IMG/VR virus record: IMGVR_UViG_3300021197_001563
Coordinates: 1-51,763 of that record
Reading direction: 5' to 3' (one strand)
DNA length: 51,763 nt
Source: a virus
Shown: one piece after another, positions 1-51,763 of the stretch
Layout of the letters: each line of letters starts with the position of its first letter
Numbering within the stretch: position 1 is the first letter of the stretch
Program-made: the position numbers and the translations under genes
Notes under the pieces: model-generated
Databases searched by the model: none
Told to the model about the DNA's origin: nothing
Seen by the model: the letters and a program-made list of their open reading frames with translations, nothing else

Positions 1-149
1 ACAACTTTGAGACTGAGTTGGTTGTTATGGGTGCCAAGATTGCACTGACGAACTACAAACTTCCGTTTGATCCTAGCAAGTTGAAATCATTTGATAGGTT
101 CCATAAGAAGTTTGGCAAGTATGTCATAACTGCTATGGAGTCTAAATAA
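1..149 (+). CDS. C-terminal end of a protein, probably a MoxR-type AAA ATPase (partial)
   Basis: The frame is open from the left edge and ends in TAA at 147-149, giving the last 48 residues of a protein. This tail has no diagnostic motif. The gene just downstream (after one tiny ORF) is a metallopeptidase-like/VWA protein, and MoxR-type AAA ATPases are commonly encoded immediately upstream of such VWA proteins, including in T4-like marine phages. The ATPase assignment rests on that context alone. The stop overlaps the next start (TAATG), so the genes are probably translationally coupled. Confidence 0.45.
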   Translation, partial: NFETELVVMGAKIALTNYKLPFDPSKLKSFDRFHKKFGKYVITAMESK

Positions 150-280
150 TGGATATATCTAAAATAATAGATCCCAAAAATAAACACACGGTAGGAACAA
201 GTTTAGCCAATCTTGGCAACCATGTTTTAATCACAGGCTTTGTTGCTTGTATCGTGTTTGTAATATATGCGAGTTACTAA
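149..280 (+). CDS. 43-aa single-span membrane protein
   Basis: The short ORF starts at the ATG overlapping the previous stop and ends in a TAA that overlaps the ATG of the VWA gene, so it is locked between two coding regions at both ends. The product has a polar N-terminus of about 20 residues (MDISKIIDPKNKH...) and then one hydrophobic segment (roughly residues 27-42, VLITGFVACIVFVIYA) to the C-terminus. It resembles no family I recognise. The overlaps on both sides are the main evidence that it is real. A role as a membrane partner of the ATPase/VWA pair is inference. Confidence 0.55.
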   Translation: MDISKIIDPKNKHTVGTSLANLGNHVLITGFVACIVFVIYASY

Positions 281-1518
281 TGGATTATAACGAACAAAAA
301 ATAATAGACAAACTAGTCACAGGAAGGATTGCCTTACTACTGAAGCATCCGTTCTTTGGCAACCTTGCAACTAGACTTAAACTTGTTAATGCAGACGACT
401 GGTGTCCGACAGCAGGTACAGATGGTAGACACTTCTATTACAACACCAAGTTCATACATTCACTTACACCCAAAGAAACAGAGTTCTTGTTTGGCCATGA
501 AGTGTTGCACAATGTATTTGAACATATGCTTGTGAGAATAGGAGACAGAGATCCACAACTTTGGAACATAGCGGCGGACTACGCCGTAAATCAAATATTG
601 AAAGATTCAAACATTGGTGAGATGCCCAAAGGCAAGAAAGGTGAGAACAAAGGCTTCCAGGACGACAAGTACAAGGACTGGGCATCAGAAAGAATATATG
701 ATGACATCTACAAACAGGCCAAGAAGAACGGTAAGAAGATGTTAGAAAAAATGGGTGAGCTAATGGACGATCACCAAGAGTGGGGCAAAGGAGAAGGTGA
801 AGGACAAGGCAAAGGCGGAGACAAAAAAGGTGAAAAAGGTGGCAAGCCTGTTTACACAAAAGAAGAATTGAAGAAGATCAGGGACGAAGTTAAAGAAGCA
901 ATGGTGAGTGCGGCACAGAGCACAGGTGCCAGTAATTTGCCAGGTGCTTTACAGAGACTGGTCAAGGATCTCACAGAGCCTAAGATGGACTGGAGAGAAA
1001 TATTACAACAACAGATAATGAGCACATTGAAGTCAGACTACACGTGGATGAGACCCAGCAGAAAAAGTTGGCACACATCTGCCATACTGCCAGGACAGAA
1101 CAATGATGAGATGATTGACATATGTCTTGCCTTGGACGCCAGCGGTAGTATCAGCAACGAACAGTGTAAGGAATTCCTTACAGAAGTCAAAAACATAATG
1201 GATCAATACAAGGACTTCAGAATACATCTTTGGAGTTTCGACACCGCGGTGTTCAATCCAAAAGTGTTCACACCAGACAACGCAGACGAACTGCTAGACT
1301 ACGAACTGGGTTCAGGTGGTGGTACGGAGTTTGAATGTAATTGGGACTACATGAAGCAAGAAGGCATAGAGCCCAAGAAGTTCGTGATGTTCACAGATGG
1401 ATGGCCTTTTGAAACATGGGGTGATGAACACTACTGTGACACTATATTCTTGATCAACAATCCATACGAGAGGGACATAGAGGCTCCCTTCGGACTAACG
1501 GTACAGTACAATGATTAG
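280..1518 (+). CDS. Metallopeptidase-like / VWA-domain protein (DUF2201 type)
   Basis: The protein has 412 residues. The N-terminal domain carries an HExxH zinc-peptidase-like signature (H73-E-V-L-H77), as in the DUF2201 N-terminal putative metallopeptidase domain. A Lys/Gly/Glu-rich linker follows (about residues 165-205). The C-terminal domain is VWA-like, with a MIDAS-type DASGS at 286-290, then GGGTEF and FTDGWP. I chose the ATG at 280 because it overlaps the upstream stop; an in-frame TTG at 247 would extend into the preceding small gene. MoxR ATPase plus VWA proteins act together in chaperone-like remodelling of metal centres or complexes; the phage substrate is unknown. Both halves keep their key residues, so it looks functional. 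Confidence 0.85.
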   Translation: MDYNEQKIIDKLVTGRIALLLKHPFFGNLATRLKLVNADDWCPTAGTDGRHFYYNTKFIHSLTPKETEFLFGHEVLHNVFEHMLVRIGDRDPQLWNIAADYAVNQILKDSNIGEMPKGKKGENKGFQDDKYKDWASERIYDDIYKQAKKNGKKMLEKMGELMDDHQEWGKGEGEGQGKGGDKKGEKGGKPVYTKEELKKIRDEVKEAMVSAAQSTGASNLPGALQRLVKDLTEPKMDWREILQQQIMSTLKSDYTWMRPSRKSWHTSAILPGQNNDEMIDICLALDASGSISNEQCKEFLTEVKNIMDQYKDFRIHLWSFDTAVFNPKVFTPDNADELLDYELGSGGGTEFECNWDYMKQEGIEPKKFVMFTDGWPFETWGDEHYCDTIFLINNPYERDIEAPFGLTVQYND

Positions 1519-1621
1519 ACTACTTTGGGAAACCTTCAAAGACTGGTTCTTCAATGAGGTGTCAATATCCATAATGAGTTTTGGATTGCTGTTGATAGCA
1601 CTATGGAGTTACCTGTCATGA
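1511..1621 (+). CDS. 36-aa membrane peptide
   Basis: The ORF starts 8 bases inside the end of the VWA gene and ends in TGA at 1619-1621. The product is MIRLLWETFKDWFF followed by a hydrophobic stretch (about residues 17-35) that can span a membrane once. There is no homology I recognise. It belongs to a chain of overlapping tiny ORFs, each starting on the stop of the one before, which argues that it is translated rather than random. Confidence 0.45.
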   Translation: MIRLLWETFKDWFFNEVSISIMSFGLLLIALWSYLS

Positions 1622-1689
1622 TCAGTGCAGTAATAAAAGCGTCATTGGTTATGGCTTTGATATTAATAATTTTGAATTGGATGTTGTAA
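1618..1689 (+). CDS. 23-aa hydrophobic peptide
   Basis: This very short ORF (MISAVIKASLVMALILIILNW..) is almost entirely hydrophobic. Its ATG overlaps the stop of the 36-aa peptide (ATGA) and its TAA overlaps the ATG of the next gene (TAATG). It could be a real single-span microprotein, or just a translational bridge that carries ribosomes to the 118-aa gene. No function can be assigned. Confidence 0.35.
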   Translation: MISAVIKASLVMALILIILNWML

Positions 1690-2045
1690 TGATGATGTTT
1701 CCAAACACCAACCCATACACGGGCAAACTTGAGAAAGTGAAGAACCTACGCAACTGGATGATAGATGCCGCAACGATCCTGTTTGACGACAGCAAGAATG
1801 ATCTGAGGGCATTGCCAAAGACAGTGAGACTTCAATTACTCGTGACTTTGAGTTTCCTTTGGAGCACTGCATTCACAACCTATTTCTGGGGTATAAGAAC
1901 CGACATATGGTTGAGTTGGTTCATAGGACACATAGCAATAATATTCGTGGCCTACTACACTTTCAAACAGTTCCACGGTAAAGCACACACAATGAAAGCA
2001 GACAAGACAGAGCCACCGATGTACGACGACGTTTGGGGAGCCTGA
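1689..2045 (+). CDS. 118-aa protein with two predicted membrane segments
   Basis: The start at 1689 (MMMFPNTNPYTGKLEK) overlaps the preceding stop; the frame upstream of it lies inside the previous peptide. The first ~50 residues are polar. Two hydrophobic segments follow (about residues 51-68 and 75-93) with a short loop containing GIRTDIW, then a polar tail. The hairpin shape would fit a holin-like or other small inner-membrane protein, but nothing specific supports that. It belongs to the same coupled operon as the VWA protein; its stop overlaps the next start. Confidence 0.6.
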   Translation: MMMFPNTNPYTGKLEKVKNLRNWMIDAATILFDDSKNDLRALPKTVRLQLLVTLSFLWSTAFTTYFWGIRTDIWLSWFIGHIAIIFVAYYTFKQFHGKAHTMKADKTEPPMYDDVWGA

Positions 2046-2311
2046 TGAAAGTAAATCCAAACAACTTCTTCAAAAGAGAACTTGACATATTACCACCACA
2101 CTTCGTAAACACAGTGGTGAAGGCACACGAAGCCGACATTGAGAAGATGCGTAAATGGATCTATGAGAACTGTGCAGGCAGGTACTCAATTACCAAAGAT
2201 GTCATTTACCAAGGCGATGCTTCAAGGTCCGTTACAGTGCTTGGTTTCGAGAATCCAGGAGACCTTACCCTGTTCGCATTGAGTGGCAAGGGCCAAATCA
2301 ATCAAAACTAA
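2045..2311 (+). CDS. 88-aa hypothetical protein
   Basis: The start at the ATG overlapping the upstream TGA (TGATG) gives MKVNPNNFFKRELDILPP. It is a soluble, mixed alpha/beta composition with no cysteines beyond one and no membrane segment. The C-terminal half (SVTVLGFENPGDLTLFAL) looks like two beta strands. I do not recognise the family. It is the last gene before the promoter at 2315-2343 and probably ends the MoxR/VWA operon. Confidence 0.6.
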   Translation: MKVNPNNFFKRELDILPPHFVNTVVKAHEADIEKMRKWIYENCAGRYSITKDVIYQGDASRSVTVLGFENPGDLTLFALSGKGQINQN

Positions 2312-2314
2312 TCG

Positions 2315-2343
2315 TTGCACTCCATAACTAATTTTAGTATAAT
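2315..2343 (+). promoter_or_regulatory. Sigma70-like promoter, TTGCAC-17-TATAAT
   Basis: TTGCAC at 2315-2320 is followed by exactly 17 bases and a perfect TATAAT at 2338-2343. It lies in the only true intergenic gap on the plus-strand side (2312-2384). Transcription would start near 2350 and give a ~35-base leader that contains the AGGAG ribosome binding site (about 2371-2375) of the gene at 2385. This is the host-type (early) promoter form rather than a T4-late motif. Confidence 0.65.
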
Positions 2344-2384
2344 ATACGTATATTAATACCAATTGCAATTAGGAGAAATAATAA

Positions 2385-2696
2385 ATGGCAAACGAAAAAA
2401 ATAAAAAACCAGCCAATGAAACAGTTGAGGCACCAGCAACGGCGACGGCCGAGTCTACTGCACCAACAGGGCAACAGGCTCCGCAACCGGATCCAACTGC
2501 TTTATCAATCGGCGACTTGAAGAATCTTACTACAATACTTGACGTGGCATCCACAAGAGGTGCATTCAAAGCCGGTGAAATGGCAGGCGTAGGATACATC
2601 TATAATAAGTTACAGGCGTTCTTGGCCAAAGTGGCACCAGAAGGTCAGCAAGGAGGCACTGGAGCACCAGCGTCAATGCCTACGGAAGGAAAATAA
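2385..2696 (+). CDS. 103-aa hypothetical protein with acidic Ala/Pro-rich N-terminus
   Basis: It is preceded by a good Shine-Dalgarno (AGGAG, about 9 bases from the ATG). The first ~42 residues are a low-complexity Lys/Asn then Ala/Thr/Pro/Gln segment. Residues ~43-85 look folded and helical (SIGDLKNLTTILDVASTRGA, then FKAGEMAGVGYIYNKLQAFL). A Gly/Pro-rich tail follows. I do not recognise a named family. It is first in a three-gene operon under the 2315-2343 promoter, and its stop overlaps the next ATG. Confidence 0.7.
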   Translation: MANEKNKKPANETVEAPATATAESTAPTGQQAPQPDPTALSIGDLKNLTTILDVASTRGAFKAGEMAGVGYIYNKLQAFLAKVAPEGQQGGTGAPASMPTEGK

Positions 2697-3238
2697 TGGC
2701 AAACTTAATGAATGTTAACGACCAAGCCATGCCAATGGGTGCAGACTCAGGAGCAGGTGAGGGTCAAACAGGTCCAAAGAGACACTTCAAACATATTGGA
2801 GAACTTGTGGACGGCGGAGCAAAGGTAGTAATCATGTACAGAACTGTACCTGGTGAACCCAACAACTGTCTAGTGGTAGGAACCAAATTCTTACCTGACA
2901 TGTACCACAATGCTTTAATGAAGGCTGTAGAATCAGAGGGTGGACAATCGGCTGATGAGTTTGCAGATTTCGCCAGCAGGCAGACGTTCCCAGACGGAAC
3001 CAACATGTTGGCCATGATGCATAACGACAACTACATCAAGAAGTTTAAGACCAACGAGATAATGGTCACTTTTGGCAACACTGCCGAAGGTAGAATACTT
3101 CTTAACAAGTTAAACGAAATGGTTGCGAAAGAAAAAGGCATATCTGTAAAAGACATGGCCGCTGACCCAGATGGGACAGCACCAGCAAAGAAGACTACCA
3201 AGAAAGCGGATGCCAAAAAGACAACCGCCAAAGAATAA
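2696..3238 (+). CDS. 180-aa hypothetical protein with Lys/Ala-rich tail
   Basis: The ATG overlaps the previous stop (TAATG). The core (about residues 28-145) begins RHFKHIGELVDGGAKVVIMY and contains beta-strand-like segments (NNCLVVGTKFLP, EIMVTFGNTAEGRILL) between helices. The last ~25 residues are a basic Lys/Ala/Thr tail (KKTTKKADAKKTTAKE), which may contact nucleic acid or another protein. No family is recognised. Its 3' end overlaps the start of the next gene. Confidence 0.75.
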   Translation: MANLMNVNDQAMPMGADSGAGEGQTGPKRHFKHIGELVDGGAKVVIMYRTVPGEPNNCLVVGTKFLPDMYHNALMKAVESEGGQSADEFADFASRQTFPDGTNMLAMMHNDNYIKKFKTNEIMVTFGNTAEGRILLNKLNEMVAKEKGISVKDMAADPDGTAPAKKTTKKADAKKTTAKE

Positions 3239-3554
3239 GACTTGGGTACAACTGACGCAAGACTTCGTCAAGGAATGGCCGGAGGTTCTAGAGGGACTAC
3301 ACTTCCAGAACATGCCGGTCAAGTACCTGCTATACATAAACATCATTCTAAAAAATAATATCACAATACACTACGACATAGCCAAAGAGTTAAAGAGTAA
3401 AAAACAGGAAAGCATCGCAAGGTTCCTAAGGAAAACAATAGAAGATAACTATCTCAAGATAAAGACTGTGGATATGAAATTTGATATACCATCTTTAAAA
3501 AGAGATATGGAATCTCGAACTTCGTTAATAATGGCTAAGACTTTTAAGAAATAG
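3210..3554 (+). CDS. 114-aa hypothetical protein (possible phage transcription accessory factor)
   Basis: I chose the ATG at 3210 (MPKRQPPKNKTW), 29 bases inside the preceding gene; an earlier in-frame ATG at 3171 is possible but adds a segment that only mirrors the neighbouring frame. The protein is basic and mostly helical, with NMPVKYLLYINIILKNNIT as its central segment. The size, position after small conserved genes and basic helical character would allow a gp33-like late-transcription accessory role, but I see no decisive motif, so that is a weak guess. Its end overlaps the convergent gene on the other strand by 11 bases. Confidence 0.6.
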   Translation: MPKRQPPKNKTWVQLTQDFVKEWPEVLEGLHFQNMPVKYLLYINIILKNNITIHYDIAKELKSKKQESIARFLRKTIEDNYLKIKTVDMKFDIPSLKRDMESRTSLIMAKTFKK

Positions 3555-4845
3555 AATTGAACTTATTTTTTAACCATTCCAATTCATAAGACAACTGTAA
3601 AGCGTTTTTATCGCCTTTAACTTCATCGAAGTATTGTACGGCGTCGAGAGCACCTTTCTGTACATATGATGCATATTCGCCCACACCCAGCTCACACCAT
3701 TTTTTCAGCCTGTGCCGAGATTCTACTGTGGGTTTCATTTCACACAACTTGAGCACTTCTCTAAATGCCACACGCCAACTGATCTCTGGTGTTTGATTAA
3801 AATTACTTGTTCCACACAACTGTGGAACTACTGTGTGTGGTTGCGACAGCGTAAAATCTAAACTAGGATGAATCGTTGATAGGCATAGGTGTTTATTGTA
3901 CAATATCACTGCCCTGTGTCCATACTCCAGGCCATTTACAGGATTCTTTGCATGGAATATATAATGGCATGCCTTTCGCAACCGATCAGGTTGGAAAGTG
4001 AAATCAAAACTGTCATCTAATTCTATTGTGGGGAACACTGCAAAGAAATAATCTGTTTCACTCATAGCGGCCGCGGCATGGTATGCTAGTGTTCTTCCCT
4101 TAACTCCTTGTATGCGTTTTGCTCTGGGATATTTCTCTTTTAAGACTCGCCAATACTTTTCAGCACTTGGTTCATCGTAAGACAGAAACACAATGTCCAT
4201 AGGTTTTATTTCGTAATCATAATCAAAATGCACGTGCCTAGCAAAATCATATAACTGTTTTATATTTCTACCACTTGGTGCCAGTATTATATCTTTTGTT
4301 TTACCCCAAGTATACATCTTTTCGTCTTCCCAGAAACTTGGATAAAAATTAGGTACGTCTACATCACAGTCTCGATTGGTCATCCATGTGTAAAATTCAG
4401 AGCCTGTGTTGTATGCAGTAATTGGATCGGAAAGTTTGAACATGGTCGTGGACAGCGGACGTTGGAACAACGTAGGATGAGCATGATAATTAATATCTCT
4501 GAAATCTCGCAAAAACGTAAGGCCATGCATCTGTTCTTTGAATTTTTTAGTTGGAATTAATAAAACGTTTCCCTCTTTGTTAAGTCCAGCCATGGGGTGC
4601 GTTGCGTACCAAACGTGTATTTGATCTTTTTCGTGTTGTTCAGGTATAAAGTCTAGGTCGAACTTTGAAATTTGTTTAAGATCTACGAAGTTGGCAAATA
4701 ACCAGAAGTGTTCTGTTTTGATATCACTGATAACTGCTTTCAGTATTTCGAAATAACTTCCAACGAATGGTACTATCCTGGTATTTGCAAACGGTGATTC
4801 TATTTGTTTGACGTGTTGAAATCTAACTTGTATACTGTCAAACAT
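3544..4845 (-). CDS. Glycosyltransferase-like protein, internally duplicated and without a DxD motif
   Basis: The protein has 433 residues counted from the ATG at 4845; a GTG at 4866 would add seven, but GAGAGG lies about 12 bases before the ATG. Residues ~216-320 align by eye with residues ~9-110 of the GT-like protein at 17290-18183 (shared SETDYFF/AETDFFI, NPVNGLEYG/NNVNGLVYG). The C-terminal halves also match around FREVLKLCE and KKWCELGVGEYA. A second, more diverged copy seems to occupy residues ~27-105 (TEHFWLFANF, HPMAGLNKEG). Where the relative has DGDN, this protein has PTIE, so metal-dependent catalysis is doubtful. It may be a scaffold or acceptor-binding partner of the active enzyme. 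Confidence 0.65.
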   Translation of the reverse strand: MFDSIQVRFQHVKQIESPFANTRIVPFVGSYFEILKAVISDIKTEHFWLFANFVDLKQISKFDLDFIPEQHEKDQIHVWYATHPMAGLNKEGNVLLIPTKKFKEQMHGLTFLRDFRDINYHAHPTLFQRPLSTTMFKLSDPITAYNTGSEFYTWMTNRDCDVDVPNFYPSFWEDEKMYTWGKTKDIILAPSGRNIKQLYDFARHVHFDYDYEIKPMDIVFLSYDEPSAEKYWRVLKEKYPRAKRIQGVKGRTLAYHAAAAMSETDYFFAVFPTIELDDSFDFTFQPDRLRKACHYIFHAKNPVNGLEYGHRAVILYNKHLCLSTIHPSLDFTLSQPHTVVPQLCGTSNFNQTPEISWRVAFREVLKLCEMKPTVESRHRLKKWCELGVGEYASYVQKGALDAVQYFDEVKGDKNALQLSYELEWLKNKFNSIS

Positions 4846-5893
4846 AAAATTTATTGATCCTCTCACATATGTAAGTCACTTCATCCATCTCAAGGTGTGG
4901 ATATATAGGCAAACTCAATGCCATGGCACAAACCTTTTCAGCATTGGGGTATTGTCCGATATTCATACTGTCTAATGTCTTAGGATAATGTATTTTAGTC
5001 TCTATACCGTTTTGTGCAAGAAATGTTTTCAATTCATCTCGCCTATCGGATAGAATTACTAACTTGTGATGACTGGATTTTGTGTTGTCTTGCGATTCTA
5101 TAAGAAGACTATCTGGTAATAGTTTTTTATATCGTTTGAATACCTTCTCCCTCTTCTTCTGCAGTTTATCAAATTTGCTTAACAACAACAGTAATTGGTT
5201 TGCATGATCTTCGGATATTAAACTGTTGTACCCATATGTCAAATTGCTGTTCTGTCCGTGCCTACGTAACGATATCACTGCGTCGTACACATCCTTGCTG
5301 TCGGTCAGCACCATACCACCTGTGCCAAAACTAGGCATGTTCTTCATAGGATCAAAACTGAAAACGCTGACATCTCCTAGAGAACCTGACGGGGTCTTGC
5401 CATGTACCGCTCCCTGTGATTGTGCGGCATCTTCTATCAAGGGTATCTTGTGATTATCACAGTATTTTCTTATCCTGGTGTAGTCTGCCGGATTCCCAAA
5501 CATGTTGACATAGAGAATTGCATTTGGTAGGCCCATTATGCCCCAGTCACCTATGTTTCCATTTTCATCTGTGTCAACAAATCGTATGTCTGCACCCAGA
5601 CGTCTGATCGCACCCGCGGTTGCCACGTAACTAAATGCTGGACACAGTACCGTACTACTTTTGTTTAGACCAACTGCCTTCATGGCGAAGTACAGTCCGT
5701 CTGTGGCACTGCCCACACCTATGGCATATTTCCGTTTGTATTTTTTTGCTATTTCTGTTTCCAGTTGGTTGAGGTACTTGCCTTGTAGGACGTCTCCAGA
5801 CTCCCATACTGCTTTGGCTCTTCTTGAAAGTCTCCAACTGTAATCCTTGTAGAGCCTGTCAACACCATTAAATTTAATTTTGTAGCCAGTCAT
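4838..5893 (-). CDS. DegT/DnrJ/EryC1/StrS-type PLP aminotransferase
   Basis: The 351-residue protein has the usual length and order of sugar aminotransferases. GSATDGLYFAM near residues 61-71 forms the cofactor phosphate region, and EDAAQSQGA (155-163) contains the pyridine-nitrogen Asp. SFDPMKNMPSFGTGG places the Schiff-base lysine at K184. These enzymes move an amino group from glutamate onto a keto-sugar nucleotide. The gene overlaps the upstream epimerase by 20 bases and the downstream GT-like gene by 8, so the three are probably co-translated. The immediate epimerase/aminotransferase pairing suggests synthesis of an amino sugar for transfer by the island's glycosyltransferases. Confidence 0.9.
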   Translation of the reverse strand: MTGYKIKFNGVDRLYKDYSWRLSRRAKAVWESGDVLQGKYLNQLETEIAKKYKRKYAIGVGSATDGLYFAMKAVGLNKSSTVLCPAFSYVATAGAIRRLGADIRFVDTDENGNIGDWGIMGLPNAILYVNMFGNPADYTRIRKYCDNHKIPLIEDAAQSQGAVHGKTPSGSLGDVSVFSFDPMKNMPSFGTGGMVLTDSKDVYDAVISLRRHGQNSNLTYGYNSLISEDHANQLLLLLSKFDKLQKKREKVFKRYKKLLPDSLLIESQDNTKSSHHKLVILSDRRDELKTFLAQNGIETKIHYPKTLDSMNIGQYPNAEKVCAMALSLPIYPHLEMDEVTYICERINKFYV

Positions 5894-6818
5894 AATAACT
5901 TTTTAGTCCTTGATCTAGTGTAAACTGTGGTTCATACTCCAGCAAGTCTTTTGCCCTACCAATGTCTAGTGTACCACGCATTGGATACAGTTTGTGATTG
6001 CCGATGTCCTCTATGCCTGAATCGCTACCTGTGATATCTATAATTTTTTCTGCCAATGTCCTCAGGCTTGTGGCGTTGCCGGCCGTTATATTGAAACTGA
6101 CGTTGGCCACAGATGACAGAGCCGCTAGTATTATACCTCTTGCCGCATCTTGCCTGTACGTGAAATCAACTTTGTTTTCACCATTGTGTAATGTGATTGT
6201 TTTGTTGCTCATTGCTTTCTCGAAAAATTTAGATACTACCCTGTCAGGCATGTCGCCGGGTCCATACACACCGCTTGGTCTTATGATGTTGTAGTTCAAC
6301 CCATCTCTCTTTGCAAACAGTTTAACCATACGTTCGCCTGTCAGTTTTGCTTCACCATAAATGTTCTTTGGCTTTGTGTTTGCATCTTCTTTGGTGCCAT
6401 CTACAAAATCTCCATAAACCATACTGCTACTAATATAAACAAATTTTTTAATATTCCATTTTGACGAGTGCCACAATAAATTAGTGGTTGTGTTGATTAC
6501 TTTTGGGATTCCAAGAATAGGATCTTCGTCGACTATTTTTGCTCTGGGATAAGTTGCTAAATGAATCACTATTTCTGGATTGTGTGAAAATGCTTTCAAG
6601 CAAACAAGCCTATCCAGTATATCACCTGGTATCATTGACACGTTTTCTGATTTCCAATTCCTGGTTCGCCATTCGTAGAGTTTATCTAGTTCCTGTTTGG
6701 TCATTATGCCATATGTGTCATGATTATCAACAACTGTAACCGTGTGCCCGTCATTGGATAACATCTCCACAATCTTCGAACCTATGAAACCTTTTCCGCC
6801 TGTTACTAAAATTTTCAT
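5874..6818 (-). CDS. NAD-dependent epimerase/dehydratase (extended SDR)
   Basis: The 314-residue protein starts MKILVTGGKGFIGSK, the GxxGxxG dinucleotide-binding motif at residues 7-13. The catalytic serine cluster is YISSSMVYGD (about 128-137) and the YxxxK pair is Y154-G-E-A-K158. IRPSGVYGPGD is the typical substrate-side motif of nucleotide-sugar epimerases and dehydratases. Length is normal for UDP- or GDP-sugar enzymes; the exact sugar cannot be read from sequence. Its ATG overlaps the stop of the carbamoyltransferase (TAATG). Confidence 0.9.
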   Translation of the reverse strand: MKILVTGGKGFIGSKIVEMLSNDGHTVTVVDNHDTYGIMTKQELDKLYEWRTRNWKSENVSMIPGDILDRLVCLKAFSHNPEIVIHLATYPRAKIVDEDPILGIPKVINTTTNLLWHSSKWNIKKFVYISSSMVYGDFVDGTKEDANTKPKNIYGEAKLTGERMVKLFAKRDGLNYNIIRPSGVYGPGDMPDRVVSKFFEKAMSNKTITLHNGENKVDFTYRQDAARGIILAALSSVANVSFNITAGNATSLRTLAEKIIDITGSDSGIEDIGNHKLYPMRGTLDIGRAKDLLEYEPQFTLDQGLKSYYDWLQN

Positions 6819-8281
6819 TACAGTACTTTTACCTTGTATTTGTGTGTCCAGTCTTTACCATCTTTGGTGTCATTTACCATGGGCATGCCCTTGATGTTCA
6901 AACTAGTATTCAAAAGTATGGGACAACCTGTCTCTTTCTTCCATGCTTTGAGTAGTTCGTAAAACCCTTCATTGTCGCTTTTTGACACGGTTTGCACCCT
7001 AGATGTGCCATCGTGATGCAATATGGCAGGACAGTCTTTACCATGCGTGTACGCCGCTGTGTATTGCATATAAGGGGTGTTTTTGACGCCTGTAGGGAGG
7101 GCAAAATAGTCGTTTACATCCTCTTCCAGTATGGCTGGAGCGAACGGTCTGAACTTCTGTCTCTTCTTGATTCCATTTACTAGATCCTTGATCTCCTCAC
7201 CCCGCGGGTCTGCTAGTAATGATCTATTACCAAGTGCTCTCGGTCCGAACTCTGCTTTACCATTTGCAACTCCCACCATTTTGTTTTCTTTCAATTCTTT
7301 AATTATTGCGTCCACAGGATACTCACCTTCGATGTTGTGTCCCAGGAACGGGCTCTTCCAGTTGATGAATGATTTTTCGTGTGCCGCTATGCAACCCAAA
7401 CTGGATCCTGCATCTCCCGGATTTGGTATTATCCATATGTTGTCAAACAATCCTAGGTTTGCAAGTACCTTGTTGGCCGCACAGTTGAGTGCCACTCCGC
7501 CGGCATATACCAAATTACGTGATCCATACTTGCTGGCCCTGTGCCACAGATCTGCAAGGCATTCTTCTGTGACTGCCTGTATGCTGGCCGCAAGGTCCAT
7601 TGGATCTGCTTCCGGATGCCATTCACTCAGTCCCCTGTGTAAATTTTTCTTGAGTTTGAAAGGTGACTGATGCACGAAGTCATTGTATATGTCTTCCTTG
7701 TATTTGGGTTCGCCGTATGCGGCCATGCCCATCAAAATATATTCTTCTTCTGCGGGTTTCAATCCACAACGATGTGTGAACGCACTGTAGAGTATTCCTA
7801 TGCTGTGTGGATACTTGATCGTTTCTTTTCTCTCAATCCAAACTTTATCAGCAGTTGATATGGACACAGTGTCCCATTCTCCTATTGCGTCCACTGTGAG
7901 AATCGTTGCTTCTCTGAAAGGTGATGTGAAATAACCTGCCGCGGCATGTGAGTCATGGTGTTTCACATACTCATCTATCTTGATTTTAAAGTGATCCAGG
8001 TGCCATTGAGGCATCTCTGTATAACTGAAAGCGTCTGCCCATTGTCCTGCGTACAGTTGTCTTGTTTTCTTCAGCCAAGGTTTCTCGTAGTAAACGACCT
8101 TGTCAAAAGGACCGTAAGTCATTGCTTCATTTACTATGTGCCAGTTTAAGTAATGATCATTTTTTACTTTTGAATAACGTTCTGCATGTGCGGCCCATAG
8201 CACTTCACCTATACCTGAACTGTAATCTACGACACTCATAGATGCATCATGGTTCATGCAATTTATACCTAGTATCTTCAT
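6818..8281 (-). CDS. NodU/CmcH/TobZ-family carbamoyltransferase
   Basis: The protein has 487 residues when started at the ATG overlapping the TrxB stop (MKILGINCMNHDAS); the longer frame runs back into trxB. The N-terminal kinase-like domain has NHDAS at the start, HHDSHAAAGYF near residue 108 and VYAGGVALNCAANK. The C-terminal domain carries the family hallmark EFGPRALGNRSLL. These enzymes use carbamoyl phosphate and ATP to place a carbamoyl group on a hydroxyl of a sugar or antibiotic. At 487 residues it is shorter than the ~570 residues of TobZ, but both domains are present. Together with the aminotransferase and epimerase it points to a decorated sugar. Confidence 0.9.
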   Translation of the reverse strand: MKILGINCMNHDASMSVVDYSSGIGEVLWAAHAERYSKVKNDHYLNWHIVNEAMTYGPFDKVVYYEKPWLKKTRQLYAGQWADAFSYTEMPQWHLDHFKIKIDEYVKHHDSHAAAGYFTSPFREATILTVDAIGEWDTVSISTADKVWIERKETIKYPHSIGILYSAFTHRCGLKPAEEEYILMGMAAYGEPKYKEDIYNDFVHQSPFKLKKNLHRGLSEWHPEADPMDLAASIQAVTEECLADLWHRASKYGSRNLVYAGGVALNCAANKVLANLGLFDNIWIIPNPGDAGSSLGCIAAHEKSFINWKSPFLGHNIEGEYPVDAIIKELKENKMVGVANGKAEFGPRALGNRSLLADPRGEEIKDLVNGIKKRQKFRPFAPAILEEDVNDYFALPTGVKNTPYMQYTAAYTHGKDCPAILHHDGTSRVQTVSKSDNEGFYELLKAWKKETGCPILLNTSLNIKGMPMVNDTKDGKDWTHKYKVKVL

Positions 8282-9228
8282 TAGGATTCCTTTGCGGCTA
8301 GATATTTCTCGGCCTCTAGTGCGGCCATGCAACCCATTCCTGCGGCTGTGACTGCCTGCCTGTAAGTTTTGTCCTTCACATCTCCCGCGGCATAAACTCC
8401 GGGTATATTTGTTTCTGTACTATCTGGCCTAGTGATGATATAATTTTCATCGTCCATTTCTATCTGTCCTTTGAAAATTTGTGTTGCTGGGTCATGTCCT
8501 ATTGCTATAAACACACCATCAACGTCTACAGTTGCAGTGCCTAAGCCAAAATCATCTTTTGTATTTTTTAATTTCACACCAGTCACATTGAGTGGATCGT
8601 CATTTCCGATCACTTCTTCTATTTGGCTATTCCATATAACTTCTACTTTTGGATTGCTAAACAACCTATCTTGTAATATTTTTTCTGCCCTTAGACTGTC
8701 TCTTCTGTGTACAAGGTAAACTTTACTAGCAATATTCGTCAAGTATAATGCTTCTTCAACAGCACTGTTACCGCCACCCACCACTAATACTGTTTTGTCT
8801 TTGAAGAAAAATCCATCACAAGTGGCACAGGCACTTACACCATAACCGTTAAATTTCTTTTCACTGTCTATGCCCAGCCATCTTGCTTGGGCGCCTGTGG
8901 ATATGATCACACTGTCTGCCGTGTATGTTTCACCGCTTTCACCTACTGCCTTGAAAGGCCTTTGACCAAAGTCCACTGACTTGATCATGTCTGTGATGAT
9001 ATCGGTCCCTACACTCTTCGCCTGTTGTTGCATCTGTTCCATCAACCACGGACCTTGTATCACATCACCAAACCCAGGATAGTTCTCAACATCTGTTGTG
9101 ATGGTCAACTGTCCTCCCGGTTGTGTGCCTTGCACCATCATTGGCTTCAGCATGGCCCTCGCCGTGTATATTGCCGCCGTGTATCCTGCGGGTCCTGATC
9201 CTATTATCAATACTTTTGAATGTTTCAT
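8281..9228 (-). CDS. trxB: Thioredoxin reductase
   Basis: The protein has 315 residues from the ATG at 9228, which is preceded by a strong AGGAGG site six or so bases upstream; the ORF could be extended seven codons but loses that site. The FAD-binding motif is IIGSGPAGYTAA, the redox-active pair is C134-A-T-C137 and the NADPH-binding motif is VVGGGNSAVEEA. AAGDVKDKTYRQAVTAAGMG is the C-terminal FAD motif. It reduces thioredoxin or a similar carrier using NADPH. It overlaps the upstream rubredoxin-like gene (ATGA), so the two should be made together. In this operon it could supply electrons to the radical SAM proteins, which is inference. Confidence 0.95.
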   Translation of the reverse strand: MKHSKVLIIGSGPAGYTAAIYTARAMLKPMMVQGTQPGGQLTITTDVENYPGFGDVIQGPWLMEQMQQQAKSVGTDIITDMIKSVDFGQRPFKAVGESGETYTADSVIISTGAQARWLGIDSEKKFNGYGVSACATCDGFFFKDKTVLVVGGGNSAVEEALYLTNIASKVYLVHRRDSLRAEKILQDRLFSNPKVEVIWNSQIEEVIGNDDPLNVTGVKLKNTKDDFGLGTATVDVDGVFIAIGHDPATQIFKGQIEMDDENYIITRPDSTETNIPGVYAAGDVKDKTYRQAVTAAGMGCMAALEAEKYLAAKES

Positions 9229-9380
9229 TGTGTTTCCTCCTGGTGCCATCCTAAATCCTCTATTTTTATACTGTTACACTCTGGACATACCCAGCCTTCT
9301 TCTGTATCGAAGTCCTGTGCCAGTTCCTGAGCCACCCCTCGCCACTTACAGTCATAGCAATACCAGTTCCACCATGTCAT
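9225..9380 (-). CDS. 51-aa rubredoxin-like / zinc-ribbon protein
   Basis: This ORF is short but bounded by ATGA overlaps on both sides: its ATG (9380) overlaps the stop of the GNAT-like gene, and its stop overlaps the trxB start. Two CxxC knuckles are visible, C8-Y-D-C11 and C32-P-E-C35. The second sits in GWVCPECNSIKIEDL, close to the WVCPxCGxxKxxFE pattern of rubredoxins. It is also Trp-rich at the N-terminus (MTWWNWY). It could bind iron (electron transfer) or zinc; the glycine that usually follows the second cysteine of each knuckle is missing, so iron binding is not certain. Its final codons contain the Shine-Dalgarno of trxB. Confidence 0.75.
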   Translation of the reverse strand: MTWWNWYCYDCKWRGVAQELAQDFDTEEGWVCPECNSIKIEDLGWHQEETQ

Positions 9381-9934
9381 TTAATGTTGAACCAACCTTT
9401 TGCCCTGTCCCTTAATTTCTCCCACTGGTCCAGTTCGATGTCATACTCGAAGTTCTGTGTTGTCAGGTGTTTTCCTACCAACTTGGCTCCGTTCTTCAAG
9501 TGGAACTTCTCTGCCATTTCCGTTAGAGGTGACAGTGTAACCAATCTGTTCAAGTGGTTGGATTGCTTGATCATCTTGTAAACTTCGTTCACTATGTGCT
9601 TTCCGCCACCTTTCTTCTTGGCCCACACTGTGTAGGCTATCGCAGTCGTGCCCTGCACCCCTGCCCTGTGTACTGCCTGTATGGCGGCGTCCCGACTCAT
9701 TGTGTCCATCTCTTCAACACTCTTTGGTATTCCGTTTGTGAATGCGAAACACATCACCGCGGCTATGTCGCCTTCTTCGTCCTTGATGCCGAATATCTTC
9801 CTACCATGTGTTTGCCTGAACTCTAGGCTCAACTCTGGTCGTACCGGATCTTCCGTGACATCGATGTACGGCAACTCTGTTAATTCAAACTTTGGCTTCT
9901 TCTCCAGTGCCTTTTTAATTTTTGCAAGTACCAT
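9377..9934 (-). CDS. GNAT-like acetyltransferase, probable
   Basis: The 185-residue protein shows the shape of a GNAT fold: a strand IAAVMCFAF in the middle, then AIAYTVWAKKKGGGKHIVNE, where the GGGKH segment could be the acetyl-CoA pyrophosphate loop. It ends with RLVTLSPLTEMAEKFHLKNG and NFEYDI. The classical Q/RxxGxG/A motif is not exact, so activity is uncertain. Proteins with the FHLKNGA segment occur in marine phages, but I cannot name the acceptor. It lies between a 34-aa basic peptide and the rubredoxin-like gene. Confidence 0.55.
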   Translation of the reverse strand: MVLAKIKKALEKKPKFELTELPYIDVTEDPVRPELSLEFRQTHGRKIFGIKDEEGDIAAVMCFAFTNGIPKSVEEMDTMSRDAAIQAVHRAGVQGTTAIAYTVWAKKKGGGKHIVNEVYKMIKQSNHLNRLVTLSPLTEMAEKFHLKNGAKLVGKHLTTQNFEYDIELDQWEKLRDRAKGWFNIK

Positions 9935-9935
9935 T

Positions 9936-10040
9936 TTATTTGTATATGAATGGGTCTTTCTTTTTCAGCTCTTTGAGTCTCTTCCTGTACTTGATCTCTT
10001 GTCGGATCTTGTTGATCAGGTTCTTAATCCATGTGAACAT
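9936..10040 (-). CDS. 34-aa highly basic helical peptide
   Basis: The ATG at 10040 overlaps the stop of the SGNH-like gene (TAATG) and the ORF ends one base before the GNAT-like start. The product, beginning MFTWIKNLINKIRQEIK, has about a dozen Lys/Arg and reads as one amphipathic helix. There is no family match I recognise. It could be a regulatory microprotein or even the substrate of a modifying enzyme in the island, but that is speculation. The perfect fit into the gap is the main support. Confidence 0.45.
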   Translation of the reverse strand: MFTWIKNLINKIRQEIKYRKRLKELKKKDPFIYK

Positions 10041-10831
10041 TATTCTACTCCTATCAGTTTATTAAAAGTTGGTAACATTAATTTTACAGCATCTTGGTGT
10101 GCGTCGTCAAGTGGATGTGTTGTACCTTTTTCATAATCATTGAGAGTCGCCCATTGGTTAAATCCCATCATTCTCTCGCCGAACGAGAACCATTTGGTAA
10201 AATCAATCTCATCATACAGTGCCTTCATGAAAGGATCCTGATCTTTGTGTTGCTTGAATTCGTCATAGAACAAGGTGTTGTCTGCCAGTGTGAACATGAA
10301 CGGTATTTTCTTCTTCTCCAAGATGTTCTGCAACCAGATGATGCTCTTCCAACTGAGGTACGTCTCATGGTACTGGTTGGCCGCATATTTGTATATGGCT
10401 TCTGCAAAAGGTTTAACTCCTGTTTCTATCATTGACTCTGCTCTACGTTTCCAATGTGCCTGCTGTGCTTCTGATCCTTCTATTGCTTGATGCCTTTCGT
10501 CACTAGATATGGATGTATCCCATGGTGACATCGAGGTCCAACGTGTGTCTTCTAACTCCCTATGTCTAGGCATGGCCCAATCATATCGTGAATTGAAACT
10601 CCACATTACTACGACTCCTTCAACGTCATCACTGTTGGCCACTGCGTTAAAAACACGTCTGGAAATGCCACTATTTCCAGAACCTGGATATGCCGTGCAT
10701 ACGTATTCATGGTCTTGTGGTTTCAACCCATAAGCCCATGTGTTCTTACTAGGAATCTTGCCTTCCTGATCATCACTGAGTTCATGCCCAAACGTGAAAC
10801 TGCAACCGCCTGCTATGAATTTTTTAGTCAT
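10040..10831 (-). CDS. SGNH-hydrolase-like protein
   Basis: The 263-residue protein starts MTKKFIAGGCSFTFGHEL, where the GGCSFTFG segment sits like the GDS block with serine as nucleophile. AYPGSGNSGI follows (the Gly block), and THPLDDAHQDA near the C-terminus supplies the D..H pair of block V. An Asn between these (WSFNSRYDW) could be the fourth block. SGNH enzymes remove or move acyl groups, often on polysaccharides. A deacetylase or acyl-transfer role on a glycan is plausible but unproven. The start overlaps the end of the first radical SAM gene by 8 bases. Confidence 0.6.
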   Translation of the reverse strand: MTKKFIAGGCSFTFGHELSDDQEGKIPSKNTWAYGLKPQDHEYVCTAYPGSGNSGISRRVFNAVANSDDVEGVVVMWSFNSRYDWAMPRHRELEDTRWTSMSPWDTSISSDERHQAIEGSEAQQAHWKRRAESMIETGVKPFAEAIYKYAANQYHETYLSWKSIIWLQNILEKKKIPFMFTLADNTLFYDEFKQHKDQDPFMKALYDEIDFTKWFSFGERMMGFNQWATLNDYEKGTTHPLDDAHQDAVKLMLPTFNKLIGVE

Positions 10832-12005
10832 ATATTTTCAAAATGTTATTTAAAAGTGGAAACATGTCTCCAAAATTTTCTTTCCTGTACTGATCCGTTT
10901 GTAGTATTCTTCTTTTTCTTTCTGCTCGTATCTCAGGTGTGTCCCTGTCAGCGGCATTCATGAACCTTATGCTGGGTTGATAGTCCGTGAGCATGTGATA
11001 CCTGTCCACCACTATGTCCTTGACCTGCTTGGGCAGTGTCTGTATGTTGAACACGTCTGGGTCAAAGCATGTATTGACATAGAAAAATTTAGGTTGGAAC
11101 TGTGCCACCCACAGTGCCATCTTGGCCCAGTTGAACACGTTGAAAATAGACACTGTAGAACATATCTGGAAGTCCATGTTTGGTATCTTCATTTCCTTGA
11201 ACTTGACAAGATTTTGATTTACTTCCCTCCAGTTTGCTGGATGCCGTTGATATTCAAAAGGTTCTCCCACATCATCAATGCTGAACGCCACTTCAACGTG
11301 TTTGAAGTAACTCCACAGATCAAATATTTCCTGTGGTGGCAACTGCGTGCCATTGGTGTTGTAGTGTATGTCTATGTTCCGGGCGTATCCCTTCTCCACG
11401 CAGTGCATCAGGATCTTGAAGTGATCCTTGATCATGAACGGTTCACCGCCCGTGAACTCGAAGTACTCCACGTGTTTGAGATCCTCCTGTAACTCCTCGA
11501 AGAACTGTGGGTTACGTTTTGGCCAGCCGCCCTCCTTGAGTTGTTTCCTGGCAACAGGATTGTCTCCACCCCTGGCTGTCTCATAATCTATTTCTTCCTG
11601 AGCCCATTTTGAGGAACTCCACGATCCACATATCCTGCACTTGAGATTACACACGTTGCCCAACTTAAAGTCAATGAACTTCAGTGCCGGCTCGCTATCG
11701 GGTGTCCATTCTTTTAAACTTTTCTTCATCTTGTATATTGAATTCTGTCTCTTTGATGTTTTTCCTGCGTCCTCCTCCTGCCAACAACTCTGGCATCCGT
11801 TAGGACGTCCACCGTTTCTAAACTGTGCTCTAAGATTGTCCATGTACTCTGTGTCTTGTATAGACTTTAAACTTTGTTCGTACACTTTAACTCCAGGAAT
11901 GCTACCTTTGTATAGACAGCAAGGTGACGCACCGCCATTTACATCAACTTCCAGATGAGTCCACGGTAATGGACACACATTTGATTTTATATACTTGTCC
12001 ACCAC
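10824..12005 (-). CDS. Radical SAM protein with N-terminal twitch module (array member 5)
   Basis: The 393-residue protein starts at a GTG (12005; GTG at 12002 is equally possible). The radical SAM cluster motif is C119-NLK-C123-RI-C126, followed by SSSKW; FTGGEPFMI (after ~165) is the SAM-binding GGEP motif. Before the barrel, residues 1-80 hold C11 (CPLPWTHL), C29-C30 and C71-Q-S-C74, a four-point cysteine set like the single-cluster twitch domain, here placed N-terminally. It belongs to the N-terminal twitch radical SAM group seen in marine phages; substrates are unknown. It is the last of five such genes and overlaps the gene before it by 19 bases. Confidence 0.88.
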   Translation of the reverse strand: MVDKYIKSNVCPLPWTHLEVDVNGGASPCCLYKGSIPGVKVYEQSLKSIQDTEYMDNLRAQFRNGGRPNGCQSCWQEEDAGKTSKRQNSIYKMKKSLKEWTPDSEPALKFIDFKLGNVCNLKCRICGSWSSSKWAQEEIDYETARGGDNPVARKQLKEGGWPKRNPQFFEELQEDLKHVEYFEFTGGEPFMIKDHFKILMHCVEKGYARNIDIHYNTNGTQLPPQEIFDLWSYFKHVEVAFSIDDVGEPFEYQRHPANWREVNQNLVKFKEMKIPNMDFQICSTVSIFNVFNWAKMALWVAQFQPKFFYVNTCFDPDVFNIQTLPKQVKDIVVDRYHMLTDYQPSIRFMNAADRDTPEIRAERKRRILQTDQYRKENFGDMFPLLNNILKIYD

Positions 12006-13321
12006 TCTAACGCCTTTTTGTTTTTTATTAATATTTTTTTGATATCTGTACCCCTGATCCTATCTAAACGTTCGACTTCTGCTTTGCCTTGTTTCTGTCC
12101 CTTCTTATATAACTCTTCATCATACACTAACTCATTGTTTCTCTTTTGTTTCTGCATTTCATCCAACTGTGCAAAGAAGTTGTTTAAATTTTTATTCTTG
12201 TATTTGATTGTTTTTTCCCGTGCATCATCTATTATCTCACTCATTATTTCGTATGGCATGAACAACGGTGCCATGGCATTGTCGTGTGAGAAATTGAAAA
12301 CTTGTTTTGTCAGCAATTCGATGTTTAATTCATTACTCAATAATACCATGTTTTCCAAATCAAACAACCCTGGTAGTGTGATTGTCAGATCTAACTGCAT
12401 CCTTTGATTTTGCTGTTTTACAAACTGTAATCCATATTTCATATTTGCTTTCCATTCGTCATACTTCAATCCAGTCCTGATGTATTCTCCCACTTCTCCT
12501 GTTCCGTCGATCGACGCACATATTTGCCAATTTGGAAAATGTTTTAATATATCATCAAACAGGTTGTATTTGTAAAAATTGATCCTACTCATGTTGGAGT
12601 TATACCTTGCCAACACTTGATCTTGGTAACCTAGTTCAACAATCCTCTTCATCGCTTCCCAGTGTATCTTCCACATCAAAGGTTCCCCACCGCACCAGTA
12701 CAATTCAGTGATACGCTTCTCTTCGACCGCCTGTGTGAACTCTTTCACTACCTGCTGATCGTGGAATTGTGCTAATTGCTCTTTGATGTCTTTCCTACCC
12801 CAGATCCTGTCATTGTCGTAGTCGCCTTGGCCGTGTTTTCTGTTTTCTGCTTCCCACGTACTGCTCAACATATCACCACACATCCTACAACTGAAGTTAC
12901 ATAGGTTTGAGAACCTGTAGTCAAAACTTTCTGTCTGCATTGTGGTAGCACCCGTTTCGTCTGTGCTGGCGTATGCCTCGTCCACTTTGTTTTTGTACAA
13001 CCAATTGAAGTGTTGCCTGTACACCTGTTCATTCAGCAGTTTGTGATTGCACACAGCACACTGCGGAATCTCTTCGCCGGCTAGTAACTTCAATCTCACA
13101 CTCTTCATGTAGTCTGAATTCCAGTGTTGATCTAGTGTTGTTAGATTGATTTTATCGTTGTATCCTTTTGGATCTATCGTGTCTATGTACTGCTTGAAGT
13201 TCTCCGAGGACTCCCTCGAACTGCAACACAACCTTCTCTCCATCTGAGGTGACAGGTACGTGTGCGTCCACGGAGCCATGCAGAATGTCTTGTTGCCGTC
13301 TTTAGGTTTTATTCTTGTCAT
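11987..13321 (-). CDS. Radical SAM protein with N-terminal twitch module (array member 4)
   Basis: The protein has 444 residues from the ATG at 13321; a TTG at 13330 would add three residues and is less likely. The radical SAM motif is C141-NFS-C145-RM-C148, followed after a few residues by SSTW. YWCGGEPLM is the GGEP motif. The N-terminal module has C14 (CMAPWTHTYL), C32-C33 and C88-A-V-C91. The region between module and barrel is longer than in member 5, and the C-terminus is rich in Lys/Asn (helical). It overlaps both neighbours. The reaction and substrate cannot be deduced. Confidence 0.88.
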   Translation of the reverse strand: MTRIKPKDGNKTFCMAPWTHTYLSPQMERRLCCSSRESSENFKQYIDTIDPKGYNDKINLTTLDQHWNSDYMKSVRLKLLAGEEIPQCAVCNHKLLNEQVYRQHFNWLYKNKVDEAYASTDETGATTMQTESFDYRFSNLCNFSCRMCGDMLSSTWEAENRKHGQGDYDNDRIWGRKDIKEQLAQFHDQQVVKEFTQAVEEKRITELYWCGGEPLMWKIHWEAMKRIVELGYQDQVLARYNSNMSRINFYKYNLFDDILKHFPNWQICASIDGTGEVGEYIRTGLKYDEWKANMKYGLQFVKQQNQRMQLDLTITLPGLFDLENMVLLSNELNIELLTKQVFNFSHDNAMAPLFMPYEIMSEIIDDAREKTIKYKNKNLNNFFAQLDEMQKQKRNNELVYDEELYKKGQKQGKAEVERLDRIRGTDIKKILIKNKKALEWWTSI

Positions 13322-14600
13322 ACTTGTCAAACAGTTCTTTCCATTCAGGGAACACGTCTAAGGTTTGCTCATTCCTCATTTTGTCATATTTCTTCGTTTG
13401 TTCTATATGCAGATCTAGATGCTTCTGGTTGTCCTTTTCTAGCATCCATTTGATTGCTGATTCGTATCCCTTGGTTGCTCTGGTTAATGGATCCTTGCCT
13501 TTCAGCCATTCTATGTGTGACTCGTATTTTTCTTTGACCTGCTTTTTGTATTCTGATGGTAGTATGTCCATTCTCTGCCATAAAGGATGTTGTAAAAGAT
13601 TGAAGTTGAAATCTGCAGGTTTGATTAAACCCTGCTCCACCCAGCTCTTATGAAAATCAGTCACATGCAAACTGTTAACCAATCCCACGGTTGATGAAAT
13701 GTAGAAATCTACCTGTGGACAAACTTCCATCATACGTTTTCTGTTTGCCACTATTTCTTGCCACACAGTTCCCTTACGCATTAGTTCCGCCCTTGGTCCT
13801 TCCGCATCCAGGCTGGCTCCGATCGAGACCGAGTCAAACTTGTTCCATAGTTCAAACACATCAATATCCTTGAATGTTGTTCTACTGAAGTTTGTGTTGT
13901 AGATCAATCTCACATGATACATTTTACGTTTGTCTAATTCTTTCAATATCCTGTAATGCTCTTCCATTATGATAGGTTCACCACCTGCAAAATAGAACTG
14001 CTCGGTGTGTTCAAATGATTCTAACATCTGTTCCCACATGTCGTTTGTGGACCTTCCCACTTTCATTACCTTGGCGTGTGGTGGTGGACTGCCTGTTAGT
14101 TTTTTATGATCTTCGTACCAGTTACTGCTGAACCACGTACCACAACTCCTGCAGGCCATGTTACACAAGTTTGAGAAACGTATGTCCCAGTACTTCATCA
14201 CGAAGTCCGCTTCGCCGTCTGGTAGTGTGTTGTGTACCAAGGGAATGTTGTGACCAAAATGTTTGTTTGAACTTAGACGCAGTGAAAAGAACCCCGACTT
14301 CTCTTGATCGTAGCATTTCATACATTCACGTGATTTCTGGTTATTCAACATCCTGACTCGCATTTCTTTCATTTTGTCACCGTTGAAAACTTCTTTTAAA
14401 CTCTGCTTGTTTAAATCGCCGACAGGATAGGGATCAAAAGAGAAACAACAAGGGTACGCCCTGCCATCCGGATATGCATGAAGATGCATCCATGGTAACA
14501 TACAGAAAGTATCACTCTCTATCAACAACTCCTTTTCCCTAGGAGTCATGTCTTTAATTTTTAGTTTCTCGGGCTCTTTTGCCCCGTACTCATATGCCAC
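13302..14600 (-). CDS. Radical SAM protein with N-terminal twitch module (array member 3)
   Basis: The protein has 432 residues from a GTG at 14600, supported by GGAG nine bases upstream. The N-terminal module shows C33 (CMLPWMHLHAYPDG), C51-C52 and C93-M-K-C96. The radical SAM triplet is C146-NMA-C150-RS-C153, then FSSNW; YFAGGEPIIM carries GGEP. The DG between first and second cysteine sites and the CC pair make this subgroup (members 3-5) look like the CxxPWxHL...CC form found in SPASM/twitch proteins. The start overlaps the end of member 2 by 11 bases. Confidence 0.88.
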   Translation of the reverse strand: MAYEYGAKEPEKLKIKDMTPREKELLIESDTFCMLPWMHLHAYPDGRAYPCCFSFDPYPVGDLNKQSLKEVFNGDKMKEMRVRMLNNQKSRECMKCYDQEKSGFFSLRLSSNKHFGHNIPLVHNTLPDGEADFVMKYWDIRFSNLCNMACRSCGTWFSSNWYEDHKKLTGSPPPHAKVMKVGRSTNDMWEQMLESFEHTEQFYFAGGEPIIMEEHYRILKELDKRKMYHVRLIYNTNFSRTTFKDIDVFELWNKFDSVSIGASLDAEGPRAELMRKGTVWQEIVANRKRMMEVCPQVDFYISSTVGLVNSLHVTDFHKSWVEQGLIKPADFNFNLLQHPLWQRMDILPSEYKKQVKEKYESHIEWLKGKDPLTRATKGYESAIKWMLEKDNQKHLDLHIEQTKKYDKMRNEQTLDVFPEWKELFDKYDKNKT

Positions 14601-15933
14601 GGTACCATTCTCCTATTATTGGGAAAGTCTTTTCAAAGTCCTTTCCTGTTCGTTTGTCGTATTGACTGTAAAATGCTTTAAAATCTTTTTGCAGTTTACT
14701 CTGTTCGGCCGCCCCTGCGTGTGGCGTCTTAACAACATCCAGGTAGTCGATCAGTCTTTGTGTTTGATTGATTTCCATGTGTTCTAGATGTTTTTCATTG
14801 TTATTTAAAAACTTTACCAAGTCCAGTTTAAATTTATTTCTCAGATCGTCCGGTAACACAAGCGGTGATTGGAAGCTCGGAAACCTCAATATGTTCAGTG
14901 TGAAATTGACCTCTGGTCCATACACTTTACTTGCATTCTTGAACCACACCATTTTCTCCAACAGTTGAGGCAGTGACTCCAAACACAGTGCATTTATGGT
15001 GCACATATTGTGGATAGCACGTGGAACTTTGTCCACCATCATGTGCAAGACGTTAGAGTACCAATCTCCGTACACCAATCCATCTCTGATGTATTCTGCT
15101 TGTCCAAATGTTGCTTCACAACTGGTATACAATTCAAAGTTATCAAACTTTTTTAATTTTGTTTTAAATCTATCAATAATACTTTGTTTTGCACCTAGGT
15201 TGGAGTTTATTGCAAGAGTCATGTTAGGATTCATTTTGTCACCCTGTGTCTCTATCCAATCTAGAAGTCTCCACAGGTTGGGTGACATCATTGGTTCACC
15301 ACCTGTTATTCTCAATTCATCTAGGCTCTTGTGTAGGTCTGTCTCCCACCATTTGTAGAATGCTTCAACGTAAGGATTTGTTTCGTCTTTTTTATAAGGC
15401 TCTGCACTCTCATGACTGTGTGTGAAATGATTGCGTCCATCAGTTACCATATCTGTGTATGGTCCTTGTCTTTTAATGTTGTTTGCCCATGTAGAACTAA
15501 ATGCAGGATTACAATATGTACAAGCAAAGTTACAGGTCCTGTCAAATGCTATCTCCAGTGTCTTTAGATTGACATCCGTGTTGTGGTCTGTTGTGTGAGC
15601 ATAGTCCAGTGCCTCATTTGTGAATATTTTTGACTTGTAGACCCTGTCACTGATGTTATCTCTTTTGATGTCCTCTATCTTCCAACAGTACTCACAGCCC
15701 TTTGGTCTTTCTCCACACTGCATCTGTTTACGTTCTAGTTTCTTTTGTAGTGTGTTGTGTATTGCACTAGGATTTGTTTTAATTTCTTTTAGATCAATCT
15801 TGTGCGGGAGTGGATGGTGACAACTTGTGGTCATGCCACTGCCCAACCATATGGTCGCATTGTACCACTTGGCTCCACAGAAACTTGCACTCTTTGTGTC
15901 CAGTATTTGTTTTTTGTATTCTAAATCATTCAT
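14590..15933 (-). CDS. Radical SAM protein, second subgroup (array member 2)
   Basis: The protein has 447 residues from the ATG at 15933, which forms an ATGA overlap with the upstream stop; a GTG four codons earlier sits too close to the GGAGGA site. The N-terminal module is of a different form: C19 (FCGAKWYNATIWL), C38 (SCHHPLPHKID) and C80-E-Y-C83, with no CC pair. The radical SAM motif is C134-NFA-C138-TY-C141 then FSSTW; RITGGEPMM carries GGEP. It is clearly closest to member 1, sharing the NP.A.HNT..K...R.QM segment, so these two arose by duplication. Confidence 0.88.
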   Translation of the reverse strand: MNDLEYKKQILDTKSASFCGAKWYNATIWLGSGMTTSCHHPLPHKIDLKEIKTNPSAIHNTLQKKLERKQMQCGERPKGCEYCWKIEDIKRDNISDRVYKSKIFTNEALDYAHTTDHNTDVNLKTLEIAFDRTCNFACTYCNPAFSSTWANNIKRQGPYTDMVTDGRNHFTHSHESAEPYKKDETNPYVEAFYKWWETDLHKSLDELRITGGEPMMSPNLWRLLDWIETQGDKMNPNMTLAINSNLGAKQSIIDRFKTKLKKFDNFELYTSCEATFGQAEYIRDGLVYGDWYSNVLHMMVDKVPRAIHNMCTINALCLESLPQLLEKMVWFKNASKVYGPEVNFTLNILRFPSFQSPLVLPDDLRNKFKLDLVKFLNNNEKHLEHMEINQTQRLIDYLDVVKTPHAGAAEQSKLQKDFKAFYSQYDKRTGKDFEKTFPIIGEWYRGI

Positions 15934-17300
15934 GCGTTTCTGCACTCCTCCCAGAATTCTTCCATCTCAGGGAAGGTGTTAAGGAATCTTGTGAGACGTC
16001 TGCGATCGTGTTCGTTAAAGAAAGCGTAAAAGTTTTTTCTATTTTGCGTACTTGCGTCCGCGTTTTCGCGCCAGTATGCGAGATTTCGTTGCATCTTCTG
16101 GATCTCGAAATCTTTGAATATGTGTAACCCGTTTGACTCACCGGAATTGTCCTGCATGTATTTGATGTTGTCCTCGTGTATCGCCTGAAAACTTTCTGGT
16201 AGCAGGGTTATCTGTTGCCATGCTGGTTGCCTCAGCAGTGGCACGTCGAACCACACCCTCTGGTAGGTCTTGGAATATTTGGTCCTCAGTTCCAGTATCT
16301 TCTGTAATAGTTTGTCCATGCTCGTGATACTCAGATTGTTGTATGTGCATATGAACGTTATTGAATTACGTCCTGGTATGCGATCCAGGAATTCTTCAAC
16401 GTTGTCCATCATGTAGTTGAAGTCCAATCCGTCTCGAATGTACTCCGCACGTTTGCCCCATGCGTCCACGCTGACGAACTGCATCATGTGTTCCACTTTC
16501 TCCTGCATACATATCTCCTGTGCCATGTTGAAGTACTTCTCCTTGAGCTTCTTGTCCGGCGGACACATGTTGCTGGTCACGTTGAGGTGTAGGTCCTGTT
16601 TTGGATGATCTATTATGTATTGGAAAACCTTGTAGGTGTTCTTGTCCATCATGGGCTCACCGCCGGTCATACGGAAGTGCTTGAGATTCTTGTACAGCGT
16701 GGGCCACCATCGCCAGAACGCTGTCACGTAGGGATTGTCCTCCCTGTTGGGTATGGGCCTGCGCCTGCCCTGGAAGTGTTCTGGTGCGTTGTGGGGAGGA
16801 GATGTGGGATATTGGCCATACCTGTCGATCTCCTTCGCCCACGTGGTCGAGAACTGTGGGGAACAATAACTGCACTTGAAGTTACAAGCGTTGTTGAAGT
16901 TCACCTCCACGTATCTCGGTGTCCAACTTGTTGTCATTGGATTCTTTCTTATTTCATCGAAGTCCTGCATGGCCCATGGTTCTCCCGAACGGTAGTGCCT
17001 GTCTGACATCTCCCCTGTCTTCTCCATGTTCCAACAGTATGAGCAACCCTCGGGTTTCTCACCTTTGAGCATCTGTTGTCTTTGATTCAATTTCTCCGCT
17101 GTGTTGTGCAGTGCGGCTGGATTTGTCTGTAATTTCTCAGCATCTATCTCATGCAATGGTGGGTGATAGCATGAATTGGTCAGTCCTGTTGGTAGGTGTA
17201 ATGAGGTCTGATTCCACTTGGCCAGGCACATGGTCGGAGAAACTTGTTGCAGTTTTTCCTTGGCCTTGAGTGCATCTGCTTTGTAGTCACTAGTACTCAC
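15930..17300 (-). CDS. Radical SAM protein, second subgroup (array member 1)
   Basis: The protein has 456 residues from a GTG at 17300 with GGGGAG nine bases upstream. The N-terminal module is C25 (MCLAKWNQTSLHL), C44 (SCYHPPLHEID) and C86-S-Y-C89, matching member 2 position by position. The radical SAM motif is C139-NFK-C143-SY-C146 then FSTTW; RMTGGEPMM carries GGEP. It is the first of the five-gene array and follows directly on a glycosyltransferase-like gene (11-base overlap). Base composition in its middle part appears higher in GC than its neighbours, which may mean separate acquisition. Confidence 0.88.
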   Translation of the reverse strand: MSTSDYKADALKAKEKLQQVSPTMCLAKWNQTSLHLPTGLTNSCYHPPLHEIDAEKLQTNPAALHNTAEKLNQRQQMLKGEKPEGCSYCWNMEKTGEMSDRHYRSGEPWAMQDFDEIRKNPMTTSWTPRYVEVNFNNACNFKCSYCSPQFSTTWAKEIDRYGQYPTSPPHNAPEHFQGRRRPIPNREDNPYVTAFWRWWPTLYKNLKHFRMTGGEPMMDKNTYKVFQYIIDHPKQDLHLNVTSNMCPPDKKLKEKYFNMAQEICMQEKVEHMMQFVSVDAWGKRAEYIRDGLDFNYMMDNVEEFLDRIPGRNSITFICTYNNLSITSMDKLLQKILELRTKYSKTYQRVWFDVPLLRQPAWQQITLLPESFQAIHEDNIKYMQDNSGESNGLHIFKDFEIQKMQRNLAYWRENADASTQNRKNFYAFFNEHDRRRLTRFLNTFPEMEEFWEECRNA

Positions 17301-18183
17301 GGTCTTGAACTCCCCTGTTACTGTGTTGTGGCATCACGAACCTATAGAATCTACTCTGATCTTCATTGTATTCTGCAATTGACATGTCCAGTTGTTGACG
17401 CAGGCTATTTCCATACATCAAAAGGTCTGTGTCGATGTCCTGAGGAGATTGATCTTTGTAGTACGATTCCATGTTGTCCAAATCACGTATGTGAAAATGA
17501 TTGCTGTTGGCCTGTATAACTGTGTTGAAACAACCCATCCTGGCGCCTAACATAGCGTACTTGCCTAATTCAACATCGGCACCTATCGTGCACCAGGTAC
17601 TCAAGATACGCAGGTTGTTTGGCCAAATTTTATGAAAATCTTCGGCAGGAATAGGCTTGCCTTTTTCGGTGCTCATCTTTACACCTTCCCTGTAACCTGC
17701 AACGAATGCCTGTTGTTCTGATCCATTGATTACAGTAGTAGAGTAGCAGTTGTGTAAGTTCTCGTGTGGCACTCCCCAACAAAAATCAATTTGGGTTTCA
17801 TCTTTGTCTGCGTTTTCATGCGTCTTCATGTTTAGACATGTTTCCTTTTGCCATCCAACTAACCCGCCATTGCCATACACTAAACCATTAACATTATTTT
17901 TTGCTCTCCATCTATGTACTGCTTTTGGATTTGTTTTTTCCCAATCCAGTGTCTCTAATAAAAATCCTTCATCAATAATGTTATCTCCGTCAACTGATAT
18001 AAAGAAATCTGTTTCTGCTTTTTCCGCCGCGGCCTTGTGTGCTGAATCGAATCCAACAACGCCGTCCACACGCTTCGCCCATGGCACTTTGTTTTTCAGA
18101 TCCGCCCAGTTCTGTTCCTTGTTAGGTTCCTTAAACGAAATGTATACAAAATCTAAGTCGCTTACTCTGACTCTATCTGCCAC
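17290..18183 (-). CDS. GT-A-like glycosyltransferase with DGD motif
   Basis: The 297-residue protein starts at a GTG (18183) backed by a strong GGGGGAG site about six bases upstream. AETDFFISVDGDNIIDEGF has the sugar-nucleotide/metal DxD as D65-G-D67. The first ~60 residues alternate strands and helices as in the GT-A nucleotide-binding half. The C-terminal half (FVAGYREGVKM, LSTWCTIGADVELGKYA) matches the GT-like protein at 3544-4845, which lacks the DxD. Donor and acceptor are unknown. It sits directly in front of the radical SAM array. Confidence 0.7.
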   Translation of the reverse strand: MADRVRVSDLDFVYISFKEPNKEQNWADLKNKVPWAKRVDGVVGFDSAHKAAAEKAETDFFISVDGDNIIDEGFLLETLDWEKTNPKAVHRWRAKNNVNGLVYGNGGLVGWQKETCLNMKTHENADKDETQIDFCWGVPHENLHNCYSTTVINGSEQQAFVAGYREGVKMSTEKGKPIPAEDFHKIWPNNLRILSTWCTIGADVELGKYAMLGARMGCFNTVIQANSNHFHIRDLDNMESYYKDQSPQDIDTDLLMYGNSLRQQLDMSIAEYNEDQSRFYRFVMPQHSNRGVQDREY

Positions 18184-18467
18184 GTGACTCCCCCTTCTGC
18201 TATTTCATTAGGCCAGTGTATGTCATCATCATGGAAGTAGTACCCTTTGTCTGCCTTTATTAATGTTGTGTGTTGTGTTTTTAGTTTTGGTGGTGGCTTC
18301 AGTGCAAATTCTGTTGGGGATATCCAATGATATGCTTCCTCACCATGTCTTTGCACTTCTAATTTTTTTTCTAATGTTACAACAACATTTTGTCCACTTA
18401 TGCATACAGTATGCACCTTTGGTCCCCTCTTGGGCATCTGTTTGAGTGCATCAAATATATTTGCCAT
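18162..18467 (-). CDS. 101-aa hypothetical protein
   Basis: I chose the ATG at 18467 (MANIFDALKQMPKRG) because AAGGAG lies just upstream; the open frame goes 22 codons further but only through the end of the preceding glycosyltransferase gene. The protein seems to be a small beta-rich fold (VHTVCISGQNVVVTLEKKLE, then IHWPNEIAEGGVTWQ). It has no membrane segment or recognisable motif. It overlaps both neighbours, so it is part of the island operon. Function unknown. Confidence 0.6.
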   Translation of the reverse strand: MANIFDALKQMPKRGPKVHTVCISGQNVVVTLEKKLEVQRHGEEAYHWISPTEFALKPPPKLKTQHTTLIKADKGYYFHDDDIHWPNEIAEGGVTWQIESE

Positions 18468-19245
18468 ATAACTCCTTGTCGTAGTAGTGCCATACTCTGG
18501 ATACTCTCTTTTCTCCAAGATAGATATTGTCACCTGTTCTGTTGGTGTACAGATAATTGTTTTGATCTCGTTTGTTCATCAATCCGTTGATCCCTGGCTT
18601 GTGGTGTAGGAACTTGAACCATTCGTAGTCTATAAGTTTCTTGTTCGTAGGGTCAATTAATCTGTAAGCGAGTGCGTATACCACATCAGTGCTAGGATAA
18701 GTGTCATGACAGTTAATCAGCATCTTTGTTTTTACCTCATTCCAGTTAGTTGTTATGTCTTCGGCTAACTTGAAAAATCTTTGTGCCCATTTGCTCTTCC
18801 TAAAATAGATCATTCCGTTGTAGATGTTGGGCAGGCGATTTCTCACAAAGAGATCCCGATAAGGTGAATGCTTGACCACGTGATCTTTGTAATCCCTGCA
18901 ATCAACACTGAACACAAGATCATGTTGCCATAGATGGTACCACCACCAATCAGTGTTAGTGGTCCACAACATATCACTTTCAAGTTTAATTGTGTGTGTA
19001 AACGGTGTTACGGAAAATGCTTTGTATTCATTTGCCCATTTCATCTCGTGCTCTGCACTGTTATCGTCACTTAATACTTTCACTACATCCACAGACTTAT
19101 GTTGAAACTTGCTATTCTCATCTGTGACTACACAAATCTTGTTTTCCTTGTTGTGTTTCTTTATGCTCTCTGCCAGTTTTATAGACAACTCTACGTAGTC
19201 TGTGTTTTCGTTATTTTGTGCAAACCATAGAAATCCTTTAGACAT
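18451..19245 (-). CDS. GT-A-like glycosyltransferase, probable
   Basis: The 264-residue protein has MSKGFLWFAQNNENTDYVE at its start, a helix, ICVVTDE, then PFTHTIKLESDML, where E89-S-D91 stands where GT-A enzymes have the DxD. NIYNGMIYFRKS and the later WFKFLHHKPGINGL fit the acceptor-side half of GT8-like proteins. The ATG is preceded by AAGGAG seven bases upstream. It resembles the neighbouring gene 19238-19987 in size and motif order, so the two may be distant paralogues. The sugar is unknown. Confidence 0.6.
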   Translation of the reverse strand: MSKGFLWFAQNNENTDYVELSIKLAESIKKHNKENKICVVTDENSKFQHKSVDVVKVLSDDNSAEHEMKWANEYKAFSVTPFTHTIKLESDMLWTTNTDWWWYHLWQHDLVFSVDCRDYKDHVVKHSPYRDLFVRNRLPNIYNGMIYFRKSKWAQRFFKLAEDITTNWNEVKTKMLINCHDTYPSTDVVYALAYRLIDPTNKKLIDYEWFKFLHHKPGINGLMNKRDQNNYLYTNRTGDNIYLGEKRVSRVWHYYDKELYGKYI

Positions 19246-19987
19246 TGATCGACTCCTTGTTTAGAACATGCACATCCTGGTCTTCGATGTAGTTGATGTT
19301 ATCCTTGTACTGCCATGCAACACCCGTGTCTGTGAACTTTACTATCTTACAATCAGGTGGCAGTGTGGCCAGACGAATTGGCAATGTATCGTAATTGATG
19401 AAACCGTTTGCCTGTTCTAGTGCTATTGCAAAGGCGTAGTCATTACGGAAATTTTTCCCATACACCCTATACAACTCATTGAAATACGCATAATAATGTT
19501 TCACATACTTGACCATGTCAAATATACGCTTGGCTTTCGCACCTTTACGAAAAACAAACACTGTTGCCCATACCATGTCTATTAGGCTCCAACGTCTGTG
19601 ATCAAAACTATTCCTGTTTGTTAAATCATAGGCCTCCTTGGATATCAGAAAGTCATAATCCGTTTCTAGGAACTGCCTGAGGTTGTCTGTGAATGGAAAG
19701 TAGTCTATGTCCATGACCAGCGTTGTGTCGTATGGCGACAGCTCGTAGGCCATGTGCCTATCCACGTTTCGCCATTCCTTGCCATTCTTCTTGTTGCCCA
19801 ACTCCGGTTCAATCAATTTGTAGTTGATGAACCCCAAGGGTCTCATCTTTTTAAATGTCTCGTGATTGGTTACGACTGTGATTTCCAGTTGTAGGTTTTT
19901 CTTAATCAACCCTACACAACGTTCTAGTACAGTGTGGTACTTTGTTTCAGGTGTATCAAAACAGAATAGTAGTATGCCTTTAGTCAT
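19238..19987 (-). CDS. GT-A-like glycosyltransferase, probable
   Basis: The protein has 249 residues from the ATG at 19987 (MTKGILLFCFDTPE); a TTG four codons earlier is less likely. The motif YDTTLVMDIDYFPFTDNL contains D93-I-D95, the expected GT-A metal motif, preceded by a helix and LEITVVTNHE. ATVFVFRKGAKAKRIF and NDYAFAIAL resemble the glycogenin/GT8-like back half. It overlaps the next gene by 8 bases and the previous by 8. Likely transfers a hexose in the island's pathway, but this is inference. Confidence 0.6.
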   Translation of the reverse strand: MTKGILLFCFDTPETKYHTVLERCVGLIKKNLQLEITVVTNHETFKKMRPLGFINYKLIEPELGNKKNGKEWRNVDRHMAYELSPYDTTLVMDIDYFPFTDNLRQFLETDYDFLISKEAYDLTNRNSFDHRRWSLIDMVWATVFVFRKGAKAKRIFDMVKYVKHYYAYFNELYRVYGKNFRNDYAFAIALEQANGFINYDTLPIRLATLPPDCKIVKFTDTGVAWQYKDNINYIEDQDVHVLNKESINV

Positions 19988-20300
19988 TTCTCTTCTCAAA
20001 TGTTTTTGACATTTGGTGATATGAACTCATGGCCTCCTGATTTCTTTCTACCAAAACATGCAAAAGCTCTTTTGAGTTTGAAACTTCCATCGGATTGTTG
20101 TTTGTGTCTAGAATGTAAAACGGTGAAGAATGAACTTCTTCCAATGTTTTAACTAGATTGATTGTTTCGGCATCTGCACGAAAGATGTGTTCGTTGTAAA
20201 CTACCACCAGTCGTGAATGTGCTTTCTCCAGGGCGTTGCGTTTTGCAATAGCAACGTCGAAGGAAAGGTCAGATTCCTTTTTTAATGAGCCAATATCCAT
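19980..20300 (-). CDS. 106-aa hypothetical protein, first gene of the accessory operon
   Basis: The protein is soluble: N-terminal helix (VAIAKRNALEKAHSRL), two strands (VVVYNEHIFRA, SPFYILDTNNNPMEV) and a long C-terminal helix. I do not recognise the family with certainty. The ATG at 20300 has no Shine-Dalgarno, and a sigma70-like promoter ends seven bases before it, so the transcript may begin at the start codon. No other in-frame ATG, GTG or TTG lies near the N-terminus. Confidence 0.65.
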   Translation of the reverse strand: MDIGSLKKESDLSFDVAIAKRNALEKAHSRLVVVYNEHIFRADAETINLVKTLEEVHSSPFYILDTNNNPMEVSNSKELLHVLVERNQEAMSSYHQMSKTFEKRND

Positions 20301-20319
20301 ATTACAATTATACTGTAAT
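20301..20319. repeat. Inverted repeat ATTACA-N7-TGTAAT over the -10 region
   Basis: ATTACA at 20301-20306 pairs with TGTAAT at 20314-20319, with a 7-base centre that contains most of the TATAAT. A repressor bound here would block the promoter. It could equally be a chance AT-rich palindrome, since six-base arms are short. Confidence 0.3.
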
Positions 20320-20335
20320 TATGGTGGTATTGCAA
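20307..20335 (-). promoter_or_regulatory. Sigma70-like promoter, TTGCAA-17-TATAAT, for the accessory island
   Basis: On the minus strand TTGCAA (20335-20330) is followed by 17 bases and a perfect TATAAT (20312-20307). The expected start of transcription falls on or next to the ATG at 20300. It lies in the 54-base gap between the structural protein gene and the island. It matches the plus-strand promoter at 2315-2343 in both hexamers (one base different) and spacing, which strengthens both calls. Confidence 0.65.
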
Positions 20336-20354
20336 CCTGGTAAAAATTAATTTA

Positions 20355-21308
20355 TTATGATGTTGAGTTGGAAACTTCTGCGTTTGAAGCCGACTGTATC
20401 GCCGCCGCTAGTCCTTGGGCATCTGTAGGATGAACTTCGATAAGAGCCAAAGTCATTCTTGGTGCTTCATTGGGATTGGCCGCTACACCGGCTGTGTTAC
20501 CACTTGTGTAAGTCGTGTCCGCCGCCGCGTCAGTGGATACCATCTTGATAGTCACTACTGTTGCCGAACCTGGTGCCGCGTTCAACTTGGCAGATATCTC
20601 AACTGTGTTTGATGTGTAACCTGAGTTGTCTGAAGTCAATTTCAATAGCGTGACGTAACTTGTTGATATGTCATGGAAGCCATTTGCCAACCCGTTAGTT
20701 GTAAGTGTCTCACCTGAACCTGATCTTGTTGATGCGTGTGCACCAAAGTCTAGGTTACCTACTGCCGTCGTTGTCAGGTCATTGAACACTGTGTCTTTAA
20801 GACCGTCGATACCTGTTACGCAAGTAGGATCAATCCTGATCTTGCCGCCTCCGTTGAAGAATGCTCTCATTGTGTTGTTGTTTGCAAATGTTACTGATCT
20901 CTCAATAGTTGATGTACCATTCCATGTTGCTGAATTTGTTGATGTTCCAACTGCGTTCGTGCCAAGTGCTGTTACGTTGGCTCCACCTGCCGCGACGTCA
21001 GCCGCCAAGTTGGCTAGGTCTGAGATCAATGCTGATCTTATGGCGATTGTGTCTCCCGCCGAAACTGATGATGATGTGATAGATCTATTCAAGTGATTGG
21101 CAATGTTGTCTAGGCCCGTGAACAATGCGTTCCAACTTGATGCCGCTACTGTGTCGCCTGCTGAAACTGTTGCGATTGATGATTGATTTAGACCGTATAC
21201 GCCGGAGCCTGCACCCGCGAAATGGTTGTATCCATATGGATCACTACTGCTTCCTACGAATGCGTTGTACTCGTCGTCTAAAATGGTATCACCTGCACTA
21301 TATGCCAT
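20355..21308 (-). CDS. Virion structural protein with SAGDT repeats, fibre-associated
   Basis: The 317-residue protein has three copies of a (V)SAGDT(I/V) segment in the first ~90 residues (residues 4, 49 and 82 roughly), each followed by a helix such as ASSWNALFTGLDNIANHL. The middle contains WNGTSTIERSVTFANNN and FFNGGGKIRID, a pattern common in marine phage structural proteins. The rest is Ser/Thr/Ala-rich beta structure. It follows the fibre genes and is preceded by AGGAG and an upstream CATAAATA motif, so it is probably a late protein. The exact place in the virion is unknown. Confidence 0.65.
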   Translation of the reverse strand: MAYSAGDTILDDEYNAFVGSSSDPYGYNHFAGAGSGVYGLNQSSIATVSAGDTVAASSWNALFTGLDNIANHLNRSITSSSVSAGDTIAIRSALISDLANLAADVAAGGANVTALGTNAVGTSTNSATWNGTSTIERSVTFANNNTMRAFFNGGGKIRIDPTCVTGIDGLKDTVFNDLTTTAVGNLDFGAHASTRSGSGETLTTNGLANGFHDISTSYVTLLKLTSDNSGYTSNTVEISAKLNAAPGSATVVTIKMVSTDAAADTTYTSGNTAGVAANPNEAPRMTLALIEVHPTDAQGLAAAIQSASNAEVSNSTS

Positions 21309-21312
21309 GCTG

Positions 21313-22941
21313 TTATTTCACTCCTATAACACACTCTGTGAGTGCTGTTTCTTCATTATATTTATGCTTTATTAATCTACCTAATACATTAAATGCCGTA
21401 CACTCGTCTAGGCCGGCCACCCTGGCCTCACCATTCACTGCTGATACCACTCGTTCACCAGCCTGGCCCGTGCCCTGCACTTTAACCATGACCCGCCCTT
21501 TTAGGGCCACCATGGGGTGTGAGTCGTTGTTGCCTGCCTCGGCATTCATCAAGAATGCTGGAGATTCGGATATTACCCCAAAAACAGCATCTGATAGATC
21601 GTCATTGCACTTGGTTATCTCTGCTTCACCACCTAATATTACTACATCGCCCACTTCGGTGTCACAATCTGCTTCATATCGTTCCGCCAAATCAGCGTAC
21701 ATGGCACTTGTTGATGTTGCATGTATCACGTTAGCCCTAACGTCAACAAGAGTAGGTGCTGATAGTTCGTTTTGGCCTCCACCTGACTTGAATGCTGTCC
21801 AGGCACCGCCCGCGTTTCCATAGGTCGTTGATCCATCATCAGCGAATGTCTCGTCCCAAACCCAGTACAGGTTCTGTTCTGTGGCACTAGATGTCTCACC
21901 TCTATTGACTTTCAATCCTGTGTAGTTAGGCATACCTGCATTTGATGATATGTTCCTGTTTAATTCTATTATGTTATCTTCTACAGACAGTGTGCTGGTG
22001 TTTAGTATTGTATTTGTACCATCCACTGTCAGATCACCAACTCTTAAATGTTCGATTCTGCCTGTTGATCCTTTTATTCTTAATGCTTCTTTAGTTGTTC
22101 CACTATCGTTGACCGTAAATATTATATCTTTGTCTTGTGTTGTTTGGGCTATAGTGAAATCATTGCTACTGACTGTCATAGTAACATCATTACCTGCACC
22201 TAATCTAATACCATCATCGGTTTGTATTGATAATCTGCCAGTCGTCGTGTCATTCGTGTTGGACCTTAGATAATTGGCCGCGGCCACTCCGCCTAATGCA
22301 TCTGAGTCCGTTGCTGTTCCCCTGAATTTAGCAGATGCTACTGAACTCGACAACTGTATACCTTGTGCAACTGAAGAGAATCCTGCCGTTATCAATGCGG
22401 CGCCCAGTGTTTCTGTTGGGCTGGGTGTGAATGCTAGGTTGGATACCACACCCACCACGGTGTCCTTGGTCACTAATTTCAAGATTGCTTGTTTGACTCC
22501 TGTGTCATCTTCTGGTGTCTCAGTGATGACCTGTGTTACGCCTGATCCTGAAACTGTCGTTGGCCCGATCAGTGTCCATGCCGATCCCGTGTACACATAA
22601 AGTTGTGTGTTTGCGGTGTCTAACCACATGTCTCCTTGCACAGCATTAGATGGTGCGGAAGCAGAATTTGATGTTGATCCCACTGGTTTGAATTTTGAGC
22701 CAGTGTACACATTCAATTGATTGTTTGTCTTGTCATACCATAACTGTCCTTGAATTTTATTCGAAGGTGCTGATGTATTATTAAAATTTTCTAGGAGTTT
22801 TACAAGGTTCTCATTCAACTTCTCACCAAAACCCGCGTATCCTTTACCTATCAGCGTAAGGTCAGTGGTTGCTATGTCAATTGTGCCGTCCGCAAGAGTG
22901 ACCAATAAGGTTCCGAATGTGTTGTTAATCTTGTATGCCAT
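21313..22941 (-). CDS. Tail fibre-like structural protein (paralogue A)
   Basis: The 542-residue protein has an N-terminal module of ~125 residues shared with the products at 26264-27679 and 27702-29195: a GKGYAGFGE segment, LLENFNNTSAP, QGQLWYD and a GDMWLD...QLYVYTGS repeat. The middle is beta-rich with DALGGVAAANYLRSN. The C-terminal part has YADLAERYEAD, then GVISESPAFLMN and ALKGRVMVKVQG, which is also in the 497-aa paralogue and looks like a terminal folding or attachment domain. It probably forms a fibre or its adaptor. A DDGST tetrapeptide occurs in the middle as in the giant protein. Confidence 0.7.
   Translation of the reverse strand: MAYKINNTFGTLLVTLADGTIDIATTDLTLIGKGYAGFGEKLNENLVKLLENFNNTSAPSNKIQGQLWYDKTNNQLNVYTGSKFKPVGSTSNSASAPSNAVQGDMWLDTANTQLYVYTGSAWTLIGPTTVSGSGVTQVITETPEDDTGVKQAILKLVTKDTVVGVVSNLAFTPSPTETLGAALITAGFSSVAQGIQLSSSVASAKFRGTATDSDALGGVAAANYLRSNTNDTTTGRLSIQTDDGIRLGAGNDVTMTVSSNDFTIAQTTQDKDIIFTVNDSGTTKEALRIKGSTGRIEHLRVGDLTVDGTNTILNTSTLSVEDNIIELNRNISSNAGMPNYTGLKVNRGETSSATEQNLYWVWDETFADDGSTTYGNAGGAWTAFKSGGGQNELSAPTLVDVRANVIHATSTSAMYADLAERYEADCDTEVGDVVILGGEAEITKCNDDLSDAVFGVISESPAFLMNAEAGNNDSHPMVALKGRVMVKVQGTGQAGERVVSAVNGEARVAGLDECTAFNVLGRLIKHKYNEETALTECVIGVK
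21359..21366 (-). promoter_or_regulatory. T4-late-type promoter motif CATAAATA
   Basis: CATAAATA on the minus strand lies inside the 3' end of the 542-aa fibre gene, about 50 bases before the ATG at 21308. It matches the NATAAATA late motif of T4-like marine phages and is the same octamer as the one upstream of gp6. The leader would include the AGGAG site. Confidence 0.45.
22262..22281. repeat. 20-bp direct repeat, copy 1
   Basis: The 20 bases gaccttagataattggccgc occur again at 28534-28553, each inside the AANYLRS coding segment of a fibre paralogue. The flanking bases differ. An identical stretch in otherwise diverged genes suggests recent exchange between them. Confidence 0.7.
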
Positions 22942-22944
22942 TGC

Positions 22945-23127
22945 CTAGTCGTTGTTTGATGCGTTGTCTCTGACTTCGGTCAAGAAACTTACATCGCCAA
23001 CTAATTTGATCAATATGGTTGCAAGTTCGGGGGTCAGCATTGCGTCAATTTTTGCTTCTTCCTCTGCTGTCCATGTTGACTCGTAATTTGCGTTGATGTA
23101 GTCTGCGACTTCTTGTTTTGTTGCCAT
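22945..23127 (-). CDS. 60-aa hypothetical acidic protein
   Basis: The protein is small, acidic and helical (MATKQEVADYINANYESTWT, then EAKIDAMLTPELATILIK). AAGGAGAG lies ~10 bases before the ATG, and an AATAAATA late-type motif lies just upstream. It may be a small virion or assembly factor for the fibre encoded next. No family recognised. Confidence 0.6.
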   Translation of the reverse strand: MATKQEVADYINANYESTWTAEEEAKIDAMLTPELATILIKLVGDVSFLTEVRDNASNND

Positions 23128-23146
23128 TTAAATGCTCTCCTTATGC

Positions 23147-23611
23147 TTATTTATTAAGGTTATCTATCTGCTCGTCGTCGGATATCCAAGTTAAATCCTT
23201 GGAATAAGAACCATCTAGGTCTCGCAGGAAAGTCTTGACATTGCTCTCCGTAAGCACCATATTATGGTATTTTGTGTATCTTTTGTGCAGTGCTGGTTCC
23301 TTTGTAGCGGTATAAACGAGCTTCATGCCTTTGCGTTTTGCCAACTCAATCAAACTGTCTATGCATTTCTTGAGGCACTTGTGTGTATTTCTGGGATCAG
23401 CACCTTTGTCAGTGACTATCCACTCCATGAATGCAAACTGGGTGCCAACACCCATGTACAGTCCTCCAGCACACACAGGCTTTCCGTCGACCTCCACCAT
23501 GACTCCATCAGGTGGCAAGCACTCTTTTGGTACAACACCGAACTCCCATTGTGTCCACCATCTAACTAGTGTGTCGTAATCCTTGTCTCTGTTCCATGGC
23601 CTATCTTGCAT
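23147..23611 (-). CDS. GNAT-like acetyltransferase, probable
   Basis: The 154-residue protein has the GNAT order: MQDRPWNRDKDYDTLVRWWT at the N-terminus, strand DGVMVEVDGKPVCAGGLYM, a second strand FAFMEWIVTD, then the helix KCLKKCIDSLIELAKRKG and the terminal strand LVYTATKE. The acetyl-CoA loop is not the standard R/QxxGxG/A, so the fold is likely but activity is not assured. It overlaps the SDR gene upstream by 11 bases; the three genes 23147-24831 form a cassette within the fibre locus. Confidence 0.55.
   Translation of the reverse strand: MQDRPWNRDKDYDTLVRWWTQWEFGVVPKECLPPDGVMVEVDGKPVCAGGLYMGVGTQFAFMEWIVTDKGADPRNTHKCLKKCIDSLIELAKRKGMKLVYTATKEPALHKRYTKYHNMVLTESNVKTFLRDLDGSYSKDLTWISDDEQIDNLNK
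23148..23155 (-). promoter_or_regulatory. T4-late-type promoter motif AATAAATA
   Basis: AATAAATA on the minus strand ends about 20 bases before the ATG of the 60-aa gene and overlaps the end of the GNAT-like gene upstream. The short predicted leader keeps the AAGGAGAG ribosome site. It would restart late transcription for the fibre genes after the modification cassette. Confidence 0.45.
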
Positions 23612-24185
23612 TTTTCTGTATCACTATCTTGTTCACGTTGAAAGTCGATTCGAAACAGTATCTCACCGCTTCTGCCACTTCGTCTGCGGTCAGTTTAGGT
23701 AGATTCTCCCACAACCCTTTGGTCATGTCTGTGTCTACCACATCAGGACACACATCATACACCGACAATGGCTTTGACGACAACTCGTCTTGCAATTCAC
23801 TGATGTACTCTATGAGTTCTTTCTTGATTTCACAATATTGTACATACTTAAATTTGTCCCAAATTTGGAATTGATTGTAGTCTGGTTCTTCTTCTATGCC
23901 TGACGTGCTCGTTATGACTGCCACCTTCATCTTGTCAAACGAGTGTCTACCATATATTTTTTTCAGAAGAGTCAACTGCCCTCTATCTGCGTGTGCATTA
24001 AGCACCACTAGGCTACAATCTTGTATTTTCTCTAATATCTTTTCTTGATTGTGTGTTAGGTCGAATCCGTTGCTCTTACTCATGCCGACCACTTCGTATT
24101 TCTTTTTCTTGTATAGGTCACATATAGCCTTGCCTATGCCTCTGGTATGTCCTACTACTGCTATCTTATTTTTTCCTAGATTCAT
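23601..24185 (-). CDS. Short-chain dehydrogenase/reductase
   Basis: The 194-residue protein has VVGHTRGIGKA near the start (a GxxxGIG dinucleotide-binding motif, residues 12-18), VLNAHAD in the NAG position, TSTSG around residues 92-96 as the catalytic serine region and Y117-C-E-I-K121 as the YxxxK pair. It is shorter than the ~250 residues of most SDRs but has all catalytic elements. Substrate unknown; a role in oxidising or reducing a sugar or small molecule used to decorate the virion is inference. Overlaps the hydroxylase gene by 20 bases. Confidence 0.75.
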   Translation of the reverse strand: MNLGKNKIAVVGHTRGIGKAICDLYKKKKYEVVGMSKSNGFDLTHNQEKILEKIQDCSLVVLNAHADRGQLTLLKKIYGRHSFDKMKVAVITSTSGIEEEPDYNQFQIWDKFKYVQYCEIKKELIEYISELQDELSSKPLSVYDVCPDVVDTDMTKGLWENLPKLTADEVAEAVRYCFESTFNVNKIVIQKNAR

Positions 24186-24831
24186 ATATGTCCACTAAAT
24201 TCTCCAACCCCTCAAAACATTCCGAATAGTGTTGGTAATACTTCTCAAACTTATCTTTAGTGTATACGGATTCCTTGTAAAAGTCAATTAATAGTGTGGT
24301 TCTTGGGCCTGGATTGTTGTTGAAACCGTTGTGTAACTGTATGTCCGGTTGGAACACATATGCCTCTCCACTCTTCCAGGTCATAAGTTCCTGTTCTTTG
24401 GTATCTGTGTTAAGCACATACATGCCGCTTTGATCTCCTCCCCCGTCATCAAGACACATTTGATACCTCCAACCACCTTCGTTGTCTGTGTGATTACCAA
24501 TTTTTGTGTTTGGACCGACAGTCATTATTGCCACGTTAGTCTTGTAAGGAAATTTTCTAAGAATACTGTATAGTATGGGATAGTGATTGAACGATTGGCC
24601 TTCGTGATCTCCTGACTGTATTCCCAAAGCCTGCCATTGTCCGTTCACATAGTCACCTGACTTGTCATCAAAGTCGTCCGGCAGTCCTCGTACACTGTCT
24701 GAAAAGTCTTCCGGATCTAAAAAAGTTTTGTTGGGTTGTGAGTCGAACTCGTGTTTGATGTTTTGCCAGTGTTTTTCCAACTGCCTAAAACATTCACCTT
24801 GTTGTCCGTGGTAAAAACTTTTATCAAGCAT
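24166..24831 (-). CDS. 2OG-Fe(II) oxygenase, aspartyl/asparaginyl beta-hydroxylase type
   Basis: The 221-residue protein has IGNHTDNEGGWRYQMCL, where H114 and D116 form the HxD iron pair, and IQLHNGFNNNPGPRTTLLIDF, with the distal H167 and the 2-oxoglutarate-binding R177. These are the features of the aspartyl/asparaginyl hydroxylase family, which use 2-oxoglutarate and O2. The target may be a phage or host protein. It overlaps the Hint-domain fibre gene by 8 bases, so it may act on that product, which is inference. Confidence 0.8.
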   Translation of the reverse strand: MLDKSFYHGQQGECFRQLEKHWQNIKHEFDSQPNKTFLDPEDFSDSVRGLPDDFDDKSGDYVNGQWQALGIQSGDHEGQSFNHYPILYSILRKFPYKTNVAIMTVGPNTKIGNHTDNEGGWRYQMCLDDGGGDQSGMYVLNTDTKEQELMTWKSGEAYVFQPDIQLHNGFNNNPGPRTTLLIDFYKESVYTKDKFEKYYQHYSECFEGLENLVDIYESRKK

Positions 24832-26257
24832 TCAGTATATTAACATTTTTATCATGAATCTGTCTATCATGATCCTGCCAATTACTGAAAAATTCTTCGC
24901 CGTGGTTGGCTAATTCTTGCTGTTCACTCAATTCGAAGTAGTCTGTGAATTCTGTTCCGTTGATTATGATTCTTCTGTGTTCGTTACCAAACACGTACAC
25001 GATCACTTCGTCATCGCCTAGTGATCTACCTATCCTACTGTCTTCAACCCTTACCCATGCACCGTCTTCCTTGACCATGTGTGTTCCAGATACCTGTATG
25101 CCGTTGTAGTCGTACAAGTTGTCTATCAAGAACTTACCTGTTGCGAACACCTTGCCACCAACTGAAACTGTGTCGCCTATGTCCACTTGCTCCACTGGTT
25201 TCAATGATCCGTCCGCCATTGAGATCATGGTACCTGCTATGAAACAGCCGCCGCCGCCACCTGAACCTCCTGACCCTGAACTTGAACTCCCTTGTGCGTC
25301 ACCAAATCCTGCCGCTGTTGAGATAAAGTTCACTCCTGAGTTGAAAAGTGCCTTCCATGCTCCGCCGATCTTTACATAACCTGCTGTGAGTTGTTTCCAA
25401 GCACCGCCAACTTTAAAGTATGCTTGTGTGATTGACTTCCATGCTCCACCTTGTTTGAATTCTGCCTCCACACCTATGTTGAACGAGACAACCGCTTTTC
25501 CGTCCGCTCCTGATCCACTTGGGTTACCTCCAACTGCCACTCCTGCTGAATAGTTAGATTCGCTTGTGCCTCCTGGTGAGACGCCTGACCCATCGTCCGA
25601 TGAACCACTTGATGGTACTAAATTTGATCCAGACCTTCCGCCTGTTCCACCTTGGTCACCTGAACCACCGTTTCCTGATATACCGCCATCGACTCCACCA
25701 CCACCGGCTCCACCACCACCACCATCTCCTGAGTGTGTCTTGCCGTCTTCTCCCAGTGTGCCTGGTGTGTTTGATGTTGCTGAATTTGAATTAATTCCTG
25801 ATGTTCCGTTCGATCCGAGACCTGCGCCTGCTCCACCGCCGCCACCTCCTGCGACCGCGATGTCCGTGCCATCGATCCTTACTAGAGTGGCTCCTCCGCC
25901 ACCTCCACCTGATCCCGAGTACCCACCTGGTCCAGCTCTACCGCCTTGTCCACCTGAATATGCCGTTTTACTTTTCCCGTTAGTACCACCTGGTGCACTA
26001 CCACCTTGTGATCCACCTGCTCCGCCACCTCCCACTGCCACTTCGAGGGTGGTGTTGATCTGTGCCGCTGATATTGATAATCCTGTTTTCTTTACATGGT
26101 GTCCCGCGGCTCCTGAGCCTCCAGGGCCTCCCGCGTCTGAACCTCCTCCTCCTCCTGCACCAGCCCAAAGGTACACATCTATTGATGTAGTGCCAGGTGG
26201 TATTGTTGCCTGTTGAAGGGTTCCTGTGTAGTTGAATGTCTTAGTGACTATGCCCAT
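24824..26257 (-). CDS. Glycine-rich fibre protein with C-terminal Hint domain
   Basis: The 477-residue protein has a short beta N-terminus, then about 200 residues dominated by glycine-rich runs, as in phage adhesins of the polyglycine-sandwich type. Three GGAWK repeats follow (QGGAWKSI, VGGAWKQL, IGGAWKAL, about residues 270-310). After a poly-Gly stretch, C338 begins CFIAGTMISMADGSLK, a Hint block A start; VSGTHMV (T392-H393) is block B-like, and TDYFEL occurs near the end. The residues for splicing at the far end are missing, so cleavage at G337/C338 or an attachment reaction is more likely than intein splicing. Confidence 0.8.
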   Translation of the reverse strand: MGIVTKTFNYTGTLQQATIPPGTTSIDVYLWAGAGGGGGSDAGGPGGSGAAGHHVKKTGLSISAAQINTTLEVAVGGGGAGGSQGGSAPGGTNGKSKTAYSGGQGGRAGPGGYSGSGGGGGGATLVRIDGTDIAVAGGGGGGAGAGLGSNGTSGINSNSATSNTPGTLGEDGKTHSGDGGGGGAGGGGVDGGISGNGGSGDQGGTGGRSGSNLVPSSGSSDDGSGVSPGGTSESNYSAGVAVGGNPSGSGADGKAVVSFNIGVEAEFKQGGAWKSITQAYFKVGGAWKQLTAGYVKIGGAWKALFNSGVNFISTAAGFGDAQGSSSSGSGGSGGGGGCFIAGTMISMADGSLKPVEQVDIGDTVSVGGKVFATGKFLIDNLYDYNGIQVSGTHMVKEDGAWVRVEDSRIGRSLGDDEVIVYVFGNEHRRIIINGTEFTDYFELSEQQELANHGEEFFSNWQDHDRQIHDKNVNILNA

Positions 26258-26263
26258 TTGGGA

Positions 26264-27679
26264 TTACGCCTCCCTTACAAACCAGAGATCTCCGTTTGAA
26301 CCTTGTCCCGATGTCGGTGCTGAAGTCTCAACGTACCTGTTTCCTGCGATACTGTTACTGCTGTCATCTGAAATTGTAGATCCACCCCAAAGTTTTAATG
26401 ATTTGGCCACCTGTCCTGTAGTCGGAACAGATACACTTGATGTACTTGTAGATGATGTGATGTCTGATCCCACTGCGGCCAAACTAACGTTTGTAACTGT
26501 GACTAGGCCTGCCGCTGTTGTTTTCAAAACTTTTTCTTTTGCCGCGTTGCCGTCTGCAACTGCATCCGCTAATCTGATAACTTGCGAGAATGATCCTGTG
26601 TTTCCAGCACTCCAATAACTTTCTGATGTGTCCCAGAACAGTCTTGCCTCAGTTGATGACTGCTCGACAATAAGGCCACCATCAACGTTCGAAGCGTTGC
26701 CTTCGTTTAATCCTATGAATGCGTCAACATAAGTTGACACGTCAACACTTGCCTTGTCGTATGATCCTGTTATTACAAGGTTACCATTGATGGTAACCGT
26801 GCCTGTGGAACCTGTTATTTCTATTGGAGTTTTTGTGACTCCGCCATCGTTTACTGTGAATTTTAAATCTTTGTCTAGAGACGTCTGTGCTATCGTGACA
26901 TCATTACTGTCCACCGTGATAGACAATTCCTGTGAGCCACCAATGATAATACCACCATCGTTGTCAACAGTCAACACACCCGTGGTAGTGTCTGATGCAT
27001 CTGCCCTTAGGAAGTTACCACCTGCGATAACGTTGCTGGAAGTGTTTGACGTTCCTGTTGTATTGATAAACGATGCCTGTGTGTTTGTTCCATCAAACAC
27101 AGCACCAAGTGTTGAATTCAATGTGATCCCTGCCTTGATTGCCGCAAAACCTGTCTGCGTCGCACTAGGTGTGAAGTCTTCTTTTGATAATATTGCTACT
27201 CTTGTGTTTCCCGCATACATCGAAGAAACAACTTTGTTTCCTCCCGAGCTAGGCAGTGTTTCAATCTTCCAACCTGACAGTGTCTGTCCAGATGTGTAGA
27301 CTGGTCCTACCAATTGGAATGCTGATCCTGTGTAAACGTAAAGTTGATCATCATCTGAATCATGCCAAAGGTCACCTGCACCTGGGTTGGTTGGCGCACT
27401 TGAACTTGTTTTTGCACCACCTGTTGGTTTGAAGCTCGTTCCGTCGTATACTTTCAACTGTGACGTTGCCGTGTCAAACCACAGTTCACCCTTTAGAGGT
27501 GCCGATGGTGCTGACGTTGAAGCCGCGTTCTCTAATAATTTTACTAGGTTTTCGTTAAGGCCTTCACCAAACCCTGAATATGATTTTCCAAACAACTGCA
27601 ACGAAGTGGTGTTGTCCACCGTTCCGTCTGTGATCGTTGTTACTACTGAGCCGTCTGTTTTGTTTATTGTGTACGCCAT
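26264..27679 (-). CDS. Tail fibre-like structural protein (paralogue B)
   Basis: The 471-residue protein shares the N-terminal module with the 542- and 497-residue proteins (SGFGEGLNENLVKLLEN, GELWFD, GDLWHDSDDDQLYVYTGS). The middle is beta-rich and Thr/Ser-rich. The end is different: it has TGQVAKSLKLWGGSTISDD and WFVREA and lacks the YADLAE/PAFLMN domain of the other two. The start has no Shine-Dalgarno and sits six bases after GGTAAATA, so it may be read from a nearly leaderless late transcript. Likely another fibre or adaptor. Confidence 0.7.
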   Translation of the reverse strand: MAYTINKTDGSVVTTITDGTVDNTTSLQLFGKSYSGFGEGLNENLVKLLENAASTSAPSAPLKGELWFDTATSQLKVYDGTSFKPTGGAKTSSSAPTNPGAGDLWHDSDDDQLYVYTGSAFQLVGPVYTSGQTLSGWKIETLPSSGGNKVVSSMYAGNTRVAILSKEDFTPSATQTGFAAIKAGITLNSTLGAVFDGTNTQASFINTTGTSNTSSNVIAGGNFLRADASDTTTGVLTVDNDGGIIIGGSQELSITVDSNDVTIAQTSLDKDLKFTVNDGGVTKTPIEITGSTGTVTINGNLVITGSYDKASVDVSTYVDAFIGLNEGNASNVDGGLIVEQSSTEARLFWDTSESYWSAGNTGSFSQVIRLADAVADGNAAKEKVLKTTAAGLVTVTNVSLAAVGSDITSSTSTSSVSVPTTGQVAKSLKLWGGSTISDDSSNSIAGNRYVETSAPTSGQGSNGDLWFVREA

Positions 27680-27685
27680 TTTGTA

Positions 27686-27693
27686 TATTTACC
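27686..27693 (-). promoter_or_regulatory. Possible late promoter GGTAAATA
   Basis: The octamer lies on the minus strand with its last base seven positions before the A of the ATG at 27679. It keeps TAAATA of the late motif but not the first bases, so it is weaker than the CATAAATA sites. It is the only promoter-like sequence in the 22-base gap, and the gene has no ribosome site. Confidence 0.35.
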
Positions 27694-27701
27694 AGCTCGT
27701 G

Positions 27702-29195
27702 CTACACTTTAAGTATGCACTCCACCAGTCCCTCTTCCTCTGTGTCCTTGCTTGTTAATGCTATTCCCACTATGAATATGCTTGATTGTCCTTCAGCATA
27801 TGGTGTTGCTACGCCAGATTCTCCCACATAAACAGGCTGTCCCGCCTTGCAAGAACCGATAACCCTTACTGGTACCCTACCTTTAAGTGCTACAGACTGG
27901 CCATTGCTCATTGCCTGTGTGTTGTTCATCAAGAATGCTGGATACTCAGATATGACTCCCACCGGAATCTCGCCCGCTCTCGCATCCGCCAATGTGTCCA
28001 CGTCGTGGACGTACATCACCGTGCCCACTGGATATGGCTTGTCGGTAAGGTACATCTCCGCCAAGTCAGCGTATTGCGCCGATGTTGCTTTGGCATATAT
28101 TGTGTTGTATTTCTTTGCCGATGTTCCTATATCATACGAAACATCTGCATCTGGTAGTATTGCTTTCGATGTTAGATTGCCACCCATTGTAAGGGTAGTC
28201 ATCGAGTTAGCACCTGCACTGGTCACGTTACCTGTGACATTTCCTGTCAGTGGGCCTACAAAAGCAGTTGATGTAGTTGTACCTGAAATATCTAATTTTG
28301 TAGTCGGTGTAGTAGTACCTATACCAATTCTTGATTCGGAACCGTCTATAGTCATAACCGTTGACGTAACTCCGCCATCGTTGACTTTGAAAGTGATATC
28401 TGTGTTTTGAACTGTGTTGGCAACAATTATACCCGTACCATCTACGGTGATTGACAAATCACTGTCTGCACCAACTGTAAAACCGGAATCGGTTGTAATA
28501 CCTAGTGTTCCTGATGTCGTATCGTTTGCGTTAGACCTTAGATAATTGGCCGCCTCAACACCACCCAGTGCATCTGCATCTGTGGCTGTGCCCTGGAATT
28601 TTGTATCTGCTATTGCAGTGGTAAGTGTTATACCTTTTTTGATTGAGGCAAATCCTGATAGTGTTACTTTAGGTGTGAATGTGTCTTCTGAAATGATTGC
28701 TATGAGATTACCGTCATTGAACAATTTCGTAATGTTCTGACTAGTGTCTCCTGAGTCAAGTATGGTGTCATATGTAAATCCGTTTGTGGTTCCTGTGGAA
28801 CTAGGTGGTCCTACCAACACCGATGACGTTCCGCTGTAGTAGTACATCTGTCCTGTGCCTGAGTCTATCCAAAGATCTCCTGCGGCAAGATTGGCCGGTG
28901 CACTTGATTGGTATGGTGCACTTCCGCCTGCAGTCTGGAACGAAGTTCCGTTGTACACCTGTAATTTTGAATTCGTTGAATCCCACCACAGTTGACCTTG
29001 TATGGGTTTGGTGGGTGCCGACGTGTTTGAAAAATTTTCAAGTAGGTGTAGAAAGTTCTCCGCTATAGATTCTCCGTATCCTGCATAGCCTTTACCTATG
29101 AAACTAAGTTCGGTCTGTGTGTTGACCACGCCATCCTGTACCGTGTACTGGTTAGGAGAACTGGAACTATTCGTCTTGTTTACAGTGTATGCCAT
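27702..29195 (-). CDS. Tail fibre-like structural protein (paralogue C)
   Basis: The 497-residue protein begins with the shared N-terminal module (GKGYAGYGESIAENFLHLLE, GQLWWD, GDLWIDSGTGQMYYYSG). The middle includes DALGGVEAANYLRSNANDT, nearly the same as in paralogue A, and a short GTTTPTTKLDISG repeat. The C-terminal region has YADLAEMYLTDKPYPVGTVM, then GVISEYPAFLMNN and ALKGRVPVRV, as in A. The start overlaps the stop of the upstream gene (TAATG), with AGGA just before it. It is probably a fibre or adaptor. Confidence 0.7.
   Translation of the reverse strand: MAYTVNKTNSSSSPNQYTVQDGVVNTQTELSFIGKGYAGYGESIAENFLHLLENFSNTSAPTKPIQGQLWWDSTNSKLQVYNGTSFQTAGGSAPYQSSAPANLAAGDLWIDSGTGQMYYYSGTSSVLVGPPSSTGTTNGFTYDTILDSGDTSQNITKLFNDGNLIAIISEDTFTPKVTLSGFASIKKGITLTTAIADTKFQGTATDADALGGVEAANYLRSNANDTTSGTLGITTDSGFTVGADSDLSITVDGTGIIVANTVQNTDITFKVNDGGVTSTVMTIDGSESRIGIGTTTPTTKLDISGTTTSTAFVGPLTGNVTGNVTSAGANSMTTLTMGGNLTSKAILPDADVSYDIGTSAKKYNTIYAKATSAQYADLAEMYLTDKPYPVGTVMYVHDVDTLADARAGEIPVGVISEYPAFLMNNTQAMSNGQSVALKGRVPVRVIGSCKAGQPVYVGESGVATPYAEGQSSIFIVGIALTSKDTEEEGLVECILKV
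28534..28553. repeat. 20-bp direct repeat, copy 2
   Basis: The exact match of 22262-22281, in the same reading frame and protein position of the fibre paralogue C. The two copies are 6.3 kb apart and in the same orientation, so recombination between them would delete the genes in between. Confidence 0.7.
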
Positions 29196-29920
29196 TAGTA
29201 TCCTGTGTTACCACCTGATGTGGTTCCACTCACTGTGTTTGATGTTGACAGTGCAGTTGAACTGGTCTCAGTGAATGTTGTTAAACTCTGTATCCTCAAT
29301 GTGTAATCTATCTGTATCAGTCTGTTCAATGACTTCTGTACCGGGTGGAATATAACGTGTGTCAATAACTTGTTGGTTGATCCGTTCTCAGTGCCTTCCC
29401 AACTCTTGAGTCCTAGCTCATCAAACACATAGTCTCCATTGAAATCTGTTGTGTTGTCAAAAGCCGCCTGTCCTGTTGGCTCACCGTAGTCAAGTGTGCA
29501 AGTCACAACGATGTCAGTGTACTTGTTGCCCGCTGTGTGTCTCACTTCCATCTTGTTCCTTGTGGTGTCTTTGTTGGTCGCGGAGTTGTCATCTATCACT
29601 TTGTAATATGTTTGATTGTATAATGATGCATTTGTACCTGTAGAGTTTGGAGTCAGATAAGTGATTATACCCGTTGGGTCAACACTTGTACCACCATTTC
29701 CTAGTGCAATCTCATGCACGAATCCTGTTGACTTGTGTGCCAGTGAATTGGCCAATGCCTGAGACATGTTCTCGTAGTGTATAGCGTTCCTCTTGTCTAC
29801 GATGACCTCACCTGTCTCTGGGTCTGAAATCTTTATGTGCCCCGTCATCATAACACCCGTGTTATCCTGAGGCTTTGTGTTCTCTTCTTTTGCTTCTGTG
29901 GGTTTGTTGTCCTGTGTCAT
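29195..29920 (-). CDS. Virion structural protein, probably baseplate/fibre connector
   Basis: The 241-residue protein has a polar N-terminus (MTQDNKPTEAKEENTKPQ), then a beta-rich region (GHIKISDPETGEVIVDKRNA) with HYENMSQALANSLAH and GFVHEIALGNGGTSVDP, typical of small tail or baseplate proteins in cyanophages. The C-terminus has VIFHPVQKSLNRLIQIDYTL and ends in a Ser/Thr/Gly-rich GNTGY tail like that of gp6. It lies between the giant protein and the fibres. No Shine-Dalgarno is present; AATAAATA sits six bases before the ATG. Confidence 0.65.
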   Translation of the reverse strand: MTQDNKPTEAKEENTKPQDNTGVMMTGHIKISDPETGEVIVDKRNAIHYENMSQALANSLAHKSTGFVHEIALGNGGTSVDPTGIITYLTPNSTGTNASLYNQTYYKVIDDNSATNKDTTRNKMEVRHTAGNKYTDIVVTCTLDYGEPTGQAAFDNTTDFNGDYVFDELGLKSWEGTENGSTNKLLTHVIFHPVQKSLNRLIQIDYTLRIQSLTTFTETSSTALSTSNTVSGTTSGGNTGY

Positions 29921-29926
29921 CTAGTG

Positions 29927-29934
29927 TATTTATT
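29927..29934 (-). promoter_or_regulatory. Possible late promoter AATAAATA overlapping the giant gene's stop
   Basis: AATAAATA on the minus strand shares its middle with the TAA stop of the 4347-aa gene and ends seven positions before the A of the next ATG (29920). With T4-late geometry the transcript would start within a base or two of that ATG. The stop codon accounts for part of the match, so chance cannot be ruled out. Confidence 0.35.
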
Positions 29935-32900
29935 CAGGTGCGTTTGTAGGCTCGTTAGCAATGAATTTAGCCTGTTGAGTGCCGGAAGCCTGTAATCCTT
30001 TACCATCTGCTGGATTACCATCTAGTGCCGTGTACCATACCTGTCCTTTCTTGTGTAATATTTTTATCTGTGTGCCTGAAGCAGGTGCTGTGCTTAAAGT
30101 GACAGCAGTGGTGCTTCCGTCCACAGAATAGTTTATAGTTGATCCATCCTCGCTAGTGAGCAACAATCGTTGGCCACCAATGAATATGTCTAACTCACTA
30201 GCGGATGATGGTGCTTGTGATAGTGCGAATGTTAGTGTGCTACCGTCACCTGTGAAGGTGTTGGTGTACACAGTGTCCGCATAAGGGATGGTTTGAGTAC
30301 CAGACGCATCTACCACTTCCGTGCCTGATCCATGCTCCTTAATTCCTGTTCCAAGTGTTCCACGTCTAAGTTGACCCAACGTGTTACCTGATTTTGTAAA
30401 GTATTCTATTCTCTCTTTGTCCACAAACACGACACCAGGAACGTTCGCAGATACGTTTGGTGAAGGCAACAGCGTTGCGTCTTCAACAGTCATTGTTTGG
30501 GTTCCTGGTGTCATATCGATTGTTAATTTTGTGGTTGAGGTTTTACTAATACGTTTGTAAAAAGTTCTGTTCAACATATCTTTGAATATCCTGAATCCTG
30601 TGGCGCTGACCGCTGAATCAACTGCAAAGTACATAACGTCAAGCCTGTCTGATGAAGTGATTGTTTTTCCAGTTACTGTGATTAAATTTCGATTCACTGT
30701 GTAGTCATGCCCCTGGATCAATTGCTGACCATTCAACCAAACATACATGTAAGAGGCATTAAGAGGATCAAATCTTAGATTAAACAGAGCATCTCCTTGT
30801 CCCTCTAAAGTTTCTCTCCTCAATTTCATACCAAGTGCATTGTTAAATGTTGTCACAGATATAACATCATTAAGACTGATCGAGTTACCGTCGGATGCCA
30901 ACTGGGTGGGGTTGATAATTATGTCCGTTCCTTCGTTGTAATATTGAAAGTCTACCAAGGTGGTGATGGCTATAAGATCATTTGCAGACGGAGCCGTTAC
31001 GAATGCAATCCTGTCCGGTGAGCCTGCCGAGTCAGCCGTTGTTGCTGAAGTATCTGCTGATGCTGTTGCCACATCCGCTGTGAATACACCATTGCCTAAA
31101 TTAACTGTGTAGTCTGTGTTTAAAATTTGTTCGACGCCATTCACATGGACCTGTATTTGAGACGCACTAGTGATGGACTTAATAGGATCAATCGTTGAGT
31201 CTTCGCCCGGTGTCGGGTCCACAAACTCGTCAGCAGTCTCCGTGGTTATATCTGTAGTTTTACTAGTGGTATCTGCTGTGGATTCTACGACCCCTAACCT
31301 TTCTAAATTGTTGAAGAGATAGTTAAGTGTGGTGCCGTCACCTAGATAATAACTGATGTCTGGGCCACGCAACATTTTTCCATTCAATTCTATCAATGTC
31401 AGGCCTGAAAGCGGTCCTATGGCTCCAGGCGGATATGTCAACGTGTACCTGTTTGTGGATCCATCATAAGTGATTGCCTCATTTCTCACGCTGGCGAAAC
31501 TCCTTGTTGATGTTGTTGACTTGTTGAAACCTGCTATCTGTATGTAAGAACTTGCGGCAGGTGCCGAATCGAACACAACCGTTATTGTGTTTGCAGTGGT
31601 AGTCGTTGAGTACGCTGTTGTAGGCACACCATCTATCGTGACATATAAGTCAGATGACGTTGAATCTAAATTAAACTCACCTCTTGTAGAAGTCAAGAAC
31701 AAAGTAGTGCTTCCATCACCAGTGAAAGAGTTCAACACTCTGTAGTTCTCACCTGAAATAGCAAATACCTTGGTTGATATTATGCTGTGGTTAGCAGGTG
31801 CTGTGTCAAATGTAATTGTTTTGTTTCCAACATTAATTGTGTAATCAGATACTGTTGAATCTAATGCACTGCCTTTCTTAACCACACCGTCGACTACCAC
31901 AGTTACTGAACCAAGTGTGCCAGGATAGTCGCCTATGCTGTATGTTGTTGTGCTTCCGTTGCCTCTGTAGTTCTTCTCACTAATGAATGGCACCCCTGAT
32001 TCAGGTGATGTGTAAACTTTTATATCAACTGTGTCGAACATCTGGCCAGGGACAGTTTCTTCTGGTGCGTAACTAGTGTCAGGAGATACAAATGCATCGC
32101 CCTCTAAAACTATATCACTTGGTGCGTGACCCAGTGCTGATGTGAAAAGACCACCTTTGACGATCGAATCTAGTGTCCTGTCATCTGTAGGAGTAAGCAC
32201 ACCGTCGTCATCGAAAGGTATGAACTCTACAAATGCATTTGCTTCTGGTGTTTCGCTTATAGTGAATGTCACCGTAGATCCGTCACCTCTGACCACATCT
32301 GATAATTTTTTCCTAGTGCTATCGTCCTGTGTTAGGTACACTTGGTATACTTCGCTACTAGCAGGTGCAGTGTCAAATGTGTATGATGCTGTCGACCCGT
32401 CTGCCCTGAATGCCTTGATCCTTGAATCTCCGTAGTTGTCCCATGGGAAATCATACCATCCGGCTTTGTCCCACCCTGCCTCTTGAGTGAATAATAATCC
32501 TGTGACCATTGTTCCGCCATAATCAACGCCTGTCATCACTTGGTCCAGTTCGTTTCCTGGCATTCCTGATCCTGGTGTGTAGAAACCTTTTGTTCTGTCT
32601 GCGGCGGTTAGCCCTACTTCATTGCCATACACTTTGTATAGACTTCCAATGTTGTCATCGAAGTCTGTGCTTGACGTGAATGCACTTGTTACTTTATACA
32701 ATTCATTTTTATATCTCAAAAGATCATTGTAGGCGTATGCCGTAGATGCCGTCCAATCCACTACTCTGGATGTGCTTGAGACCCTGTCAAATTTAATTGT
32801 TGTATCAAAATCTCTTACTAGATCGTTATTCAAGTTTGCATATGCTTTGGCTTTATCAGTTGGTGCCGTTCCATCTGTCTTACCACCTGAAATATAAACA

Positions 32901-35900
32901 GTTGGTGTTGTTGTGTAGTTCGCCCCTATGCCTGTGACTGTAATCTTTGTAACTGCTCCACTTTGTATTGTTGCTGTGGCAGTTGCCGCAGTGGTTGTCG
33001 GAGTAACGTACATCTTGAACGTGCCAGCCTTATCGCTCTCAGATTCCCTAACTGATGCTGTAGGACCATAGAAAGTATCTGCATACCCATCAAAAGTGTA
33101 AGTCTTGGTTGTCCCTGAACCTGAATTCTGTGTGTCATAGATCTCTGCCTGTTTCTCGCTGGTGAACAACGGGTAGTAGTATCCAAACTGTCCACTTGTT
33201 GTTCCTGACGAGCTAGTTGCTTGTATCTGGAAAGGTCCTGTTGATCCTGTTGTTCCTCCCAGTATTGTCACAGTCGGTGCTACCTCATACCCTGAACCAC
33301 CTGATAGCACTGTGATTGACTGCACGTACTTCTTGTGATAGTCATACCACATCTGGTGTGGGAATTCAGTTAACTTCGCCGTATCTGTGTCAATATTGAG
33401 ACTCCTAATCTTGCCTGTCGTGGCATCATAGAAGGCAGGATTGTCAAAGTCTGAGTATATACCGTCTTGTGTCTCTGTCTTGTCATAGCCTAGCCTGTAC
33501 TCTCGTAGTTTTGCGTGGAACGGTTTGACCTCATTGATGTAACTCTCTATCCATGAATCTGTTCCTGTGGTGTAGGATTTCCTCTGGTCTAGTTGTCTCA
33601 CACTATTTTTGGCATTTAAAAATGACGTTTTGAACAACCAGTCGACATATGTCTGCTCCGTAAGAACCTTCCTTAATCCTATGAAAAATAATGTGTTGTA
33701 GTCTATTGCTAGGTCATTGATGAATAAATCATCCCTCAATGCCGTGAGTATTTTCCTAGTTTCCTGGCTTGGTTCTTGGTCGAAGAAGTTGTTATCGAAT
33801 GTATCAGCACCTGCAAAGCCGGATGCATCTTGGCTGTAGTCGTATAGTTTGGTGCTTAACCTGATGGTGCCGTTTTCTGTCCCAACGTTTTGCCATCCCG
33901 TGGCAGTCCTCATGAACAGTTTCCATCCACCTGTGTCGGCCGAGGTCACTTTCACATGTTTGCCTATGGCAAGATCCAATGTGTCGAGTTCGTACTGGTA
34001 TGTGACCTGTTTGTCAATTTTTGTGTTTTCGTCATGTGCCATGCCTGTCATACCATGATGGTCCGGTACTTGGTACCAGTCAGTGTAACTCCAGTATGCA
34101 GAAGTGTTGTAGGTCTGTACTTTAGTCCTAGACCATGTAGTGCCGTCCCAAGTGTATATTGCCCAGTAGTTGTTGGCTGTTTCATCCGCTTTCACTAGAT
34201 AGTTTGCAGTTCCTGATATGTCCGCTGTATTGACGTAGCCCAACTCTGCATAGGTGTCCACAGATGCGTCCCATTCAAGACTCTGTGATGTAGGTTCGGG
34301 GTCTTTCGAATTCAAATTATCCAATTTTATCTGTCCCACCAACTGATGTTTCTTGAGCACTGTGTTGGCATAGTCTATTATTTCTTTCAATGCATTGAAT
34401 CTATCCACGTACCAACTTTGCCTTGGTCTGATGTTGTTGCCGTATCTCTCATTTACCGGCAGGTTAACATCTGGAACAGTGTCCCCTGCTGAGTTCTTGC
34501 CTACTAATGAATCCCACCAACGTGTCTCTATATTATGGTGAGGTCTGCATTCTGCATCACCTTCTCTTACTAACTTCCATACACTGTGTGAGTCACCTTC
34601 GAAAGTGTTTGTCCTGATGTCCATGTTCAATACTATATCACTCCCATTCAAATTTGAAACATTGTGAAGTAAAAATTTATTTGTATCTGTTATCGAATAA
34701 TATTTCTTAGCAAATAATCGAGGATTTCTTATTATGTTTGCAACAAAGGCCACCGTATTCTTCCTTCTAGTAGAAGCGTCTCTTTGACTTTCTGGTAATG
34801 TCGTCTTGTCTTTTACCCAATAGTAATAGAAATTAACGAACCTATCTAGTTTAGAATTATATTTCTGCACTACCGTGTACTGCGAATCATCTTGATGTAA
34901 TGGTGTGCCGTTTCCTGAATCGGCATACCGGCTTGGTAGCAGTGTAGATTCCACCCATTCATAAATGTCTATGCTTGAGCCTGGAAATGTCTGCCCCCAA
35001 TGATTCGTTTTGTATTCTTGTGTGTCCTGCTCGTACCACAACCACTTCACCGTTGAAAGATCCCACCATACCTCACCTATGTGATCCTCCGCCCATGGCG
35101 TCTTGGTATTAACGTCGGCCACGTTGTAGGTCGCCGGATCCCAAGCAGTCTTGATGTTTATCTCTCTGTCAGCAACACCTAAAATCCTGCCCTTGATCGG
35201 ATCATAAAGATCATAGTAATCTCTGATCTGTTTAGACTTTTTGTCAAATTCAAAAACCTTGCCCAATTTATCTGTGTCCATCAGTGCTGTCTCCGTCACT
35301 ATGTTGTTCCAGGCGTATTTGCCTGTAACTGTGAGATCATATTGAGAAACAGTACCATCGTTCACTACCTTAGTGCTTCCGTCTGTTGCTGTGTTTCCGT
35401 CATCATTAGGGGCACCAACAAATACCGAATTATCTATCATACAAACGCCACGACCGAAATCATCATTTTCTGACATGTTCTCTGACATCAAACGATCATC
35501 TATCATAAACTTGGTGTTGTACATTGTTGCCGTAAATGCTCCACCAGACTCAACATTATTGTCCACTATATTGGTATCCTGTAGATCAAATGTGGTCTCA
35601 CCTGAATCAAATTTCATCTCTCTAGAACTTGCAAATTTCTCAGCACCTATCACTAATCTTGTACCATCATGATTTAAATCTAAGGTTGTACCAAACTTCA
35701 TGTTGGTCAATGAACTAGGTGCAGTTAAAGTCTGTTGTAGTGTATAGGTATTAGTAGAGCCATCTGCATTCCATTTGTAGTAATAGATAGCACCCGCATC
35801 TGGATGCGATGTTCCGTCGACTCCTGGTGCGCCTATCACTAGTGTAGTCCCGTCTTTACTCATCGCTATAGATTCGCCAAACGCAGTGTTGATTGATGAC

Positions 35901-38900
35901 CCGTCGCTGGCCACTCCTGTTATTGTTTGTGCCAAACCAAAAGAATTCAGTGTACTGCCATCATTGGCCTGTGACGTTTTTACGAATATTTCCACCTTGC
36001 CTGCGTTGCCCGGTGCCACGGAACTGACTGCCAGTATGTCTCCGTTGTCGTTGGCCTGTAGCCTGTGTCCGAACCTCTGTCCTGATCCACCGTCCGGTGC
36101 CTCTATGGTAGTCTCAGATGTCCATGTGTCATAAGTTGATCCATCAGCACCCACTCCCCAGGTGTACATATAAACTCTACCTGTGTCATTATTGTGTCCT
36201 GGGGCAGAAACAAACAGGTACTTGTCTGCAGTTGTCCTTACAGAACTTGCACCCGGTTCAGATATTTTATGTGCCCACCCAAAATTTAAATTTTCATTTG
36301 CAGTAGATCCGTCTGTGGGAGGACTAATTGTGTTCAGTATTCCGTATTTGAATGTACTCGGATCCCATATATAAATTTTGGCCAACCCCGCATTCTGCTG
36401 TCTTGTACTACCGTCTTCACCAATTGTGTTGGCGTAAGGTGCACCTGCCACAACAAAATTTTCATCTGTACTCAAAGTTAATGACTCACCTAGCCTGCTG
36501 GTGTTGTCATCATTATCGGTCATTGTTGCTGTAGTTTGAGTTATTAGTTGTGTTCCTGGCTCTGTGGTGGTTCTGAACAAGAAATGCACCGCACCTTGAC
36601 CTTTGCCTGGTGCAGATACTACTACCGTTCTTCCATCATTACGTGCCACAATCCTGTGTCCGAACTCCTGATCTGCTACATTTGTATTTGCTGAAAGAAC
36701 CAGTCTTGTCGTGTATGGATCCTGTTTCTCGTAAACACGCCATAACCCCGAACTGTCTGCATCTGCATAAACTTTGTCTCCTGGTTTTTGTATTGCGTCA
36801 TCCTTGTCTGTGTACTGATCATGTTCCAAGAGATCGTTGACGTTGTCCATCGTCGACAATCTAACAGATAGGAATTTGTATACGTTACCATAACTGTCCG
36901 CTGTCGACCCATCCTCTAATGCAGGAATGAATCCTACGTTGCCTGAATAGTCGATGATCACTGTCTTATGGTCTGGCGTTGCACTTACCCGATATACACC
37001 GTTTAGTGTTGGTTCTTCACTGTTGGAGATGCCAAAATAATCTACCGGTGATGTGGTGGATCCTGCTGTCAAATTGTGAGAACCAGTGAATGTGATTTCT
37101 AATTGTGAGGCGTCGTTAATCAAATGTAAGTTTGCTATCTTTATACCAGCACTTGTAATTCTCAACACGTCCCAGTCTCGGTTGCTTTTACCGGCAACCC
37201 AAATTAAGTCATTTGATGTGATTGCATTCATATCAAGATTTAGAATATCCTCTATGTCAAAAGCAGTGTGTTGTACTTGTTGCAATTGTGGGTATCCCGC
37301 CGTCTTAAAAATCTGTGCAGTGTCCCGGTTCACCCCTTCCTTGGTGTAGTCTAGCCTTTTGAATGTAGTTGATGCCGTATACTCAACCGGCGTGTAGTAA
37401 TAATTTTCTTTTATGACAGCATCAGATCTCGCATATTCTACTGTTTCATTTGATGTGTCGAACAGTTCCACACTCTGTGGATCTGCTGTGATCTCGTCGT
37501 CCTTCAAAACTATCTGTATGTTCTCTATGGAATCGGTGTTACCAAAGTTACCGGTCCTGATCATCCATTCTGGATACAGATCCAGTGTGATATCTTCTCC
37601 CTCGTACTTGGCTTTTAGTATGCTGTCTATAGCGTTCTGTGTCCCCTTCTCTCTGATGTATCCTTGGTAGAACTTGTACTGCGACACATCGTTAACAAAC
37701 AGGTTCTCTAGGTAATCCCTTGACTGATATCCTGTCAGCCTCTGTGCCAGTTGCTGTTGTGAATCGTCGAAGTTGTTGGTCTCAAGATTGTAAAAGTCAT
37801 TGAACTGTGAGATCTTGTACTCAAAGTTTGGTATCAGTTGTGGTGATGGTTTGTCCGTCTTAAGGGTCCAACGCACTGTCTCAAATATAGATCCTGAATT
37901 GTGATTGATTTTTGCAACGTAGAACTTGCCTTGATACTCCACGCTGTCACCTATCCTGTAGTCAGTATTGGCCGTCCAGTAAACAACCTGTGCGGCATCA
38001 AAAACAAATCCTGGTGCGTAATAATCTCCATTCCATCCCGCTGTCTTCCACCCAACTATTTTTAATCTCTGTTGTCTGAAACCTGTGAATGGATCATAAA
38101 TGATGTCTGCGAACACTGTGCTGTTGTCAAACAGTAGTACGTGTTCCTTTTGCACTGTGTTCAACGCTATATTGTAAAGTCCCACTGTGTCTGATTTGAT
38201 TCCTAACTCGAATGTTTTGCCTATACGTTTAGTAGATATCTCGCCGATGTCGATCTTACGACCACCTGAATCTAATAACGAGTAGTCCCCTGCAAGATTA
38301 CGGAGTTGTCCAACTACACTGTTATTCGTGTCTAGTTCAAACCCATCTGCGGCCGGGGAAACGGTTATCGCCGCTCCTGGTGTCCATTCCTGTGTGGTCC
38401 AGAATAAAAATTCCCTCACTGCGTTTGACCAGTTCAGTGTTTCTTTAAGTTCGTTGGAGAACTTGTTGAATCGGAATCCTTGTGATTCTAACCAGTGTCC
38501 ATAACCAAACAAGAAATCAGTAACGTCCTGTATGGTGTTGAACACATGACCATAAGGTATGGTTTGTGTGATTTCTTGGTGTGCCTTGTACTGATTTACT
38601 ACCACCGAGCCTTCAATAGACAATGCTGTCGCTGTTGTGGTCTTGACCGGATAGTTGAAATTGAAATATGGTTTCGTTGTGCTGTAACCCAACACCTTGT
38701 ATCCACCGATGTTTGTCACTGTTGACCCGTCTGTTTTAGTAGTAGTGTCTGTGTTCTTTTCAATCAACACGCCCGAGTACTGAAAACTTTCTACAGGATT
38801 AGACGTCCTGAAAAGTATCTTGTAGTTCTCGTCTGGTATGAACTTGGATCCAGACGTTGATCCCGGGGACACACTGTCTGTCAATATTTTGATGTTATCC

Positions 38901-41900
38901 TTGTCCGTGAATCCGCCTAGTTTGTATGCCAACTGCACAGATAAGTTCTTCATCTTGTCGTAGTAGAAGGTTTTGCTGTCTAAATTCCTTGATATCAGGT
39001 AATTCACTGTGAAAGGCTGATAGCCCGCTGTTTGGTATCTGGTCGTGACCCCTGTATCTAGGTCCGTTATGGTCTCCAAATGGTACTTGGCAGTGGCCAG
39101 TGTTTTCCTGATCCTGGTGTCCTTGTATATCTGGTTGCCTGCAACGTTGGTAGTCAATCTTGAAGGGTCAAAAAGATTAGAGAAAAATTTGGCCGGTTTG
39201 GTCAATGCTAATGTCTTTATCACTGAGAATGGGTACGAGCTGGATCTCCTCCACGCTGTCTCCGCCGGTGCCTGGTCTCCAAACTTCCAAGTGTTCTGTC
39301 TACCTGGTATGTCTAAGTTGTCTACTAGACCTGCCGTTATTGGATTAAGCAAATTTCCTGATGCATCTACTGGTAGATAGTTCCTGATCAAATGTTTTCC
39401 GTATCTGCCTGGCTGTGTTGCAACAGCATTCCATAACACATCATTCCCGGACGTGTATGGCGCCGTTCCATAAGTTGCGTCCCAATCTGTAGGTTTTTCT
39501 GAGTGACCTAGCATCTCCCACGGTCTTACATGTGGAGCATCCGTGTCATAAAAATATTTGTATATGCCTCTCCAATATCCTGGCAGGTTCTCGCCTGTTA
39601 GTCTGCCTTTTGATCTTGCATAGTTGTATGTGAAAGGTGATCCTTCTGTGAATACTGTGTTGTTTATGTATTGAACATTGTTACGGCCTGCCCACTGGTA
39701 GAAGTCTGGCCCCATCACGTCGTCCACTTCTTGGAGCGTGTATTCTGTTGAAGTAAAAGCACTGGGTAACACATCATGTATGTCCACTAGCGTGGCATCG
39801 TAAGTGACTTTTATATTATTGTAAATTCTTTTCTCAAGTTCTAGTATCAAGTTATCACGCTCGTCTCCGTAGGCTTTAATAATCGACCCGTCATGCTTCC
39901 TTATCACCACTGTGTCAGACAAATAAGTTGTGTCTGTAAATGTTTCAGGAATAAACTTGGGATACATTCCTAGTTTAGTTGGAGATGGTGGCATGAAACT
40001 ACCTGTGGTATCAGCATAATCCTTAATGACAATCTTATCTCCTTCTACTAATGTCTTACTAATATTGACACTGTCGTCTACTGTACTGAAAGTGTAATCT
40101 ATTCCCAGTAGTAGTTGGTCATCATTGAGATAAACGTAAACTGCTCTGTTACTTAATGTTGTAATATCGTGTTGCGAGTCAAGTGCATATTCTGTCTGTG
40201 ACGCACCCATCACGGTGTATGATCTAGTTGAAACATTTTCTCCCCAACCTACCATGTCCTCGTAGTAGAATGGAAACGTGCTGTTCCTGCCTGGTGTGAT
40301 TGCTGTGATTATCTCGTCAACCCTGTCGACGGCATCTCCTTCGTATGCTGTGCCTACAGCATGTGTTAAAAATGCGTTGTACCATTTCTCGTACTCCTGT
40401 ACTGCATAATCAACAGAACTAATAATATTTGCTTTGCTGTCAACCAAACCAAATATAGCAGGAAGTAACGGTCCACCATGTTGATGTATACTTCCTCCCT
40501 TGAGTCTCGCATCTGGTTTGTCTCTTAAATTAGAAACTCCTGGTATTGATCCTGTTACTTCTTGGTTTTTGTCAAGTATGTCTCTGACATGGGCCAGTAT
40601 CTGTCCAAACGTGAATGTGCCTGACTGCTGGTTGAGGGTATTTGTTGCCAGGTTCTCTGGTATCTCGTATATGCCCTTGCCATCGATCTTGTCAGCACTG
40701 CTGTGCCCTGCTATCCTAATTTGATCATCAATCTCAAGTGCCTTGTTAAATTTGATGTACTTGTTTTTCGTTCCTGTCTCTAGTACGTAGTCTGTAGTCA
40801 ATGCCTTTCTAGAACCGTTGACTGATACAGACAATTCTATGTTTGTAAGGTTGGCTGAATCCTTATAAAAATCAACCGGGAACAACTGTTTCTCTGTGCT
40901 ATCAACTATGAATGTACGTATCACACGTTGTTTGCTCTCCGTCGTTCTTTTGATCCATGCACTTCTTGAGTTATGTGTTGACCGTCCTGTTGTGTAATGT
41001 AAGTGTCCCTCCGCTAGATTCTTAGTCAGTGTCTTTGTACCACTCTTGTACGTAAATGTTCCTGACGTATGATCCGAATCAAACACAATGTCTCCTACAT
41101 TGTTGACGGTATTGTACTTTACCTTAAACCCTAAGACTGTATCTGTAGTTGCTGTGTCCGATGTTGCAAAAGAAAATACTTTCGCGCCAGTAAAAGAAGA
41201 GTTGGGATATGTTGTGGCATCGTCGAATGAAGTGTGATCATTATCCCACATACCAAACAACGGCTGTTGGTTTACTCCGGTTTTTTCCTGTGCTTCTATG
41301 AAAGATTCAGTTGCACTGTCGTAACGGAAAGTCTTTCCTTGATTTGTTGTGCCGAACTCTATGAATATTGAATCATTGTTTGCTGGTGTGGCATCAGATG
41401 CCTCGGTAAGATTAATAACCTGTGTGGAATCTCCTGCTGTGACAAAGTTCACATCGTATATCTTATTCTTAACTAAAGGATCAGTGTCCGCCACAAACAC
41501 AACCCGCATTCCGTTCGCTAATGGCACCCCATCAATGATATAACCGGTCTGCTTCACTACATTGTTAAATGCGTCGGTTGTTTGTGTGTCATAAAGCGTG
41601 ACAGATTTTTTGGCCGCTGTTCCATGATTGTATAATGCAAGTCCAGAATCAAATTCTATTATAGGTCTCTTGGCCCTGTCGTCCTCATTAAGAGTCGGTG
41701 TGAAACCTCCTACCCTAGCAGTTTCCTCTATGATGGATTTGTGGAACCACCTGTTGTACCTCGACCAGGCGTTTCTATCCTGAGAATCCCTCTTTATTGT
41801 TATATAATCTTTGTTTTCAGGTGTGTAATATGCTTTGGCATATGGTCGCGAATCGTATCCTGCTTGGTCATACAGTATGGTAGATTCAGTGGCATAACTG

Positions 41901-42973
41901 CCTGGTGTGATCAAGTCCTCTACATCAGTAAGTGTGATTGCATCACCGACTCCCTCGACATAGTATTCCTTGTTCTGGTATTCGGTAGTCACCAACGAAC
42001 TTGGGAATTTTATCTTCATCCCGTTTGACAGATCCAAAGTTCTAATACTGTAATTCTTGACTCCTACAATACTGTCCTCTACATTTATTGCTGTCGTGCT
42101 CGTGGCATCTTTTATCTGTAATATGCCGTACATGGCATCATGGTTACCACACTGGTAATATAAAGTATCTGGTGCGCCTGTCGTGGGCACTGTGAATGTA
42201 ACTGTGCCTTCATCTGCGCCGTTATTGGTTACCCCTGTATCGAATACTGTCGACGTTGATCCGTCCGCACTAACCTTGCTCTTGTATGGCTCTGTCATTA
42301 TCCAGAACGGATGTCCTTTAGCATCTACATTAAACTTGTAGGTGTTTCCCCTGTAAAGTGTCAGTATCGGATTGTTCTCGTTCTCCCTGTGGATGAATTC
42401 GTAAGCCGCTTGAGCATTATTGATAACTTTGTACTCTGCAACCGCACTTGGTCCGACTGAATCTATTTCTATCGTTCCAGGTCCTTCTGGTATCCAGTAG
42501 TATTCCCTATAGTTAATCAACTTGTCGTAGTCTATTGCTGGGTTCCAACTGTATACAGTCTCTTTATTGAGCCTGTCGTGATTGTTGACTTTTCCACCTA
42601 GGTACTTTATCTGGTTTATATAGTCGTCGTACGTACCTGTAAATTTTACTTGGTCTTCTGGATTGACCGACGTTGTGTCCCTGTCGGTGTATGTCACAGC
42701 AGGTTCTAATTGATATGCAAATCTGTCCTTGCTGGTCGAACCTATGTACCTATCAGTAACCTTTCTTGTGTAAGCGTCCTGTCTTCCAATGTAACCATCT
42801 ATTCTCTCTAACGATCCTTTTTGAACTAAAGGATCGATCGTGCTGGCCAGAAATCTTTGGTTGGCATCTGTCCTATAAAAAGCAGGGAGATGTTGAACAG
42901 TACGTCTGTATTCGTTCGTGCCCTGTTTTACAACTTCATTGTCAGTTAATGCGTTTGTGGGATTATCTGTCAT
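29930..42973 (-). CDS. Giant baseplate/tail structural protein (4347 aa, gp7-position)
   Basis: One uninterrupted frame of 13 kb. The N-terminus (LPAFYRTDANQRFLAST, then LERIDGYIGRQDAYTRKV) resembles cyanophage baseplate proteins in the gp7 position, directly after gp6. A cupredoxin-like domain lies at about residues 195-290 with H221 (GHPFW), C275, H278 and M281. Residues ~2100-2525 hold seven FG-GAP-like blades (FGESIAMSKDGTTLVIGAPG and others), suggesting a beta-propeller. Two SGGSGY..PTV.I.GG repeats lie near 3230 and 3355. From ~3520 to the end there are repeated GDGST..F.L...P....V.V.G units. T4 gp7 has 1032 residues, so this is four times longer. It may combine wedge and host-binding roles. 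Confidence 0.75.
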   Translation of the reverse strand: MTDNPTNALTDNEVVKQGTNEYRRTVQHLPAFYRTDANQRFLASTIDPLVQKGSLERIDGYIGRQDAYTRKVTDRYIGSTSKDRFAYQLEPAVTYTDRDTTSVNPEDQVKFTGTYDDYINQIKYLGGKVNNHDRLNKETVYSWNPAIDYDKLINYREYYWIPEGPGTIEIDSVGPSAVAEYKVINNAQAAYEFIHRENENNPILTLYRGNTYKFNVDAKGHPFWIMTEPYKSKVSADGSTSTVFDTGVTNNGADEGTVTFTVPTTGAPDTLYYQCGNHDAMYGILQIKDATSTTAINVEDSIVGVKNYSIRTLDLSNGMKIKFPSSLVTTEYQNKEYYVEGVGDAITLTDVEDLITPGSYATESTILYDQAGYDSRPYAKAYYTPENKDYITIKRDSQDRNAWSRYNRWFHKSIIEETARVGGFTPTLNEDDRAKRPIIEFDSGLALYNHGTAAKKSVTLYDTQTTDAFNNVVKQTGYIIDGVPLANGMRVVFVADTDPLVKNKIYDVNFVTAGDSTQVINLTEASDATPANNDSIFIEFGTTNQGKTFRYDSATESFIEAQEKTGVNQQPLFGMWDNDHTSFDDATTYPNSSFTGAKVFSFATSDTATTDTVLGFKVKYNTVNNVGDIVFDSDHTSGTFTYKSGTKTLTKNLAEGHLHYTTGRSTHNSRSAWIKRTTESKQRVIRTFIVDSTEKQLFPVDFYKDSANLTNIELSVSVNGSRKALTTDYVLETGTKNKYIKFNKALEIDDQIRIAGHSSADKIDGKGIYEIPENLATNTLNQQSGTFTFGQILAHVRDILDKNQEVTGSIPGVSNLRDKPDARLKGGSIHQHGGPLLPAIFGLVDSKANIISSVDYAVQEYEKWYNAFLTHAVGTAYEGDAVDRVDEIITAITPGRNSTFPFYYEDMVGWGENVSTRSYTVMGASQTEYALDSQHDITTLSNRAVYVYLNDDQLLLGIDYTFSTVDDSVNISKTLVEGDKIVIKDYADTTGSFMPPSPTKLGMYPKFIPETFTDTTYLSDTVVIRKHDGSIIKAYGDERDNLILELEKRIYNNIKVTYDATLVDIHDVLPSAFTSTEYTLQEVDDVMGPDFYQWAGRNNVQYINNTVFTEGSPFTYNYARSKGRLTGENLPGYWRGIYKYFYDTDAPHVRPWEMLGHSEKPTDWDATYGTAPYTSGNDVLWNAVATQPGRYGKHLIRNYLPVDASGNLLNPITAGLVDNLDIPGRQNTWKFGDQAPAETAWRRSSSYPFSVIKTLALTKPAKFFSNLFDPSRLTTNVAGNQIYKDTRIRKTLATAKYHLETITDLDTGVTTRYQTAGYQPFTVNYLISRNLDSKTFYYDKMKNLSVQLAYKLGGFTDKDNIKILTDSVSPGSTSGSKFIPDENYKILFRTSNPVESFQYSGVLIEKNTDTTTKTDGSTVTNIGGYKVLGYSTTKPYFNFNYPVKTTTATALSIEGSVVVNQYKAHQEITQTIPYGHVFNTIQDVTDFLFGYGHWLESQGFRFNKFSNELKETLNWSNAVREFLFWTTQEWTPGAAITVSPAADGFELDTNNSVVGQLRNLAGDYSLLDSGGRKIDIGEISTKRIGKTFELGIKSDTVGLYNIALNTVQKEHVLLFDNSTVFADIIYDPFTGFRQQRLKIVGWKTAGWNGDYYAPGFVFDAAQVVYWTANTDYRIGDSVEYQGKFYVAKINHNSGSIFETVRWTLKTDKPSPQLIPNFEYKISQFNDFYNLETNNFDDSQQQLAQRLTGYQSRDYLENLFVNDVSQYKFYQGYIREKGTQNAIDSILKAKYEGEDITLDLYPEWMIRTGNFGNTDSIENIQIVLKDDEITADPQSVELFDTSNETVEYARSDAVIKENYYYTPVEYTASTTFKRLDYTKEGVNRDTAQIFKTAGYPQLQQVQHTAFDIEDILNLDMNAITSNDLIWVAGKSNRDWDVLRITSAGIKIANLHLINDASQLEITFTGSHNLTAGSTTSPVDYFGISNSEEPTLNGVYRVSATPDHKTVIIDYSGNVGFIPALEDGSTADSYGNVYKFLSVRLSTMDNVNDLLEHDQYTDKDDAIQKPGDKVYADADSSGLWRVYEKQDPYTTRLVLSANTNVADQEFGHRIVARNDGRTVVVSAPGKGQGAVHFLFRTTTEPGTQLITQTTATMTDNDDNTSRLGESLTLSTDENFVVAGAPYANTIGEDGSTRQQNAGLAKIYIWDPSTFKYGILNTISPPTDGSTANENLNFGWAHKISEPGASSVRTTADKYLFVSAPGHNNDTGRVYMYTWGVGADGSTYDTWTSETTIEAPDGGSGQRFGHRLQANDNGDILAVSSVAPGNAGKVEIFVKTSQANDGSTLNSFGLAQTITGVASDGSSINTAFGESIAMSKDGTTLVIGAPGVDGTSHPDAGAIYYYKWNADGSTNTYTLQQTLTAPSSLTNMKFGTTLDLNHDGTRLVIGAEKFASSREMKFDSGETTFDLQDTNIVDNNVESGGAFTATMYNTKFMIDDRLMSENMSENDDFGRGVCMIDNSVFVGAPNDDGNTATDGSTKVVNDGTVSQYDLTVTGKYAWNNIVTETALMDTDKLGKVFEFDKKSKQIRDYYDLYDPIKGRILGVADREINIKTAWDPATYNVADVNTKTPWAEDHIGEVWWDLSTVKWLWYEQDTQEYKTNHWGQTFPGSSIDIYEWVESTLLPSRYADSGNGTPLHQDDSQYTVVQKYNSKLDRFVNFYYYWVKDKTTLPESQRDASTRRKNTVAFVANIIRNPRLFAKKYYSITDTNKFLLHNVSNLNGSDIVLNMDIRTNTFEGDSHSVWKLVREGDAECRPHHNIETRWWDSLVGKNSAGDTVPDVNLPVNERYGNNIRPRQSWYVDRFNALKEIIDYANTVLKKHQLVGQIKLDNLNSKDPEPTSQSLEWDASVDTYAELGYVNTADISGTANYLVKADETANNYWAIYTWDGTTWSRTKVQTYNTSAYWSYTDWYQVPDHHGMTGMAHDENTKIDKQVTYQYELDTLDLAIGKHVKVTSADTGGWKLFMRTATGWQNVGTENGTIRLSTKLYDYSQDASGFAGADTFDNNFFDQEPSQETRKILTALRDDLFINDLAIDYNTLFFIGLRKVLTEQTYVDWLFKTSFLNAKNSVRQLDQRKSYTTGTDSWIESYINEVKPFHAKLREYRLGYDKTETQDGIYSDFDNPAFYDATTGKIRSLNIDTDTAKLTEFPHQMWYDYHKKYVQSITVLSGGSGYEVAPTVTILGGTTGSTGPFQIQATSSSGTTSGQFGYYYPLFTSEKQAEIYDTQNSGSGTTKTYTFDGYADTFYGPTASVRESESDKAGTFKMYVTPTTTAATATATIQSGAVTKITVTGIGANYTTTPTVYISGGKTDGTAPTDKAKAYANLNNDLVRDFDTTIKFDRVSSTSRVVDWTASTAYAYNDLLRYKNELYKVTSAFTSSTDFDDNIGSLYKVYGNEVGLTAADRTKGFYTPGSGMPGNELDQVMTGVDYGGTMVTGLLFTQEAGWDKAGWYDFPWDNYGDSRIKAFRADGSTASYTFDTAPASSEVYQVYLTQDDSTRKKLSDVVRGDGSTVTFTISETPEANAFVEFIPFDDDGVLTPTDDRTLDSIVKGGLFTSALGHAPSDIVLEGDAFVSPDTSYAPEETVPGQMFDTVDIKVYTSPESGVPFISEKNYRGNGSTTTYSIGDYPGTLGSVTVVVDGVVKKGSALDSTVSDYTINVGNKTITFDTAPANHSIISTKVFAISGENYRVLNSFTGDGSTTLFLTSTRGEFNLDSTSSDLYVTIDGVPTTAYSTTTTANTITVVFDSAPAASSYIQIAGFNKSTTSTRSFASVRNEAITYDGSTNRYTLTYPPGAIGPLSGLTLIELNGKMLRGPDISYYLGDGTTLNYLFNNLERLGVVESTADTTSKTTDITTETADEFVDPTPGEDSTIDPIKSITSASQIQVHVNGVEQILNTDYTVNLGNGVFTADVATASADTSATTADSAGSPDRIAFVTAPSANDLIAITTLVDFQYYNEGTDIIINPTQLASDGNSISLNDVISVTTFNNALGMKLRRETLEGQGDALFNLRFDPLNASYMYVWLNGQQLIQGHDYTVNRNLITVTGKTITSSDRLDVMYFAVDSAVSATGFRIFKDMLNRTFYKRISKTSTTKLTIDMTPGTQTMTVEDATLLPSPNVSANVPGVVFVDKERIEYFTKSGNTLGQLRRGTLGTGIKEHGSGTEVVDASGTQTIPYADTVYTNTFTGDGSTLTFALSQAPSSASELDIFIGGQRLLLTSEDGSTINYSVDGSTTAVTLSTAPASGTQIKILHKKGQVWYTALDGNPADGKGLQASGTQQAKFIANEPTNAPE

Positions 42974-45900
42974 TAGTATCCTGATCCACTACTGCCGGTA
43001 CTCGAACCGGAACCTGTTGTAGTAGAGCCTGACACTGCTGATCCTGTTGTGGTGTTGGTCGTGGCAGTTGATGTTGATGTGACCACAGTTCCAGAGGCCG
43101 CCAATTGGTTGGCTCCCAGTGCTGATATAATTGACACATCATCAACGGTGGCCCCACTGATGAAAATCTCGTCTGCCGCTGAATTTATCTGGAACAGAGA
43201 TCCAAAACTCAGCCCGGATTGGTTTGGCACAATCACCGCCGTCATTAGGTCCGGGGCCAGTTGATTGTGTATGTAAGCGGCTAATTCTGTAAAGTAAAAA
43301 CTGTCTCCAAAATCCCAGTTGTCAAGGGCAAAAAATTCGTTGATTGCGGAGATAACCCTAGTCTTAATCACTGCATCTGATACATTAGTTTTAAGATTTT
43401 TAACAACCTTGAAAGTTGCCTGTAATTGCTCATCGGCGTTTGTACCAAACAGTATCTTATACTTTACTGGATGATAAATGATCTGATCCGACAATGATTT
43501 CAATGGATTAAGCGTACCTGAGTAATTGACCCTTAACTGATCTGCCGTGGATTCTGTAGGTTTTGTGCCTCCATCTTGTAACCAAATCCTATATAGATTA
43601 TCGTATGTTCTCTCTAACAGATAGACATCAATAATGTTTGACACGCTTGGATCTATTCTTGTCTCCTGACCAGCATGATGTTTGTATTGAAAATCGATCG
43701 AACTCCTTCCTCTTCTTGCTCTGTAATCTGTTGTAGTTGTTAGAGTATTTGTTGTAGAACTATAAGTCTTGATAACATCCTCTGCACTGTTGTAGAAATA
43801 AAACAGTTGTCCGTCTGTGTATGTTGATGTATTAAGATCGATGTCGGTTTCTTTATCACTTACAACAAAGTTACTTGCGGCATATGGTCTGAATCTCTCT
43901 ATGTTATCATATGAACTATATTTTTCCGAGAACACAAATTTAGTTGATTCAGAAAGGGTTGGTTCAACAAATATGTCAAACAATTCGGGATTGTCGACTA
44001 CTCCGTCGTCGTCATTATCGAAGAATCCAATCTTCACCTTCCTGTTGTCCTGGAAACCATCTGATTCTGTAACCACGTCAACAACTTGCCAGGTAATAGG
44101 ATAACCTATGCTGTTTCCTGTTGAAACGATACTGTTGATTTTCAGTATTTTTACTACATCCTTGACACTCTTGCCCGTTGTGTAGTCGTATATTTTCTCG
44201 TCCACGCTATAGTGAAATTTGTTCTGTGATTCTGACTCAAATATGTACTCCAGTTTCCTGTACTGCACAGTGTAGGTGTTTCCGTCGTTTGTGAACTTGA
44301 ACCACCAACTGGCATCCGCGTTCGCTCCTGTTGTTGAACCTGCATTGGCCAAATCGAAAATTGTGCTAGTACTTAAATTAGTTGACGTGATTACTTTCCA
44401 TGTCTCAGAATCAACGTCGTACCTTAATCCAAACTCCTCATATTCCTCTATCCTGTCCAGTAGATCTGCTTCGAGTGTGGTAGAAAATGATGTTGTAAAG
44501 TTTGGTATAATCGCATTAACAACAGAACCATTTGGAACTATATTGTTCAGTGTTACCGGTCCGACACCCGACTCTAAATTTCCTAAACCACCATTAGAAC
44601 CGTCAAGCACTACTGCACCTATCTTGGCCCATGCTCTATCTTCAGCGTTATCTGTTGTTGATGTCACTAATGTTCCGTTCAAGAACTTTCTCGTGTCCGG
44701 TGATGTGAATTTGACTAAAGCACCTGGTTTAGCAAACTTCATGTTGGAAGTTGCTGAATCTCCTAGGGACAATGCACCACCCGACGTAAAATAACCTGTG
44801 TTGGTATTGGTATCCGTCGTTGTGGAATTCCAGGTTGCACTCAGTGTGCTGGCATCCTTTGTTTCGTATTTCAAATAATAAAACTGTCTAGCGTATGCTT
44901 CTTTAAGTTTTGCTTCAACAGACGTGTCTATTGTAGATTGAATGTCACTTCTGTTGTTGAACGTGAAAGTGAACTGTTCAAGTGATTCTTCCCTATAAAT
45001 TATTCCATCCTCAGCGAACACACTAACGTTGGAGTACGCACCTGTTGGGTCTAGTATCTCTTTTGCTCTGCTGATGCCAGACGCTGTTCTGTTAACAGAC
45101 CTTACTTTAACAATCTCCTGTGAAGCCGACAAAGGAACAACCTGGTAGTCTTCTGCTGTAATCATTCTATTCTGTGAATAGTAAACCTGTGCGGCTTTCT
45201 CCTTTATAGAGTCATTTGACTCTGACGCCGCTGAATTGTATACCGATGCCTTGAGGCTCACGCTCATGGTCAATGATTGCTGTGCACCGTTGGCGTCTGT
45301 GTATGGCACGGTCAACTGTATGTTTTGCATGTCAGATGGTTGTATAGTGAAATTGGCGTTATCGCTTATTCTGTAGTATGTCCTGAAAGTGCCTAATGGT
45401 ATATTAGAGAAATTTCCATCTCCAAACACCATATCGATAGTGTCGTTATTTTTTGTTACAACGTTAAAAGTATTTCTCTCTGTTTTTGATAGAGAGTTAT
45501 AAATCGCATTATTGCCTGCAAGTGATGGGATCTTACTCCATGATTCTGCTAATTGTCCAAACTGATCTAACTTGTAAAGCCACACGTCTGTGTTGTTGAT
45601 GTTGGATGTATCAAAACTTTTAACATAATTTGTAATTGCAGAATCAACAGTGAACTCTTGGTTCTCCATCGATCCTTGTTTGAACAGGAAGAAGAACCCT
45701 GTGTTGTTTGAACTGTCTCCTGAACCATCCGATCTATATGTGTATGTCAATCCTGTTCCTGGTACGGGGGCAGATTCATATATAGACTCCGAATCTGTTA
45801 TAGTGCTGGGCACTACCTCAAAAGATCTTGACGTACCTCCCACTGACTTAACGAAATTGTATATCGGTAGATCCAACTGGTTTGAACTTAGAGTGTAAAC

Positions 45901-46455
45901 CTCTGTGGTGATACCACCTATGGTTCCTGACTCTCTTGGGTTTCCAAACAGTTGTCCCGTCTGGTTGGCCGCGTTCAGTATCGCAGTGAACTGCTCTCTG
46001 TAGTTTGAGTTTGCTGAGTCATTCCATATGGTGTTTGAATTTGCTAGATTTGTTCCGAAACTGTCCTGCACGTCCTGTGTGGTGGATATTGAATCTATCT
46101 TTAATAAGCCTGTCGCTGGTTGATTTCTCTTGGCGTTGTAGTTGATCAACCTCGCCAATCTTAGAACACTGTTTCTTCTCTCCGCAGTCTCTAGGAAATT
46201 CTCCCTGGCGTTCAAGTCTACCCTGAAAGAAAGTGCCTGTGATATGTATGCTATCAGATCTATCAGTGCCACGTACTCCGAACTCTCAACGAAGTCGTTG
46301 AAATCGTCGGGGTAGTTCTCACGTAGATACGCTACCATGGTCCTTCTCAGGGTCTCAAAGTCGTAACTCTTGAAGTCGGCCTGTTGGAAAGACTGGTAGA
46401 TCTTCCTCCAATCTTCCGCGACTAATAATCTGTTTTGTCTATCTGTAGTGGCCAT
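42973..46455 (-). CDS. 6: Baseplate wedge subunit gp6
   Basis: The 1160-residue protein begins with the gp6 N-terminal region typical of T4-like marine phages (DWRKIYQSFQQADFKSYDFE, YVALIDLIAYISQALSFRVD, ARENFLETAERRNSVLRLAR). It contains QLTVPYTDANGAQQ and ITAEDYQVVPLS in the baseplate J-like part, and HPVKYKILFGTNADEQ and FYFTELAAYIHNQLAPDLM toward the C-terminus. T4 gp6 has 660 residues; the extra length lies in the middle, and the last ~35 residues are Ser/Thr/Gly-rich. It forms the wedge ring with gp25, encoded next to it. The ATG lacks a Shine-Dalgarno; CATAAATA lies 15 bases upstream. Confidence 0.9.
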   Translation of the reverse strand: MATTDRQNRLLVAEDWRKIYQSFQQADFKSYDFETLRRTMVAYLRENYPDDFNDFVESSEYVALIDLIAYISQALSFRVDLNARENFLETAERRNSVLRLARLINYNAKRNQPATGLLKIDSISTTQDVQDSFGTNLANSNTIWNDSANSNYREQFTAILNAANQTGQLFGNPRESGTIGGITTEVYTLSSNQLDLPIYNFVKSVGGTSRSFEVVPSTITDSESIYESAPVPGTGLTYTYRSDGSGDSSNNTGFFFLFKQGSMENQEFTVDSAITNYVKSFDTSNINNTDVWLYKLDQFGQLAESWSKIPSLAGNNAIYNSLSKTERNTFNVVTKNNDTIDMVFGDGNFSNIPLGTFRTYYRISDNANFTIQPSDMQNIQLTVPYTDANGAQQSLTMSVSLKASVYNSAASESNDSIKEKAAQVYYSQNRMITAEDYQVVPLSASQEIVKVRSVNRTASGISRAKEILDPTGAYSNVSVFAEDGIIYREESLEQFTFTFNNRSDIQSTIDTSVEAKLKEAYARQFYYLKYETKDASTLSATWNSTTTDTNTNTGYFTSGGALSLGDSATSNMKFAKPGALVKFTSPDTRKFLNGTLVTSTTDNAEDRAWAKIGAVVLDGSNGGLGNLESGVGPVTLNNIVPNGSVVNAIIPNFTTSFSTTLEADLLDRIEEYEEFGLRYDVDSETWKVITSTNLSTSTIFDLANAGSTTGANADASWWFKFTNDGNTYTVQYRKLEYIFESESQNKFHYSVDEKIYDYTTGKSVKDVVKILKINSIVSTGNSIGYPITWQVVDVVTESDGFQDNRKVKIGFFDNDDDGVVDNPELFDIFVEPTLSESTKFVFSEKYSSYDNIERFRPYAASNFVVSDKETDIDLNTSTYTDGQLFYFYNSAEDVIKTYSSTTNTLTTTTDYRARRGRSSIDFQYKHHAGQETRIDPSVSNIIDVYLLERTYDNLYRIWLQDGGTKPTESTADQLRVNYSGTLNPLKSLSDQIIYHPVKYKILFGTNADEQLQATFKVVKNLKTNVSDAVIKTRVISAINEFFALDNWDFGDSFYFTELAAYIHNQLAPDLMTAVIVPNQSGLSFGSLFQINSAADEIFISGATVDDVSIISALGANQLAASGTVVTSTSTATTNTTTGSAVSGSTTTGSGSSTGSSGSGY

Positions 46456-46469
46456 TGTAATTACAACGG

Positions 46470-46477
46470 TATTTATG
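46470..46477 (-). promoter_or_regulatory. T4-late-type promoter motif CATAAATA upstream of gp6
   Basis: CATAAATA on the minus strand lies in the 42-base gap between the gp25 and gp6 genes. It matches the NATAAATA late motif and the copy at 21359-21366. Transcription would start about nine bases before the gp6 ATG. This gap is the only intergenic space in the baseplate block. Confidence 0.55.
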
Positions 46478-46497
46478 TGTTAGGAAATGTACGTATA

Positions 46498-46914
46498 TTA
46501 AGATAGACGCAAGAGCGAGTTCTCATCGAAGTTGAATCGCAGTTTCTCGGTAATATTGAGAGGAACATATGTTATAGTGGCCTGTATGGCTATGCCCTTG
46601 TCTGCTTCTGTGACCAGTATCTCTTCCGTGGCAATACGTGGATCTGCGTTAAGATTCGCTGTGACATCCTCTACGATGGCATCCTTTAGAGCTTCTGTAA
46701 ACGGCTCAAATATAGCATCGTATATGATTGTGCCAAATTCAGGGTTCTCCACCCTCTCACCCTTACGCACTGATAACCTATTGATAAGATCCTGCTTGGC
46801 CACCTCGAAGTCGTACAGTTTGAAGTTTTTCTTGTCCGCACGTGAACTGAAACCCTTGAAGGTCACATTCTTGTTGCTCAATCCTTTGTCTGATCCGTTG
46901 TCGCCGTATGCCAT
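46498..46914 (-). CDS. 25: Baseplate wedge subunit gp25
   Basis: The 138-residue protein has the gp25/GPW family features: KNFKLYDFEVAKQDLINRL, RKGERVENPEFGTIIYDAIF with EPFTEAL, and a C-terminal strand pair (GIAIQATITYVPLNITEKL). The length is close to the 132 residues of T4 gp25. It forms the wedge with gp6 and starts sheath assembly. Its ATG overlaps the stop of the gp5-like gene (TAATG), and GGAG sits about nine bases upstream. Confidence 0.92.
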   Translation of the reverse strand: MAYGDNGSDKGLSNKNVTFKGFSSRADKKNFKLYDFEVAKQDLINRLSVRKGERVENPEFGTIIYDAIFEPFTEALKDAIVEDVTANLNADPRIATEEILVTEADKGIAIQATITYVPLNITEKLRFNFDENSLLRLS

Positions 46915-49571
46915 TAGTTCAATCTCCTAAACTCCACGTCAACCTTTGTATAGTCGACCATGTAGTATCCCGTGTCGGTCATGGTCCTGGCCCATGGCAC
47001 CTCCTGTGCCATCACACCCTGCCACGTGCCCGACGTGTGCTTGTATTTAAACTCGTAGATGTTGATTCCTGAAGGGGATCGGCCAATCAATCTGATGTCT
47101 TCCTTCAGCCTCACGTCACTGAAACCACCGAAGAATGTCTTCACGGCTGTGAATGCGGCCGTCACACTCCCGCCTCCGGGCAGTTTCATGGCACCTATCT
47201 TGGAGCCCAGATTGGTGAACTTTCCCGCCTTGATGCCCTGTGCACCTAGTTCCCTGGCTGTGCTTCCGCCAAGACCCTGCACAAATCCCTTGGCCTGGCT
47301 GGCTATCGCATTTATTGCCGTTGTCTGTATGGTTGACGTGACCTGTCCCGCCACCACGTTCTTGAACACCTGGGTAGTGGCCTTGAGATCCGCAATGGAT
47401 CTGATATTGGCGATGTTGATGTTGCCCGCGATGTTGCCCGCGAGGCCGGATATGTCTATGCCGGCGATGGAACTTGGTAGAACCGATCGTTGATATACTG
47501 TGTTGCCAAACTTGTCCACACCTATGGCCTTCCTCTTGGTGAGGTCACCCACCGCTTTCTGGAATGTGTCGTTGGCTGTGTTGGCCAGGGCCTTGCTTCC
47601 CACGTCTGTGGCGAAGCCCTTGAAGTCGCCCGAGAACAACTGCGTCTTGTCACCTAGTGCGAACAGTTCGCCCGCCTGGTTCACGAACACGTTGTCCTTG
47701 AACAGTTCCGCCGCCTCTGATCCGGTCACGGTGTCAATGACCTGGTCCGCCAGTTTCTTGGTGGTGTTGTTGAGCACCTCCGCCACGGAGTCCGCCACGT
47801 CGAAACCTTTCAACTTGTTGCTGATGCTGGTGGCGGTGTCCCATGCCACTTTGCTGGCATTAATGCCAAATAGATCGTCGTATTCCTTGCCAAAATCCGC
47901 CAGTATCTTCCTGGCCTTGGCCGGGTCAGTCGATGTGCCCATCTGTTCACGCAGGTGTCTCTCCGCTTGCGCCTGGAAAATTCCTTGCCTTATGGACTCG
48001 TTCGGAGACAGCATGAGTTGGTATTCCGTGTACTCAACCGTGCCTGGTGTGCTGGCCAGCCTGTACCACTGCTTCTTGTTGTCCGCGCCTCCCGTGGGCA
48101 TTGCTCCCTCAGAGGTGAATCCCCGGAACCTAGGCATTGGCTCGTGTGTTACGAACCTGTGCACCGTGGTCGAGGTCTGTTTGGTGAACGATCTCAGAGG
48201 CTCTATGCCCTTCTTGGCCAACTCCACATCGCCCTCCTGCCTCTCGGTCATGCCGGCGGCGTCCGTGTTCAACCACGTAGGTCCCCATACCGGACTAGCA
48301 CCAACGGAATTCAAGTGCACCTGTGCGCCTGCTAGGTCTATCCTTCCACCTGCACCATGTAACTGTGTGCCGTCAGTGAATGAACTTAAACCGTCCCTGG
48401 CGTAGTCCCTTATGCTTCCTTTTTGTGAGCTGTTGAATATGCCCTTGTCCCCCAGGTTCAGCATGTATGAGCCCGCTGATTTAACTATCTCGTTGGTGGC
48501 GCTCATCCTGATCTGTCCACCGGCATGCATGTTTATGTTGGTGTCCGAGTGTAGGTTGAAGTCACCCTGCGTCCTCATGTTGATTCCTCCCACTCCTGAA
48601 TATAAATCTATCCTTCCATCACTGTTCATCTCTATGTAGGCGTTGCCTGAACCATTGGCTATGTACACCACACCCTCGGTGTCGTGCATCAGCAGTTGGT
48701 GTCCCGATGCGGTCCTCAATCTGGTCAGTTGGTTGGTGCCGTCCACCGCTCCATCGTCCATCACGAACGTGTGTCCAGTCTGCCTGGTCACGTAATCCTG
48801 TACTTCCGCGTCCTTGGTCCCTACATTTACTCTTGTCGTGCCCGTGTCTTTCCTGCCTGGTGTACTGATTCCAAACACAGCACTGGGAGATTCTCTACGT
48901 GCCGAACTAGAGGTGTTACCCCTGATGTCGTCAGCACTCAATCCTTGTTTCAGTAATGTCTCCGCGAATGGGTGTATGGGCTTCTTTATGTTGTTGAAGT
49001 TCTGTGGTGCGGCGGTGGCGGCATTGGTCCTGTTGACTTCGCCCGATGGTACGTTGGTCGTGCCATATGTTGTTTGCTTGTCATCCTGGAATCCTGCGTC
49101 TGCACCTTCGAAAGTGCCGTCCAAGGCGTCGTGCGTGGACCTGCTTGACGATATGCCTGGTGTCATTTGATTTGTCATGGGCTCCGGCACGCAACCTATC
49201 CAGAACGCTTGGTCCATCTTGCCTTCCGCGAATATGACCAACACCCTGGTGCCTATGTCTGGTGGTACCGCCCAGAAGCCGTAACTGTGCTGGCTGTCCT
49301 TGTAGTCCGTTGATCCTGGTATGCTGTGCCTGGCATCTTTCGCCCCATAGAAAGGTGACAGGTATTCACACGTGATCAGGTTGCCACTTATGGCGTCATT
49401 GGTCTTGCTGAGGCTGGGTATGTTGACCTGAAGCCTGCCCATCCTCAATGGATCCACGTTGTTCTTGATCACGCCTATGTATGGACCGGCGCTCTCGCCC
49501 GACCAGGCGGTGTCATTGCCCGGTGCCTTTGCCGTCGATGCGTGTCCCTTGTAGTATTCGTTGCCTGCCAT
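46914..49571 (-). CDS. 5: gp5-like baseplate hub/needle protein with C-terminal S74-type chaperone domain
   Basis: The 885-residue protein starts with an OB-fold-like region (GPYIGVIKNNVDPLRMGRLQ, AVPPDIGTRVLVIFAEG) as in gp5/VgrG. A disordered stretch (about 130-260) follows where T4 gp5 has lysozyme; no lysozyme motif is visible. Residues ~265-440 have VgrG-like repeats (SGHQLLMHDTEGVVYI, GGINMRTQGDFNLHSDTNIN) that form the beta-helix needle. The last ~75 residues (SDVRLKEDIRLIGRSPSGIN, WQGVMAQEVPWA) match the peptidase S74 intramolecular chaperone, usually found on tail spikes. The gene lies between a hub-like gene and gp25, as expected. Confidence 0.82.
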   Translation of the reverse strand: MAGNEYYKGHASTAKAPGNDTAWSGESAGPYIGVIKNNVDPLRMGRLQVNIPSLSKTNDAISGNLITCEYLSPFYGAKDARHSIPGSTDYKDSQHSYGFWAVPPDIGTRVLVIFAEGKMDQAFWIGCVPEPMTNQMTPGISSSRSTHDALDGTFEGADAGFQDDKQTTYGTTNVPSGEVNRTNAATAAPQNFNNIKKPIHPFAETLLKQGLSADDIRGNTSSSARRESPSAVFGISTPGRKDTGTTRVNVGTKDAEVQDYVTRQTGHTFVMDDGAVDGTNQLTRLRTASGHQLLMHDTEGVVYIANGSGNAYIEMNSDGRIDLYSGVGGINMRTQGDFNLHSDTNINMHAGGQIRMSATNEIVKSAGSYMLNLGDKGIFNSSQKGSIRDYARDGLSSFTDGTQLHGAGGRIDLAGAQVHLNSVGASPVWGPTWLNTDAAGMTERQEGDVELAKKGIEPLRSFTKQTSTTVHRFVTHEPMPRFRGFTSEGAMPTGGADNKKQWYRLASTPGTVEYTEYQLMLSPNESIRQGIFQAQAERHLREQMGTSTDPAKARKILADFGKEYDDLFGINASKVAWDTATSISNKLKGFDVADSVAEVLNNTTKKLADQVIDTVTGSEAAELFKDNVFVNQAGELFALGDKTQLFSGDFKGFATDVGSKALANTANDTFQKAVGDLTKRKAIGVDKFGNTVYQRSVLPSSIAGIDISGLAGNIAGNINIANIRSIADLKATTQVFKNVVAGQVTSTIQTTAINAIASQAKGFVQGLGGSTARELGAQGIKAGKFTNLGSKIGAMKLPGGGSVTAAFTAVKTFFGGFSDVRLKEDIRLIGRSPSGINIYEFKYKHTSGTWQGVMAQEVPWARTMTDTGYYMVDYTKVDVEFRRLN

Positions 49572-51763
49572 TATGATGATCCTAGTGTTCCACTCAATTC
49601 GTCTATGCGAGACATTGCCATTGGGTTTTTCTCACTAACACTAATTACCTTGCCGTTTTTGGTGGTGATTTTTTTGTTGCCTGTACTGGTCACGGGACCA
49701 TCCTGGTTGTTGAAACGTACCATGGTCAAAGTTTGCGTGAATTTGCCGTCCGTGAAATTGTGACGTACCTGTGTCACCTTGTATAGTCCGGAGAACACGG
49801 CCCGTTGTGCCGATGACATCTCATACACTCCCGTATTGTCGTCGAAATCCGCTGGCGTCTTGAACGTGAGGTCGATAACGGGATCCGCCACGTCGTAGTT
49901 GAAGCAACGCAGGTTGGGGTTCCACACGTTGTCACTTTTGCCGCCCCGGAAGAAGTCTATGTTGTTGTCCTGGGAACTGCCGCTGGAGTTGGTCGGTGTC
50001 GCTGGTATGAACTGGCTCTGTCCCACCCATGCGGGGTCACCCAGTATTTCCATGTTGACAACAACCATGTCCGCCTTTGGATGGGTTATGTAGTCAAAGA
50101 ACTGATCAACCCTGGCGTCACCCTTGGCCGTCCTGCCGGATTTTGAACTCTGATTACCAATTGTTTCACTCTTGAGTGGTAGGAAATTATCGCTCCCTAG
50201 GTCTGTTTTGTTCGGGCTTGCCGGTGTGCCTGCGTCTGATTTCTGACTCTTGTTACTTTCCGTGAATCTCCTGCCTTCACTGGCCTCCAGGTCCTTGAGC
50301 CTGGCCTGGTAGTAGGCCACCTTGTAGTTGATGTCCAAATCCAATATGTCTAGGTTGTCACCCGTGAAGATGTAGTTGTATTCCTTGGCCACGTAGGCAC
50401 GGTTGTGCTTGTCTTGTTCTATGCCCGCCGTTGCTAGGTTGTAGGCGCTGATGTAAAAAGGTTCAACCACGATGTTTATGATCTTGGCGTGAGTTTTACG
50501 TAGTTCGTCAAACCTCTCAGTCATATCGATGCCTGTGCGTATCCTGAAATATTTGAAATGGCTGTCCAGGCCTTCATTGGGGTTGAACCCTCTCACCCCG
50601 ATGCCCTTTTGTACCTTACTCTCCCACTCTTTGAAACTCTTGGCACCATACTTGGGATGGGTCTTCATGAGCTCCTCTAATATTTTCAGAATGTTCTGTG
50701 ATGAGTTGAACTTGAGGAATTCCATGTTGAACGATCCGCCTCCGGTATCGGTCCCCTGTGTGGTCTGGACCGACAAGGCCGAGCCGGGTTGCATGCCTGC
50801 TTGGGCCAACAATTCATAATCCAATTGCTGTTCGGGATCAAGGTCGCTACTGATGGAGATGTTGTACTTGTCTGGGTACTGGTTGTATCCCCGGACCGTT
50901 TCGTCCTCGTTTTGTTCATTCAGTATCCTTTGTAGGTCCTGTACCGCTTCCGTGAACCTCCTGTTGATGGACGAAGATCCCAGTGTTCCGCTGGTCCTCG
51001 GATACATGAAGTTGTTTACCAGGGCGAACTCGTTGTAGGGTATGGCCTTGATGTTGTAGTAGGATCCGCCCTGGTTCACGTCTATGTCCATGGTGACCAA
51101 TTTTATCGGGATGACCCTCTTGGTGTAATCTGTGTTTACCTGGACTTCCTGTCCGTTCTCATCAAAGCCCTTGAACTCTATGGTCAGCATGTATGGTGCG
51201 TCAAGGTGATCTAGGAATCTGTTGTTGAAGGCCGCGGCCCTGATCCTCTCTATCAGCGTGAGCCCTGAAGGTTCCACCAACTGCATCATGATGTTGGTCA
51301 CACTGGTGAGACGCCTCTGATCGTTGAGTCCTGGCACGGATGTCATCTCCACGCTTTTGAAGTAGATGTCACGATCCTTTTTGAAGATTCTGGAACTCTC
51401 ACCCAGTATGGTGCTGGCCCCTATCTTGTCGATCGTCTTGTTTAATTTATTGTTGGGATCTCGTCGGCTCTCCCTGTTGTTGGCGGACGATTCTTGGTGG
51501 CTCGAGAAGTTGCCGTCGGCTATACCACCGCTCCTTGCTATGATGTCGTGTGCGGCACCACCGAAGAACTCTGCAGGGTTACGTATCTCCGTGGCGCTCA
51601 ACGCTGAAAGTGTGAATATGGTGTTGTAAGATGCGAACTTGTGCAACACGTTGGGATCCGGTGAAAGTGGTAGTTCGTTTATGCTACGCTTCCTGGCGTA
51701 GGAGGCCGATTCATCGAAGTTCCTGTATTTGTCTGCCCTTGACTTGGCATTTTTTACGAACCC
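49571..51763 (-). CDS. Baseplate hub-like structural protein (N-terminus outside the window)
   Basis: The frame is open to the right edge; at least 730 residues are visible. The upstream part reads KRSINELPLSPDPNVLHKFA, then ASYNTIFTLSALSATEIRNP, a segment typical of a structural protein encoded next to gp5 in cyanophages. Later parts include VEPSGLTLIERIRAAAFNNR, YNIKAIPYNEFALVNNFM and GDNLDILDLDINYKVAYYQA, which suit a gp27/gpD-like hub. The C-terminal region (AVFSGLYKVTQVRHNFTDGK) also resembles hub proteins. The gp27 assignment is plausible from position but not proven. The stop overlaps the gp5-like start. Confidence 0.65.
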   Translation of the reverse strand, partial: GFVKNAKSRADKYRNFDESASYARKRSINELPLSPDPNVLHKFASYNTIFTLSALSATEIRNPAEFFGGAAHDIIARSGGIADGNFSSHQESSANNRESRRDPNNKLNKTIDKIGASTILGESSRIFKKDRDIYFKSVEMTSVPGLNDQRRLTSVTNIMMQLVEPSGLTLIERIRAAAFNNRFLDHLDAPYMLTIEFKGFDENGQEVQVNTDYTKRVIPIKLVTMDIDVNQGGSYYNIKAIPYNEFALVNNFMYPRTSGTLGSSSINRRFTEAVQDLQRILNEQNEDETVRGYNQYPDKYNISISSDLDPEQQLDYELLAQAGMQPGSALSVQTTQGTDTGGGSFNMEFLKFNSSQNILKILEELMKTHPKYGAKSFKEWESKVQKGIGVRGFNPNEGLDSHFKYFRIRTGIDMTERFDELRKTHAKIINIVVEPFYISAYNLATAGIEQDKHNRAYVAKEYNYIFTGDNLDILDLDINYKVAYYQARLKDLEASEGRRFTESNKSQKSDAGTPASPNKTDLGSDNFLPLKSETIGNQSSKSGRTAKGDARVDQFFDYITHPKADMVVVNMEILGDPAWVGQSQFIPATPTNSSGSSQDNNIDFFRGGKSDNVWNPNLRCFNYDVADPVIDLTFKTPADFDDNTGVYEMSSAQRAVFSGLYKVTQVRHNFTDGKFTQTLTMVRFNNQDGPVTSTGNKKITTKNGKVISVSEKNPMAMSRIDELSGTLGSS

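Follow-up and report, generated by a model that had tools for sequence, protein, structure and literature searches.

The five-gene array and its operon

The window analysed here is the whole 51,763-nucleotide stretch of a viral record (IMG/VR IMGVR_UViG_3300021197_001563). On its minus strand, between positions 17300 and 10824, we identified five consecutive genes for radical SAM enzymes with an N-terminal twitch domain, which we name A to E in their order of transcription: A (15930..17300, 456 aa), B (14590..15945, 451 aa), C (13302..14600, 432 aa), D (11987..13330, 447 aa) and E (10824..12005, 393 aa). All five frames are intact, without internal stops. The five proteins are members of the N_Twi_rSAM family (NCBIfam NF033640), with scores of 289-400 bits (A, 329.6; B, 289.6; C, 400.2; D, 312; E, 365.6) that all lie above the curated whole-protein cut-off of 170 bits, bearing out the first-pass annotation of this array. 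The Pfam Radical_SAM family (PF04055) was matched in all five, above its cut-off in E only and below it in A to D, and Pfam SPASM was matched at the N-terminus of C and E. The CxxxCxxC, GGEP and S[ST]xW motifs that had been read from the sequence are present in each of the five, as is the N-terminal four-cysteine module described below.

Each gene overlaps the one before it, as had been proposed, by 11-29 nt when the longest open reading frames are taken. These longest frames start with GTG or TTG, and if B is taken from its first ATG, its start shares an ATGA with the stop of A. Pairwise identity among the five proteins is 20-33%, and at the level of sequence they are old, divergent enzymes, not recent copies.

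Viral contigs were searched with C, A and D, and together with seven phage-like contigs from a genome scan these gave 173 phage loci, which were collapsed to 93 independent contigs. Because similarity to A, C or D defined this sample, it is uninformative on phages without these genes. The carriers are large, mostly uncultured aquatic bacteriophages.

The five genes fill the span 10824-17300, which had been taken as the unit; the unit itself is larger, extending from about 20335 to 10040, and judged by gaps and overlaps its genes run from that of a 106-aa protein (20300) to an SGNH-like gene (10040). The 54-bp gap before the operon contains a sigma-70-type promoter, TTGCAA-N17-TATAAT (20307..20335, minus strand). 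We found this motif upstream of 35/47 relatives of the 106-aa gene and of 23/836 other ORFs, and its strict form upstream of 27/47 and 5/836, respectively; it also occurs in distant phages whose DNA at that place differs greatly. From this enrichment, transcription of the unit probably starts at a sigma-70-type promoter of its own, separate from the fibre genes. The T4-type late promoter (TATAAATA) was rejected as a candidate, with no occurrence within the window.

The first operon gene encodes the small 106-aa protein (19980..20300, minus strand, as are all genes given here), which is without a Pfam family, is kept in 42/45 of the close and 21/28 of the more distant loci, and by inference is possibly a fibre-assembly protein. 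Fibre genes (the family of the gene at 20355) lie just upstream in 43/45 close and 21/28 distant loci, and an Asp/Asn hydroxylase-type oxygenase sits among them. Two GT8-like putative glycosyltransferases follow, the first (19238..19999) with an MDIDY DxD-like motif and the second (18451..19245) belonging to phrog_1903, a family of unknown function. The family of the first is found in 83/93 contigs and has glycogenin as its sole profile match, a weak one (E 0.5); the GT8-like assignment of both proteins consists of this very weak match and the motif. A further small protein without a family (18162..18533, probable start 18467) is kept in 42/45 close loci.

Directly upstream of A, and overlapping it, is a GT-A-like putative glycosyltransferase (17290..18183) with an invariant DGD motif, which matched PF00535 (GT2) at E 0.0014 and 13.7 bits, below the cut-off of 23.3. 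Its family occurs in 91/93 contigs, and the gene immediately precedes the first radical SAM gene in 56/63, with an overlap in all 56. The three GT-like neighbours (17290, 18451 and 19238) have DxD-like motifs and are without a Pfam match above cut-off; PF01501 (GT8) had no match in the operon's GT-like proteins, and profile comparison found no match between the GT-A-like and GT8-like families.

At the other end of the array, the SGNH-like protein (10040..10831; GGCSFTFG) overlaps E and has no Pfam match of its own, with relatives in 74/93 phage contigs. Beyond it lie a carbamoyltransferase (6818..8332, probable start 8281), an NDP-sugar epimerase/dehydratase assigned by profile (5874..6818), a DegT/DnrJ/EryC1-type sugar aminotransferase whose best model, PseC, is below cut-off (4838..5893), and a second, larger member of the GT-A-like family (3544..4866). 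The carbamoyltransferase, present in 53/93 phage contigs, belongs to the NodU/TobZ type by Pfam (PF16861 and PF02543) and scores far below the NodU equivalog cut-off.

The N-terminal twitch domain and predicted folds

In C the N-terminal module is formed by C33/C51/C93/C96, and in A by C25/C44/C86/C89. Within each type, all 69-94 distinct orthologues retain these four twitch cysteines together with the three of the core; A and B carry the second twitch cysteine one position further on (C44 in A), where it is likewise invariant, as checked on a smaller sequence set. The type C profile matched the twitch domain of BtrN, the 2-deoxy-scyllo-inosamine dehydrogenase (PDB 4M7T, residues 183-257), at E 2e-7, and the four conserved cysteines align with those of the BtrN twitch cluster. 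In that cluster the first cysteine precedes a beta-hairpin, the second follows it, and the last two come after a helix (PMC6231123). The AF2 model of C (mean pLDDT 95.2, pTM 0.91) places C33 before and C51 after strands 39-42 and 47-49, followed by a helix at 75-85 and then by C93 and C96. Thus the BtrN alignment and DSSP of the models of A (94.0, 0.91) and C agree on a four-cysteine twitch layout, with cluster binding being predicted. Each of the five enzymes has two predicted cluster sites.

The match with BtrN indicates that the domain order has changed, with the twitch first and the barrel second. The twitch is N-terminal in all five proteins, in contrast to the C-terminal placement required for a BtrN-type dehydrogenase, and the core sequences are far apart. 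The absence of BtrN among the structural matches listed for the A and C models could be expected given this changed order, and counts neither for nor against the relationship. We did not find the seven-cysteine SPASM motif for two auxiliary clusters, the N-terminal domain having four invariant cysteines and one nearly invariant neighbour.

The radical SAM cores of the A and C models were matched at Z 12-14 by BlsE, SkfB, anSME, SuiB, DesII and viperin, that is, by sugar, nucleotide and peptide enzymes alike, so that the fold does not indicate the substrate class. The carbohydrate enzymes BlsE and DesII are among the best of these (Z 12.6-13.8), but the match covers the shared barrel only, and peptide enzymes tie. 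Searches of Pfam and NCBIfam gave no match to an RRE/PqqD peptide-recognition domain in A to E; anSME, which modifies sulfatases, likewise lacks one.

Conservation of the set in phages and its bacterial relatives

The A-E set is complete in 56 of the 64 arrays that are uncut by a contig end. The genes follow the order ABCDE in 35 of the complete arrays and ABCED in 14, and seven include further N-twitch genes; the eight remaining uncut arrays hold A alone (four), A with three C-like genes (two), a single C-like gene (one) or mostly unclassified genes (one), and no partly lost A-E set was found among the 64. Comparison of the window with a near relative (L006) gave a dN/dS of 0.02-0.08 in all five genes, which are under strong purifying selection. 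Gene distances of A to E correlate over the whole set, but the correlation is much lower, at 0.05-0.6, when 42 close relatives are compared. Exchange of alleles between related phages, above all at D and E, has left every slot filled, which we read as five required, non-interchangeable functions. The dedicated multi-enzyme pathway proposed in the first-pass annotation is well supported by these complete sets, the lack of partial ones, the low dN/dS and the single operon. The arrays in relatives do not decay, and the pathway idea withstands this check: decay to pseudogenes was rejected, as stop codons occurred in only two above-cut-off matches across 14 relatives, one of them a copy of A. It withstands the other proposed check too, since in a confidently predicted fold the N-terminal cysteines line up with the four ligands of the BtrN twitch, their meeting at one cluster site being predicted by homology.

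Among 50,697 phage isolate records there was no match to A or to the GT-A-like gene at 17290, and with C as the query the matches were confined to distant genes of the Vibrio phages K566 and K567 and of one single-cell contig. The baseplate protein of the window is nearest to those of the jumbo phages Atu_ph07, Phosso, PA5oct and RaK2 (34-45% identity). In the isolated phage K566, an independent lineage, two GT8 genes that score above the Pfam cut-off and a GT4-like gene are interleaved with four N-twitch-like genes; no match was found when viral sequences were scanned with the K566 GT8 protein. In the phages that carry A only, the genes beside it encode a dehydroquinate-synthase-type (sugar-phosphate-cyclase-like) cyclase, a sugar nucleotidyltransferase, a fructosamine-kinase-like protein and an SDR. 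Relatives also have a second cluster, in which N-twitch enzymes are paired, by reading, with GalE-like and SDR genes. Per record, the relatives contain 5-15 N-twitch matches, many of them scattered singletons, and many of the singletons lie among replication, chaperone and baseplate genes, without sugar context.

We placed the five proteins in a tree of 119 proteins, built by a quick method with SH-aLRT support only. A, B, D and E each fall in a supported clade with one member from a single Bacteriovoracaceae chromosomal cluster (L092), and Bdellovibrionota relatives lie near C in the tree, with support that is open. The two subgroups suggested earlier survive as far as the split of A and B goes (SH-aLRT 100), but C, D and E form separate clades. 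Relatives of the five types occur together in a Bdellovibrionota chromosome, indicating that divergence of the types took place before this phage lineage or outside it. That one phage kept paralogues arising by internal duplication is not supported, since relatives of all five types share this one chromosomal cluster, and such an origin was rejected on the same tree. As far as the sequences go, the A-E set looks older than this phage group, and looks to have moved between phages and Bdellovibrionota.

Each of six Bdellovibrionota genomes contained 10-17 N-twitch matches, some of them weak. Genes of carbamoyltransferase, GDSL, PMT_2, DegT and GT2-like types lie near bacterial N-twitch loci, a neighbourhood that is suggestive only; SGNH-like relatives were found at nine such loci and a carbamoyltransferase at four. 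The Bdellovibrionota islands with relatives also hold radical SAM, B12-radical SAM, PhyH/WelO5-type and MBOAT-like genes. The L092 cluster adjoins obgE- and rpmA-like genes, by reading.

Candidate roles of the five enzymes

We consider that A to E are best read as a stepwise sugar- or glycan-tailoring cassette acting with the GT-like operon, a reading to which we give about an even chance. Stepwise or multi-site chemistry had been suggested either on a glycan or on repeated peptide sites; the glycan fits the neighbourhood better, and the peptide sites less well. We count in favour of a glycan the complete A-E sets with their filled slots, the coupling to the GT-A-like gene, the recurrence of GT8-like, SGNH and carbamoyltransferase genes, the GT8 interleaving in K566, the sugar genes of the A-only phages, the bacterial neighbours, the GalE/SDR cluster, and the homology of the twitch to that of BtrN, whose substrate is an aminocyclitol. 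Counted against it are the scores of the GT-like neighbours, which are below Pfam cut-offs, the fold search, in which SkfB and anSME score as well, and the singleton N-twitch genes without sugar context in the same phages. Among twitch and SPASM enzymes in general, peptides are as frequent as sugars among the substrates.

SAM cleavage and hydrogen abstraction are established for radical SAM families. For the glycan cassette, we propose that each enzyme would bind SAM at its CxxxCxxC cluster and generate a 5'-deoxyadenosyl radical, which would take a hydrogen from a sugar carbon; the electron would then go to the fully cysteine-ligated twitch cluster, by analogy with BtrN, for which the four-cysteine twitch cluster has been proposed as the electron acceptor (PMC9012708). 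The outcome of each step could be an oxidation, epimerisation, dehydration or similar change and, since each slot is always filled, the five enzymes probably perform five different steps, or act at five different sites, on one glycan. The substrate would be a sugar unit set by the adjoining GT-like proteins and edited in up to five steps, within a glycan whose building or transfer would fall to the overlapping GT-A-like and the GT8-like proteins, and which the carbamoyl and acyl-type enzymes would finish. Its target may be a phage fibre glycan or a host surface polysaccharide; the operon position favours the fibre glycan, and the separate promoter speaks against a purely late structural role. 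A tentative extension, which we find somewhat unlikely, is that a five-slot line common to phages and Bdellovibrionota rewrites a polysaccharide carbon by carbon, its swappable alleles forming a serotype-like code of surface sugars, in which the alleles would change the surface sugar of the phage or of its host.

The main rival, in our judgement rather unlikely, is modification of proteins, in which each enzyme would alter a different site of the tail fibres or of the small operon proteins by a cross-link, an epimerisation, a thioether or an oxidation, with anSME as the model. The fibre genes just upstream in most loci (43/45 and 21/28) and the hydroxylase-type oxygenase among them agree with this, as do the places of anSME, SkfB and SuiB among the best fold matches, and the small conserved operon proteins are possible substrates or carriers. 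However, the gene joined to the array by overlap is the GT-A-like one, sugar genes accompany the relatives in bacteria and in K566, and a sigma-70-type promoter separate from the fibres serves the operon; the lack of an RRE/PqqD match in any of the five also counts against a protein substrate, although anSME lacks this domain too.

That promoter would also suit the making of a small diffusible molecule, or the alteration of a host metabolite or lipid during infection by an auxiliary metabolic pathway, with the GT-like genes tailoring that molecule, and the B12-radical SAM, PhyH/WelO5-type and MBOAT-like genes of the Bdellovibrionota islands point the same way. We nonetheless find this distinctly improbable, as a carrier protein, ligase or exporter is not conserved in the phage operon, and the position in the fibre region is constant. 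A pile-up of independent, loosely linked accessory cargo without a pathway, for which the scattered singletons (5-15 N-twitch matches per relative record) and the free exchange of D and E alleles could be cited, is very improbable, since it predicts random A-E subsets, of which there are none among the uncut arrays, and runs against the orthology, order and completeness of A to E across 56 arrays, their strong purifying selection, and the single bacterial cluster in which every type has a relative. The singletons among replication, chaperone and baseplate genes are covered by no explanation given here.

The enzyme family and the phage habit of carrying radical SAM genes are known; what is new is that the five members form a fixed set, that this set is coupled to glycosyltransferase-like genes, and that it has a counterpart in bacteria. 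The definition of NF033640 contains neither a fixed five-type set nor the glycosyltransferase coupling of A to E, and in the literature searched we found no assigned reaction or role for the N-twitch radical SAM family. Searches of the open literature likewise found no papers on an N-terminal twitch and none joining radical SAM and SPASM domains with exopolysaccharide; the five-slot set with its glycosyltransferase coupling was not found in the papers searched. Pelagimyophages are described with radical SAM cassettes in a host-recognition cluster near fibres and glycosyltransferases (PMC7029224), and a T4-like genome with 12 radical SAM genes has been discussed in terms of Fe-S proteins (PMC5332604). 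These cassettes of marine myoviruses resemble ours in having many radical SAM genes per genome, near tail fibres and glycosyltransferases, but in the accessible portions of the two papers the genes are treated as Fe-S proteins or flexible cassettes, without subfamily, orthology, order or mechanism.

A five-enzyme set that stays complete despite exchange of its members, and almost always lies beside one and the same putative glycosyltransferase, replaces a vague auxiliary gene by a defined pathway whose candidates are ordered, in phages from many aquatic samples. If glycan tailoring is true, the set would be a source of new sugar chemistry and, to our knowledge, the longest series of radical SAM reactions to act on a single sugar structure. 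The five-enzyme set might also help to explain the Fe-S assembly genes that have been reported in some marine phages (PMC5332604).

N-twitch genes elsewhere in related phages

In each of the related viral records (G011-G024; loci L274-L279) we identified 5 to 15 profile matches to N_Twi_rSAM. Apart from the array, many of these matches are singletons amid core genes. One singleton N-twitch gene is flanked by SbcD-like and SbcC-like genes (L278, 7447-11100), and another adjoins groES/groEL (L279, 5547-6677).

Variant architectures and sugar-related contexts

A lone N-twitch radical SAM protein of 735 aa was found at L159 (6906-9113), in the same operon frame that holds five genes in other phages. 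An Elusimicrobia MAG encodes five tandem proteins of 543-1078 aa (L098, 601-13716), which seem to be fusions of TPR-like repeats with N-twitch radical SAM domains.

In the phage locus L256 (10557-15565), an A-type gene has neighbours that encode a sugar phosphate cyclase of the dehydroquinate-synthase type, a nucleotidyltransferase, a kinase and an SDR, a group that looks like a cyclitol pathway. In the isolated Vibrio phage K566 (L273, 13977-21716), GT8 and GT4-like genes are interspersed among four radical SAM genes of N-twitch-like type; this phage offers an experimental handle.

Other genes of the window

Downstream of the array, we identified a full-length thioredoxin reductase (8281-9249; TIGR01292, 423 bits), a possible electron source for the radical SAM enzymes. 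A gene for an aspartyl/asparaginyl hydroxylase-type oxygenase (PF05118; 24166-24831) is located amid the fibre genes. A glycine-rich structural protein (24824-26257) bears a C-terminal Hint-like segment of the intein/Hedgehog type, GCFIAGTMISMADGSLKPVEQVDIGDTV, and a single ORF of 4347 aa (29930-42973) is bordered by baseplate genes on one side and fibre genes on the other.
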